The position numbers and the translations under genes were made by a program. The notes under the pieces were generated by a model that made no database searches, was not told the origin of the DNA, and saw only the letters and a list, made by a program, of their open reading frames with translations. Of a DNA stretch of 64,000 bases, positions 1 through 64,000 are shown in pieces (the stretch's first letter is position 1; the number at the start of each line of letters is the position of its first letter). Origin of the DNA: Anaeramoeba flamelloides (lineage: Eukaryota > Metamonada > Anaeramoebidae); assembly GCA_027625915.1 (NCBI GenBank), contig JANTQA010000063.1, positions 558,001 through 622,000 of the forward strand, written 5' to 3'.

Positions 1-77
1 GGAAGATTGGGAAGTTCACAGAATTAGAAAGGAACTTCATTTAAGAACAAAGATTAAAAAAAAAAAAATTATTTTAC

Positions 78-599
78 CTATTCTTTGCAAAGGTAGAACC
101 AAATGGTTGGCAAAGAGTGGGATCCTGTGAATTTGTTGATTACAAATTCCACATAAAGAAGCTTGACAATTAACACAAAAAAATGAAGGAATTAGTTCGT
201 TATTCGTCTTTAAGCATGAATCACAAAAAGTAGCATTTGTTTGTTTTTCTAATAGTTTTTTTTTTTTTTGGTTTAAGAAAGGAGAGGTTTTTGGGATTGT
301 AAAAGGTAAGTTAAGAGTGCCCCTTGAGGGAAACAAATTGTATCAGTGAAAAGAAGAAAATCATTAAAAAAATTTTTACCCTTTCTTATCGTGGTTCTAA
401 AATGGTTTTTTAATGGATAAAGTGTGTGTATTTGTTTGTCGCACTGTGAACACAAATATAAATTGCAATTATTACATAGAATTTCTGCAATTACATACTT
501 GTTTTGGAGCATACAGTTATGGCAAAAAACGTTTTTGTTTTTGGGAGGATCTCGTACACGACTACAAATTAAGATTTTGTTTGATTGTTTTTTGTTCAT
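78..599 (-). CDS. Tandem B-box zinc-finger protein, 5' two exons (gene runs off left edge)
   Basis: Two exons read right to left: 599-380 and 248-78. The splice is GT-AG with a 131-nt intron, and phase 1 agrees at the junction (AAG G / AA AAA), which removes the poly-A tract at the intron end. The start is the ATG at 597-599 (MNKKQSNKIL). Each exon carries one B-box: CHNC..CNNC..CSQCDKQIH..H in exon 1 and CDSC..CVNC..CGICNQQIH..H in exon 2. This is the C-x2-C, C-x2-C, C-x2-C, H, H pattern that binds two zinc ions. A second donor at 78/77 (ATA G|GTAAAA, phase 1) shows that at least one more exon lies to the left. B-box proteins often carry a coiled coil after the fingers and act in ubiquitin or scaffold complexes; neither a RING nor a coiled coil is visible here, so function is not assigned. 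Confidence 0.8.
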
Positions 600-1394
600 T
601 ATGCAATCTGAAAGTAATGTTTGGTAATTTCTTTTTTTGAAAGATCGAAAGATTCACAATTGGGTGAATATTTGTTTTGTTGAGAAATTTGGAAATTAAA
701 AAAATGAAATAGAATACTGTCAAACTAAAGTTTAAATTTATTTGTCACTCACTTTTATTCAAAAACAAAGTGGAATTTCAGAGAGCTGTCTAAACAATAT
801 GTTTATTTAGTCATTTTTCCTGAAAGATCTTTTTTCTCAAAAAAGTTTTTTAATGGTTAAAAATATTCTGTTTGAAAGTTGTTCTTTATCTTTTTTTCAC
901 ACAAGATCAAAACAAAATAAAAATTTAATAGTGTCTGGATTTCTGAATACAAACTAAAAGGACTGAAAATTTTGTGATTCGAACAAAAAAATATATAAGA
1001 ACAATTATCAGACCAGATTTAAGAACAAAATTTAAAGTTAATTATTTTATGTTGTGTTTTTATTCTTTTTCAATTCTATTTTATTTGAGAAGATCAGTTC
1101 TTTTGCAATTTGGAAAATTGAGAATAAACCAAATACACCACAGAATTAAAAAGATAAGACTGGTCATTATATTTTGTTTCGAGTTTTAATTTATAATTCA
1201 GTTATTTTGGACAAAAAATAATTGTACAAAGTCGAAGTAAAGAAATAGAAAAAAATAAGGGAGATGATAGTAATCCCAATCAAGATTTTTAATTGTTAAG
1301 TGTTGAAAGGAAATTATTGTGTAATTTGTATAATACAATCAAATCCTTTTTTTTAAACAAAAAACAAATTTTTTAAATTATATTCCATCAATTA

Positions 1395-1632
1395 GAATGA
1401 TGATTAATTAAATTAAACTTGTTCAAAACAATATTCAATCAATCAAAAAAACCAGAATAAAAATTATCATTTTCCAAACTCGAACAAACCTCTTTAAAAC
1501 TCCATTTTTTTTCAAAATAGGTTGATCTACATAAAGTTATCACACCCTAAAATGAGTATTCTAAAGAATATTCCATCTTAATTAACTTGAGGTAGGTTTA
1601 TTATTGAGTTCATAAAAAATTGATATGTTTAT
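1395..1632 (+). repeat. Dispersed repeat, partner at 43735-43945 (-)
   Basis: Shared blocks in the same order include AAATTATCATTTTCCAAACT, then GTTGATCTAC, then GTAGGTTTATTA, and TTCATAAAAAATT. By eye the match is roughly three-quarters to four-fifths identical over about 210 bases. The 43-kb copy sits inside a larger inverted-repeat element (43205-44320), so this copy is probably a fragment of the same element. Confidence 0.6.
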
Positions 1633-1799
1633 CAAAAAGATTTGATTTTTAATAAATGAAATTATACAACAATTAAAAATCTTATCAATAAAATATCTTG
1701 CCTGGGATTATTTTCATCTAAGGTATTTTTTCAAATACTACAGTGATATTGATAATGGGTGACCAAAGAAATAATTTGTTTTTCAGTATAAATTCCGTC

Positions 1800-2110
1800 C
1801 TTATTCTTCTTCTTGTTTCAGTGTAAAATATTAATGGCTACTCAATATTACTGATAAATTCAAATAAATTTAATAAAATTTTTAGTTCAATTTCGGATTT
1901 TGTAATCTCTTGGCTCATTTTTTAAAACAACTCAAGAGAGAGATTATTTTGGAAACACAACCAATTTTACAAAGTTTTTTAACATTTAAATAAACTAAAA
2001 TACTTTCTTCACAGCTTTTCATAAAAAAATTCATAAAATGGAAAATGAAGGAAAAATTTTCATATATTAATTTAAATTTATCTGTATATCTAAGTTCAAA
2101 TGAAATTTGA
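1800..2110 (+). repeat. Dispersed repeat, partner at 54640-54960 (+)
   Basis: Both copies share ACTGATAAATT, TTTTTAGTTCAATT, AATTTTACAA and the GAAAATG(A)AGGAAAAATTTTCA-type block in the same order and spacing. Similarity is patchy, so it is an old copy. The partner lies in intron 2 of the apyrase gene. No coding frame and no terminal inverted repeat is visible. Confidence 0.5.
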
Positions 2111-2689
2111 AGAAAACTCATTGATTTTTTAGTAAAATTTAAATTAGGATTACAATTTGTTCAATATTAATCAATATTTTATCAACTTTTTATCATAATT
2201 TATTGTTCTTTTATATTTTTAAATTTTGACAAATAATTAATTCTATTTTTTGGAGAATAATTATCAAATTTGAACTTTCAGTTTATAGAAATCATTTTGG
2301 TATAATAGGACTTTAAGAAGCCAATAGTATATTTATTTTATGTTTATTGTTTGTTTATTTGATTGCTTGATTGTATTTGTCTTCCATAAAAAGAAAACAC
2401 GTTTTTTAAACTGAAACACTCATTAAATTTTTTGGTATATATTATTTTAAGAACACTATACCATAAATTTATAGAATATATTTTTTTTTAATAATTTTTA
2501 ATTTGGTGATGTAATTTTAATCTCTTGCAACCGATAAGCCAAATTGTTACTTTTTGAGTACTTATTTCCAAAAAGTTCTTATATAAATATTTCTTATTTT
2601 AGTTCTGTCTTGTCGAATTTTTATTATTCAAAATAAACTCCAATTCAAAATATTTAATATACAATAATTCAATTATTGAAAAAAAAAAT

Positions 2690-5045
2690 AATTATTTATT
2701 TTTTTTTTTTATTTTTGAAGAGAGAAAATTGCTTTTCTCCTGTGTGCCCTAATTTCTAAACTTTTTTTTAGAAATTTTGTTAAAGAATCACAAATTTTAT
2801 TATCACTTACTAATGATAATATATATGATGAATTTTTTTTTATTAATAATATCTCTGATATTATTATTTTTTTATTTTTTCAAAAAATTCAGATATCCAG
2901 ATTTTTTCGATTTATTTTATAGGCCGGACAGTCCCATAAAAAATGATCGAAATCTTCAATGATATCAATATTTAACTTTTCTTTACATAAATCACAATTT
3001 TTATTTTTATTTTTACTTGTTACATAAGAGTACCTATTTAAACAATTAGTAAAATTTCGAAATTTTAGAATTGTTTTTGAAGCTTTCCAGTTTAAATATT
3101 TTTGTTGTTTGAAATTGCAATTTTGTTGTTTTATAATTTTTAGATATTGTTGAACTTTCCAACTAGGTGAATTTTCCAATTCGGTTAATCGAAAAACTTT
3201 TTAATTCTAAATCTAATAATTTTAATCCCTTAGTGTGCCAATTAATATTTTCATTTTCCAATTTTCGAAAATTTAGTATTGTTTTTAATTTTTTTAAATT
3301 TAGGAAATCTAATTTTTCAATCAATTTATATTTTCTTCGGTATATTTTTAATCTAGCGAGATCAATTTTTGCTTCAGTTTTATAAATTAATCGAGGTGAA
3401 TGGATATTAATTTGTAAGAAATTTGTGACTGTTTTATTGATAAATCTATCAATTCTTTCAAAATCATTTTGTTTCAAGTCAAATATTTCAAGACCATAAT
3501 AAAGTTGACTTAAAATGAGAGCTTTGAAAGAAGTTATTTTGACTCCATTGTTGAGTTTATTTTGTTGAAACAATCGATTAAGTGTTTCCAAGGACTTTTC
3601 CACTTTTTTGAAATTATATTCAAGATGCGTGTTTTTTTCTAACCAAATCCCAAGATAAAAAATACTTTTAATTCTTTTTTATATTTGGTTTTTTTATTAT
3701 GTGGGTTCATCCCGAATCTTTTTATTATTTCAAAAATACTTTCTAAATTAATTTTTAGAGAGATTAATGGCCCTTTCATAATAAGAATAAGATCATCTGC
3801 ATACATTTGAACATGAACAGCTAAAGTTTTTAACTTTTCTAGTAGGAAATGAGATATAAATGCGAAAAGAATTGGTGATAAGGGATCTCCTTGATAAACT
3901 CCAATTCCTTCTTTTTTGTAATATCTCAACAAATTTTTAATTGTTTCATTTTTGATAAATTTTTTAATAGATTGATATATTAACGAGTGTTGTATAGAGT
4001 CAAAACATTTTTGTATGTCTATAGTAACTACAAAGTATTCTGTATTTTTATTTTTATTTTTTATTTTTTTAAATTTTCTTAATAAATTTAAAACAGCAAT
4101 TCTTGTTCCAAAATATTTTTTAAATCCAAATTGTTTTTTTGAAATCAAGTCCCATGAGTCTTGAATTCCAATGTATATTAATTTTAAAAAAAATCTCGGA
4201 AGAGATTGATTTATAGAGATAGGTCGATAATTTAATGGTTCGCCTTCATCCCCCGATTTATGAATAAATAATAAATTTCTTTTTTTAATAAAATTTATAC
4301 TTTTTTCAGTTTCGTCTGTTATCCAATTTAAAAAAATATATTTTGAACTGTTTTAATAAAATAATTATAATTTAATAAATATTGAATTGGTTGGTTTTTT
4401 ATAAACTTATAATGATTTATTTTGTCAAATTCTTTAACTGATTTATTTTTTGAAATTTGATTATTTCTTTAATTTTATCTTGATCAAAAATTTCCTTTAT
4501 GTCAATTGGATTTAATGAATTTTTATTAATTTTAAATTTTTTAATATAATTAATTATATTTGTATTAGGTTTTTGACTAATTGATTTTACAAAATCGTTA
4601 TACACTGTGAATATGGTTTCATTATTTAAAAACATTTTTGTAGAAGTTTCTCTTATTTTATTTAATGTTTTCCAAAAGTTTTTATTTTTATTAAATTCTT
4701 CATTTATTTGATTAAGTAATTTTAAGTAATTTAATTCATTAATTTTTTTGATTTTATGTAAAGTTTCATTTTTATCAAACAATTTATAAAGTAAATTATT
4801 AATTTTTAATTTATCTTGTTTGATATCAAATACTATTCTTTCTTTCTTTTTATATTTTTTTTTAAATAAAATAAAATTTTCTTCATTTAAATTAAAATTC
4901 TGCCGAGATAAGAATTGGAGAAAGTCTTCTTGAAAGGTTGGAATATCATTAATTTTATAGATATCATTGATTTCCCAATTTGAGTTTATTTCAAATTTAT
5001 TCATAATTGTATTATGATCACTAATAAAATTTTTGATAGTCAAAA
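2690..5045 (-). mobile_element. LINE (non-LTR retrotransposon) copy 1, 5'-truncated
   Basis: Read on the minus strand this is the last few residues of an endonuclease (SDHNTIM at about 5018), a spacer, reverse transcriptase, thumb and a C-terminal CCHC knuckle. A 3' untranslated tail follows (about 2880-2755), then a GGCACACAGGAGAAAA hairpin (2718-2750) and an A-rich end (2691-2711). Starting inside the endonuclease is typical of incomplete target-primed reverse transcription. The 3' tail sequence recurs at 38045-38115 and 51645-51770. No clear target-site duplication was found by eye. Confidence 0.88.
2889..5043 (-). pseudogene. LINE ORF2 remnant: endonuclease end, reverse transcriptase, CCHC knuckle
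   Basis: Open segments on the minus strand are 5043-4417, about 4310-3639, 3603-3163 and 3179-2889, in different frames, so there are about three frame breaks. Recognisable parts in order: SDHNTI (end of an APE-type endonuclease); LLFIHKSGDEGEPLNYRPIS and ISKKQFGF (RT fingers); VTIDIQKCFDSIQH (RT motif A); GVYQGDPLSPILF (motif B); VQMYADDLIL (motif C, the catalytic YADD); KALILSQLYYGLEIF (thumb/connection); CDLCKEKL..DHFLWDCP (C-x2-C..H-x4-C knuckle). The RT active site is intact but the frame is not, so this copy is dead. Clade is not certain; an APE endonuclease plus C-terminal CCHC fits the L1/Jockey/RTE-like broad group. Confidence 0.88.
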
Positions 5046-5099
5046 AATAATTATTTAATCAATTCTAGAAGAAATACCAAATTAGCGCCATTCACTAAT

Positions 5100-5545
5100 T
5101 GAAATTTTAACACTTTTTTATAAATTACAATACTAGTAAAAAAAAAAATAAATAATTATCAATACTAACAAATAATCGGTATGTTAAAAATTTTGGAGAG
5201 GGCAAAACAAAAAAAAAATGAATTGGTAAATTCATTAAAATTCTATTAGCAATTATGATCGATCAAATAGTTAGATACCTTAACGTAATTTATTTGAGTT
5301 CTTCTATTTTGAACAACATAACTTTAATTTTATAAACCGTTCGAGAAAATTATTGATCGAAATTGGTTCAAGTTAAGTAAAACAAAAAATTAATTGAAAA
5401 CCCCAAACTTAATTTGAAAAAATGATCTTTCCTTTTTTCGAAAAATCAAAATTATTTCCAAATTTATATGAAACTTTATTATTGCGATTGTTTGGATGGT
5501 TTTAGTCATGTGGAAAATTTTGTAATTTTAGTTTATATACAAAAT
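5100..5545 (-). mobile_element. Degenerate MITE of the TTGGACACA family (third copy)
   Basis: Similar in order and wording to 23729-24248: a GGTATGT start, TGAATTGGTAAATTC versus TGTATTGGTAAATTT, GATCGATCAAATAGTTAGATACC versus the partner's GATTGATCAAATGTTAAGATACC, and a TTTCCAAATT block near 5455. The right end is a worn form of the TGTCCA..TTTTGG terminus. No coding sequence. Confidence 0.5.
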
Positions 5546-6430
5546 TATACCATTGGTATATTTTAATATTTTACCCTTTTGCGGTGAAAAAAATAACATC
5601 CTTAATTTTAAAACTTTTCATTTTTAAGAAGACCTTTATTGATTTTAATTTCTAAGAAAGAAAAATCTAACTAAAAATCAACTTCTTTTCTTCATTTTTC
5701 AAAAAACTTTGTTATTGTCAAAGTATTCTATTAATTTCTAAATATTAATTATTTTTTATAATTTACCTTTGAAGAGTAAATAAGAAAGAAAGAGTTTAAA
5801 ATGGATTAGAGTGATATCTATATGACTTAAATATCCTCAATTAATTTTCTAAAAAATTGAAAAACTCAAATTCTAAGTTATATTAAGATAAATAATAGTA
5901 AATGTTCATATTGATCTTCAATTGATGACAGAATAAAAATACAAGATATATATATATATATATATATATATATCTATTTTAAACCCCATTTCAAAATCAT
6001 TGGCCCATTATAAATCAAATTTTAAAAAAAAATATTTATAATAATTGAATTTATCTATAATAATATAAAAATTTAGATTTTAATATTCAGTTCTATACTC
6101 AAGAGATATTTTATTTTTTGTCTAAAAAAAAAAAAAAAAAAAAAAGAAAAAAAACATTTCAAAAAAATTGTGACATTTATTTTTGAAGAAGTATTACATA
6201 AAAAATTAATAATTTAAAAAATTAGTAAAACCTATTTATCGATTCTCAATCCATTTGAATAACTAAATCTTATCTCTTTTTCATATTTGAAACCATTTTT
6301 TTCATTAATTCATCTGTTACTTCTTTCAAATTTTTCATTTTCATTTTCCATTTTAACAAAACACTGTCGAAAAAATAAATAAGAGAAAAAATGATTTATT
6401 TGCAAACTTTTCATTCGGAGGGGAAAAACT
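5546..6430. other. Gene-free AT-rich stretch with microsatellite
   Basis: An (AT)n/(TA)n run lies at about 5947-5973 and a poly-A run of more than 20 bases at about 6124-6146. No coding exon, no RNA gene and no clear repeat copy recognised. Confidence 0.6.
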
Positions 6431-6439
6431 TCAAAACGA

Positions 6440-7290
6440 TACAAAATAAAGGGTATTTGAAATATTCACGAAAATACCCGAAAATCGAAAATACCCGAAA
6501 ATTTTTTAACAACATAAAAACATGTTTTGGACAACTTCAAAGAAACACTAGTACCAATATACTCAGTTTAAAGGTAAATTTCGAATTTTAATTTGGAAAA
6601 AAAAGTTTTTTCTAGTTGGGTCTGAAAATATCAAAATTCAAAAAAAAAAAATTTGAGGGAAAGGTATTCAACCCATTTTGTGTAAAAGGTTTTGGTACCT
6701 TTTAAGTATATTTGAGTAATTGTTGGTACTTATTAGGGTACGTGCATGGGTATGTCAGGGTATTGGTATGGGCTGTGATAGGTTTGGTATAGTGTGTGTT
6801 AGTATGTTTTGGTTAAGCCAGTTCCTTTTATGTAATGGCGAGTTAAATAAAGTTTGACTTGGGTCACCTTGTGTACGGTATGTGTATGTGTTGTACGATT
6901 AAGTATTACCTGGTTATTTTTGGATTGTATTTAAGATTAGAAAATTAAAGGTAATGATACACAATTAGAAATTTTCTTTACAGGTACATTTTCCTTCATT
7001 TAGTTAATACCATTTCGAAATGATCAGACTTATTACAGTCATCTATGTACCAATACCTTTTACACAAAATGGGTTGAATACCTTTCCCTCAAATTTTTTT
7101 TTTTTGAATTTTGATATTTTCAGACCCAACTAGAAAAAACTTTTTTTTCCAAATTAAAATTCGAAATTTACTGTTAAACTGAGTATATTGGCACTAGTGT
7201 TTCTTTGAAGTCGTCCAAAAAGTGTTTTTTCGTTTTTGAAAAATTTTCTGGTATTTTCGATTTTGGGTTATTTTAGGGAATATTTGATAG
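6440..7290. mobile_element. Large palindromic element with GT-rich loop
   Basis: Left arm about 6440-6700 and right arm about 7045-7290 are reverse complements. The inner about 100 bases (6595-6695 versus 7050-7160) are almost perfect, including GGTATTCAACCCATTTTGTG, AGTTGGGTCTGAAAATATC and CCTTTTACACAAAATGGG. The outer arms are worn but still match: ACACTAGTACCAATATACTC versus the mirrored GAGTATATTGGCACTAGTGT. The loop (about 6700-7045) is unlike its surroundings: rich in G and T on the plus strand, with repeated GGTAT, GTGTG and TGTATG. No transposase is seen. It is probably a non-autonomous foldback element; ends and target duplication are not fixed. Confidence 0.75.
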
Positions 7291-7329
7291 ATTCCAAAAT
7301 CAATTCAAAATTCAAATGTAAGATGGGCC

Positions 7330-7615
7330 ATTTATTATGAAATTTAGTTTATTTTTCTACACCTATTTTCACTGTTTAAATAATATTAGAATAATATATT
7401 TTTACCAAGTTACTATTGATCTTGAAAAAAAAAAAAATTTCAAAAAAAAAATCAAAAAAATATCTATCAAAAAAAAAAAAATAAAAAAAAAGCAAAAAAA
7501 TGTTTTCAATTTTGAAATTTTCCAAAATAATTTTTTTCTAATATCTTATCAAAACTCTTTAATAACATGTAATCCACTCACTACGACTGCCCCCCTTTGA
7601 CTGGAAACTAGTTTA
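7330..7615 (-). repeat. CAGTCAAAGG-end repeat family, reversed copy
   Basis: Reverse complement begins TTTCCAGTCAAAGGGGGGCAG at 7610 and runs into ATATTAGAAAAAAATTATTT, as in the copies at 12160, 33690, 47530, 49400 and 50960. The inner block TTCACTGTTTAAATAATATTAG (7364-7385) also matches the reversed copy near 49620. Confidence 0.65.
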
Positions 7616-8099
7616 GTTTTTCTTTTTTCGTAATTTTGTATTTTTTCTGATTATGATAGCGTCTTATCTTACATTCAAAAGAACAATCCCAAATAATTTT
7701 TGAATAGGATTATTCTTTTGAAAACCTCTAAAAATTGCTTTTGTAAAAAGGAAAATTTAACAAATAGTTTCAAAAATTTTTTTATCTGATGATTAATTTA
7801 TTTTTATTATGATCGTTATTTCTATATCAAAATTTTTAATTGCTTTTTGTTGTTGTATAATGCATGCAAATCATTTTTGTTTTTAGTTTTATGAACATTG
7901 CCATTTTTTTCACTCATCAAAATTTGAGAACAAATGATGAAAATTTCAAAAAAGAAAATGCAAGAAACAATGAGCTTAAACAAAGAGATAAAAATAAATA
8001 AAAAAAAATAATAATAAAATAAACAATAAAAAATAAAAATGTCAATAAATTGAATTTTATAAAGTTCATTTCAACTTTGAAAATTTTAAAATTGGATGT
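7616..8099. other. Gene-free spacer downstream of GET4
   Basis: AT-rich sequence after the GET4 stop codon (transcription runs leftward). Nothing recognised; the A/T-rich 7970-8060 part probably includes the GET4 3' untranslated region and poly(A) site. Confidence 0.5.
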
Positions 8100-8712
8100 T
8101 TAATTTTTTTTAAAAAGCGAGCCGATTACACCATTGAAGATATCAAAAGAATTATTAGATTCAAGTTTAACACCACAATATATGGCACCAACCTTTTTTA
8201 CGAGAATTAATAATTCAGGATCCCTCGACAGAGCATCTTTATAATTTTCAAAAAGGGTTTCAAAAAGTATTGTTGATTTTTTTTTAATAGCGATTAATAA
8301 GAACGATAGGAAATTGAGTAAAGGTGTGTGGGTATTTTCTTGATCTTTAAAATACAAACCAACCAATTTTTGGAATAATGATCCTGCGTCTCGCTCTTTG
8401 TTTGCGTTTAAAAGCTCGAGAACAGTTCTTAAAATAAAAAAGTCACGTTCACAGCTTTGGCCCTTTTTGATCCAGTCATAAACCATCTTTGCAAATTCTT
8501 CGGTGTGTCCATTAGATCGAAGAAAATGAATCTTGGACTTGCTAAAATCTTCGAGGTTGTAATAGGTTTTCCCCATCAAATATTCAATTTTGGGATCTGC
8601 TTGTTGATTTTTACTTACAGCTTTGTTCCAACTTCGAAAAGTAAAGGGTTACGGTTACGGTTGGGTGGACAAAATATTAAAATTAAGAGAGTGTCAAATT
8701 TGTTGAAAGAAA

Positions 8713-8744
<32 letters not shown>

Positions 8745-8789
8745 AAGAGAACAGAATAAACAAGTTAAAAAGAAAAAAGGTTTCAGTAA

Positions 8790-8830
<41 letters not shown>

Positions 8831-9340
8831 ATCAGCTATCAATTTCTCAGAATCAAAGAATAAATGCAAATAAAAAAACACTAATGAAAACTAAATCTAG
8901 CACACGGTTTATATTTTTGAGAGTGATCCAACAAATTGCAAAGCAAAGGAGGAAATGAATTAAAAAAGAGAAAATTATTTGCCTTACCTTAAAGCAGTTT
9001 TTAAAAAAGTAATCAGGGATTTTGCTGCGCTTTTAGGAAACTCTTTTGCGAATTTTTCAATTACCATAATGGTCTGCTCGTTGGCTGCGATCTTGAGTTC
9101 TGTAAAGATATTGAGCATTGAGACACCAAGAAAACTGGCAGATTCATATTGCTCATGGGTTGCCATCGTGTGGATCCCACGAGACAAAAGCTGAATTGCC
9201 TCATTAGTTTTCCCTCTCTTTTGCATCCTTAGTGACAAGGTTGTATAAAGTTGTTGTGCTTCGTAGTATTCTCCATTTTCAACTCTGGAGTTTAATTTTT
9301 CAAGTATTTTTGAAAATTGTGGGTTTGTTTCGTTGGTCAT
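8100..9340 (-). CDS. GET4: GET4-like component of the tail-anchored protein insertion pathway
   Basis: Two exons, 9340-8988 (353 nt) and 8631-8100 (532 nt), give 885 nt = 294 residues plus stop; the join is phase 2 with GTAAGG..GAAG. The start is ATG at 9340 (MTNETNPQFSKIL). It is an all-alpha TPR-like solenoid: YEAQQLYTTLSLRMQKRGK near residue 25, ESASFLGVSMLNIF near 65, WNKAVSKNQQADPKIEYLMG across the junction, KSKIHFLRSNG near 150, then PLLNFLSFLLIAIKKKSTILFE and a C-terminal region ending FNGVIGSLFKKN. These match the order of blocks in animal and fungal Get4 (327 aa in human). Get4 bridges Get5/Sgt2 to the ATPase Get3 and hands tail-anchored proteins to it in the cytosol. The intron (8632-8987) contains a poly-A run of more than 35 bases at about 8791-8827. 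Confidence 0.9.
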
Positions 9341-10365
9341 TGAATTTGAAGAAATATAATTAAAAAAAAATGAAATTTCTTTTATTAAATCTCTATTCTT
9401 GCTTACACGACAATCTAAATCAAAAATTTAAATTATCTGTGGAATATATTCTCTATTTTGTGAGTCTATTTTGGTTAATTTGAATTAAATCATGTTATAA
9501 AAAAACGATTTAGTCGAGCCAATTAACCTTAGTAAAATAGAAAATTGAGATTAATCTTTTTTCTCAAGTGGATGGATTTAATCATAACTTCATATCCTTC
9601 TGTTTTCAATTCTTGGAAAGTCATTTTACTCAAAATACAGAAATACAATTACCAAATATTTATACACTTTTTTGAAATGTTCATAACATAATTTGTTATT
9701 TGAATTTACTGATATTATGAAACATTAGAGTCCAAAAATTTTCACTTTATTTTCCATATTTTTCTTTTTAAAATAGAGAGTTTTCAGAGAAATAACTTGT
9801 AATTTGTGAAACTCTTTTTGAAAAAGGAAAATCTGGAAATGGAATTGAAAAATTTTTCCCATTTATAATTTAAAAAACATAATTGTTAAGGGCAAAGTTT
9901 TGAAAATAATCTGACTGGAATAGAGAATTTTGAAGTAATTAAATTCATCATTTCTAATTCAAAGAGTCGATCAACACACTTTTTATAAGTATTTTGACCT
10001 GTAAATATATTTCAAAAAATCTCCTATTTTACGATCTTGTAATGAAAAAATAACATGCAAAATGATCATTATTATCAAACTCTAAAACAACAAATAAATT
10101 TTTTTAAGATTTTACTCAAAAAAAAACCAAGAACTTTTTATATATTTGTCTTGTTAATTTTTTTTTATAAGGTAATTTTTTTATGTTTATAATCAGAAAA
10201 AAGTAACTAATTAATAAATTTATACCATAGAATATAAATATTAGAGTAGCTTTTAAATTTTTTAGATTATTTAAATTCTGTAAATAAATTTATATTTCAA
10301 TTTAATTTACTAATTTTAAATTATTTTCAAATTTTGTACTAAATAAATAAAATTTTTTTATTTTT
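9341..10365. other. Intergenic, nothing recognised
   Basis: About 1 kb upstream of GET4. The first 100-200 bases should hold its promoter, but no motif stands out. No exon, RNA gene or repeat copy recognised. Confidence 0.5.
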
Positions 10366-10369
10366 TTCG

Positions 10370-10770
10370 ATTTTCCACTTGCTGAAATGACTTTATATTG
10401 GGAAGAAGAGTTCCAAATGACGTAGATCAAGTGGTTACTTATTGAAAATGTGACAATGGATCACGAAAATATGAATAACTTAAAAATAAAAACAAAAAAA
10501 GGTAAAGATAATAAATGTAACAAAATTCTTAAAGCAAATCATATCACGATGAAAAAAGAAAAAACAACAATTAAAAAACGATTTCCAGATGAATTTTAAT
10601 GATCGATTATTAAATTAAATTAAACTAACCCAAATATCATGGCTGTGATTTTGAGAGATTCTTAATCAAAGACAATTTTTTTTTTTTTTTTTCAATTACT
10701 TCTAATCAACCCTCTTTTTAATTTTTAAATTTTTTGTTTTTTCTCTTTTCCATTTCAAGTTTTTATTTTT
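10370..10770 (+). repeat. 400-bp dispersed repeat, partner at 38600-39010
   Basis: Both copies share GAAGAAGAGTT, TTAAAGCAAATCA, AACGATT/AACGATC, TAAACTAA-CCAAATATCATGGCTGTGATTTTG (here 10622-10652; partner 38876-38903) and AATTGCTTCT/AATTACTTCT in the same order. Direct orientation. No coding frame. The partner lies in intron 4 of the CAP-domain gene. Confidence 0.65.
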
Positions 10771-10922
10771 GATTTTTTTTTAAAAAAAAAATTGGTTTAG
10801 ATTGTTTTTGGTGAATAATTTATCGGTCCAATCACCAACATTTTCTTTGAGATAAGATAGAAGAAACAAATTGAAAAATGAAAAATAAAAGAAAAGAAAT
10901 ACAAGTCAATTAATCAATAATA

Positions 10923-11436
10923 CAGCCGTTCCAACCCTACCGTGGAATCTATCATAAACAGAAAATACATTTTCTATATCATACTTGGCTTTCTATAACA
11001 GGATTTTAAGGTCGGTAATAGACTATTACAAACCGTGAAATTTTAGAATAGAACAAAAATTTACCACCCAGAAAATATGAAAATATTAATTTTTGACTAC
11101 AAACCTTCTGAACGATAAATAATTTTAAAAAATTTACAGGTTTTGGGTGGATCCTTAATTTTCTAAAAGATCTTAAAATAAAAAAACAAGACCATTTCTA
11201 AGAAATAATCAAATTCAATCTTCAATCTTTTGAATCTTTCTTTTGAATTTTTGAATTTTTTTCAAAAATAATAAGGTTTTTTCACCTCTTTCAAATAAGA
11301 AATTTTTTATAAAAGCTATGTCAAACCATAAAATATATATGATAGCGTATAACTGAAGATTTTTTTTTTGTATTTAACTGAGAAAAAAATCCAATTTTTA
11401 TGCCTGTCAAATTTTATAGTAAGTTTGGAACGGCTG
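10923..11436. mobile_element. Tc1/mariner-like MITE, CAGCCGTTCC ends
   Basis: Flanked by TA on both sides (10921-10922 and 11437-11438). Ends are CAGCCGTTCCAA at left and its mirror TTGGAACGGCTG at right; the left end continues CCTACCGTGGAA. Length about 514 bp, with no transposase frame. TA target duplication and CAG..CTG ends are the Tc1/mariner signature. Related to 32649-33047. Confidence 0.8.
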
Positions 11437-11439
11437 TAT

Positions 11440-12120
11440 AATAATTTATCGTTTTTGATATGTAAATCTAAAATTTTTTTTTAGATTCAAAATCTTGTTT
11501 TATCAATTTAGAATTCTTAACTTCAATTATAAAAGAAAAACTATCAAATAATAAATTGAAAAACAAAATGAATTTGTGAAAATGTTATAATAAATATTTA
11601 ATTATCTACTAAAGATTTAAAAGCACTTTCAAGAGTTAATGTATAATTTTCTATTCAAAGGTTATTCCGCTTTCCTAAAAACATAATATTATTTATATGG
11701 ATTAATAACTTATAAACTTTATTTTTTAACAAAATTGACAATTAAGTGCTCTATTTTTTTTTTATATACCCTTCTAATTTTAAAAAGACTTTATCTGTTT
11801 GTTTTTTAATCATTTACTTTTTTCAAAAGATCAAATAAAAAAAAATCTTTGAAAATATAAATAAAACTTAAAATTTGGGCTATTCAATGTTATTTAAGAT
11901 GATTTTAATTATCATAAAAAAATTCCATATAAACTTTTTTTCCAGGTAAAGTTCTTGAAGAAAAAATCTGTAATGCTAATTTCAAAAATTGTAACTCAAT
12001 TTATTTGAGTTTTTGGTTTTTATTTATTTTGATTCATAAAATATCAGGTTTTGTATATATTTAGAATAATTTAAAAAAGAATTATTAATCATTTTTAATT
12101 ATTATTTTACTTGAATACTA
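11440..12120. other. Gene-free AT-rich stretch
   Basis: No exon, RNA gene or repeat copy recognised between the mariner-like MITE and the (AT)n run at 12125-12159. Confidence 0.5.
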
Positions 12121-12122
12121 AA

Positions 12123-12124
<2 letters not shown>

Positions 12125-12162
<38 letters not shown>

Positions 12163-12800
12163 AAACTATTTTTCAGTCAAAGTTCCCCAGTTGTACTAAA
12201 TGAAATGCATGTTATTAAGGGGTTTGCATAGATATTAGAAGAAAAATTTTATTTTGGATATTTTCAAAATGAAATCATTTTTACACATTTTTTCACATTT
12301 TTTTTTTTTTTTCCAATTTTTTTTTAGAAACACCTAATTCATTTGCAAAAATTTTTTTTTATTGCAAGATCAATAATCACTTGGTAAAAATGTGTTATTC
12401 TAAGATTATTGAAACCATGGAAATGATTGTTGAGAAATAATATGGATTTCTATTGGAATTTTAGACCATCTTTGATCTAGATATTTGATTAATAAATGTG
12501 AAACAATTTTCACTTCATTCTCATTTCGTTTTACAAATAGAGACCACAAATACCAACATATTTCGTTTTGGTACTTTATTTCAAAAAGAAAAGTATGAAA
12601 AATAAAGTTAAAATTGTTTCCTATTTATTATTCGAATACCAGTAGAAAGTAAAAACGAACAATCTTGTTTTTTCAATGTTTTCCCTAAGAATTTGAGTTT
12701 TTCAATTTTTAAGAAAATTTATTGATTAATTAATTTTCTTTCAGACGTGTATCAAAAATTCTTTGATGTATATTATTCTGCTTTTTTTTTATTTGTTCTT
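12125..12800 (+). repeat. CAGTCAAAGG-end repeat family, longest copy
   Basis: Starts after an (AT)n run (12125-12159) with TTTTTCAGTCAAAGTTCCCC at 12171, then ATATTAGAAGAAAAATTTTA, TTCAAAATGAAATCATTTTTAC, ATTGCAAGATCAATAATCAC and TATTGGAATTTTAGACC. The same blocks in the same order occur at 33690, 47530 and (reversed) 49890-49400. The other end of the element is not defined. No coding frame. Confidence 0.65.
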
Positions 12801-13194
12801 CAAATTTCAATTATATAAAATAATTGATATTTAAAAAAAAAATTAAATTCTATTTGAATGAAACAGAATTAATATATATCTAGGAATTGAGTATATCATG
12901 TTAATAATGATTAATGAAATGGGGTTAAATATAGGAACTTTATGTTAGTTTTAAATTAAATTGAATGTAAAATATGCAATTAATAATAACTGACAAAGAT
13001 TAAATTTTAAAAATTACATTCATTTAGTGAAGTTGAAATATATATTTTCTACATATAAAACAATTATTTTTTTAATTTTATTTTTTTTTAACAATCTCAA
13101 TTTGTTTTGATATTATTATATTATAAATTCTAAATGATAATATAATCGCTTTATAAACACTTAAAATCTTTAATACATGAAATTAAACCTTTGA

Positions 13195-14065
13195 AGTATT
13201 TATTTTTTTAGAAAATAAAATAAAATATGGTTGAGATCCTCAGATAATTTTTTTAGCTTATAAAATGTATGAATTAACCAAACCAAAATAATTTTTTTTT
13301 TTGAGTCTATTTTTTTAAATTCAAAATTTGCATGTTTTCAATATAAAACAAAAAAAAAAAAAATTTTTTTATTAACAATTAAGCGAATTCTTGAAAAAAG
13401 TGAAATATATTTTTGTTTTGTGTTGAAAAGTTTTTATTTTGAAAAGAAAATTTTTTATTTTGTTATTATTTTTTAATTATTAATCTTTCAATTGAAATCT
13501 CAGCTAATAAAATTAATAGATGTATTTATGATTAAATAACTGTTTAATTTGATTGAATTTTAATAAAAATTCATCAATGAAATTCAGAAAAAATCAGAAA
13601 TAATTTTTTTATTCCAAGGGTTTTAAAAAAGTTGTTTTATGATTTTTTAAAAAGGAAAAAAAAAAATTCAAGAATTCTCCATTTTGTAAAATTTTAATAA
13701 CTAATTGTTTGATCATATTCCAAAAAATCGTTATAACAATTCAAATCATTCTTGGAATAAAAAAATTGATTTTGTATTTTGAGGACAAAATTACTCAATA
13801 CCCAAATATCTTCAAGAAAATTTTATTTTGAACAATCGAATTTCATATTAAAATAAAAACCCAATTTCTTTATAAAAAATATAAATGGATTGAAAATTAC
13901 CACTGGTTATATCTATTCTTATTAAAATGATCCCAATATTTTTTTAATCAATTGATTAAATAAATCATTTTTTTGGTTTATCCAAAAAAATAATCTCAAA
14001 AAACAAAAAAAAAATCTTGTTTTTCTTTGAGATTTATTACAATAAAAAAATTTTTTATTGAGTAA
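13195..14065 (+). repeat. 870-bp dispersed repeat, partner at 55650-56515
   Basis: Long direct repeat of about 870 bases. Shared blocks in order: GAGTCTATTTTTT, CAATATAAAACAAAAAAAA, TTAACAATTAAG, TGAAATTCAGA, CGTTATAACAATT, CTTCAAGAAAATTTTATT, AATTTCATATTAAAA, TAAATAAATCA and ATCTCAAAAAA. Similarity is perhaps 70-75 percent by eye. No obvious frame or terminal inverted repeat. The partner lies in intron 1 of the apyrase gene. Confidence 0.7.
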
Positions 14066-14155
14066 TATTGATGGAAATGGATATAAAAAGAATAAAACCT
14101 ATTTATTTTGCTCAAAATAAAATCTTTCTTCAGTGGGTCAAAATACATGTTTTAA

Positions 14156-14905
14156 GGGATTAGCGTCACCATAGATTTCTCTATTATCAAAGTATGTTGT
14201 AATTGGGTGTAAATGGTATTAGTGCACCATGGCTCAAATAGCTCTAAAAAATCTATTATAAATCTTATTGCACAATAAATTATTACATTTTTTATTAATG
14301 ATCACGTTTAAAAAAGTTTCATTTTGAAAAATTTTTTTTTAATTCCTTTACCAAATCTAAAAATAAAAACCCAAAATACAGTATTCGTTTCAGTAGTTAA
14401 TAATTTATATTTAGAACTTCCAAAAGTAACTATTTTTACAATTTTTGAATTTCAGAGATTAACTCAATAATCATCAACATAAAAGTACAAAGACTGATAT
14501 GTTTTGTTTGCTTTTGATAATAATACTTATAGCATCAATATATTTCCATGATTTGAGAAATAATTTGACAAAAAACTTTATTCGTTAATTATTTAATTTT
14601 TAAAAAAAAACGAATTTTTTAGTTACTAATCTACATTTCGCCATAAATTTAAGAAAGATATTTTATGACTATGTAGTCTGAATAATGGTAATTCAATCTT
14701 TAAATTTATGGCGAAATGCAGATTTTATTCTGAATTTGCTGGGTTTTTTACTAATTCATAGATCATTTTTAATTGATTGGATCAACAAATATTACTACTT
14801 TGCAATCAATTTTTTAGAGACATTTGAACCATGTAACACTAATGTGGTTAGGTCCAATAACAACATACTTTGATCCTAGGCTTCTCCTTGGTAGACGCTA
14901 ATCCC
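14156..14905 (+). mobile_element. TTAA-flanked 750-bp element, copy 1
   Basis: TTAA at 14152-14155 and 14906-14909 flank ends GGGATTAGCGTC and GACGCTAATCCC. Subterminal inverted arms follow (CAAAGTATGTTGTAATTGGG versus the mirrored CCAATAACAACATACTTTG). A central inverted motif TACATTTCGCCATAAATTTA pairs with TAAATTTATGGCGAAATGCA. Short frames inside are non-coding. TTAA duplication is the hallmark of piggyBac-type transposases, but no transposase is in the window. Confidence 0.82.
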
Positions 14906-14909
14906 TTAA

Positions 14910-15850
14910 GAGCTGTAAAACACCATTTCAAATTAATATCGGACATATTTCTTCTTGTTCCAATACAACACGACACTCAACACCCAATTTGTAAACCAAA
15001 GTTAAAATCAATTTTGAAAGTAAAATCCATAATAATTTCTGTAAAATTTATATTATTCATGAACTTTGTGAACTTTTTTCATAATTGTTCATAAATTTTT
15101 TTGTTTATCCTTCTCTGTAATTAAAAATTTTAATTCTTTTTTTTGTGAAAAATTTTTCATATTGGATCTTTAATTCAACAAATTTCTTATTGTAGGTTGG
15201 AACTTCAAGAAACCTACACCCTATTTCAGAATGTTTATTACCTGTTTCTTTTATCTTGAATAAAACAAACCTTCGATAAAACAGTAACAAGGCAAGTAAT
15301 TTGAAACCTTAGTTGACAAGGTCTGTCCTTATTACTTTTCCATGAGTTTCTCAAAAGTATTTAATTATTAAATTCTAATGATTTTTTATTTACTTTCAAG
15401 AGTTTTCATATTGAAGGGTATTTCTTTGGGTGTCCAAAAACAAAACAAAATCGTGAATTCTAATCCTATTGGTGTAATTTGTGATCTGAGGGTTGTAAAA
15501 AAGTCAGTAAAAAAAAATATTACAACAGGCTTTCCACCAAAATACGAATTAAATTGGTCTATGTAGAGGATCTTGGTGTATTTAAATAATTAAATTTTTG
15601 TCTGTAAGATACTCAAAATTTGATAAACTTTTCAAAAGAAAAGAAAAGTTCTCCGAGTTCGAAAGTGATTTTAATCAATTTCATTTTTTTCAAATTTACT
15701 TTTTTGACACTTTTATACAACTCTTTTCGAGAAATTATAAACAGAAACATTTGCCTCTTTCCCAAAGGTTTCTTAAAACACCTTTCAACAATCCGAAAAA
15801 ATATTTTCAGAAAAAAAAAAGATAACTTTTGAATTTGCAAAAATACAAAA
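14910..15850. other. Spacer upstream of the homeobox gene
   Basis: Slightly less AT-rich than its surroundings. Modest open frames exist on both strands (minus strand about 15105-15290 and about 15420-15560 has runs of 45-60 codons), but none has a recognisable motif, a convincing start or splice context. Could hold a decayed gene or the 5' untranslated region of the homeobox gene. Confidence 0.4.
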
Positions 15851-15852
15851 AT

Positions 15853-17356
15853 ATGACAGAAAACATAGACAAACAAAAAAAAAGAAAGTTTACTACACAA
15901 AACGAAAGAGAGTACCTGAGAAAAAAATTCATCGTGCATCGGCAGCCAAGTAGGAAGATGCTAGGTGTTATGGCTGAGGAATTAAACTGGCAAAAGAAAA
16001 GGGTTGCAAGATGGTTTTCTAACCAAAGGGCACGAACACCGAAGCAATCGAAATTGCTTGTCGAAATTGAGTCACAAAAGCAAATAATGAGTGAACGAAA
16101 AAAGGTTTTTTCATATTCGACCCAGAATTCTATTGATCGAATAAATTTTTTTAAACAGATAAGGAATTCGATAAATGAAATCCATATCGATCTAAAAAAC
16201 ACAAAAGATGAATTAAAAGATGTTCTCCAGTTAATCAATTCTAATTCTCTTCTTCGTCTTGAAAACAAAATTTATGAAATTGAAAGGCAATTGGTTATTC
16301 AACAAAACAAAGAAGAGAAGTATTTAAATTACTTAAAACCAAAAACAAAAAATGGAAATTTAAATGCAAATGAAAAAGATCAAGAAAAAGATCAAGAAAA
16401 AGAAAAAGAAAAAGACAAAAGACAAGAAAACGAAAAAGAAAACCTGACAAAAAGAAAAAGAACAAGAGAACAAACTTCAAAATTAATGAGTAATTCAGTC
16501 AACACAAGTAATGGGAATATGACTACGGGTGTTAATCGTCAGAATAATCCTCGTAATAATCAAAGCAACAATTTCAAAATGCCAGATATTATCATTAACA
16601 ATGATAATGACAATGACTTTGGATTTAGTGGGACAAAGAAATCTCCAATCGATTCTAGATCAAGAGACTTAACAAAACGTATCTCACAAGTTACCATTTC
16701 GCCACCAAATAATGTCAAATACCCGCTCTCTCAACAAAATGATTTACAAAATCTTGCAATTCACCAAAAGGAAGCAAACCAAAAGCTAAATATCGGCAAC
16801 CAAGGCAATATAAATAGCCGTAATATTATAAATGAAAATCAAAGCACAACACTGGGGTGGGGAATTCCAGATCTTTCAATTGACGAATTTAGCAAAATCT
16901 TTGACGAGTTTAGTAAATCATTTTCTAAAAAACAAAAAGAATTAACCGAGCAACAACAGCCTCCTCCGAAAAAAAAAAAAAAAAACAAGTAAAAGTGGTA
17001 TTGGATTGGGGTATAGTTGGGGAATTCCAGATCTCGATAAAAATGAGTTTAATCAGCTTTTAGCGGATTTCAATAATTCTTTTTCTGATAATAAAGATCA
17101 ACAACAGCAGCAACAAGAACAGAAAATAGCAAATGAAAAAATCAATGAACAAAATATTTTAAAAAAAGATCTTAATATAAATAATGGAATATTATTTGTC
17201 GAAAACGAACAACAGCAAGAGAAAGAAGAGAACGTACCCGTTGAGGAGGAGGGGGGAGAGGAGGAGCTGGTTATTGGATGGGGTATTCCAGACATCGATA
17301 TAGAATCTTTTACTCAATATCTTTCTTATGATACAGATACTAAAATCATTAATTAA
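15853..17356 (+). CDS. Homeodomain protein with three C-terminal WGIPD motifs (one frame break)
   Basis: Start chosen at ATG 15853 (MTENIDKQKKRKF); an upstream TTG in frame is not used. Residues about 10-65 form a homeodomain: KRKFTTQNEREYLRKKF (helix 1), SRKMLGVMAEELNW (helix 2) and KKRVARWFSNQRART (helix 3), with the conserved W, F, N and R that contact DNA. A coiled-coil-like stretch near residues 95-150 and a lysine/glutamate run near 185-205 follow, then asparagine-rich linker. Three copies of a WGIPD motif come after: LGWGIPDLSIDEF at about 16850, YSWGIPDLDKNEF at 17012 and IGWGIPDIDIESF at 17272. The frame open to 16992 stops just after a run of about 15 A; the second and third motifs are in the next frame (+1), which is open directly from the same A-run. 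So one gene with a homopolymer indel, real slippage, or a 28-nt GT..AG intron (16989-17016) that would keep the motif less well. Likely a nuclear transcription regulator. Confidence 0.83.
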
Positions 17357-19840
17357 AATCTTGTTCGATGAAAATCTTGCCAATTGTTTTGTTTGAAAAT
17401 CAAATTCTTATTAACACTTAAAATTGTATAGTTATATCAAGTGATTTATTTTTTTTAAACAAAATATATATACAATAAATAAAGAAATATAAAATATTTC
17501 TAATTTTTTTTTTTTTTTTTTTGTAATACTGCTCATGTTCAAAAATGGTTTCTTAATTTTTCATTATTTTTTGATCAAATTGTGATTTTTTAATTAAGGA
17601 AGTAAGTACATTTAACCATTTTGAAAATTTTTAATTGTGTTAACATTACTGAAAATTATTTTTTGAGTGCCACCAGATATTGAAACTTTGGAACCAAAAC
17701 AACATTCGTTAGTCTATTCGTAAAAAGAACTCAAAGTAATTCAGAGTTGAATCTAAAATTTTTAGAACATTTTTTTTTATTCTATTTTTGGTTTTATTAA
17801 ATTTGGTTTTAGATCAAGAGATGTGTTTATACGAACGATTGAAATTAATCAAGCATTAAACCAAAAAAATATAACTGAAAGGGTGTGCATTTTAAACAAA
17901 TATTTACCTATAGAAGAATAAACACAAAAAATCACTATTCTAAATAAATTTGTTGAAATCAAGAATGAAAAAAAAAAAAAAATCGATAAAAACCTATTTC
18001 TGAAGATTGGTTTTCTGTATTTTCATAGTTTGTATGAATACAAACTATTTTTTTCATTGAATTTCTCGCCCCATTACTATTTATTATTATTTTAAAAAGC
18101 TTTTTGTAACAAATTTGCTTTCAAAATTCTTTTTTAAAATATTTTTATCAAACAAAGCCAAAACAAAGAATACTATTTCAAAAATTAAAATAAAGGGGTT
18201 GAATTCTTGGAATTAAAAAACAGTTACAAAAGATTCAAATCAAAATAATTGAAAAATCCAATAACAAATTTCAATCAGATTCAGAATTATTTTGAGTTCT
18301 CATTTTTAATAGAAAAGAAATAATTATAAAATCAAATGAATTTGTCCAATAAACCCTTATTCTCAAGAAGAATTAAAAAAAATCACCAATTTTCAGAACT
18401 AAAACTAGAATTAGATGACATAAATAAAAATAGGATTTTTAAATTCATTTTGGAAATTCTTTCGATTTTAAAAAGTAATTTGTTTTTCAAAAATTTACCA
18501 AACAAAATTTTTTTCAAAAAGAATTAAAAATAAAACCAAATCAAGAATAAGTAATTGTGTAAAATGTTATTGATAAGACCAAGTAATAAATGATTTTTAT
18601 TTATTTTTTTTTGATCAATTTTTTCATTTTTTTGATTTCCGTTTTTTTATTGGTATGAAAATATCTTTATACTAGGATATATCCTACTTCAGTATTTATT
18701 AAAATATCAATGTATTTGGCTAAAGAAATGATTTGAAGAATTCAGTTTCACATAAATGGTGGCACTCAAAAAATAAAAAATGCACTTACCCCCTTAACTG
18801 TGATACTTTTTCGGTATACGTTAAAGGGTCGGGAAACTTGACATATGTTCAATGTTTTAAGTAACAGTCAATTCCTCTTTATTAACCAGAGATTTTTTTT
18901 TTTTTTTTTTTTTTTTTTGATTTTTGGAGGAGATTTTTGTTGCTCCAAATCACTTCGTTTCCTTTTTAAATATCATAAAATATGACTAAATATATCAATT
19001 ATATTTGTAAGCTACCCAACACTTTTACAAATACTGTGAAATTATCACAGTTATGAAGAAATTACAATTTGATCTAAAAATTCATGAAAAATTCAAAAAT
19101 AATTTTTGAAATGTTTTAGAAGTCAACATAGTAATACAAGAAAAAACCAATTTAAGGTTTATGCTGATAATAAAATTTTGTTAAAAAATTATTTTCTGTT
19201 CAAAAAATTCTTTTATCATTTTGGTTTGTTTTATAAAAAAAATATATTGCTGTTATACAATAAAGAAAAATGATAATTTTTTTGGTTGATTTTAAAATAT
19301 TTTCACTTCAATTATTTAAATGTAATTAGATTAAAAAATTCTATTTTGAAAAATGAAAATTTTATATCTTATTTGAAAATATCAATTGATTAATAGTTGT
19401 ATTTCCATTTTTTTTTTTTTTTTTTTTTTTATTTAAAAGTGAGAAAATTAATTTTCTTTTAGAATTATTGTTTTTTTTTTTTCTTAAATTAGAAAGAATT
19501 ATGTCAATTCTAAAAAAAATTTCATCTCAAAATATATTAAAATATGAAAACAACATTTAAATTTTCTTGATTTTATAGTTTATTCAGAAAATACATAAAA
19601 TTTTATAGATAAAATAGAAAATCTCAAGAGAAAATTCAGATTAAGTTTTTTGTTAATTGAAGAAATAAAATTATTAACAAAGACATTTTTGGTTTATTTC
19701 TTAAATTAAAAAAAGCTAGATACTCTAAAGTATATTAATAAACATCCTAATTTTTAAATTTTTATTTGTAAATTTAAATAAAGAATCATATATATATATA
19801 TATATTTTATCTTTAACCATTGATAAGATAAATAATTAGC

Positions 19841-19871
<31 letters not shown>

Positions 19872-20035
19872 GAATAATATCAAAAATGGTATTATTATTG
19901 TTTTTATTAATTTGATAAATAAAAAGAAAATCTATTTTTTTTATAAACAAAAATAGCATCACATAAATCACCGTTGACTTTTTTAAACGTTTTTTTTTTA
20001 TTATAAAATCCCTAAATTCTCAATACAAATATATA
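17357..20035. other. Gene-free stretch
   Basis: Nothing coding recognised; the frame at 18336-18527 has no motif. Poly-T runs at about 17505-17521, 18894-18918 and 19411-19430; (AT)n at about 19789-19804. Poly(A) signal-like AATAAA at 17474-17486 follows the homeobox gene. Confidence 0.5.
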
Positions 20036-20039
20036 TATA

Positions 20040-20860
20040 AAGTGGGAGGGCATATATTTTTTCATGATATTTAAAAGAATAGAGTAAAAATCTTTGATTT
20101 TAATTTAAATCGTTTGAATTTGTAAAAATTTAGCTATATTTTCTTGTTTTTTCTGTTTATTTCCAAAAATAAATTAATTTTACAGTCAGTTCCACTTTTA
20201 AGGCACAAACTTTCAAAGAAATTTAAGTCACAAAAAAATCTCAAATTAAGGAACAAAATTTGTAATTTTTTTTTTTACAATTTATTTTACTAGAATTTGA
20301 ATTTTGTGCCTTAATTTGAGATTTTTTTTGTGCCTTAAATTTCGTTGCAAGTTTTGCCTTAATTGTGAAACTGACTGTATAATAAAACTGAAAATTCCAA
20401 GAAAACCACTTTTAGGTTTTATTTTTTTTATATTTTGATTTTAAAATAAATATATTACCGAAATAAAAACAAGAATTGAAAAAAAAAAGTTATCTTTTCG
20501 AGGATTTAATAGAATTAAGAGAAAATTTTGATTTTTCTTTAATTCTGTTTCGTGTATTGTTATATTTTCTTAATTGATTTTTATAATTAGAAAATTGATA
20601 TATCTTGTAACAAAAACAAGAAAATAAAAAAAAAAACACATTATCTTTACTTTAGTTTTCTGTTTATTCCAAAAATAAATATATTTTATAAAAAAATAGA
20701 CAATCCCAATAAAAGTGTTATTTTTTTCCACAGTTTAAAAGAATTGACAAGAAAACTTTATAAATTTTCTTTTCATTTCTGAAATTAAAAAAAACTGTGT
20801 TTAGCTTTTTTTTAATTTAAAAAAATTGAATAAAATCAATAATTTTACATAATTATTTTG
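20040..20860. repeat. Worn hairpin cassette interrupted by a mariner-like MITE
   Basis: Contains cassette modules: AAAAGAATAGAGTAAAAATC near 20075, and AAAAGAATTGACAAGAAAAC followed by a mirrored TTTCTTTTCATTTCTGAAATT near 20740-20800. Degenerate compared with the copies at 38.1, 51.3 and 56.7 kb. The TA-flanked MITE at 20183-20377 splits it, so the cassette is older than that insertion. Confidence 0.5.
20183..20377. mobile_element. 195-bp Tc1/mariner-like MITE, CAGTCAGTTCC ends, copy 1
   Basis: TA at 20181-20182 and 20378-20379; ends CAGTCAGTTCCACTTTTAAG and its mirror ending GAAACTGACTG. Nearly the whole element is palindromic: AATCTCAAATTAAGG in the left half pairs with CCTTAATTTGAGATT in the right half. 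Same length as the copy at 28468-28662. Confidence 0.85.
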
Positions 20861-22010
20861 TCTTCAGATTAAATATCGAACATCTTAGGCACATGAAAGT
20901 ACTCTAAATTATTTTAAGCCAAAATTATAATTTCTAAATTTTTCTTAAAAAATTAATAAAGATTCATAATTTTCTTTATCATTTATTAATACTGAAAGTT
21001 AAAAATATTCTTTTTTTTGAATAATATGTCCTTAATAAAATTAAGCACTATTTTTTTCTGATTAATATTTTTCGAAATTAAGTTCATAACTTAATTCCAT
21101 TAACCACTGTGATAATTTTTTTTAGAATAAAAACACTCTCAACTTTTGAATATCGAAAATATTTTTTGAAATTACTGTGCACTTTTTTATTTTTTTTTTT
21201 TGAAAAATTGGGGTTGAGAAAAGTTTGAAATCAAAGAATAAGTTAATATATTAAATTAGAATGGTTTTCCAGAGAGTTTATCTTTTTAGTTGAACTTTTT
21301 TTTTTAATTTTACCATTTAAAACTAAAAAAAAACATTTGAAGACCAAATTAGTGCCTTTTGTGAAAAGAAAATTCACATAATTTAGAATTTGTTTTAGTA
21401 AATGAGTTAAAACAAGATAGTTTATCTAAAAATATACATAATTTCAAGTTCGAATTCAATGATTTTGGCAAAACATGTTTTCAAGAAAAAGTTAAATTCA
21501 AACTTTATTTATTTTAATTTTATCATTTAGTTTTTTTAATTGTATTAATGGAAAGTATTTGATCAGTTTTTCATTTTTAGTATTTTTTGGGTTGTAAGGA
21601 CATATAAAAGAAATATATTAGATTTTAAACTTTTTCAATAAAGTGGAACAATGGATCAAACTGTTAAAAACAATAAATTAATTTCAGAAAAGAGCATTAA
21701 AAGTAAGTTTGGTCTTGAAGTAAACAGATTTTTTCATTCTTTATAAGAATTTCAAGATGTTGTACAATTTTTTCAAAAGTGGAGAAATAAATTTACTTGA
21801 ACAATTTTCTTTATGTTTACTTTTAATTGAAATATTCTTAAAAACTCGATTCACAAAAGTTATTGGTTTTTGTTTCATTGTTATATAATTTTCCAAAACA
21901 AACTTTGGGGTTCTCTCCAAAAAAAAAAGGCTTGCGAAAAATAATAAATGTAAAAATCTATTTCTCAAAGCAAAATCATTTTTTAAGATTCTTCTAATTC
22001 TAATTTTTCA
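20861..22010. other. Gene-free stretch upstream of the PPC-domain gene
   Basis: No exon or repeat copy recognised. The reverse-strand frame 21741-21968 has no motif. The promoter of the PPC gene should lie in the last 100-200 bases, but no specific element can be named. Confidence 0.5.
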
Positions 22011-22622
22011 ATGTCAAGTACGTCAAAGCAACAATCCGAGGATAACTCTGACTCTCAAAACAGCGAAAGCAAAAAATTAATTACTGGTTCAAAATCAGAC
22101 AAAAGCAGCAACTTTTGGAAAAAAATGTTTGTCGTCATACTTGTTATCTTTGTTCTCTTCTCCTTTGTGGTCTCTGTTTATTTGCTTTCTGTTCCAAAAA
22201 AAACAATGGCTGAGCATTACACCTTTCGATTAATCCCAGGTGACGATCTTTATGACAAGATCCAGGAATTTGTAAACAAACACGACGTCAAGGCAGGTGT
22301 TGTTCTTTCTTCAGTTGGCAGTTTAACGCACGTAACAATCCGTTTATCAGATCGCAGCAACTACACCCAATATGATGGCCACTTCGAAATCGTAAGTTTG
22401 ACTGGTACTGTTTCTTCGTATGGATCACACCTCCATATGTCCTTCTCTGATCCAGACGGTGTTACTCTTGGCGGGCATTTAGTTCCTGGTTGTACAATTT
22501 TTACAACTGCAGAAATGGCTATTGCCGCTTACCCTAACGTAGTGTACAAGAGAGAATTCGATCCAAAGTCTGGTTATAATGAGCTTGTTATTAAGCCTAA
22601 ATATGGGATCTGGTGGAAATAA
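22011..22622 (+). CDS. Membrane-anchored PPC (DUF296) domain protein
   Basis: Intronless, 203 aa, ATG at 22011, stop TAA at 22620-22622. Residues 1-35 are serine/lysine-rich; 36-63 are a single hydrophobic segment (FVVILVIFVLFSFVVSVYLL) consistent with a signal anchor. From about residue 70 comes a complete PPC/DUF296 domain: FRLIPGDDLYDKIQEFVN, AGVVLSSVGSLTHVTIRL, GHFEIVSLTGTVSSYGSHLH, SFSDPDGVTLGGHLVPGC and TTAEMAIAAYP. The GSHLH histidines match the metal-binding positions seen in bacterial and archaeal members. In plants this domain is joined to AT-hooks and is nuclear; stand-alone forms are common in prokaryotes. Here it would face the lumen or exterior, so a DNA-binding role is unlikely. 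The substrate is unknown. No introns and bacterial-like domain wording make transfer from a prokaryote possible. Confidence 0.9.
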   Translation: MSSTSKQQSEDNSDSQNSESKKLITGSKSDKSSNFWKKMFVVILVIFVLFSFVVSVYLLSVPKKTMAEHYTFRLIPGDDLYDKIQEFVNKHDVKAGVVLSSVGSLTHVTIRLSDRSNYTQYDGHFEIVSLTGTVSSYGSHLHMSFSDPDGVTLGGHLVPGCTIFTTAEMAIAAYPNVVYKREFDPKSGYNELVIKPKYGIWWK

Positions 22623-23728
22623 TCCAAAATAAATGCTTTTAATTTTTTTTTTATTGTTTTTGTTATTTTTTGCTTTGTTTAGGCTTGTGTATGTGTGATT
22701 CAAAATTAAAGAATAGAAATTGAATATTAATTATCACTCATTCCTTCTTATCATTTTTTGACCAAACCAATTACACGAATAAAAAAGTAATTGTCTCACA
22801 AACTCATTTGAAAAAAATTAAGATTACCAATCCAATTATTTGGTTGTAATCTCCACTTTTACACATTTCTTCAAATTAGTCATTTCTATTTGCTTTTCTA
22901 AATTCGTTTTATAAAAGCATGGGTATACAGTATGTAAAAATGTTCAATATGGGGATAACCATCAATAATAGCATTACACTAACAAAAAAAAATATATTAA
23001 TTAAAAAATTATCTTTGACTCAATCAGTCTGTTAATCATAATTTTTTTTTATTCTTTCATAAAATTCCCAAATAATTCGAAAAATAGTAAAAAAATCACT
23101 ACATCCCCAAATCCCTAATGATTTTGAAAAAATAATGTTTTATAAATATAAAATTCTATTTTTGAAATCTTCTGAAAAAGCTGATAGAAAAAATCAAGAA
23201 AAAAATTATTCAAAAAAAGTGAAATAACTATTTAGACTTTTTATTATTTTAGAAAATAAATTTTTGTTTTTTGAAATTTCAAAATATAAATTATTCTTAT
23301 TCATGAATGTATTTTTAAATCATTTTCTACCCTGATTATTTTTTTAATTGTAATTTGAAGATTTATAAAAAATATTATTGTAATGTGTTAATACTCTCAA
23401 AATAATTCAATTAATTATTTTTTTTTTTGTTGATCTAAATTAATATATCAAAAAAAAAGAAAAATCAAGAAAAAAAAATTCAATAAATGAATTTTTCCAA
23501 TTTTGGAATATTGGATGAATTGATAATCGATAAAAATCAGAAGATATAACTTTAATTTTTTCTCTAAATTTAATATTTATTTCCCATTTGGAAAAAAAAA
23601 AAATGAAAGGTGTTTTGTATTTGGGAACATTACGAGAACAAAAAGTAAAATTAATTAATTGAAGAAAAAACTTCATTCAAAGAATAATTCATATTATTAT
23701 TCCAATCGTATCAATAAATATACCCCAT
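22623..23728. other. Gene-free stretch
   Basis: 3' flank of the PPC gene followed by AT-rich sequence. The minus-strand frame 23440-23676 shows no motif. Nothing recognised. Confidence 0.5.
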
Positions 23729-24248
23729 TACAAAAATTTGGACACATCCAAAATCCAAAAATAGGCAAAAAAAAAAAAAAACCCAATTTGTTGTATTTTT
23801 CCAAACCAAATATAAAACAACATTTAAGTTACCCAGTATTGATGCTTTAATAAGTAATCAAATTAATCCAAACAAAAGAAAAAAATATAAAACACAAAAA
23901 TAAAAATAGGTATGTCCAAAAGAATGAAACGAGTGGAACAAAAAATGTATTGGTAAATTTGTTGAAATTTCATTAATAATTATTGATTGATCAAATGTTA
24001 AGATACCATCAACCAAATGTATGTTATATTTCTCTTTAACAAACTCAACACTAACCTTCTGTCAACCATTGAAAAAAAAAATTCAGATCTAACCAAACAG
24101 ATTACGTAACTACAAAAAAGGAAATGGAAACAAAACAAAAAAGACAAAAAATGAAATAGTTTGTAAAATCGAAATTCTTTCCAAATTGAAATTAAAGTGC
24201 AGTATTATTGTTCTTTCCACTGTTTAAACTGTGTCCATATTTTTGGAA
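23729..24248 (+). mobile_element. MITE of the TTGGACACA family, copy 1
   Basis: Left end TTACAAAAATTTGGACACAT at 23729, right end TGTGTCCATATTTTTGGAAT at 24231-24248, mirror images of each other. Length about 520 bp, no transposase. The same element lies inverted at 41462-41994 and as a worn copy at 5100-5545. Ends resemble Tc1/mariner-type termini; the target duplication is not clear. Confidence 0.75.
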
Positions 24249-24382
24249 TCTAGTTTATAATTGTTATTCTTCTTTATTGTAAAATTCAAAGAAGTTTTTT
24301 TGAAGATCTCAAAAATAGTCAATTCTTTAAATTCTGGTACTTAGTGTACCACTCTGAGAGGTAGAATCTAGGTTTTTATTAA

Positions 24383-24560
24383 GGAAATAATCTCTCTTAA
24401 ATTTTTAAACCTAAATTTAATAGAGAGAGAGATAATTTTTTGCCAATTACTTAGATTTGATCACCAATTTATTTTCAATATTGAAACTAAATTTCTAGAT
24501 AAGGAATCCTTATTTAGAAATTGGTCAAAAAAAAAAAAAAAAAAAATAGAGACTAGTCCC
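24383..24560. mobile_element. TTAA-flanked 178-bp MITE, copy 1
   Basis: TTAA at 24379-24382 and 24561-24564. Right end reads TAGAGACTAGTCCC, left end GGAAATAATCTCTC. Internal palindromes: TTTAAACCTAAATTTAAT, and TTTCTAGATAAGG / CCTTATTTAGAAA. The second copy, reversed, sits inside another MITE at 46008-46174. Confidence 0.7.
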
Positions 24561-24564
24561 TTAA

Positions 24565-25230
24565 TTTAAAAGAAATGAGAAAACTCAAATATTTTTTTCA
24601 ATTCTTTTAAATTAAAAAAAATTGAATGGCACTTTTCTTGAGTTTTTATACATTACTATTATACTCCAATTAAAAAAAAAATTTTTTTATTTCACATTCC
24701 AAAATAAATATCTGGTTTATAAGTTGAAGTAAAACCAAAGAACTCCAGAACATCGTTTAAATGATAGTTTTAGACAATAAATTTAACTTCCTGAGTTAAT
24801 TCTAAGAAAAAATTTTTAAACTGGTAATTTGATTGTAGCAGTAATAATTAATATTCATTTTGAATTGGAAATAAAAATTTTCATTTATTAATTAGAAAAT
24901 AACAGTATTCTAAAAACCTATTGATTTTCAGATCAAAATAGAAAACTAAAAAAAACATATGTACTCTATGACACTCTACGGTACTCCCATTGGGCATTTT
25001 TTTAATTTTACAAAATAAAAAGAAAATTTAAATAATTTTTTTTTTTATTTCTCACATTATAAAAAAGCTAATGGTGATTTTCCAGAATTCAAAAGAATAG
25101 ATAAAAATCAAAGATTTTAGTCAATTCTTTCAGATTCAAAAAAAAAATCAAGGTCATAAGAGGAAATTAATTCTCTCTTTTGAAAATTCAAAATAAAAAT
25201 AAATAAAAATAATTACCATAAATTTATTTC
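24565..25230 (+). repeat. Hairpin cassette, plus orientation
   Basis: In order: CTCTATGACACTCTACGGTA (24964-24983), a worn C hairpin to about 25060, TTTTCCAGAATTCAAAAGAA (25080-25099) starting hairpin A, then AGAGGAAATTAATTCTCTCT (25158-25177), the F hairpin, then an A-rich tail to 25230. The order D-C-A-F-A-rich agrees with the other copies. Confidence 0.6.
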
Positions 25231-25383
25231 AAAAAAAAAAGCATTTTAATTCTAATTATAAAAATAGCAGCAAATCCTGGAAAAATTCATAATAATATTA
25301 ATAATTGAAAAAAAAACACTTTTGAAAATATTGACAAAGATCAATTTATATTTTTCACTCGATCAAAAAATGGAGAAATTATA

Positions 25384-27381
25384 TTATAGAATCAAAGCCA
25401 TTATTGCTTCCATTTTGTCTCTATTATTTTTCCCAGGTACATTCTTCCAATTAGAATATTTAATTTCATTAATTTGGCAATCAATGTTAATTTTGATATT
25501 CAATTTATCATTATCTGTTATTACATCTAAGGTGAATTTCCGTCGCTCATTAAAGTTAGCAATGATTCTCCAATTGCCGTTTTTAATTCTTAACCTTTCG
25601 ATTAAATTGACATTTTGGTAATAGTCAAAGAGGCATTCAAAGGATCTGATCACTTCCTCAAGTTCCTTGCTCATTTCAAATACAATAAATTCCAAAATCC
25701 AACTAATTAAAATGCGTTGGATATCTTCAATTTTCTGTTTGCCGATAATGTCGACCGATAAATATTTTCTTTTCTCCAAATACTTAAATTCGAATTCTAA
25801 AAGCCCTTCTTCTTTTGAAGGTATGAAATGGAAAGAAAATTCGGGTATATTCCTAACTAGCTTTTCCAAAAAAATGCCAAACTTTTTACGACAATACAGT
25901 TTATTCCCCGCTATGATAACTGATTCTTTAATGTCCTTGAATTTTTTTCTTCTTGGGGTTTTAAAAACTGACTTATTCATTTCATCTTTTTCCTTTAAAA
26001 ATCTGCTATGATAATCTTCAAGTAAACAATTTAATATTGAATGATTGAAAGAATCAATGTCTTGTTCTATTTCATCTTCGAGGTCGAGTATTTTCTCTTC
26101 GGGGTGCTTTTTTTCTTCTTCTTCAAATTCTTCTTCATCCATTTCTTCAAATTCTCCAAACTCTTGAGATTCCTCGATTTCTTCTTTTTTTTCTTTTTCC
26201 TTTTCCTTTTCCTTTTCTTTTTCATTTTCATTTTCTTTTTCATTTTCTTTTTCATTCTCATTCTCATTTTCATTCTCAATTTCTATTTCAATTTCCTTTT
26301 CTTCAAGGTCTCCCCCTTCTTGTTCTTGCTCGGGCTCTTCCAATTCGTCATCTTCGTATTCGTCTTCAAGTTCCGATTCTTCTTCGATTTCTTCTTCCAA
26401 GTCAAGCAATAGCCTGAGTGACTTTTTCCTTTTCGCATGAACAAAGCTAAAGATCAAGCCAGATCCGCTTTGACAAAAGATTTTGTTACCCGTGACCTTT
26501 GAGACGCTGTAGGTGTCACTCAGCCCTTGCCTTTGCACCTGGCTATTTTTTGAGCGTTGGTAGGACTCATATAAATGGATGTACAGCAATTCACTATGTA
26601 GCTGGTATTGGAAAAGCAATAGGGCATAATTCCATTGGTGTTCGGATTTTCTTGGTGGGATGATGAGGCCCGTGATTAAATGGCCCTTGTCTTCAAATTC
26701 TGCACATTTGACAGAAATGCTTAGTGGCTTTTCAGGTGCCTGCAGTGCTATTTCGCCGCCTTTTTCGTTTTTCGAGATCCTGATTTTCTCATTGCCCATC
26801 AAATTGGAAGACCTTAGAACGGGGCGCACAAAGCATTCCGTATGGATGTGGATCTGCTCAGTTTTTTCAAAGGCCACCCAGAGCGTTGCCCATCTTTTCA
26901 CAAGCAACTCCAATTGCGCCAAATAGAGGTTTTGATCCGTGACAATTCGGTGGTGTGTTTCGGATCGGTTGCCAATACGCTCTCCGGTGTCCTTCAGCGC
27001 CCTTTTTTTTTCAATAAATCTTCTTGCGTTATCCTTGACAGCTTCGTTTTCAGGAATACTTTCTTTTTCAATGAGCAGCATCTCAAAATAATCCTCATCC
27101 AGGAGAATGTCGAGCGTGTCCTGTAATTTCTTCATTTCAATCAGTGAGTCATTAATACACTTGTGAATCAACGAGGAATTTGATAACGCTTGGTGAAGTA
27201 ATTTCTTTTCTTTTCGATCATTCGATAAATCTTCGCGATTGTTCGACCACCACTTTAAAAATAATTCATGGCTTGAGAGATCATCTTGGTAGACTTCTTC
27301 TCCATTTTCTTGATAAAATTCTATTTGTTTGCTAGAACTTGACTTGGGATCAAGCGACAAATAAAGTGGTTCTTTACTCAT
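25384..27381 (-). CDS. Probable Mediator subunit 17-like protein with charged insertion
   Basis: Intronless, 665 aa, ATG at 27381 (MSKEPLYLSLDP). Identification rests on the order of short matches to animal MED17. These are a helical block with KKLQDTLDILLDEDYFEML and KKRALKDTGERIG leading into ELLVKRWATLWVAF; HQWNYALLLFQYQLHSELLY; FNHSILNCLLEDYHSRFL; and a C-terminus SNWKNVPGKNNRDKMEAIMA that mirrors MED17's final tryptophan..lysine-methionine-glutamate block. Human MED17 is 651 aa. Residues about 325-445 are a lineage-specific insertion of acidic and lysine/glutamate repeats, coded by a TTTTC-rich strand. MED17 is a head-module scaffold that joins Mediator to RNA polymerase II. No single signature residue proves the call, so a profile search is needed to settle it. 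Confidence 0.62.
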   Translation of the reverse strand: MSKEPLYLSLDPKSSSSKQIEFYQENGEEVYQDDLSSHELFLKWWSNNREDLSNDRKEKKLLHQALSNSSLIHKCINDSLIEMKKLQDTLDILLDEDYFEMLLIEKESIPENEAVKDNARRFIEKKRALKDTGERIGNRSETHHRIVTDQNLYLAQLELLVKRWATLWVAFEKTEQIHIHTECFVRPVLRSSNLMGNEKIRISKNEKGGEIALQAPEKPLSISVKCAEFEDKGHLITGLIIPPRKSEHQWNYALLLFQYQLHSELLYIHLYESYQRSKNSQVQRQGLSDTYSVSKVTGNKIFCQSGSGLIFSFVHAKRKKSLRLLLDLEEEIEEESELEDEYEDDELEEPEQEQEGGDLEEKEIEIEIENENENENEKENEKENENEKEKEKEKEKEKKEEIEESQEFGEFEEMDEEEFEEEEKKHPEEKILDLEDEIEQDIDSFNHSILNCLLEDYHSRFLKEKDEMNKSVFKTPRRKKFKDIKESVIIAGNKLYCRKKFGIFLEKLVRNIPEFSFHFIPSKEEGLLEFEFKYLEKRKYLSVDIIGKQKIEDIQRILISWILEFIVFEMSKELEEVIRSFECLFDYYQNVNLIERLRIKNGNWRIIANFNERRKFTLDVITDNDKLNIKINIDCQINEIKYSNWKNVPGKNNRDKMEAIMALIL

Positions 27382-28084
27382 TTGCTTTTTTTAATATTTT
27401 GTTTAATTGAGGAATATTTTGGAGAAATATTAAAAAATGTTTTTTAAAAAAGTTCGAAGAAATGATTAAGGTTGTCTGAATGAAGAAGAAATGGTTTGAA
27501 GAACAGACTAAAAATTCAAACAGCTTTGAGTTGGGTAGTGATTTGTACTCTTATTAGAAATATTTCTATAGTTAGAGTGGTAATAAAAGTAGAAAAAGAG
27601 AAAAGATTTTTAATTTATTTATTAAATCTGGAGTAGTATTAATTCTTGAGGAATTAGTTACTAAAATAAATATAATAAATTAGAACTTATATAATAAGGT
27701 GGTTCTCTATTATAGAAAGTAATATGTAATTTCAAAAAATAATATTGATTTTTCCAAGTTAGATAAAATTAATAGATTAATTAACATTTCATCCTTAATA
27801 ATAAAATTTATTTACTATATAATCAACATTCCAGAAATTCAATTGTATGAAACCATTATATTTTCTTTTGTTCAAAGTACTAGAATTTTTTAAAAAATCT
27901 CTATTCTAGAGAAAATAAGTTCCACAAGGGATAAAAAATTCCAAATAAAAGGAAGAATAAATTTCAAAAAATTGAATTTTGAGGTTTTAGTTTAATAGAT
28001 AATAACCAGAAGTTTTGAAAAGGTTGTACTCTTCTAATAAAGTCTAAATTTTTTATAAAAATCCCCATTGGTAATTATTGATGT
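27382..28084. other. Upstream flank of the MED17-like gene
   Basis: Nothing recognised besides AT-rich sequence. It should contain the promoter of the leftward gene. Confidence 0.5.
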
Positions 28085-28300
28085 GTCTTTCAAGTGGCAT
28101 AGGGTACTGTAGAGTCCCTAGGTTTTCTTTTTTTATTTTTGAAATTAAAAGAAAAATCTTGAAATTTTCGTTTTATTTCTACAAATTAAAAAAAACCTAA
28201 GGACACTTTTCCAGAATACAAAAGAAAAGAGAAAAATCTATGATTTTATACTAATTCTTTTAAATATTAAAATAAAAAACTATGGACACTCCCAACTGGT
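28085..28300 (+). repeat. Hairpin cassette, partial
   Basis: GGCATAGGGTACTGTAGAGT at 28097-28116 (short CACTCTACGG-type unit), then TTTTTATTTTTGAAATTAAAAG paired with TTTCTACAAATTAAAAAAAAC (hairpin C, about 28128-28197), then CTTTTCCAGAATACAAAAGA (28208-28227) beginning hairpin A. The F end is not seen. Confidence 0.55.
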
Positions 28301-28467
28301 AGAATTCAATAACTCATTATAATTGCAATATAAATTTTGTTTTTAATTTTTTTAAATTGAAATTGTTTGTTAGTGTTGATTATAAGATTGAATTTTATTA
28401 ATTTGTAAAGTTAATGCAGAAACAAATTTTCTAATTTATTTTTGAATGTAAAATTTCTTTTTATTTA

Positions 28468-28662
28468 CAGTCAGTTCCACTTTCAAGGAACAAACTATTA
28501 ACCAAATATAAGGTACACAAAAAATCTCAAATTAAGGCCCGAAATTCAAATTATTGTAAAACAATTACTGTTAAAAGTAATTCAAAAAAATGTGCCTTAA
28601 TTTGAGATTAAGTGTAAATTAAATTTCGTTGAAAGTTTGTGTCTTCGTAGTGGAACTGACTG
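28468..28662. mobile_element. 195-bp Tc1/mariner-like MITE, copy 2
   Basis: TA at 28466-28467 and 28663-28664; ends CAGTCAGTTCCACTTTCAAG and TAGTGGAACTGACTG. It has the same length and the same internal inverted block (CTCAAATTAAGG / CCTTAATTTGAG) as 20183-20377. Confidence 0.85.
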
Positions 28663-28664
28663 TA

Positions 28665-29903
28665 CTGAAATTACCAAATGTTCAAATTTAAATTCTGTTA
28701 TATAAATAAGAACTGGGGTCTTTCTATTTATTTTATATATTTAGGTAATGAATGATTTTATCTAAGAATTTAAATTATTTAGGTGTTGTTAACTTATAAT
28801 TTATAATTTTTTATCGATATATTATTTGGTTTAATACAAAAGATATAAATAATATAAGAGTTAAGGACTACGAGATCATGTGAAAACGGTAAAATTATTG
28901 TTGATAAAAACAACTCATGAAAGAGTTTCATAATCTCAATTAAATTTATCACTGAGAATTAGTTATACAAAAAATGGTAAATTTTCAGAATTCCAACAAT
29001 TCTCATAATTTTTACCTTTTTAAATCCCAACCAAAATTTGATTTTACAATTTCTTAATTTCCATTTCGAATCTATAAACACAAAACAATTTTACACAAGC
29101 AGTTGGAAATAAGTTTTACAGTTATTTTTACAAGTTTGAAATGTTTTCAAATTTGAACTTGTAATTGAAAATCCCTTAATTCCATTTTTTTAAAATTTCC
29201 CTCTTAGAAGATCAATTTGTAAATTTTTTTGGGTTGTGTTTAAAACTTTTAAATTAATAATTTTGTTGTTCAAGATCTTCATAATGAAAATTCTTTTTGA
29301 GAAGTGAATGCAAAATAACACAATAACTCAATACCATCTAGGGTGATAACTTATTCCTTCAGGATTGTTCAAATTGAAAAAAAGTGTAAATTGATCATCT
29401 TTTCTTTTTTATTCCCCAATTGGCTAAAAAGAAAGAAATTGAAAATTAAGTCTCTTCATATTTTTCTGAACAAGGACTGTTTTTGAGAATTTTATAAACA
29501 CACTTCGGATACAAATTTGAAATGGGGGTTTTATTGAAGAAATAAAAAAAGAAAAGTGAAAACTCCAAAAAAATATGTTTTTGTTACAAGAGACTTTGTT
29601 ATTGTTGATCCCCCAATAACAGTTTAGTTTCAACAAGGAATTTAATACAATACCAAACAAACAATCGTTCTCATAAATACATTCTGTCACAGTGAAAGAA
29701 AAAGGGATCGAAAAGAAAAGGAAAAAAAAAATTCGGGTTTTATCATTGATTACGCAATTCTAGAACAAAAAAAAAATCACAATGTATCAAGAATGAAGTT
29801 GGAAGAAATCAGTTAAATTCCAAAACAAATTGTTAACGAGAGTCTGTTCTTGGGAACAATCTCATTTTTTTATTTTTGCTACAGACCACTGAATTTTACT
29901 TTG
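28665..29903. other. Gene-free flank upstream of the helicase gene
   Basis: No exon supported; the minus-strand frame 29424-29690 has no motif. The promoter of the helicase gene should lie near the right end. Confidence 0.5.
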
Positions 29904-32038
29904 ATGACAGATAAAAATTCAGAACTCAACAAATTTAGTGATGAATTAAAATGGAATACAATTGACACAAGTGAATTCTCATGGGGAGGAGTTACTGAGT
30001 CTGGTTTTTTAACTTTAGAAGTTCTTGATTCAAAAGAAATCAAAACAGTTGATCTTCTTAACCCTCGTAAACGAAAACAACAAGAAAATGAAGAAAACAA
30101 ACAATCACAATATCACGAAAAACTAATCAACCCATGGACAATTAAAAAAAAAACAGAAACAAAAACAAAAACAACAAAACAGAGAAAAAACCAAAAGGAA
30201 AAACAAAGGTGATCAAAAACAAAAAATCAAAAAAGTAAATATTAAAGCATGGGAATCTTTAGGTTTGAATCAACAAATCTTGGACAATTTGTCAAGCCTT
30301 GGCTTTAAGGCGCCTTTACCCATCCAAGCTAAATGTGTCCCACCTGCTATTAAATATCACTCGGACATTGCAGGAGCCGCCGAAACAGGCAGTTGTAAAA
30401 CCTTTGCATACTCCTTACCTATTATTCATCAAATAATCGAAAAGCTAACCAAGTACGGCCATTACAGGGATCTCAACGCATATAAGAAATGGAAAAGCAG
30501 CTCACCATTGCAGGCATTAATCTTGTGTCCAACAAGGGAATTGGCGGTTCAGGTGCAAAAGGAAATTGAAAAGATCTTAAAAAACACCTATTTGAGGGTC
30601 ATTTCTGTAATTGGAGGGATCAGCGTCCTCAAACAAGATCGCTTGATCGGCTATCGCCCAGATATTGTTGTGGCAACGCCAGGCCGTTATTGGGAAATGG
30701 TTCAAAACGGATCAAAGTATCTTTCAGATTTATCTGGTCTCTGCTTTTTTGTAGTTGACGAGGCAGATAGGATGGTCCAAGTTTCGAGATTTAAGGAAAT
30801 GAAATTAGTTGTTGATTTAATTAAGCAAAGCCAAAATGATAATCCAAATCGTAAAATATTTGGAGAGCGCCAAACTTTTGTTTTTTCTGCAAATTTGACT
30901 TTCCTTTCTGATAACAGTAAAAGACCAGAAAGGGGCAAGAAGAAATTGTTAGGGAAGAAAGCAAATGAAAAGAAAAATCAGACAATGAAGGGTAAAAAAA
31001 GGTCAAATTCTGTTTCGGACTCGATCTCTGGCTCGGATTCTGAACAAGAACCAAGGCTTGACGAAGAATCTGTGTCAGACTCTGAAAATAATTGGAAAAC
31101 TCGAAAGGGCGAAGGTAACCAAATCATTGATTATATTTCAAGCAGATTAAAATTTTTAAATAAACTTGAAGTCATCGATCTAACTAGAAAGCAGGTTCTG
31201 GTCGAAGGGCTTTCCGAATACAAATGTACTTGCTTAAATGCGGAAAAGGATTTAATGCTCTATTATTTTTTGGCATATCATCGGCCAGGCAGGACCCTAG
31301 TGTTTACAAACACGATCGATCAAATTCGAAGATTAGTCCCAATACTCCGAGAATTGAAATTAAATGTCTGGCCTCTTCATGCGTCCATGCAACAACGGCA
31401 TAAAAATTTGGAAAGATTTGAAAGCTTAAAGGATTCATTCCTAGTAACCACCGATATCTCTGCCCGTGTGTTGCATATTCCTAATGTGAGTTCTGTTGTG
31501 CATTTCCAATTCCCAAAGAATCCCGAAATTTATGTACATAGATGCGGAAGAACCGCAAGGGTGGGCACTACCGGTGTATCTCTTTCAATACTTGGCCCAT
31601 TTGACATCAAATTTTATAATAAAACTATTAATCGTTTAAATCAAAAGCAATTACAAAAATTTAAAAAAAACCCAGACTCCGAATTTCAAGAACACGAATT
31701 ACAAATTGTTGAACTCCCAATCGACAAAACAATCTATTCGCAGCTTCGTAAAAGAGTTAAATTGGCAAGAAAAATTACCAAAGTTGAGCATTCAGAAATC
31801 AAAAGAAATGTTTGATAGAGATTGGGAAAAAAGAACAGCGGCCGCTTTAGATATTATTTTATCCGACGAGGAAGACAGCGATGAAGATAGTATGACCGAT
31901 GAAGAAGAAATTGTACAAGAAAGAAAAAAATTCCAAGCTAACCGTGATCTTAGAAATTGGAAAAAAGACCTTGACTATTTACTTAATAGACCACTTTTAT
32001 TAAAATTTTCACAAAGAGAATTTGACAAATTATTATAA
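29904..32038 (+). CDS. MAK5/DDX24-like DEAD-box RNA helicase, two frame breaks and altered motifs
   Basis: Start ATG 29904. The N-terminal part has the MAK5/DDX24 signature FSDELKWNTIDTSEFSWGG..GFLTLEVLD, then a basic linker. Core order: Q motif AWESLGLNQQILDNLSSLGF..PLPIQ; motif I AAETGSCKT; PTRELAVQV; TPGRYWE; VDEADRM (DEAD intact); motif III FSANL; LVFTNTIDQIRRL; motif V TTDISARVLHIP; motif VI YVHRCGRTARVG. The family norm is GSGKT, SAT and ARGLDIP, so three ATPase/RNA motifs differ. The C-terminal tail (RDWEKRTAAALDI..acidic) is also family-typical. The frame changes twice: in a 10-A run at about 30142-30152, and at about 31805-31815, where GTT TGA T leads by a +1 step into DRDWEKR. MAK5/DDX24 works in nucleolar 60S subunit assembly. 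This could be an intact gene with assembly errors, a programmed shift, or a decaying paralogue. Confidence 0.88.
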
Positions 32039-32645
32039 ATTTTTAAATAAAATTTATCCTTTATCTTTGTTTTTTCATTTTTTTTTTGTTTGTTATTTTC
32101 TCAAGAAAAAATTACTTAAAATGAGAGTCTTTAAAAACTTTTATTTTTTTTTTTTTGTTTATGTGAAAATTTCTCAAAGCAAATTCCTCTTTTTTAAAAT
32201 GTTTCTCTCTTTATATTTTTTATGAAATCAATTATAATCTAGAAGTTTCACCTGGTGAACCCACTTATTTTTTCAAAAAATTATAATTTGAGATCTTGTT
32301 CTTTATTGTTTTTTAATTTTTTCGTTAATTTGTTTTAAGTGTAACTTTCTTAATAAACTCAAATCTCAAATAATATTAATTAATGAATCAAAACTCAATT
32401 TTTGAAAATAAAGTTCTATAGCCATCCAGTTTAAAAAATATAAAATCAAACATGTGTCAAATCAAATTTAATTGTCGAAATGAATTCAAGATTTATTTCT
32501 CAATTATTTTTTTTTTTACTTATTTTTTCATTCATTTGAAAACAAAAACCAAGCCCAAAAACAAATTTATTAATAGAATTAAAATAAAAGATTTTCAAAA
32601 ATTGTAACTTCTCTTAAATTAGAAATATGGTTTATATATATTTTT
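32039..32645. other. 3' flank of the helicase gene
   Basis: AT-rich; no exon or repeat recognised. Confidence 0.5.
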
Positions 32646-32648
32646 GTA

Positions 32649-33047
32649 CAGTCAATCCAAAGCTACCGTGAAATTTTATCAATATCAAATTTTGATGTTG
32701 ATATAAATTTTTAAAAAGTTGAATATGAGAATAATAAAGCTCATATTGAAATAAAAATTGCTAAATGAGCCAATATTCAAGAATTTTTTCAGATTTTAAA
32801 AAAATAAATTTTCAGAACCCAAAATGACTCTAAACATCAAAAAATCATTAAGAAACAACATAAAAGGTCCTCTAAAAAATGAATTTTATTTTTCGATCAC
32901 ATTAGAAGAATATTTTTCATCATCAACCCATTTATGAAAAAATATTTCCAATATAAACTATCTTATTTTTATATTCTTAGATTTAAAAATCTAAATCAAC
33001 ATCAATATTGATATTGAAAAAAATTCACGGTAGCCTTGGAACAGCGG
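32649..33047. mobile_element. Tc1/mariner-like MITE, related to 10923-11436
   Basis: TA at 32647-32648 and 33048-33049. Left end CAGTCAATCCAAAGCTACCG, right end CGGTAGCCTTGGAACAGCGG, i.e. inverted copies of CCGCTGTTCCAAGGCTACCG with changes. The inner CTACCGTG block is shared with the 10.9-kb element. Confidence 0.78.
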
Positions 33048-33049
33048 TA

Positions 33050-33650
33050 TTATCACAGGTATGGCGTATTTTTTAGTTTTATTGAATGGGTTTTACACAC
33101 ATGTGCGACGCTTAAAATTCTTATTTCTACGATATAAATATGAAATCTAAACACAAAAAAATTAGCTAAGTTGATCAAATTGGAATTGGTAAAAAAGTTA
33201 AACTATAACCACTTTTCTTTACCTACTATTATTTTTTTAAAAAAAAAATAATTCTTTTTCTCAGTTTCTAAAGAGTTTATTATTTTCAAGAATTTTAAAT
33301 GGAACCCCTACTTTCTATTGTTCTGGTGTTTTAAAAATAGAAAATCAAATTATTTCCATGGTTTTAAACACATAACTTCCCAATAAATGGTAAATTGCTA
33401 ATACCCATTGTTTTCATGGTTTTTAATGCAATTACTACCTATATATAATTGATTTTTTTTTTCGGTTGTTATTAAGTTTTTTCCTTTGTATTTTTTCACA
33501 TCCAAGAAACGAAAAATCTGATTTCAAAAGAATTTGAAGACTTTTTCAAATAAAAATAAAAAAAAGAAAACAATTAATCAAACAAAAAAAAATATAAAAA
33601 CGCGATTTTATAAGTCTTTCATGATTTTAAAATTAAAAATTGTAATAATT
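33050..33650. other. Gene-free stretch
   Basis: No exon or repeat recognised; AT-rich with a short open frame (33534 onward) that is low-complexity lysine/asparagine sequence. Confidence 0.5.
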
Positions 33651-33654
33651 ATAA

Positions 33655-33870
33655 TATTTATTTATATATATATCTATATATATATAAAGCATTTTCCAGT
33701 CAAAGGTGTCCAGTTTTAATTAGTAAATTAAATCTGTTAAAGGATTTGAATGGAAATTAGAAGAAAAAATTTTATTTCGATAATTCCAAAATTGAAATCA
33801 TTTTTTCACAGTCACTTTTCTTTTCTTGTAATATTTTAAAAACTATCAAAAAGCAAAATAATAAAAAATA
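33655..33870 (+). repeat. CAGTCAAAGG-end repeat family, short copy
   Basis: (AT)n-like run 33659-33686, then TTTTCCAGTCAAAGGTGTCC at 33691, AAATTAGAAGAAAAAATTTT and TTCCAAAATTGAAATCATTT. It matches the start of the copies at 12171 and 47530 and lies just beyond the 3' end of the CAP-domain gene. Confidence 0.65.
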
Positions 33871-34026
33871 AAATAAAAGAAATAGCACTTAATTTTTGTT
33901 GATTTTGGTTAAATAAAAAAAAAAAAGTTATTGCTTTATCAAACAAATAGATGAAGAACAAAATAATGAAATGCAAATCAAGAGATTATGAGAATCAGAA
34001 AAAAAAAAAGAATTTAAAAATTAAAA

Positions 34027-37000
34027 TTAATTAAAAAGAAAAAATAAAGATAATAATAATAATAAGGAACTAGCAAATAACCCTTTAGCGTCATTTGTAG
34101 TCGAAGGAGAAGAATCTGAATATTCTGTGACTACCTTAATTATATAATTGGCAGTTTGTTCATTATCTGGGCAATCATCATTAACGACGAACTTAATCTT
34201 GTATTCTTCTGTGTCATCTGGAGCTGTCCCTGAAAAATTTAAATTTTCTGAATCCCAGATCAACCAATCTGGTAGTTCTGTATTGTCGTCTAGTGTAACG
34301 GTAAAGTTTAATTGTTGATTTTCAGGATCAACAAATTCATTATTTTCAAAAGTGATTGAAAAATCTTTTTTTTGCAAGATTTCCTTCGAGCCAAGGTCTT
34401 TGATTGTAGGTTCCTCGTTGACCTTTGATAATTTGAAAACAGTAAAATCTGAACCTTTATTATTTTTGGCATCGACTTTAATATCCCAGGTTTTTTCGCA
34501 TCCTTCGGGTATGTTACCGGAGAATTCTCTTGTAGCTGAAACGAAATTTAGCCAATCTGGAAGTTCTGTGCCGGAAACCAAGGTGGCAGTATATGAAATC
34601 CCCATTCCTGCAAAGGTATCTTCTGGGAAGACATATTGCCAGTTCTGAGTGTTGGTATCAGCTTCTTGGTCGGGGATCTCGTTTTCAAGTTCTGGTGCAT
34701 CCGAGGCAACTGCGAAATCGAAAACATCAGAAACAGAGGCGTCGCAGTCGTCTGTGGCGGTGACTTTGATGCTCCATTCGCCATTTTCATCGGGCGATGT
34801 GCCTTGAAAGTTCTGGGTGGAGGCAGTGAATGTCATCCAATCTGGAAGTGGATCGCCGTTTTCAAGAGTGGCAGTGTATGTTAATGTTTGTTCCTCTGGA
34901 TCGGTGAATGTATCCTCAGGGATGGTGAAATCAAATGCGGTGCTTTTGTTGTGTGAGTTGTTATCAATGGGGGTGTTCAGTATTGGATTTTCGTTGACGA
35001 CTTCAAGGGCGAATGTGGAAGATACATCATTACAACCATCACTAGCAGTTACCTTGATCTCATAGGAAATTGTCTCACAAGTTTTTGTTGGTATTCCGCT
35101 GAATTTTCTTTGATTTGAGTTGAATGCTAGCCAATCTGGTAAATCTTCGTCGTTAAATTGCTTCGCAGAAAATGTTAATTGTACCTCTTCGAGATCAATA
35201 AAAATATCATCGTCAAATTGATAACTAAATTGTTTGAGACTGTGTGCGGTTTGATCTTCAAGATCTTTTTGGCTATCAAGTGAAGGTGGCTCGTTCGTCG
35301 TTGTAAATTTGAAAATGTCTTCAACAGTATTGGTTCCACAGCTATCATCAGCTTGAAGACTAACTTCAATGGTTTGTCCACAATCGCTACTTTGGACTGC
35401 TGCTGTATATTCCTTTGCGTTTGAATCAAATACGAACCAGCTTGGTAAATCGGATCCACTGGATAGTTTAGATGACAAAGTTAAAGTTTCTCCTTCTGGA
35501 TCATCAAAGGTATTGCTTACATCAATTGTATATTGAGCATTGATCGATTTTGTTTGATCACTTACAGCATTTTCAATTGTTGGTTTGTCATTAGTTGTTG
35601 TAAATTGAAAAATATCTTCAACAGTGTTTGTTCCACAACTATCATCAGCTTTAAGACTAACTTCAATGGTTTGTCCACATCCAGTTGTTGAAGTTTTTGA
35701 ATATTCCTTTGCACTTGAATCAAATGTGAGCCAACTTGGTAAATTGGATCCACTGGTTAGTTTAGATGACAAAGTTAAAGTTTCTCCTTCTGGATCATCA
35801 AAGGTATTGCTTACATCAAGTGTAGATTGAGCATTGATCGATTTTGTTTGATCACTTACAGCATTTTCAATTGTTGGTTTGTCATTAGTTGTTGTAAATT
35901 TGAAAGTCTCTTCAACAGTGTTTGTTCCACAGCTATCATCAGCTTTAAGACTAACTTCAATGGTTTGTCCACATCCAGTTGTTGAAGTTTTTGAATATTC
36001 CTTTGCACTTGAATCAAAAGTGAACCAGCTAGGTAAATCGGATCCACTGGTTAGTTTAGATGACAAAGTTAAAGTTTCTCCTTCTGGATCATCAAAGGTA
36101 TTGCTAACATCAATTGTAGATTGAGTAGTGATCGATTTTGTTTGATCACTTACAGCATTTTCAATTGTTGGTTTGTCATTAGTTGTTGTAAATTGAAAAA
36201 TATCTTCAACAGTGTTTGTTCCACAACTATCATCAGCTTTAAGACTAACTTCAATGGTTTGTCCACATCCAGTTGTTGAAGTTTTTGAATATTCCTTTGC
36301 ACTTGAATCAAATGTGAGCCAACTTGGTAAATTGGATCCACTGGTTAGTTTAGATGACAAAGTTAAAGTTTCTCCTTCTGGATCATCAAAGGTATTGCTA
36401 ACATCAATTGTAGATTGAGTAGTGATCGATTTTGTTTGATCACTTACAGCATTTTCAATTGTTGGTTTGTCATTAGTTGTTGTAAATTTGAAAGTCTCTT
36501 CAACAGTGTTTGTTCCACAACTATCATCAGCTTTAAGACTAACTTCAATGGTTTGTCCACATCCAGTTGTTGAAGTTTTTGAATATTCCTTTGCACTTGA
36601 ATCAAATGTGAGCCAACTTGGTAAATCGGATCCACTGGTTAGTTTAGATGACAAAGTTAAAGTTTCTCCTTCTGGATCATCAAAGGTATTGCTTACATCA
36701 AGTGTAGATTGAGCAGTGATCGATTTTGTTTGATCACTTACAGCATTTTCAATTGTTGGTTTATCATTTTGAATTATTAAATCAAATGTACCTTCGTCTG
36801 AGCCACCACAATTGGTAGCAGTGACTTTTATAGTATAGGTAGTGGAGCATTCATCATCAACAGTTCCTGAAAAGGTTCTTGTATCAGAATTAAATGAGAT
36901 CGATCCTGGTAAGTCTTGTCCATTTGATTGTTTAGCGCTATACTCAAGATTTGTTCCACTAAATGCATTTGAAGCAAATTGGTAATTCAAACTCTCATCA

Positions 37001-40000
37001 AAATCAATAGTTTGTTCAAGGAGCGAATTTGTATTATAAACTGGTGCACTGTCAGAACAACCATCGCAATCGTTGGTTACTGCTCCATTCATACAGGCAC
37101 ATACACCAGATGATTTACATGCACCATAACCATTACAGTCCAGGGATGGATCACAATTGTTTGTTATATAATTTGTAGAACCGCAGATGTTATCTGATAA
37201 AAATCCATCGGATGTTACTAAATCTTGTCCTTCGGGATATCTCCATATGTCTCCCTGTGAATCTTTAACCATAAAAAAGTATGTGTCGCATGATGTAGGC
37301 TTTGTCATTGAATATGTATAAGTTCCCATACTTATCTCGCTCATTTGATATGTATTCCATGTAGATTGGCCATCTTCTAAATAATTAACATATACCCACG
37401 TTGGGTCTGAGCCTGGAGAGTTGGGTTCATAATAATTAAGAATGAAAAAAAAATTATTTGAAGAATCAACAATATGAGCTGCAGAAGCAACAGGATGATT
37501 TGGTTCACTCCAATCTGATCTCGAAGCAAAACTTTCTGTATAATAATTTTTTATGTCGGAAGTTTCTTTTTTTTTTTTTTTTTTTATTTTTTGATAACAT
37601 TAAGGAACAAATATAAAAATAATTAATATTGCAAAAACAAACAAATCAAAAATAATTGTATAAAGAATAGATAGACAAGCTTTTTATGGTGTTTTTATAA
37701 AAAAAAAATTTGTTCAAGAGGGATTTTGTAAAAAATATATTATCTTTTGTGAGATATTTCTCTAAAAAAGTAATTTTTTTTTTATATTTCCATTTTGCAA
37801 AATTTCAAATAAATAACAAAATAATTTAATAGAACTCATTGGAAATAACAGAAACTTTATAACTAAATGAAATTAAGGAAAAAATAATTTAATTTTCAAG
37901 ATTTTTTAATCCAATAATTATGAAAATTATTGAAATAATTTATTCATAATGTGCAAATTCAACTAAATTTAGTTAATTATTTTTAGGAATTTTCATGGTT
38001 AAAAATATTTTTTAACAAACTATTTTGAAATAAACTAGAATTCAATTTTTAGTAAGTGATAATAAAATTTGTGATTCTTGAACAAAATTTCTAAAAAAAA
38101 GTTTAAAAATTAGGTAAGTGTCGTAGAGTGCTGTCAAGTACCGTAGAGTGCCGTAGAGTGCCTAGGTTTTCTTGAGGTTTTCTGTTTTATTTGTTAAATC
38201 TATCGATTTTCGTTAGGTTTTTTTTACTTTTTGAAATAAACCGAAAATTTATTAAAATTTTCTGTTTATTTCAAAAAGTAAAAAAAACCTAGAACACTTC
38301 ACAAATAAACAGAAAACTCAAGAAAAGCTAACGACGTTTGTTTTTAATTTAAGAAATAAAAAGAAAATTTTATAAATTTTCTTTTCATTTCTAAAATTAA
38401 AAAAAACCGAACGGCACACAGGAGAAAAATAATTCTCTCTTCAAAAATAAATGAATAGAATTCAATTTTTTTTGCGCAGTTAAAAATGTTATAAGAAAAG
38501 TAATAATATTCTTTTATTTGGTCAATTTGGAAAAATTTTTGATATTGACAAATCTTTTTATATTTTGGTATTATTTAATCATTTTTTTATTTTTTTCCAT
38601 TTTTCTCTGGCTAAATCTTCTTTATTGTGGAAGAAGAGCTACAAAGGAAGAAGAGTTATAAAGGAAAAAGATCTGGTAGTTACTTGATAATATTGAGATA
38701 TTTAAACACCGCAGTATGGGTAAATTGAAAATTAAAAAACAAAAAGAAAAAGGTAAAAAATGACCAAAGGATTAAAGCAAATCAGATCAAAAAAAAAAAA
38801 AAAAGAAATTAGAACAAGTAAATAACGATCCCCAAATGAGCATTCGTGTTTATTTATCAAACTAAACTAAATCAACCAAAAGTATCATAGCTGTGATTTT
38901 GTGTATTCTTTGATTAAAGATAGTTTTGGCCTTTTGATTTTGTCCTAATTGCTTCTTATAAATCCCTGTTTTCATTTTAATTTTTTTTTCTTTTTTTCTT
39001 TTGATCCATAATAATTATGGGGATGTCTTTTACCTTGAATAACCGTGAAATCTATGATTTTACGCTTAAATTACCTTTTAGGGGATTTAAGTAAAAAGGT
39101 ATCTAGAGTATAATTTTACACTTCTTCAATAATAATATTCTTATAAATTATTTCCTGTTTTAAATTTCTCCAATGTAAGGAAATAATTAAAATGATGAAA
39201 AGGTATTCTACACAAAAAAGGTAGAAAGCAAATATAAGAATTAATGAAAGTATTTTTGTTACCAATTTTAAAAATACAATATTTGTACGATCCAAAAGTC
39301 ATAACTATTTTTGTTAAACTTTTGTAAATATTCATTACGAAATAACTCTTAATTTCTGAATTACTTAATCTTCGAACAACTGTCTTTTAAAGGGGTTATC
39401 CTCTACCAAGGAGAAGCACAAGATCAAAGTATGTTGTTATTGGGTGTATACCAAATTAGTGATCCATGGTTCAAATGTCTCTAAAAAATCGATTAGTCAA
39501 GTAGTAATATTTATTTATCTCATCAATTAAAAAATGATTCATTGTATTTGTAAAAAAATCTCACAATTTCAGAAAAAAATCTGCATTTCGCCATAAATTT
39601 AAAGGTTGAATTATCAATATTCAGACTCTAAAGCTGTAAAATATCTTTCTTAAATTTGTGGCGAAATGTAGATTAATAGCTAAAAAATTCATTTTTTTTA
39701 GCAATTAAATAATTAACGAATAAAGTTTTTTGTCAAATTATTTCTCAAATCATGGAAATATATTGATGCTACAAGTATCTTTATCAAAAGCAAACAAAAC
39801 TAATCAATCTTGGTTTTTTTATGTTGATGATTATTGAGTTAATCTTTGGAATTAAAAAATTGATAAAGTATTTACTTTTGAAAGTTCTAAATATGAATTA
39901 TTAAATACTGGAATAGTATTATTTAGAGTTTCTTTTTTGAGATTTGGAAAAGGAATTAAAAAAAAAAAATTTCCAAAATGAAAATTTTTAATTCTGATCA

Positions 40001-43000
40001 TTGGTAAAAAATTTAATAATTTATTGTGTAATAAGATTTATAATAGATTTTTTAGAAACTATTTGAGCCATGACGCGCTAATATCATTTTCACCCAATTA
40101 TAACATACTTTGATTATAGAGAAATCTATGTTGACGCTAATCCTTTAATTACTTAAAAAATCATCTTTCTTTTACACTACTCGAACATTTTTTTTTTTTG
40201 GATTTTTTTTGTTGAAGATCATTTTCTACTAATTGTGATTTAATTCATTATTTTAGACTTTTTTCGTGTAAGAAAATATATCGTTCTTAAATCCTAATAA
40301 TTAATAAAGGTTCATATTTATATTTATATATATATATATATAAATTGAAAAGAAAAAATTATGTTTAAAATTTACCATCATAAGCAACACCATTACCAAC
40401 CTCGACAAAATTTTCGCTCATCGTATTATTCCTATGTCCAATTGAATCTAAATTACTATCTGGTTCACAATTACTATGATCACCATCTTCACAAACTAAA
40501 TTTTTGACAAATTGTATTGCATTATTGTAAGGATAATAACCAGCAATGCTTTCACCAACATAATTCCAAGTATAGCCTGAATAGTGATATTGTTTTTTAT
40601 TTTTTTAGTTGATAAAATAATAATATTGTCATTACAAATTATTAATTTTTTAAAAAAAGTTTTGTAAAGTTTAAATAAAATAATTTTTCAAAAATTATTC
40701 TTAAAATTATATGAATTAAATATTTGGCTTTAATCATTAAAATTATTCAAATAAAAAATAATGCTTTGACTGGAAAAAGAAGAGATCAAAAGAAAAACAT
40801 CATGAGACTCATATAGTCAAAAAATACAAAGCATAATCTTCAAAAGGAGTAGAAAATTTGAAATTAAAAAGGTATCTTAAAATTAGCCAAATTCATGAAA
40901 GGGTTAGGAGAAAAACAACCATGCCTAAACTGGAAATCAACAACAACCCGATTAAAACTAAAAGTATTTTACAAATGATTTTAATAGACAAACACACAGA
41001 CGAGAAAAGGGGGGGTAGATTTTTAAAATATATTCATGTTGTAGAAAAAAAAAGTGCTGTTGATCACTTCATATGATGATGTAAAAATTATGAAAAAACC
41101 AGAAAACAATCGAACAAATGCCTCAAGAAAATTAAAGATTCTGATTTTAAGATTGTTAATAATGAAGATACAGATGAATTGCCAAGGAAAATGAACATAA
41201 AAGAAATTTATAGCATTACTATAGAATATTTTTTGGCCAATATTACCATACACATTATAAGGAAAAAAGAATCCCAAACCCAAATGATTTGGGATCGTAT
41301 TATCAACACAAATTCATCTCAATTTTAATAAATTCTAAATATTTTTCTTATCTATTTTGGAATTTTTTATTTATTTTTAAACTCTTTATTATTTTTTTTT
41401 TCATAGATCCTTTAATTCAACCTACTTGTAGAAAACTAAATTAAGTTTGTAATAAACAAAATTCCAAAAATTTGGACACAGTTAAAACAGTTGTAATAAT
41501 AACAATACTTCATTTTCAATTCAATTTGGAAATAATTTTGAATTTAACAAACTATTTTTTCATTGTTTGATTTTTCTTTTTTGTTTTCTTTTCCTTTTTT
41601 CCAGTTACATAATCTGTTTCGTTAGATCGGAAATTTTTTTTGATTGGTTGATAAAAGGTTAGTGCTGAGTTTGTTCAATAGAAAAATCCACATACAATTA
41701 GTCGATGGTATCTTATAATTTGATCGATCAACAATTGTTGGTGAAATTTCAACAAATTTAGCAATTTTTTATTTTTTCAAGCTCTTTTCATTATTTTGGA
41801 TAGTCATTTTTATTTTTTTTCTTTTATATTTTTTTCTTTTTTTTTTTTTTGGATTAAAATGATTACATATAAAAACATTAATACTTGTGTAACTTTAACC
41901 TAAATTTTGTTTGATATTAAGTTTAGTAAAAATACAATAAATTGGGTTTTTTTTTTGCCTATTTTGGATTTTGGGTGTGTCAAAATTTTTGGAATGGTGT
42001 TGACTTCAAAAAACTGTGTTTATTGGCTCTTTGAATTAAAAGTTACGAATTTCATCACTTCAAATTTCTCTATTTAGCAGAGAAAATGTTTTTTTAACAC
42101 GAAATTCTTATCAATAAATCCAAAAAACAATTTTTTATTACATTTTTACAAGATTGTGAATTAAAATAACAACTTTAAAGTTGATTTTATATTGATAAAT
42201 AGATCATTTTTTTTATAGAATTGATCCAAAAGATTTAGTTTATCTACGGTTTCCATGATGATTTTTTGTTTTTGCTTTGAAAAAATCGAAATTAGGTCAA
42301 AAGGATCACGGGTGAGACAAAAAGATCACGGGTGAGACAAAAGGATCAGGGGTGAGACAGTCAAAAAATTAAAGTATGTTCTTATTGTCTGTAAATCACA
42401 TTAGTTCTTCAGAGTTCAAATGTCTCTAAAAATTTGATTAGTAAAATAGTACACGTGTGAGACAAATTCCGAATTTTTCATTTTTTCACAAGTATAATTA
42501 TTAATATATTTATACTAGAAGACACCCTGCTTCTGTATCATGTAGATTTTAAAAATCCATATTAGAGATTTAAATAAAATTCACATCTGTGCTGGGGATA
42601 GGAAGATATTGGGACGAGTCAATTATTTTGTCTCGCCCATGATGAAGTGAAAAATTGTTTCCCCTTTAACGATAATTGAGTATCAGTTTCCTTTACTTTT
42701 ATAAATATTTTATGTTCTTCAATTAGATACTTTAATTGCTTTTAAATTGTAATATTTACCTTGATCTGTTACTCTCTCGTCAAATGTCGAGTCTCCACAA
42801 GTATTATGCCCAAAACAATTATTTGATGCCATGTACTCTGAATGCCCCCTTGCAGCCTTTGCCAGCTTTACATTCCAATATAAAGGTTTCGTGTTTTGAT
42901 AGAAACTAGCTTGTAGAATGCTTGGTGAACTTAGTACATTTGCAGCAAAATAATCTTTATCTAGTCGACACCAATTTATACCACACAATGCGCCCTATTG

Positions 43001-45023
43001 CGAATTAGTAACAAATTTATTACAGTTGTTTGTTTTTATTTATTAATCCACCAAAGTGATTTTTAAAGATTAAAAGGTTATTATAAGTTTGAAAAGAAAT
43101 AGAGAGCTTAAGAAACAAAAGAATTTGCTTGAATTTGATTTGAGTTTTTTTTTTTGATTTTTTTAAGATTTGTGTTTTTTCATCCAATTTAATTATATAG
43201 CAGGGAAAAAAATACCGTACATGAAAAAAATCGACATTACCAATTTGGAAAAAAAGTTAAACACGGTTTTTAATTGGGAATATTACTGAAAATGAAAAGT
43301 AAAATCAATGAAAAGAAGAAACCAATTAACTTCAAATAATAACCCATTATATTATTTTCAATCAACCCAACAAATACAATTTAAATCTACTTTATTTATC
43401 GAAATTGTTGTTTTGGTTTTGGAGATCTCAAAAATTGTCAATTATTTCAATAAATTTTTAATAAAAGATCAATCAAAGAAAAGCCCATACCAAAAGATAA
43501 TATTAAAAAAACTGTTATTGTGGCGAATACTCCATTTTATCTTAATTTATTTATTCTTTTTTTCATTGATCTTACTTTGTATTTTCAGTAAGGTTCCCAA
43601 TTAAAAACCGTGTTTTACTTTTTTTCCACAAAAGTAAAAGATTTTTAATTGTGAATATTAGGAAAATTAATGTCTAATTTCTTTTATTTTCAATCAAATT
43701 CTTTTTATAAATAACCAAATTTTTTATGAGCCAAGTAATAAACCTACTTAAAGTTCATCAAAGTTGGGTGTCTATAGAATACTAAAGTAATTTTTGATAG
43801 CATAAGTAGATCAACTTTTTTTAAAAAAAATCGAGTTTTATAGAGGTTTCCTGAGAGTTTGGAAAATGATAATTTTTATTCTTGTTTTTTGTTTGATTGA
43901 ATGATGTTTTGAACAAGCGTAATTTCATTAATCATCGTTCTACTGTTAATTGCAAAATAAAAAGAACAAACTTTTCATTCAGCTTTGCAAAAAAATCACA
44001 TCCTCCTCAAGAATTAAAACAAATAACCAAAATACCTAATTCTAAAATGGAAAAGTAATAGTTTAAGATTGTTTCTTTTAAGAATTAACAATTAGAAATG
44101 GTAACATGATTTTTAAAATCTTTTTTTTGGAAAGCTGAATGAAAATTTTTTTCCTTTTATTTTGAAACAAATAGTAATAAGTGGGTGAGTTATAATTTCA
44201 AACGTTTGACTCTTAAAAAAAGGATTTGGTTTTAAATAAAAGAAATTGCAAGAACAATTTTCCTAATATTCACAATTAAAAATCTTGTATGTCGATTTTT
44301 TTCATGTTAGGTATTTTTTTCACTACCACATGAGAAAAAAGTGGTGTCTTAATATTTGAAGTTTTTTTACTAAATTTGTACTTTACATGATTTTGTATTA
44401 AAATAAATTTTTTTTTTGCGAAATGGAAAAAGACAGTAACAAAGTTTGCTGCTGTTGTAAAAAGGTGAGAACAAAAAGCTTGAAAAAGTGTTACTCAAAC
44501 CGCTTAAAAGAGTGAACAAAACAGTTTGAGGCTACTTTTTACTTTTCTTATTCCTCACCTTTTGAAAACAGCACAACAGAAAAGTTGGTCTATGTTTTTT
44601 GATAACTTGAAATATTACAAATTTATTTTTTCTTTGAAACAAAAATCTGTAAAAATCAACAATTAAAAAAAAAAAAACAATTGAAGAATTACGAAGGACA
44701 AATCCTTTTGTTCTTTGTTTTAAGGAATATTGTTTTCTTGCTTACAAATTTTGGAATCAAAGTTTGCCCTTCTAGGAAGAAAGAAAAGCACAAAGTCAAA
44801 AAAAGAAAATTTGGAAATAAAAAAAAAACAAGTAAAACAAACCCTTTCGTCCATATATGGGTACCCATCAATATTTTGTCCCCAAGATCCTATTGTATGA
44901 ATTAAAACAAATGTAAGTTTTGGTGTGTGTTTAAAACGTATTAACAAGAAAGCGAATATTACCTTCATTTTGGTTTGTTGCAAAAACAACAAAAATCAAA
45001 GATAAAAAGAGAAGAAATTTCAT
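34027..45023 (-). CDS. Secreted CAP-domain / EGF-like / cadherin-like Ig repeat surface protein
   Basis: Five exons: 45023-44963, 44889-44843, 42994-42760, 40576-40376, 37565-34027. All introns are GT-AG, all phases agree, and the sum is 4,083 nt = 1,360 aa plus stop. Residues 1-16 are a signal peptide (MKFLLFLSLIFVVFAT). Exons 3-5 encode a CAP/SCP domain: LYWNVKLAKAARGHSEYMAS, FGHNTCG, WNYVGESIAGYYP, LDSIGHRNNTMSENFVEVGN and NYYTESFA. A beta-rich spacer ending GDIWRYPEG follows, then an EGF-like segment (CNGYGACKSSGVCACMNG). About ten dystroglycan-type cadherin-like (He_PIG/CADG) domains then each end in DLP(S/D)W-type and FSG-type strands. Five of them are near-identical 98-residue copies. 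The C-terminus is hydrophobic (LFASSLLLLLSLFFLFN), a tail anchor or GPI signal. Likely a cell-surface adhesin or matrix protein. Introns 2-4 (1.8-2.8 kb) are filled with mobile elements. Confidence 0.9.
35280..36770 (-). repeat. Five coding tandem repeats of 294 bp
   Basis: The block GATCGATTTTGTTTGATCAC recurs at 35542, 35836, 36130, 36424 and 36718, exactly 294 bp (98 codons) apart. Units read NDKPTIENAVSDQTKSI..FDDPEGETLTLSSKLTSGS..TGCGQTIEVSLKADDSCGTNT. They differ by only a few bases each, far less than the four diverged domains downstream, so they arose by recent duplication or are kept alike by gene conversion. Confidence 0.93.
38045..38450 (+). mobile_element. LINE 3' tail plus full hairpin cassette (intron 4 of CAP gene)
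   Basis: 38045-38115 matches the 3' tail of LINE copy 1 (2755-2815, opposite strand): TTAGTAAGTGATAATAAAAT and AGAATCACAAATTTT-type blocks. Then module D, GTAGAGTGCCGTAGAGTGCC (38142-38161) with further units from 38119; module E (CTTGAGGTTTTCTGTTTTAT); hairpin B 38212-38294; E mirrored; hairpin C about 38338-38405; then F, GGCACACAGGAGAAAAATAA (38413-38432) with TTCTCTC. A severely 5'-truncated LINE would look like this. Confidence 0.72.
38600..39010 (+). repeat. 400-bp dispersed repeat, copy 2 (intron 4 of CAP gene)
   Basis: Partner of 10370-10770. Contains a small local duplication of its own: GGAAGAAGAGCTACAAA followed by GGAAGAAGAGTTATAAA at 38630-38664. Non-coding. Confidence 0.62.
39391..40144 (-). 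mobile_element. TTAA-flanked 750-bp element, copy 2 (intron 4 of CAP gene)
   Basis: TTAA at 39387-39390 and 40145-40148. Inverted relative to copies 1 and 3: its right end GTTGACGCTAATCC corresponds to their GGATTAGCGTCA start. The central CTGCATTTCGCCATAAATTT / AAATTTGTGGCGAAATGTAG palindrome is present. Left terminus worn (GGGGTTATCC). Confidence 0.8.
40600..41455. other. Intron 3 segment of the CAP gene, nothing coding recognised
   Basis: A 72-codon frame at 40858-41076 and the open minus frame 41023-41283 are lysine/isoleucine-rich with no family motif. They may be a remnant of a longer transposable element whose non-coding kin sit next door at 41462-41994, but there is no residue evidence. 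Confidence 0.35.
41462..41994 (-). mobile_element. MITE of the TTGGACACA family, copy 2 (intron 3 of CAP gene)
   Basis: Left end TTCCAAAAATTTGGACACAG, right end TGTGTCAAAATTTTTGGAAT, mirror images. Internal sequence is the reverse complement of 23729-24248 over most of its length (for example GGTAAATTTGTTGAAATTTC there, mirrored near 41735). Confidence 0.75.
42304..42360 (+). repeat. Three 20-bp tandem repeats
   Basis: GATCACGGGTGAGACAAAAA, GATCACGGGTGAGACAAAAG and GATCAGGGGTGAGACAG start at 42304, 42324 and 42344. A related unit, mirrored (GTCTCGCCCATGATG), lies at 42630-42644, and GTGTGAGACAAATT lies at 42454. The G-rich unit stands out in this AT-rich intron. Confidence 0.85.
42372..42455 (-). 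repeat. Fragment of the TTAA-flanked 750-bp family
   Basis: AAAGTATGTTCTTATTGTCT, then TTCAAATGTCTCTAAAAA and TTGATTAGTAAAATAGTA, match the left subterminal part of copy 2 (39428-39511). Only this about 80-base piece is recognisable, wedged between the 20-bp repeats and other intron sequence. Confidence 0.65.
43205..44320. mobile_element. 1.1-kb inverted-repeat element in intron 2 of the CAP gene
   Basis: Outer inverted repeats: AAAATACCGTACATGAAAAA at left mirrors TTTTTCATGTTAGGTATTTT at right, about 35 bases each. Two further inverted pairs are nested inside: 43244-43300 with 43580-43630 (TTTTTAATTGGGAATA / TTCCCAATTAAAAACCGTG), and 43639-43675 with 44245-44282 (TTTTAATTGTGAATATTAGG mirrored). 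The inner 43735-43945 matches 1395-1632. No transposase frame. The stacked palindromes suggest a composite foldback transposon. Confidence 0.72.
44449..44585. repeat. Imperfect 137-bp hairpin in intron 2 of the CAP gene
   Basis: GCTGTTGTAAAAAGGTGAGA (44453-44472) mirrors CCTCACCTTTTGAAAACAGC (44555-44574), and the inner AGTGTTACTCAAACCGC mirrors GTTTGAGGCTACTTTTT with mismatches. An ATG at 44423 opens MEKDSNKVCCCCKK up to a GT, but there is no continuation, so coding is unlikely. Confidence 0.55.
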
Positions 45024-45985
45024 AAGAGTAAAAAAAATAAAATCTTTTTTCTCTTTTTTTGATTTGGAATAAATTTGAGAACAAAGTTTGTGAAAACCTG
45101 ATCAATATTTTGTCTTTACAATAAGTGGATTTTCTGAAAAATTATTTAAATTCAACTTTTAACCAAAACGCAACTGGAATTTTTTTGATTTGTAACACAT
45201 TTTGGAACGAACCTCCAGAACACACAGTTTCGAAATAATTGAACAATACCCTGTGGATATGAATTTTTTCAATCTTATTGTTACCCAAACTAATTTTTTT
45301 TTTTGAATAGCCTTACTGGAAAAAATATATTATCTCAATTTAGTTCTTTGTTTGTTTTGTGCAAAAAGATCAATATTTTTTACTAAAAATAAATTTTAAA
45401 AACTAAAAAACTGTTGATATTTGGATTCAAAGAAACGTATAGCTCCCTAGTGTTAACTTTCAAAGTCTTGAATAAATTAGGTAACTCTCGAAAAAACTTA
45501 TTTTAGATTTTTCACGTTTTATCTTTTCTCATTTTTAGAATTTTTTCCTTTTTAATTCGACAGGCAATATTGTAGTTTGTATTGTTGAAACTGTTTTCTT
45601 TGCGAATTTTTACAAATTTTGTTATCCTTTGCCCAAATTTTCTCAAAACTTTCTGTTTTAATTATGTTCAATAAATTTTTGTTAGAAAAAGAGTCTTTTG
45701 TCCACAAAACAGACCGGAATTATAGTTAATGATTTCAAGGTTATTTTTTCAAACTTCCTTTCTTTTTGTTCACAAGAGTTGATTTTCAAATTCCATAAAA
45801 ATACTTTGTTCATGATTTTTTTTAGTAAAATAAAAAAACAGATAAAAAAAACATAAATTAATTGATCTGTTATTTTTTGAAGAATAGCTTTTTCAATATT
45901 TATTGACACAGTTTAGTTTAATGTCCAGTTCTAATATGAAAGTACAAATGAAAAATTTTATCCCGTTCTAATTTCCTTTCCTATA
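45024..45985. other. Upstream flank of the CAP-domain gene
   Basis: Should hold its promoter near 45030-45200. Nothing else recognised. Confidence 0.45.
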
Positions 45986-45988
45986 TTA

Positions 45989-46356
45989 CAGTTAATTCCA
46001 CTTTGAAGGGAATCGTCTCTATTATTTTTTTTTTGACCAATTTCTAAATAAAGATCCCTATCTAGAATTATGTTTAATATGAAAATAAACAGGGGTTTCA
46101 AATAAAAGTAATTGGCAACAAATATTCTCAATCTCTATTAAATTTTGATAAAAAAATTTAATAGAGATTAGTCCCTTAACAATATTTTAATCAAAATTTA
46201 AGGTAAAAAGAATAATCTCAAATTAAGGTACAAAAATTGGATTTTTTTTTTACACAAATTATTTTACTTGAATTTAAATTTTGGGCCTTAATTTTAGATC
46301 AATTTTGTGCCTTAAATTTCTTCCAAAGTTTGTGTTTTAAAAATAGATACTCACTG
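45989..46356. mobile_element. Tc1/mariner-like MITE copy 3, split by a TTAA-type MITE
   Basis: TA at 45987-45988 and 46357-46358; ends CAGTTAATTCCACTTTGA and AGATACTCACTG. The interior after the insertion (CTCAAATTAAGGTACAAAAA, GTGCCTTAAATTTC) matches the 195-bp family. Total 368 bp; removing the 167-bp insert and its flanks leaves about 195 bp, the size of the two uninterrupted copies. Confidence 0.8.
46008..46174. mobile_element. TTAA-type 167-bp MITE, copy 2, nested
   Basis: Left end GGGAATCGTCTCTATT, right end AATAGAGATTAGTCCC, followed by TTAA (46175-46178); the left flank is TTGA, a worn TTAA. Reversed relative to 24383-24560; both carry the GCCAATTAC / GTAATTGGC and TTTCTAAATAA blocks. 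Confidence 0.75.
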
Positions 46357-46359
46357 TAT

Positions 46360-47525
46360 TAAAAAAAAAAATTAACAAATACTGAAACTAAACAATCACC
46401 ATATGGGTTCCCAATTAGTAAAACAACCTATTTCAGAATTAAAAACAAGACAGCTTTTAATACCAAACGATCTGTAAACCAAACAATTATTTTTGGTAAA
46501 AAGTAAATTAAAAAAAAATTATAATATTTTTACTTCCTTTTCCATTTTTAAAAATTCAAATATACCAACTTTCTAAATGTTCTTTAAAAAAATATTTGGA
46601 AGAACAACCAATTTAATATATTGCCTTGATGTTTTAACTATATATATATAAAGTTTTATTTAAATCTTGTGTAAAAAAAATTGGAAGAAAAATTAAAAAT
46701 ATTCCAATATTTATTTGAATTTTATGGTATTCAAAATTAAAGAGTCTATTATTCTTTCCGGGATGTTTGTTTCAAAAAAGAAAACAAGGTACACTCAACA
46801 CAACTTTTAAGACACAGACCTTAACCAGAAGTTGGGGGAATAGCAAAAATTCCACATTAAAGTAAAAAAATACTTCTGTGGACATAAGTTAAACTCTATT
46901 TCACTCAAAAGGTGCACAGCCAAAAATGAAAAATTAACTTAATTTTTTCAGAATCAACCAAAACTACAATTATTTAGGAATAATAGTAAAAAATAAACTT
47001 TGGATTGGGGTTTAGATTCATTAAAGAAATACCTGAACAAACCCATAAATTTTAGAAAAAAAAATAGTAAAAAAAAATTGAGTACATTCATTGGAACGTC
47101 TCCGCTAAAATTTCTCAATTTCTTTTGTAAATTAAAATAATTTATAAGATTTTTTACTTGTAAATGTATGATTTTTAAAAGAACATACAAATCCTAACTT
47201 TTTTTAATAATAGGAATAAGAATAAGAGAAACATAAAAAAAAAAAATCAAAGAAAAGAAGAGAAAAAAAAATAAAAAAACCAAAAAAAATTTACAAAATT
47301 AGAATAAATGATTTTGATCTAAAAAGTGAAAATTTATTTTGAGAAGAATAATGAATTAAACTCATAGAATATGTTCTATTTCTTCAATAAAACTTGGCCA
47401 CTTTAAAAGGAGTTTTGGAAAAAAAATTCCTTAAAAAGTGTGCCTAAATTTGAAATCGTTTTGTAATCAAATTTGGTTAAAAGTTTCTGCCCGATTAGCT
47501 CTAAATCATTTTCAAGTCAATAGGG
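46360..47525. other. Gene-free stretch
   Basis: Nothing recognised. The minus frame 46954-47190 has no motif. Confidence 0.45.
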
Positions 47526-47529
47526 TCAG

Positions 47530-47965
47530 CTGTGGAGAGTACACTATATGTTTTGAAATGGTTTTAATGGATATTGGAAGAAAAAATTAATTTTTGAAAT
47601 TCCAAAATTGAAATCATTTTTTTACATTTTAATTTTTTTATTTACACCTTTTTGTTTTTTTTTTCGATTTTTTTTTTAAACAAAATTGTTTTAAAAAATT
47701 TATTTTTATTGCAAGATCGATAGTCACTTAGTAAAAACATTTTATTTTAATGTTATTAATAAAGGAATAATGATTGTACAGAAATCATATTGATTTAAAT
47801 TGGGATTTTATTTGTTCTTCAATTGGAGATCAAAATGAACATTCTTGTTTTTCTCAATAGGATTCCCAGCATTTGGGTTTTTTTATTTTTTTGAAAATCT
47901 ATTGATTTATTAGTTTTATTTCCGGCGGATATCAACTATTATTTGATTTTTATTATTCAAGTTAT
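47530..47965 (+). repeat. CAGTCAAAGG-family repeat, start worn
   Basis: TTTTAATGGATATTGGAAGA, TTCCAAAATTGAAATCATTT, TTGCAAGATCGATAGTCACT and CTTGTTTTTCTCAATAG run in the same order as at 12230-12690. The CAGTCAAAGG end itself is not preserved (GGTCAGCTGTGG at 47524). Confidence 0.62.
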
Positions 47966-49120
47966 TTCTTATTCAATCTTCAAAGGTCATTTATAAAAAA
48001 TAATCAATATTGTAAAAAAATTTTGGAGCATTTTGAATGAAATAAAGTTTACTTATTCTATAATAATTTATGTAATTATGATCTCAATTTTTAAAATCCA
48101 GTGGTATCCAAAAAAAAACAAACAATATAGAGTAACCCCCATATACACACATAATTAAAATTTTCATTGTAGTAAAAATGTACCAAACTTTATTTAACTT
48201 GATAAAAAAAGCTTCAAGTATTGAAATGATTGTTATTATATCTTAACAATATATAATATTTTTTACAGTATTTATGAACTCTTATCCAACATAGAGAAAT
48301 ATAAAATAAAAGTAGTCTCAATTATAGATAAATTATAATTAAGGCTCTGTATTTAACCCCCCCTTAAAAAAAAAAAAAAAAAAAATCTCTATTAGTAAAA
48401 TAATAAAAAAAGTTGAAATCATCAATTAAAAAAGAATCAAAACTTTATTTAGGCCAAAGTATCCCAATTTTTAACACTGGTGATCAAAAAAAAAAAAACG
48501 ACAAAGTAACCCAAAAAAGTATTTCTAAAACCAATTCGTATTTTTAAAAAACTCATTAATTTATCACTACAACCTAGCAATAAAGTTCTAAATTAAAATT
48601 TAATAAAGTAACCTATTTCATTAATCATAGTTGTACAAATATTCAGATCTCTTTATTAAAAAAAATTATGGTACTAATTCAAACAACGCCAACCTAAAAG
48701 GAAACAACCACCAACCCACTCAATACTTGGGATGTTATAAAAAAAAAACAATTCAATCAAGTTTTTACTGTTTTTTTTTTTTTAATCTCTTTCATTTCAG
48801 AAAACTAAATCGAGTTTAAAATACTTCTAATGACTGTAATTAAAAGGTTGTTTTGACTACTCTTTGAATTAGGAGTCACAAATTTAGTCACTTTAAAACT
48901 CTCTATTTAGCAGATTAAGAGCTCTTGGGCACTTAACCCTTACCAATAAAGCCTTGACTCTCTTTCATTTCTTTTATTTTTTTCTTTTCAAACATTTTTA
49001 TTGTCATTATTTAGAAATAAAACTTTCTTTTCATTTTTTAAAGAAAAGATATCCTATGAGTTATAATCGTGCCTAAATTATAACTAGAATAAAAAAATTT
49101 AAATACAATTTTCGAGTAAC
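47966..49120. other. Gene-free stretch with a repeat fragment
   Basis: About 48862-48925 (CTCTTTGAATTAGGAGTCAC..CTCTATTTAGCAGA) resembles 42029-42085 in intron 3 of the CAP gene. A poly-A run of about 20 lies near 48366-48385. Nothing coding recognised. Confidence 0.45.
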
Positions 49121-49124
49121 AGGA

Positions 49125-49378
49125 AGTATCTTCAGGTTCCTAGCTTTTCCAGAATTCAAAAGAATATAGAAAAATCCTTAATTTTGCACAATTATTTTAA
49201 ATTCTGGAAAAGCTAACGGTGTTTTATTTTTAATTTGAGAAATAAACTGAAAATTGATTAATTTTCTTTTATTTCTCTTAATTAAAAAAAAACCTAACGA
49301 TAAACAGGAGATATATTTATTGAATCACCTCTCTTTTCAATATTATAAAAAAAAATTAAAAAAAAAAAAAAAAATATC
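49125..49378 (+). repeat. Hairpin cassette with A-rich end
   Basis: In order: TTCAGGTTCCTAGC (49129-49142), hairpin A (CTTTTCCAGAATTCAAAAGA..TTTAAATTCTGGAAAAGCT, 49144-49211), hairpin C (about 49218-49295), ACAGGAGATATATTTATTGA with CTCTCTTTTC (F, 49305-49340), then a poly-A tail to about 49375. Orientation and terminal A-tract match the other copies. Confidence 0.7.
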
Positions 49379-49399
49379 AATTTTTTTGATTAATTTACC

Positions 49400-49890
49400 T
49401 TTGAAGAATAAATATGAAATAAGCAGAAAAATACACATTAAAGTACACTTTAATATTCCATTCGAAATAAAACTAATGAATCAATATCTTTTCCGAGAAA
49501 TTGTAAAACTCAAAATTCTTAGCAAGCCATTGAAAAAACTCAAAAATTGTCATTTTGATCCCCACATAAAGATCAAATAAAATTCCAATAGAAAAGAATA
49601 AGATTTTTCTCAAATCATTTTCACTGTTTCAATAATATTAGAATAACACCCGTTTACTTGTTGACTATAGATCCTTCAATTTTAACAAAATTCGTAAAAC
49701 GGATTACATATCAAAAAATAAAGGAAAAAAGATATTTCAAAAAAAAATTAGAAAAAATTTGTAAAAAATGATTTAAATTTTCAAATGTTCCAAAATTTAT
49801 TTTTTTCTTCTAATATCCATTAAAACCCCTTTAAATACATGTGGTTCACCCATTGCAAGAGGTACCCTTTGGTCGGAAAATTGTAGAATT
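49400..49890 (-). repeat. CAGTCAAAGG-end family, reversed copy
   Basis: Reverse complement starts near 49885 with TTTTCCGACCAAAGGGTACC, then TTTTAATGGATATTAGAAGA and TTCTATTGGAATTTTATTTG, matching 12-kb and 47-kb copies. It lies immediately next to the cassette ending at 49378. Confidence 0.65.
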
Positions 49891-50142
49891 TCAAAGACAA
49901 AAAAAAAAAAAAAAAAAGCAAGTTAAATTATAGTTTCTATTCGTTTATTTTTTATTTAAGAAATTTATTTCTCAACATTGTAAAAAAATGGGGAATTTTA
50001 AGAAGAAATATTCTGAAAATTAATTTATATAAATAAAAAATAGTTGTAAATAATGATTATAACAATTTTGATATTTAAAATATAAAACAATAAAATATAT
50101 AAATGTATGATTACGTAGATATAGAATGATAAATATTTAAAA

Positions 50143-50500
50143 TTAATCTATAAATTCCACCCCCTCGTATTTCCTATTACCAATTTTGGTTTCTGGCAAC
50201 AATATCTTTTTGTTTAAGAAATTAACAACCGATATATATGATTCAGTTTTATCATCAACCTCCACAGTTTTTAATATGACCATCTCGTCTGGTCTTCCTG
50301 GAACAAATTTAAAACTTGAAAAGCCCTTTTCGGGGTTAAAGTCTGTTATTTCATCAATTTCCAATTTTTTAAATCTGGAATTGACTGTGATCATTTTATT
50401 TGATCCTTTATGTTCATCCTTATTTTCGTCATAAGCTTCTTCTGAAATTCTTCTTGGTAAAAAAAACCATCTTTTATACCTTGGACTCCAATTTACAGCC

Positions 50501-50540
<40 letters not shown>

Positions 50541-53500
50541 TTTTTTTTGGTTTAGTTAATAATTGTATTTTGATAATTTCATAGATGTATTATTAGATAA
50601 ATATAAAACTAGTCCCATACACTATATATAAATATACACAGAGATATGTTTATTCAAATTTTAAATTAACTTAAAATGGATAAAAATGTTTTCCATCACG
50701 GATCCAAATTGAGAGTTTTTTTCACAAATGATTGATACCTTTCATTGATGATCTATTTAATTGATAATGAAACAACAGAAGAAACCTCTTATATTACTGG
50801 AAATGAAATAAATTCATTTCACAATTTTTAAAATTATTATTGAGATTGTTTTTTATTTATTTTTAATCTTTGCTTTTTTGATACAACTAAACTCTTTTTT
50901 CAAAAATTGTCAAATCTAAACTATATTTCAAAAATTGTTACTCACCCGAAATAATAAATTAACTCTTTTTCAGTCAAATGGGCCCAGTTTTATTATAGAA
51001 ATAGAACATATTCTCTAAGTCTAACCCAATATTCTTCTCAAAATATATTTTCAATTTTTAATTCTGATCATTTTTTCTAAATTTGTAAATTTTTTTTTTT
51101 TGTTTTTTGATTTTTGCTTTTTTTCTTGTTTTTTCTTTTTTTTTTTTTTTTTTTTTTCTTTTTTTTTTTTTTTTAAAAAAGCCAATTTGAAAAAAAAAAT
51201 TTTAAAAACCCACAATTAATTCTAATAAAAATGAGACTTTTTAATTTCTTTAAAAATCAATATATATATATATATATATATATATATTGATGGGAGGAAA
51301 TTAATTTTCTCTTACAGCGGTTAGGTTTTTTTTACTTTTTGAAATAAAAAGAAAATTTCAAAAATAATTCCTTTTAATTTCAAAAATTAAAAAAAACCTC
51401 GTTAGCTTTTCCAGAGTTTTCTGTATATTTTGAAAATCAATAGATTTTCGTTAGGTTTTTTTTACTTTAGAAATAAAATAGAAGACCTCAAAAAAACCTA
51501 GAACACTTCACAGATAAAACAGAAAACCCCAAGAAAACCGACGTTAGCTTTTCCAGAATTTAAAAGAATTGAGAAAAATCATCGATTTTACTCTATTCTT
51601 TTGAATTCTGGAAAAGCTAGGCAATCCACGGCACTTCACCGAATTCCTAAATTTTTATTTAGGAATTTTATTAAAGACTCAAAAATAAGTTTATTACCCA
51701 CTAAGGCTAATAAGCACGATGAATCTTTTTTTGTAATAATATTCGATAAATTATTATTTTTTAATATATACTAATAAAAAAAAAAATAATATGACATGTA
51801 ATACGTGTGATATAGAAGTGTTTCAAGTGTTATAAAATTTGAAAGAAACTGATTAAAATATTAATAACTTCATCTATAACATGTTATAAAAAAATGAACA
51901 AATATTAACATTTTTTTTTTGTTATAAAATAGGTTATAAAATTTTGTAACGTGTTCCATCTCTGTTATTAGAAATAAAATATGCTATATAATGTGTTATA
52001 AATTAAGTATATTGAAAAGCAATAATACAATAAAAAAAAAAATACATAATACATCTTGTTAAAATTGTTTAACCATTAAAAATCATGATAGAAAACTGTT
52101 ATAAATTGTAAAATTATCATTAAAAAAATTTTTTTAAACGAATTGTAATTAAATATTTTTATTTTATTTTTTTTTTAAAGATTTTTTATATAATAAAAAT
52201 TTATAACAATATAAATACGTTTTTATAACTTTTTTTATTCAAAAATCACAATATAAACAAGATTTTTGTTATAAAGATGTTATCCGATTGTTTTAAAATT
52301 ATTTTTTTATTAGGGTATTAGATATATTAATTATTTTTAATTCAGATATCCATAGTTTGCGATTATTTTCATCGGCTGGACAATTCCATAGAAGATGGTC
52401 TAAATCTTCAAAGATATCTAAATTGTTTATTTTTTTACATATCTTACAATATTTTGATTTATTTTTATTCAAAACATAAGAATGCCTGTTAAGGTAATTC
52501 GTAAAATTTCTGAGTTTTAAAATTGAAGTTGAACCCTTCCATTTTAAACATCTTTTGTCTTTAGGTTTTGCAAAATTTAAAAGAATAGAGGAAAACCAAA
52601 GATTTTACTCTATTCTTCTGAATTTTGGAAAAGCTAACGTTAGGTTTTCTTGGGGTTTTCTGTTTTATCTGTGAAGTGTTCTAGGTTTTTTTGAGGTTTT
52701 CTATTTTATTTGTGAAGTGTTCTAGGTTTTTTTTACTTTTGAAATAAACTGAAAATTTATTAAAATTTTCGGTTTATTTCTAAAGTAAAAAAAAACCTAA
52801 CGAAAATCTATTGATTTTCCAAATATATAGAAAACTCAAAAAAAGCTAACGTTCGTTTTTTTTTTTAATTTAAAAAATAAACCGAAAATTTCTAAATTTT
52901 TCTTTTTATTTCTAAAATTAAAAAAAACCTAACTACATTTCCAACTTGGACTATTTTCTAAATTTTTAATTCTGAAATTTTCTAGTTCAATTTCTAGTTG
53001 TTTTAAATTTTTCGATTGCCAATTAATATTTTCAAATTCTTTTTTTCTAAAAGGGAGATAATTAATTAATTCATCAAAACCGAGGATTTTTAATTTTTGA
53101 ATGAACTTAAATCTTTTTTTATATATTGTTATTCTGACAGGATCTATATTTGTTTCTGTTTTATAAATAAGCCTAGGGGGGGTGTGGGTTGATTAATAAA
53201 AAATTTGTAATTTTTTTATTAATCCAAGTCTCGATATCTTTAAATTCCGTTTTTATCAAATCAAATATTTTGAATTCATATTAATAATTGTTTATAAAAT
53301 ATAGCTTTAAAAAACTGAATTTTTAATCCATTAGAAAATTGTTTTGTTGTGAGATATTGATTAATTTTTTACAAATTGGTCTTAACTTTATCTAGGTTAA
53401 ATTTTTAATGAGTCTTAGCCTCAGCCAAATAACAAGATATAAAATTTCCTTTGGAATTAAAGTTTTTTTAGTTTTATTATTGCTAGAATTCATTCCAAAA

Positions 53501-56500
53501 TCTCTTATTATTTTATAGATTTTTTATAATTGAAAATTGATTTCTATTAATGTTCCTTTCGTTCGTAAAATTAGATCATCTGCAAACATTTGGACATGTG
53601 ATGCCAGTGATTTGATTTTTTTCTAAGAGGGAATGATTAATAAATCCAAATAATAAAGGAGATAATGGATTTCCCTGAATAACACCAATTCCTTCTTTTG
53701 AGTAATAAGCAAGTAGATATTTTACAACAATTTCATTTTTTATGATTTTTTAATTGAATAATAAATAAGTGAATGATGAATAGAGTCAAAACATTTTTGC
53801 ATATCTATTGTAACGATATAAATATTTTCTTTTTTAAATTTATTTTTTTAAAATTTGATATTCATTCAATAAGTTTAAAACTCAAATGCTGATATCTAAT
53901 TTTTTTTTTAAATCCAAATTGGTTTTTTTGAAACTAAATCTCAAGATTCTTAGATTCCTCCATATAACAATTTAAGAAAAAATCTTGGGAGAGTTTTGTT
54001 AATTGAAATTGGTCGGTAATAAAGTGGTATTCCTTCGTCTCCAGATTTATGAATGAATAATAAATTTCTTTTTTTAATAAATTTAATATTTTTCTGAGAA
54101 TTATCATTAATCCAATTAAAAAATATAAAAATTGTTTTTTTTTGCCTAAATTTAGTTTTTGTTTTTGAAGATAAATTATGAATTCTTTTGTAATTTTTTG
54201 TTATTTCAATTTTTCGTTATTATAAGATCCTATGGTACTTTTTTTTTTTTGTTAATTGTGTTTTTTGTCATTAAGATCTTGTAAATTTATTATTATTATT
54301 CTTATTTTTGTCTTTTGCAAGTTTAGAATCTATATTTTTGTTGTTTGAATTTTTTTATTGGGATCTTGTTGATTTTTATTTTGTGCTATTTCTCTTTGTT
54401 GTAGATACTCTATGAATTTTTTTTTTTTTTTGTTATTTGAATTTCATTCATTCAAAAAGTTTACTCTCGTATTATTATTTTGAGAGAGTAAGACACCACT
54501 TGGGTTAAAAAAAAAAAAAAAAAAATCACTGTAAGTGAATAGAGCCTAAAGAATGATAAAGATGATCAATACATCTTTTTAATTCTCATTTTCGAAAGAA
54601 AGATATTTTCTAATTTTAAGTAAAGTGTGTATTTTACAATAAAAAATTTAGAGAACGAAATACGAAAAAAAAATGATCTCTTCTGAATACTGATAAATTT
54701 AAAAAAATTCAAAAAAATTTTTAGTTCAATTCCCATATTTGTAAATCTTGTAATTATTCTACTTTTAAAGCAGTTATTGAAAAAGAATATTTTGAAAGAT
54801 TAACTAATTTTACAAGGTTTCATAACATTTGTACCAATAACATGCTTTATTTGAAATCTAAAGTAAAAAAATTTACAAAATGAAAATTGCAGAAAAAATT
54901 TTCAAACATTTATGTGAATTTATCATTATTTATTTCTATCAATATGGGCACTGTTAATAATAATAAAAAAATTCACGAGAAAATTGTAATTAATCAATAC
55001 ACATTTTCAAAGAAAGATGCTTTTTTTTTTTAAGAAATTACTTTTTATACCAGAAAGACATATTCCTATACAAAAGGTATATTATTCATTTACGTGATCT
55101 TTTTTTTTAATTTTCTTTGTAAAAATATTTGAGAAGAGAACGATAAGATTTTTTTTAAAATATTACATATTAGAGTATTCAATATAAAAAGAAATCATTT
55201 TAATTATTCAAAGTTAATCCATTTTCTATTTTTTTTTTTTTAAGATCAAATTCATGTACAATTTAAAATATTAGTTGAAAATACAATTATCTCTAAGTAA
55301 AGTATACACATTCAAATATTACAGTTAAAAATCCAATAAAAAGAAAAATAATTATCAAATAATAAGCAAATATCCTAAAAAAGATAAAATGATGAAAAAA
55401 AAAATCATACTTCATGAACTTGATATCCAGGGAATTTTGAGTTTGTTATTTCACGTATAACGTTATATTTGTCTGTCCAATCTTCATGAACAATTTCCCC
55501 ACTTTTATATATTTTTTTTACATAGCAGTGATTATAATTAACAATTTTCTATAATTAAAAACGAATTAAAATATAGAAATAATAACAAAAAATATAAAGG
55601 TTTTAATAAGATCAAAAAAAAATATTTTCAAATAAAAGAATAATTTTATTAAGGGTCTTGTATTTTTTAAAAAATGGAATGAAATCTTGTCAAGATACCT
55701 CAAATAATTTTTTTTTTGTAATTTGTGTTTTGGCTTATGAAATGGATTCAATTAACCCCACCTAAACAAATTTATTAATTAAGAGTCTATTTTTTGAAAT
55801 CCAAATTTTCACATTTTTCCAATATAAAACAAAAAAAAAGGTAACCTATTATTTTTATTAACAATTAAGTTAATTCTTGAAAATTGTGTATCATATTTTT
55901 CGTTATATGTTGGAAAGTAACTGATTTTGAAAAATAATTTTTCATTTAGTTATTATTTACATTATTAATATTTCAATTCAAATCTTAACAAATAAAACGA
56001 ATAGACGTGCCTGTGATTAAAAAAATCTAAATAAGACTGATGTATCTTTAACCAAGCTTTTTAATGAAATTCAGATCTCTTTCGAAAAAATTTTGTTTCT
56101 TTAGTGTTTTGAAAAAAGTTATTTTCTGGTTTTCCAAAAAATAAAAAAAAATTGCTAAACAATTTCGATTTTTAAAATTTTTTTGACAAATTATTTGGTC
56201 TCACTTCACAAGAATTCGTTATAACAATTTAAACCATTTTTGACAGAAAAAAAATCGATTTTAAATTTTGAGGGTAAAATTACTTAATTCACAAAAATAG
56301 CTTCAAGAAAATTTTATTGTAGGAAAATCAAATTTCATATTAAAACAATATCACAATTTATTAGTAAAATTTGTAAATGGCTTTTAAAAATTTAAAGGTT
56401 ATAACTATCCTTCCTGAAAGTAATATAAATATTTTTCAATAAGTTAAATAAATCAATTTTTTTGATTAACCAAAGGAATTATCTCAAAAAAGAAAAAAAA

Positions 56501-59500
56501 TCTCTTACATTAATATTTATTATAATAAATACTATTTATGATGTAATAGTGGCGGGAATAGCTAATAAATAGAGTAAAAACTTTTTATAGATATTTTTTT
56601 ATTGTAATTTAAGGGGGTGATTTTTAATTCCTCTTATTTGTTGTTAGGCTTTTTTTAATATTTTGCTTTTATTTGGAAAATTAATAGATTTTCGTTCGGT
56701 TTTTTTGACTTTTCGAAATAAACAGAAAATTTTAATAAATTTTCGGTTTATTTCGAAAAGTAAAAAAAATCTAGAACACTTCACAAATAAAATAAAAACC
56801 CTCAAAAAAACCTAGAACACTTAATAAATAAAACAGAAAACTTCAAGAAAACATAGGCACTTAACGGCACTCTACGGCACTTCACGTTAGGTTTTTTTAA
56901 TTTGAGAAATAAAAATAAAATTTCAAAAAATTTCTGTTTATTTCTAAAATTAAAAAACTGCCGATAGCTTTTCCAGAATTCAAAAGAATTGAGTAAAATC
57001 TTTGATTTTTTTCTCTATTCTTTTAAATTCTTGAAAACCTAGGCACTTGACAATACTTGGCGGTACTCTGCAGTACTTCCCGAAACGCTAAATATAAAGT
57101 CTAAACTTTGAAAAAATAAATTAAAAATGAAAATTGTATTTTAATATGGTTTTTCTTTTTTGGGCTTCTCAGATAATTTTTTTTTCTTTGAATTTATCAG
57201 TATTCAAACAATAGATCTAAATTAACCAATTTGAAAAAAGTGGTAAAAGGGTTTTAATAGGGTCCTAAAAATTCGTCTATTAAAGTTTATTGGCTGTTTT
57301 CGATATAATTATGAAAACTTTTTGATCACACTTTTTTAAAATTACTGTCTCAAGATTAGGGATCTAATATGGAAGTAATTTACATAAATTTCAAATTCTT
57401 AAGCAATTGAATACTTATTTTTCAAATAATACAGTTGTGTAAATAACCCGTGTTTTTTATTTTAATTCATTACTAAAATTTAACTCATGCAAAAAATATT
57501 GGATGGCTGTAGAAATAAAAGAAACAAATCAATGGGATGACAACATTATATAAACAAGAAATTGGGTTCTTTAAATAAATTTTAAAAAAGAATTATGAAG
57601 ATATGGAAAGATTAAAAGTTAATTTTTTTGACAAAAAAATGAGCATAATTTCATTTTTTTAGTTTTTATAAAAAAATCATTTAAACTCAGAAATTTTGTA
57701 AATATGATGAAATTTTTGAAACAAAACATTCAATATTATTGAACCATTTCGATTAATCAAAGATCTAACCTCTAAAGTCAATTTGAATCTGAACCAAGAA
57801 TATATAAGTGCCTTCTGGTCTTCCAATATCCAAGTCTGAAAAAAAAACAATGAGTTAAATTTTAGTAATGGGTTAAAGGTTGTCAACACTGGTTATTTAC
57901 ACCACTGTAGTTAAGGGCCCAGTCATTTGTCATGAATTTGCTCCAGACCCAAGGGATGGCTTGCCAACTAAAAATGGCATTGTGAAATTGAACTTCTCTT
58001 TTGGATGAAAACATTTGAATAACAAAAAAAAAAATATAAGAGGATCCTAATTACTGAAATCCAAAAACTGAACAATTCAAAAATAAGTTTGAAAGAGTTC
58101 TCAATTTCAAAAAATTCAAATTTAATTCAAAAAATTACTAATTTCTTATTTGATATTTCCAAAGGGTTAAATTTCTTCAATTTAAAACAAATTGTTTTCT
58201 GTCAGTTCATAAAATCAATTTAATTCTATTTCATCTAATTTATGGTTGTTTTGTAACCCTCTGTATTTGACAAAGTAAGGATTTTGTATGATTCTTTCTG
58301 TAAAAATAACTTGTTTGAAAAAGGAAAAAAATTTCAAAAAAATCTTCGAGATCTCAAAAAGGTCAAAGAGCGACACTTCGAAACTAATATAGTTGAATTT
58401 CCAAATTTTAATTCACAATCATTCGAATTCGAAATTTAGTATCGCTATTTGGCGCCTTTTTTCTAAAAATGTTTTCTTTTTTGATTGTTGATTTTTGGAG
58501 ATCGATCGTACATTAGATGTTTTTTTGTTTTGTTTGGAATTAGGTACTTTTAAAAAATTGCAAAAATTTTTTTCCATTTCAGAAAATTATTTTTTTCTGT
58601 AATGACTTGACCCTTAAAAGGTCAAAGATATTGAATTGGAAGCAAATTATCCGTTTTTTTGTTTCTGTGATTTTTGTGATTCTCTTATTGTCTACAATTT
58701 AAAAAAGGTTGATAATCTTTTTTTTTGCATTTTAAAATTTTTTGGCAAAACATTTGTTTTTTTAAAATATAAAATCGAATAATTCCAATTTTCTTATTAT
58801 TTTATCAACCAAATCCAAATAAGTTCACTCTCATTTTGAGTACAAGCTTAATTTGAAGTAGTTTTTTTGAAAAACTGTTGGTTAAAGTAGTTATGTAAAG
58901 AGTTCTAACGAAAAAACAAGGTACACTTTGAAATTAGCAAAGAATTTTGGAAAGAAAAACAATAACAAAAAAACAAATTATTAGTTACCCCATTATCTGT
59001 AAATTCTTTACCAATCGAGCCAACATACAAAACATCGTCTTTGATTGTTGCCCATTCGCATTTAAAACCTTTTGGTTGGTTTCCATCTCCCGTTGTTAAA
59101 ATATATTTTGGCACTACACTCTTTTCCTTAATTTCATAACCAATCCCAGATCTGTCATCAAACGCAAGAAGCATGCCATTCCATTTAATAAGCTCAGACA
59201 ACTCCATCCCACGATCAGACTCTGCAATGTGGCCACGAAGGGGGGTTTCCTTTTCCCAAACAAGGGAATATGTGTCGTCGGGATTACGAGTGAGGGTTCC
59301 TTGGTTAAAATACGAAATCCATGTATGCTTCTCTGTTACTAATTTGGATTTTTTATCCAAGTCAGAAATGATTCCAATGGTATACTTGTCGCGCACAGTA
59401 CCGATCATTTTTGCATTTTTGATGTTCGTCGTAATGGTTAACGAAAAAAGAAAAAGTATCAAGATTGCAATACACCCAATGACGCGAGGGTTGTTTTTCA

Positions 59501-59525
59501 ATTCAATCTTTTTGAGTCGGTTCAT
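50143..59525 (-). CDS. CANT1: CANT1-type apyrase (calcium-activated nucleotidase), three exons
   Basis: Exons 59525-58989, 55548-55411 and 50499-50143 are joined by GT-AG introns, all phase 0, giving 343 aa (human CANT1 is 401). Start ATG 59523-59525 is preferred to an upstream GTG. Residues 12-35 are a signal anchor (VIGCIAILILFLFSLTI), a type II Golgi/ER arrangement as in animals. Family blocks in order: IGIISDLD, TWISYFNQG, RGMELSELIKWNG, LLAFDDRSGIGYEI, GDGNQPKGFKCEWATIKDD, LYVGSIGKEF, then exon 2 GEIVHEDWTDKYNVIRE and FPGYQVHE, then exon 3 KRWFFLPRRISEEAYDENKD, KGSNKMI, KGFSSFKFVPG, LLPETKIGNRKYEGVEFID. These make the five-bladed beta-propeller that hydrolyses nucleoside di- and triphosphates with calcium, typically GDP/UDP in the secretory pathway to support glycosylation. 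The introns (3.4 and 4.9 kb) carry a LINE and several MITEs. Confidence 0.95.
50503..50534. repeat. (AT)n microsatellite at an intron acceptor
   Basis: An uninterrupted AT run lies directly upstream of the AG at 50501-50500 that begins the last apyrase exon. Length variation here would change the 3' end of the intron, not the protein. Confidence 0.85.
50960..51250 (+). repeat. CAGTCAAAGG-end family, short copy, in apyrase intron 2
   Basis: CTTTTTCAGTCAAATGGGCC at 50966 begins the same terminal pattern as 12171 and 33691. The remaining match is weak and dominated by T-runs (51090-51175). Confidence 0.5.
51780..52330. mobile_element. TTATAA-rich insertion inside LINE copy 2
   Basis: Absent from the matching place in LINE copy 1 (near 2870-2880). 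Ends CTAATAAAAAAAA and TTTTTTTATTAG are mirrored. The interior repeats a TGTTATAAA-type word at least eight times on both strands (51829, 51881, 51929, 51989, 52098, 52203, 52268 and nearby). About 550 bp, no frame. Confidence 0.55.
52562..52932 (+). mobile_element. Hairpin cassette inserted in LINE copy 2
   Basis: Order: hairpin A (TTTTGCAAAATTTAAAAGAA..TTCTGAATTTTGGAAAAGCT), then two 41-bp E units (TTGGGGTTTTCTGTTTTATC.. and TTGAGGTTTTCTATTTTATT.., each ending GTGAAGTGTTCTAGG), hairpin B (about 52730-52802) and hairpin C (about 52855-52930). It starts TTAGGTTTTG and ends AAAACCTAAC, mirror images. No module D, F or LINE tail is present, so the hairpin block moved or was copied as a unit. 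LINE copy 1 lacks it at the same place (near 3090-3170). Confidence 0.75.
54640..54960 (+). repeat. Dispersed repeat, partner of 1800-2110 (apyrase intron 2)
   Basis: AATACTGATAAATTT, TTTTTAGTTCAATTCC and TTTACAAAATGAAAATTGCA run as in the 1.8-kb copy. Nearby 54965-55080 repeats ATCAATACA and CAAAGAAAGAT from 54571-54605, a small local duplication. Confidence 0.5.
55650..56515 (+). repeat. 870-bp dispersed repeat, copy 2 (mostly apyrase intron 1)
   Basis: Same blocks and order as 13195-14065; see that entry. Apyrase exon 2 (55411-55548) lies just left of its start, so the repeat inserted about 100 bases from a splice acceptor without removing it. Confidence 0.68.
56625..57090 (-). repeat. 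Hairpin cassette, minus orientation (apyrase intron 1)
   Basis: Read on the minus strand: D units (GAAGTACTGCAGAGTACCGC), hairpin A (57040-56960), hairpin C (56955-56884), a second D block (GTGAAGTGCCGTAGAGTGCC, 56885-56862), two E units, hairpin B (56775-56694), then a worn F-like AATAAGAGGAATTAAAAATC near 56640. This is the longest D-to-F series in the window. Confidence 0.72.
57432..57907. mobile_element. Tc1/mariner-like MITE with about 70-bp terminal inverted repeats
   Basis: TA at 57430-57431 and 57908-57909. Ends CAGTTGTGTAAATAACCCGT and ACTGGTTATTTACACCACTG; the match continues inward through ATTACTAAAATTTAACTCAT and its mirror ATGAGTTAAATTTTAGTAAT. 476 bp. A 70-codon minus frame inside has no transposase motif. 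Confidence 0.82.
57910..58988. other. Remainder of apyrase intron 1
   Basis: No exon fits here: the joined frame passes directly from 58989 to 55548 with conserved residues on both sides. No repeat copy recognised. Confidence 0.55.
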
Positions 59526-60443
59526 AAACACTTTGTCTCTTTTAAATTCTTCAAAGAAAACTCTTTTGTTTGAAAAGGATTAACAAAAAATAATTTTGAT
59601 TGAAGAAGGAAGGTAAACTTCAAAAAAACAAAAAAAAATGAAAAAAAAAATAGAATAGCATAAGAGATAATTATCCGTGTATGAAATTGAACTATTTGTG
59701 GACTTCTTTTTGAGAGGGACGATCATATTTTGATTTAATACTTTATCCTAATTTATTTTGGACAATTAAAATTAAGGCAAAATCTGATCTGTTTTTTGCT
59801 CTTTCTTCTTTTTTCGTTTAAATTTTATTCAAGAATATAATTGAAAAAACAAAAATAGATTTGGGAATTATCAAGAAATAATTACAATGTCGTGTTGTGT
59901 AGTAAAATAGTGAATGGATTTTGGATATCTTTATTTTAGTGAATTTTAAATAATCAGTGTTATTTACAAAATATATTCTTTAATAAAAAGAAAAGAGAAG
60001 TTTGAAAAATTTTCTTTGGTAAAATTCTTTTTAAATTTTTTGTATCAACCACCGACCTAAAGAAAATATTCAATAAATTTAATAACAAATTCCAAAAAAT
60101 TTTCCTAGGTCTTGAAATTGAAAAACAAAGTAAAAATATGATTACCATAACACCTGGTTTGCTTTTAGAATTATTTTACCAAATGAAAATATTTTCATTA
60201 AAAGTTTTGTCTGTTTTTTCTCATTTTGGAAAAGTCCCTAACCCAAAACTATTTTGAAAATTTTCAAAAAAAAATATTTTCCTTAAAAAAGAAATAAATT
60301 TTTTTGTCTCTAAAAGTAATGTACAGAAATATAATTTACAAAAAAAAATATCAAGGAAAATATAAATTTCTATATAAAAAAACTATTTTTTTCGAAAAAT
60401 TACAAAAATTATTTTAAACTCAAAAAATAACTTATTTTCTTAA
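59526..60443. other. Upstream flank of the apyrase gene
   Basis: Should hold the promoter near 59530-59750. No motif or repeat can be named. Confidence 0.45.
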
Positions 60444-61189
60444 GGGGTTAGCGTCACCATAGATTTCTCGATAATCAAAGTATGTTGTAATTGGGTGCAA
60501 ATGATATTAGTGCACCATGGCTCAAATAGCTCTAAAAAATCTATTATAAATCTTATTGCACAATAAATTATTACATTTTTTACTAATGATCACAATTAAA
60601 AAAGTTTCATTTAGAAAAATTTTTTTTTAATTCCTTTTCCAAATCTAAAAATAGAAACACAAAATAAAATATTCTGGTATTGTATAATTTAGATTTAGAA
60701 CTTCCAAAAGTAACTATTTTTACAATTTTTTAATTTCAAAGATTAACTCAATAATCATCAACATAAAAGTACAAAGACTAATTAGTTTTGTTTTCTTTTT
60801 ATAAAGATACTTATATCATCAATTTATTTGCATGATTTGAGAAATAATTTGTGAAAAAAATTTATGAGTTAATTATTTAATTTTTAAAAAAAAACGAATT
60901 GTTTAGTAACTAATCTACATTCCGCCACAAATTTAAGAAAGATATTTTATGACTTTGTAGTCTGAATAATGGTAATTCAACCTTTAAATTTATGGCGAAA
61001 TGCAGATTTTATTCTGAAATTGTTAGGTTTTTTACTAATATATAGATCATTTTTAATTGATAAGATCAGCAAATATTAGTATCGACTAATCGGTTTTTTA
61101 GAGGCATTTGAACCATGTAACACTAATTTTGTTGGGTCCAATAACAATATACTTTGTTCCTAGGCTTCTACTTTGTAGACGCTAATCCC
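60444..61189 (+). mobile_element. TTAA-flanked 750-bp element, copy 3
   Basis: TTAA at 60440-60443 and 61190-61193; ends GGGGTTAGCGTC and GACGCTAATCCC. 746 bp and in the same orientation as copy 1. By eye it is the closest pair in the window: long runs such as GTGCACCATGGCTCAAATAG and CTATTATAAATCTTATTGCA are unchanged. Confidence 0.85.
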
Positions 61190-61193
61190 TTAA

Positions 61194-63200
61194 GCATCAG
61201 ATTATGAATATTTTTTTTTCTTTTTGTTAAAGAATAAAAATAAACAAAAAAGAGTTAGTAAATTCATAAATGATAAAAATTCCTAATATACTTTTTTTAA
61301 ATCTCATAAAATTCAACTTCTAAACTTAAAGAAATACTTTTCAATTTGATTATTTCTGAATAATTATCAATAACAGCATCTCAAACACATAAATTGGTTA
61401 TGTAATAAACATAATTTTTTGAAAAATCCAACCTTTTTGATATTATTTTATAAATTTTTAATATTTTCAAAAAAATAAAACTAATTTTTTTAAATAATTC
61501 TAATGAAAATTAGTATAAAAAAAATTAAGAAATTTTATCAAATAACTTAATTTTTGATAAAAAAAGGTTTGTATTTTATACTCTAAATAATTGAAAAAAA
61601 ATTGGATAATCTTTTGAATTTAATAAAATTTAAATAAATAGTATTGAATTTACTAAAGAATTTTTTTTCCTGATCTTTACTAATTTAATATTTGAATTAT
61701 TTCCTTAATATTTTTAAAAAAATATTTAAATTTCAATATTTCAAGTTGATACAGATTCTCGGAAATTTTAGTAAAAACGTGATTATTTTCAAAATAAAAT
61801 GTTTTTTTGTGATTTTTTCTTTTTATTTTCTAAATCACAAAATTTAAACAAAAAAGAATAGCTCTTTTTATTTGAAATTATTTTTACTCAGTCAAGTTTT
61901 CTATATGAAAAATAATTTATTAATTTTTGACAAATGTGTTTTTTTTTTTTCAAGTATAAATCCATGTTGGGTATTAAGTACTCTGTTATCTTTGAGAAAA
62001 TAAAATACATAATAATACCGAATATATGAAAAATCAAAAATAAAGAATAGAATTTATCGTGATATTGTATTATTTTGTTGATTGGATAAACAAGGAAAAT
62101 TAATTTAAGGGGGTGTATAATAATTTATTATCCAAACAATAACTACGATACTTATAAATATTAATTTGTTTTAGTAAGGTTTGATAATAGCGCTATTTTA
62201 TTTTGGAATTAAACTGGTAATTTTTGAGAGGATTGTCTTTTTATACGATTCTTAACTATTCAAATCAATCATTTATTTCAGTTTATCTTACAAACATGAT
62301 AGTAATGATATTGACACCAAACCAATAAAAAGAATTCAGAAACAGAAAAGTAGATCTTTGAAATATCAATTTGACAAAATAATATTAAAAATGATATGGG
62401 GGCTGATCACAAGTTATTATCCAAACAACAGTCTTGTACAATAAAAAGATAATTTTTTTTTTTAGAAATGATAATTAACTTTTGGAAATTCAAAAAATGG
62501 TTCAAAGCTAAAGTCTTTTTGTGATTTTTAAATTTAACTCACAAAAATTGGGTTTTTGGAAAATTTTCCTTCGATGTACTTTTTTAAAACCCTGAATCTG
62601 AGTTGAGGGGTTTATATTCTTTTTTTTTTCTTCATTTAAGATTTAAATTGGTATGGAATTTAAAAAATGAACGAAAAGATCAATCGGAAAACAATCGGAA
62701 ATTTTTGGATGAATAGGTCGATATTATTTAAAAAAAGATATATTTTTGATATGGGCATTACAATTAGTTAGATTTTTGTATTTAATCCACAAAAATTTGA
62801 ATTTCCCCAAAAAAGGGGTTATCACTTAATATAAATAGATAAAACAATTTTTTTTATAAAATAAAAAAAGCTCTTGACTAATTATGCAATTTTAATCCCA
62901 TTTAATCATTTCAGATAAAATTCTTCAAAGAATTCCCCAGGCAGTTTTATACGATTTATATTGATAGAGCAAATTTGATTTTGAGAGAAACAATATTAAT
63001 AAAAACAAATATTTAAAAAAGCAGTAATGTATATATTGTGTTTTTGGGATTTGGTGACAGATCAATATTGTTCCAAAAGAAAATAGAGTAAATACTTACC
63101 TTGTATTTTTTTTTTTTTAGGGGTGGGGGGGGCTTAATTCAAGAAAAAAACAAAAAAAATCAAACCAAAAAGAGAGAGAGAAAAAAGGCAATCCTTCTTT
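61194..63200. other. Gene-free stretch
   Basis: AT-rich with weak internal similarity: TTATTATCCAAACAA at 62126 and again at 62417, each after a G-run. TTTTATACGATT occurs at 62241 and 62947. These are too short to define an element. Nothing coding recognised. Confidence 0.45.
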
Positions 63201-63203
63201 GGG

Positions 63204-63679
63204 ATGATTAGAAAGATTTGTGGAGACAACTTAACAATCCAACATTACCAGATCGCAAAACCAATAATCCAAGGTGAACTACAGAAGCCAGAGTTTGGTG
63301 TTTAAGATTGTTTTAAATGATCATAATTTTTTAGGTAGAAAAATCGTGATTGTTTTTCATTTACATTTTCATGTTTTTTAATAAGATTTCCAGGTTTATA
63401 TATTTTATTGGGTTTTTTTGTTAATTTTTTATTAATAAATGCACAGAAAATGATTTTTTGATCCAAAATGGAGTATATTTTAATGTTGCTTTATTTATAT
63501 TTTCTTTAGGATGGAAACGAATTGTGTCAAGAAAATTTGGTTTATCACAACTTAATCCTTAAACAAACATCATTTCTATTCTTGAAATTATCTCAAAACA
63601 TTGATGAAAGTTCCATAAAAAGTGATATTGTATTTTGTTTACCATTGGATAAGAAATTGGATGTTCTATGTGAAAATGG
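63204..63679 (+). CDS. Two candidate exons of an unrecognised gene
   Basis: Exon 1, 63204-63299, begins ATG and reads MIRKICGDNLTIQHYQIAKP..QKPEFG, ending at GTTTAAG. Exon 2, 63510-63679, follows TTTCTTTAG and reads DGNELCQENLVYHNLILKQT..SDIVFCLPLDKKLDVLCENG up to a GTAGAAG donor. Phase 0 at the junction agrees and the base mix is richer in G+C than its surroundings. A third exon would lie further right, possibly after CTATAATCTAG at about 63787 or outside the window. No family recognised; the donor is not a strong consensus, so this stays a suggestion. Confidence 0.35.
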
Positions 63680-64000
63680 GTAGAAGAAAAAAGTAGGGGA
63701 TCAAAATATCAAAGAAAGGTTTTAACTAAGAACATAACTATTTTTGACGATTTATGGATTATCTTCTTTGTTAAACTTATAATCTAGGTTTTTTCTAATA
63801 TTTGGATCAAAAATATTAAATTTCAAAGACAGCCAACTACTGGTATTTGGATTATAAATGGGGAAATTTTTCAGCCTCCTTTTCATTTTCTGTGAGAGAT
63901 ACTTTATTCAGTTTGTTAATAAATCCATGTTCATTTTTTTTTGTGTTTTTGAAAATTATATAAACCAAATTTCATAATAAATATCCCAAATTTTTTTTTA

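Follow-up and report, generated by a model that had tools for sequence, protein, structure and literature searches.

Arrays of short hairpins in the genome of Anaeramoeba flamelloides seem to be passengers that have spread among several kinds of transposon, and not part of any one of them. This genome is AT-rich and comprises 254 Mb in 76 contigs; the stretch of 64,000 nucleotides from which the arrays were described is referred to as the window, and all positions count from its first base. Presence of the arrays is optional, their positions are fixed, their junctions are near-blunt, they are transported in LINE-type and SINE-like units, and some of them have chimeric flanks. We see even chances that they represent a decaying, non-autonomous modular hairpin element, which took up one fixed position in each of several transposon families and was then partly multiplied by its hosts.

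Entry at fixed bases, if real, would make the arrays transposon parasites whose choice of site is puzzling. If they are spread by conversion, they illustrate with unusual clarity how sequence passes between unrelated transposon families. Many filled and empty host copies are found in one and the same genome, and this makes the question of entry testable.

Modules of the array and their folding

A sequence-only reading of the window had delineated tandem short units (D), a unit E, the hairpins A, B and C, and a terminal element F. These modules are real, are found at the places named there, and fold strongly. At 38.05 kb their order is T-D-E-G-A-E′-C-F, where T denotes the LINE tail. The array starts with (T)AAGTGTCG directly 3′ of TTAGG, and its 5′ end (38115-38162, plus strand) consists, upon reading of the sequence, of 10-bp units of the GTGCCGTAGA type. 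This is followed on the same strand by a composite foldback, E-G-A-E′ (38162-38330), with E at 38162-38197, G at 38196-38217, A at 38214-38291, and E′ at 38288-38330, so that the A hairpin is the tip of a larger foldback. The array ends just past the C hairpin (38335-38409, plus strand) with ..CCGAACG. Borders are common to modules: the first unit begins with (A)AGTG[TC]CG.. and hairpins end in AAAACCTAACG. While single hairpins are palindromes, whole arrays show at most GTGTCGT..ACGACAC.

Folding is strongest for the 248-nt stretch 38163-38410 (-92.6 kcal/mol, z -14.6). The individual hairpins reach -39.0 kcal/mol (z -12.6) for A, -21.4 kcal/mol (z -6.7) for C, and -40.7 kcal/mol (z -11.2) for the B hairpin at 51545-51619. 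The F stem-loop (38413-38451) folds weakly (z -2.8).

Selection on RNA structure was considered and rejected, as the arms decay nearly independently and only A exceeds all shuffles. The paired fraction is 0.894 for B and 0.870 for C, compared to 0.892 and 0.863, respectively, when arms are redealt at random among copies. For A it is 0.913, above all 500 shuffles (mean 0.892, highest 0.904), and 53 compensated cells are found where shuffling gives a mean of 22 and a maximum of 37. Matching arms within A subtypes may account for this excess. In the arms, divergence of copies from the consensus of their module amounts to 7.6-9.1%, and the best-matching, presumably youngest, host copies that were fetched or listed are empty. 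We read the arrays as probable remains of a past burst which are now decaying.

Arrays in the window and their abundance

Apart from the array at 38.05 kb, arrays or their remnants occur at the following places in the window. Degenerate E′, C and B modules, broken up by other repeats, are spread over 19609-20860. At 24913-25137 (plus strand), array pieces (E-like, inverted D, C, B) precede what by eye is a LINE-type 3′ end with its terminal stem-loop. A D-C-B array (28087-28265, plus strand) has a TIR-element host as its left flank (27756-28021) and a reversed LINE ORF2 as its right flank. A B-C array (49141-49296, plus strand) is located at the 3′ UTR of an L015-type LINE, which is another LINE type. 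A B-E-E-G-C array (51287-51638, minus strand) lies between a diverged LINE tail (51639-51696) and the terminal stem-loop of that LINE. A B-C-D-E-E-A-G array (56667-57041, minus strand) is found at a LINE-type 3′ end with a terminal stem-loop, seen by eye, at about 56600-56660. Finally, a B-E-E-A-G-C array (52562-52933, plus strand) had been taken for a freely moving copy; instead, it lies in the coding region of a LINE ORF2, which has its flanks at 52311-52577 and 52902-54174 and is read from the opposite (minus) strand.

The constant polarity that had been noticed, D first and F last, holds for oriented LINE 3′ ends but fails at 24.96 kb, where the orientation of the D units with respect to the terminus is reversed. 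Similarly, the view that one and the same LINE tail occurs at 2.7, 38.1 and 51.6 kb applies to the first two, the tail at 38.05 kb being 97% identical to that at 2.7 kb, but not to the third, which belongs to a diverged subfamily and is only 78% identical to T. The LINE tail at 2709-2813 (minus strand) is empty: T joins F directly and, as had been stated, F is present without hairpins, which also holds for its 40 best genome matches. Upstream of it, remains of LINE ORF2 with a reverse transcriptase (2727-5025, minus strand; RVT_1, E 4.0e-22) were detected by tblastn with LINE ORFs.

The window contains other features as well. Long ORFs, as judged by eye, code for a homeobox-like protein (15829-16992), a DEAD-box helicase-like protein (30265-31815), and a repeated cadherin-like surface protein (34027-37344). 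A palindromic MITE of about 200 bp, CAGTCAGTT..AACTGACTG, adjoining TA, is found at 20180-20380, 28465-28664 and 46243-46358 and in many fetched loci; it may be mariner-like.

Nine clusters with at least two A, B, C or E modules were counted in the window, together with nine single modules. The reversed window, which served as a control, gave 8 matches over threshold at 7 places and no cluster. Only 4 clusters occur in the 30 loci (L009-L038, 108,879 bases) that had been fetched for reverse transcriptase, so the window is richer in arrays than those loci. Throughout the genome, the query 38045-38450 has at least 134 matches (the best 40 of 4445 candidates were scored), a 25-base sequence across the D-E junction occurs 220 times (control 0), and the core of the E module, with up to 2 mismatches, occurs 8,686 times (control 7). 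The E core is absent from 10 of the 11 TIR-host arrays that were fetched by host flank (L107-L117). As several arrays thus lack it, the genome probably holds on the order of ten thousand arrays or more.

Transport of arrays in LINE RNA

The earlier description of T as a LINE tail could be made more precise: reading of the sequence identifies it as the last codons of LINE ORF2 (..LSLVSDNKICDSLTKFLKKSLEIR|AHRR..). A relative, L010, has endonuclease and reverse transcriptase domains (Exo_endo_phos, E 3.1e-07; RVT_1, E 7.3e-31). At 2.7 kb, ORF2 is continuous through T into F, with its stop just 5′ of the A-rich end. At 38.05 kb, the array separates T, here 5′-truncated (38051-38114, plus strand), from F, the LINE 3′-terminal stem-loop with the A-rich end (38413-38451, plus strand), which is 90% identical to the LINE at 2.7 kb. 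The complete unit of T, array, F and A-rich end is enclosed by an exact 15-bp duplication, TAGAATTCAATTTTT, at 38036-38050 and 38456-38470. Abutting 15-mer repeats at this spacing were obtained in 1 of 20000 random placements; when the windows were looser, 35 of 62800 positions gave any 15-mer in common.

Equivalent duplications lie outside the LINE plus array unit in L008 (11 bp) and L046 (13 bp), which have other 5′ truncation points; in L046, microhomology makes the duplication extend over the first bases of the LINE. We claim target-site duplications for these three loci only, since the automated search of 29 rows was anchored wrongly in many of them. As the duplications enclose the whole unit, array-bearing LINE RNAs have been reverse-transcribed, and arrays are thus copied in LINE RNA.

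Two explanations had been offered for the association with LINEs. That a LINE carries a variable array at its 3′ end is correct insofar as such units were retrotransposed, but tails of the beta and gamma LINEs occur empty and arrays also reside in unrelated hosts. The other, that hairpin elements target this tail, likewise holds in part; LINE tails are just one context among several. Random module order without a link to the tail and without a common 3′ end, the pattern named as contrary to the LINE association, is not what the LINE contexts show.

Both tail queries were free of arrays and thus favour empty copies, which has to be kept in mind for the following counts. For the 2.7-kb (beta) LINE tail, the best 40 genome matches are all identical over 105 bp and empty. 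For the gamma-LINE tail, 39 of the best 40 places are contiguous without an array, at 89-95% identity. Among the copies examined, there is no young LINE subfamily that is fixed for one array.

Besides full LINEs there are short elements (L087-L091, L098), about 95-96% alike, that each combine a 5′ part with a 3′ UTR, both from an L015-type LINE, and lack its ORF. They form a LINE-derived non-autonomous family.

Hosts, empty sites and junctions

To survey the hosts, 20 of the 100 listed D-E junction places (out of 220) were hand-picked through the list before viewing. A recognised transposon flank was found for 17 of them: a TIR element for 7, the 3′ UTR of L015-type LINEs for 5, LINE tails for 2, LINE ORF2 for 1, and another LINE-like 3′ end for 2. 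One of these, L069, is counted once although its opposite side is flanked by ORF2. For the remaining three of the 20 (L067, L075, L078) no host flank was recognised. L078 is cut on the right, within the A hairpin, by another TIR element, GTTGTGGAAAAAAAGTGAAACACGG..CCGTGTTTCACTTTTTTTCCACAAC (about 983-1401 of the oriented copy).

Overall, host contexts comprise several LINE 3′ ends, LINE ORF2, a SINE-like element and a TIR element of about 710 bp. The ORF2 site corresponds to codon SWK|V, and the array is reversed relative to the ORF in L049, L050 and L055. The SINE-like host has roughly 280-390 bp and an (AAAT)n tail; two of its copies (L092, L097) are shorter on the 5′ side and are found between AAAAAAGATCTT repeats. 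The TIR host has similar inverted ends, CACTAGTATGAAAAAA.. and ..TTTTTTCATGATCGTG, and clear outer 2-bp repeats in 3 of the 5 copies for which both ends were read. An origin of the hosts from tRNA or a known RNA was rejected, as a tRNA scan of 8 host loci and a comparison of 4 host loci with Rfam families both gave 0 matches.

Array-free copies were found for six host sites. When host flanks were joined and used as query, and the best 40 matches were scored, contiguous matches were obtained for 16 in the TIR host (15 of these 16 were fetched and all are empty), for 31 in the 3′ UTR of the L015-type LINE, and for all 40 in the SINE-like host; queries of this kind favour empty copies. At the ORF2 site, the frame continues uninterrupted through SWK-V in L003, in the 2.7-kb LINE, and in at least 9 LINE loci out of the 30 (L009-L038).

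Alignment of filled and empty copies reveals that the junction is usually G|G, as in ATATTG|GAAAATC, TTTCAG|GCAAACAGG and TTAGG|GCACACAGG. In the junctions read, no clear target duplication beyond one G exists at the array ends, with L110 as the exception; SINE-like and ORF2 junctions are ambiguous by a few bases, so that a repeat of 2-3 bp is possible there. In L110 the array is bordered on either side by the 8-bp sequence AAAATCAA, repeated exactly, which sets this copy apart from the other filled ones of the TIR host; the end arms of its array are altered yet still match (TGAATAG..CTATTCA). L085 retains AAAAACCTAACG at the array site, apparently left over from an array that was lost.

The TIR host was analysed through 40 sequences, of which 22 are filled, 15 are empty, and 3 have no usable flank. 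Among the 22 filled copies, array length ranges from 89 to 842 bp by extrapolation, and 19 (left) and 18 (right) of them have the junction at an identical host base.

Overall lack of agreement between arrays and hosts

Identity between beta-type and gamma-type LINEs is 69-80% for T and 61-74% for F, while it is 80-90% for the array from E to C. Within beta LINEs the arrays are 82-89% identical, and within gamma LINEs 81-91%; all of these array values are raised by the fact that the copies were found through their likeness to the 38.05-kb array. A comparison of the E-G-A-E′ unit, which was obtained from 31 of 42 labelled loci, gave a distance of 0.104 within a context and 0.105 between contexts (p 0.38). 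The nearest neighbour is from the same context for only 1 of the 31 loci (expected 3.5). Four of the seven contexts are closer within than between: ORF2 (0.059 vs 0.088), one LINE-tail group (0.071 vs 0.096), the SINE-like element (0.083 vs 0.096), and the gamma tail (0.092 vs 0.099). The beta tail, the TIR element and the L015-type LINE are not. Judged from these distances, arrays overall do not track their hosts.

Three arrays are flanked by two different hosts. The array at 28.1 kb in the window combines the TIR host on the left with LINE ORF2 on the right, L069 the L015-type LINE with ORF2, and L004 the TIR host with a LINE tail. Recombination between arrays seems to have joined these unrelated flanks, and arrays may thus help to reshape the genome.

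With the filled SINE-like copy L042 as query, 20 of the 39 other places (best 40 scored) cover flank, array and flank at 77-93% identity, and it follows that the filled form was multiplied as a unit. For the filled TIR-host copy L066, only 3 others among the scored loci cover nearly the whole query of 411 bases, at 75-78% identity.

A tree of 31 TIR-host copies, from which 6 filled copies with short flanks were omitted and for which the bootstrap is not settled, requires 7 switches of filled/empty state, no fewer than 4 of which are forced. The mean upon shuffling is 10.6, and 14 of 500 shuffles are as low as 7. We also compared the flanks of 16 filled with those of 7 empty copies, all from the older set, leaving out the 8 youngest copies, all of them empty. 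Within 60 bp of the site there is no difference (p 0.40 and 0.33). This mildly favours separate insertions over conversion tracts that include long flanks. In the right bin from 60 to 120 bp, filled and empty copies do differ (p 0.022); this, together with the clustering on the tree, fits some degree of common descent. It thus seems that arrays were both carried by hosts and newly inserted.

Origin and spread of the arrays

We envisage that the decaying hairpin element entered its hosts by repeated site-specific insertion in one past burst, catalysed by a putative enzyme. Modules may then have been gained, lost and swapped via the shared borders AGTGCC.. and ..CCTAACG, recombination between arrays would have led to chimeric flanks, and array-bearing LINE and SINE-like hosts would have multiplied the array as a passenger. 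Site-specific entry is weakened by target sites that share little beyond G|G, and the 8-bp repeat of L110 is a further point against this view. Repeated insertion is weakened by the four contexts that are closer within than between, by the somewhat clustered filled TIR-host copies, and by the difference in the right 60-120 bp bin. No partner enzyme or autonomous partner was found in a search for the Helitron Rep domain (PF14214, 0 matches), the control for which was also without a match.

The same observations can be arranged differently. A single array may have entered each host family and been co-amplified with it, after which ectopic gene conversion or recombination erased the traces of descent and moved the insert among homologous copies. 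We regard this as possible, though on the doubtful side. It accounts for the use of one base across the copies of a host, and it is in line with the three arrays with two-host flanks, with the amplification of filled SINE-like copies as a unit, with the partial clustering of filled status on the TIR-host tree, and with the slight closeness within four of seven contexts. Against it, filled copies have no common near-flank signature within 60 bp (16 filled, 7 empty), arrays at one site range from 89 to more than 800 bp, and among the scored loci only 3 others share nearly all of the L066 layout. A pattern of filled and empty copies like the one read here as repeated insertion could also result from loss of arrays, or from conversion tracts that comprise no host DNA from the flanks.

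It is improbable that the individual hairpins are ordinary palindromic MITEs, mobilised by a cut-and-paste transposase, and the arrays nested clusters of them. Near-perfect palindromes of 70-80 bp do exist in several families, and L110, with its 8-bp repeat at either array border, would conform. Against this, other array ends that were aligned with empty copies have no target duplication, one border sequence is common to the modules, which recur in a given order, and arrays reside at one fixed base per host. We consider it at least as improbable that the array is a functional 3′ UTR of older LINE lineages (e.g. for reverse transcriptase recognition or RNA stability), lost in the young lineage and present elsewhere by accident: it does occupy the same place in several LINE clades, adjoining the terminal stem-loop, and is copied in LINE RNA, but the best-matching tails are empty (40 of the best 40 for beta, 39 of the best 40 for gamma), the arms are hardly held by selection (B and C near shuffled values, only A above), and the same arrays occur in non-LINE hosts.

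Comparison with known elements

The arrays were compared with established classes of elements. As for a LINE 3′ UTR proper, they were copied in LINE RNA inside target-site duplications (38.05 kb, L008, L046), but with the array-free queries they were not found in most full copies including young ones. Target-site duplications of constant length, as in palindromic MITEs, were not seen in the junctions read, except for L110. An A-tail and a target duplication around the array alone, as in SINEs, were not seen either, since the duplications enclose host and array. An apparent SINE head, suggested by a common start base, is an artefact of the query start, as L002, L003 and others have LINE sequence further upstream. 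An origin as spliceosomal intron or introner was also dismissed: the array at 38.05 kb starts with AG|GTAAGT, yet empty copies keep GCACACAG, and the sites in the TIR host and the L015-type LINE lack GT..AG. Helitrons canonically insert at an A|T site and have a CTRR 3′ end. Near-blunt insertion and a hairpin near the 3′ end would suit a Helitron, whereas neither this target site nor this end is seen in the arrays. A Helitron assignment is not favoured, with 0 matches in the genome to the PF14214 Rep domain, although its control has no match either.

Palindromic MITEs and foldback elements have long near-perfect inverted repeats and are non-autonomous. The arrays share both traits but have no regular target duplication, consist of several unrelated hairpins in order, and reside at fixed host positions. 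No description of such hairpin arrays was found among the papers listed from an open-licence library. The elements which look most alike are mitochondrial hairpin elements and bacterial REP/BIME mosaics, although we do not claim membership for the arrays; to our knowledge, neither of them is known at fixed bases of transposon families.

LINE/SINE pairs can share a 3′ stem-loop, and for stringent LINEs a stem-loop by the A tail is described (PMC5135761). The L015-type LINE, its short derivatives and the other LINEs are similar in ending in a stem-loop by the A tail, but the array is inserted optionally and immediately 5′ of this stem-loop, and is distinct from it.

Mitochondrial hairpin elements of sponges and of fungi such as Allomyces are portrayed in PMC2800124 as single, double or triple units with many scattered copies, some of them in coding regions. 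The likeness to these repetitive and double-hairpin elements consists of short hairpins, many copies and some coding insertions. The arrays reported here differ in their location, on contigs that reach 24 Mb, in having thousands of copies, and in their fixed transposon positions and recurring order of modules.

Bacterial REP, BIME and REPIN sequences (PMC2817692, PMC3116915) are mosaic hairpin arrays which are non-autonomous and very abundant, and the arrays are alike in all of these respects. REP-type sequences are, however, bacterial, extragenic and tied to a tyrosine transposase, while the arrays described here reside in transposons. We tentatively propose that the latter may be a nuclear hairpin element, resembling no named family known to us, with interchangeable modules and blunt, site-specific insertion at G|G, a parasite of transposons (e.g. 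just 5′ of the LINE terminal stem-loop) that would have its own putative mobiliser and would be the eukaryotic counterpart of REP/BIME mosaics.
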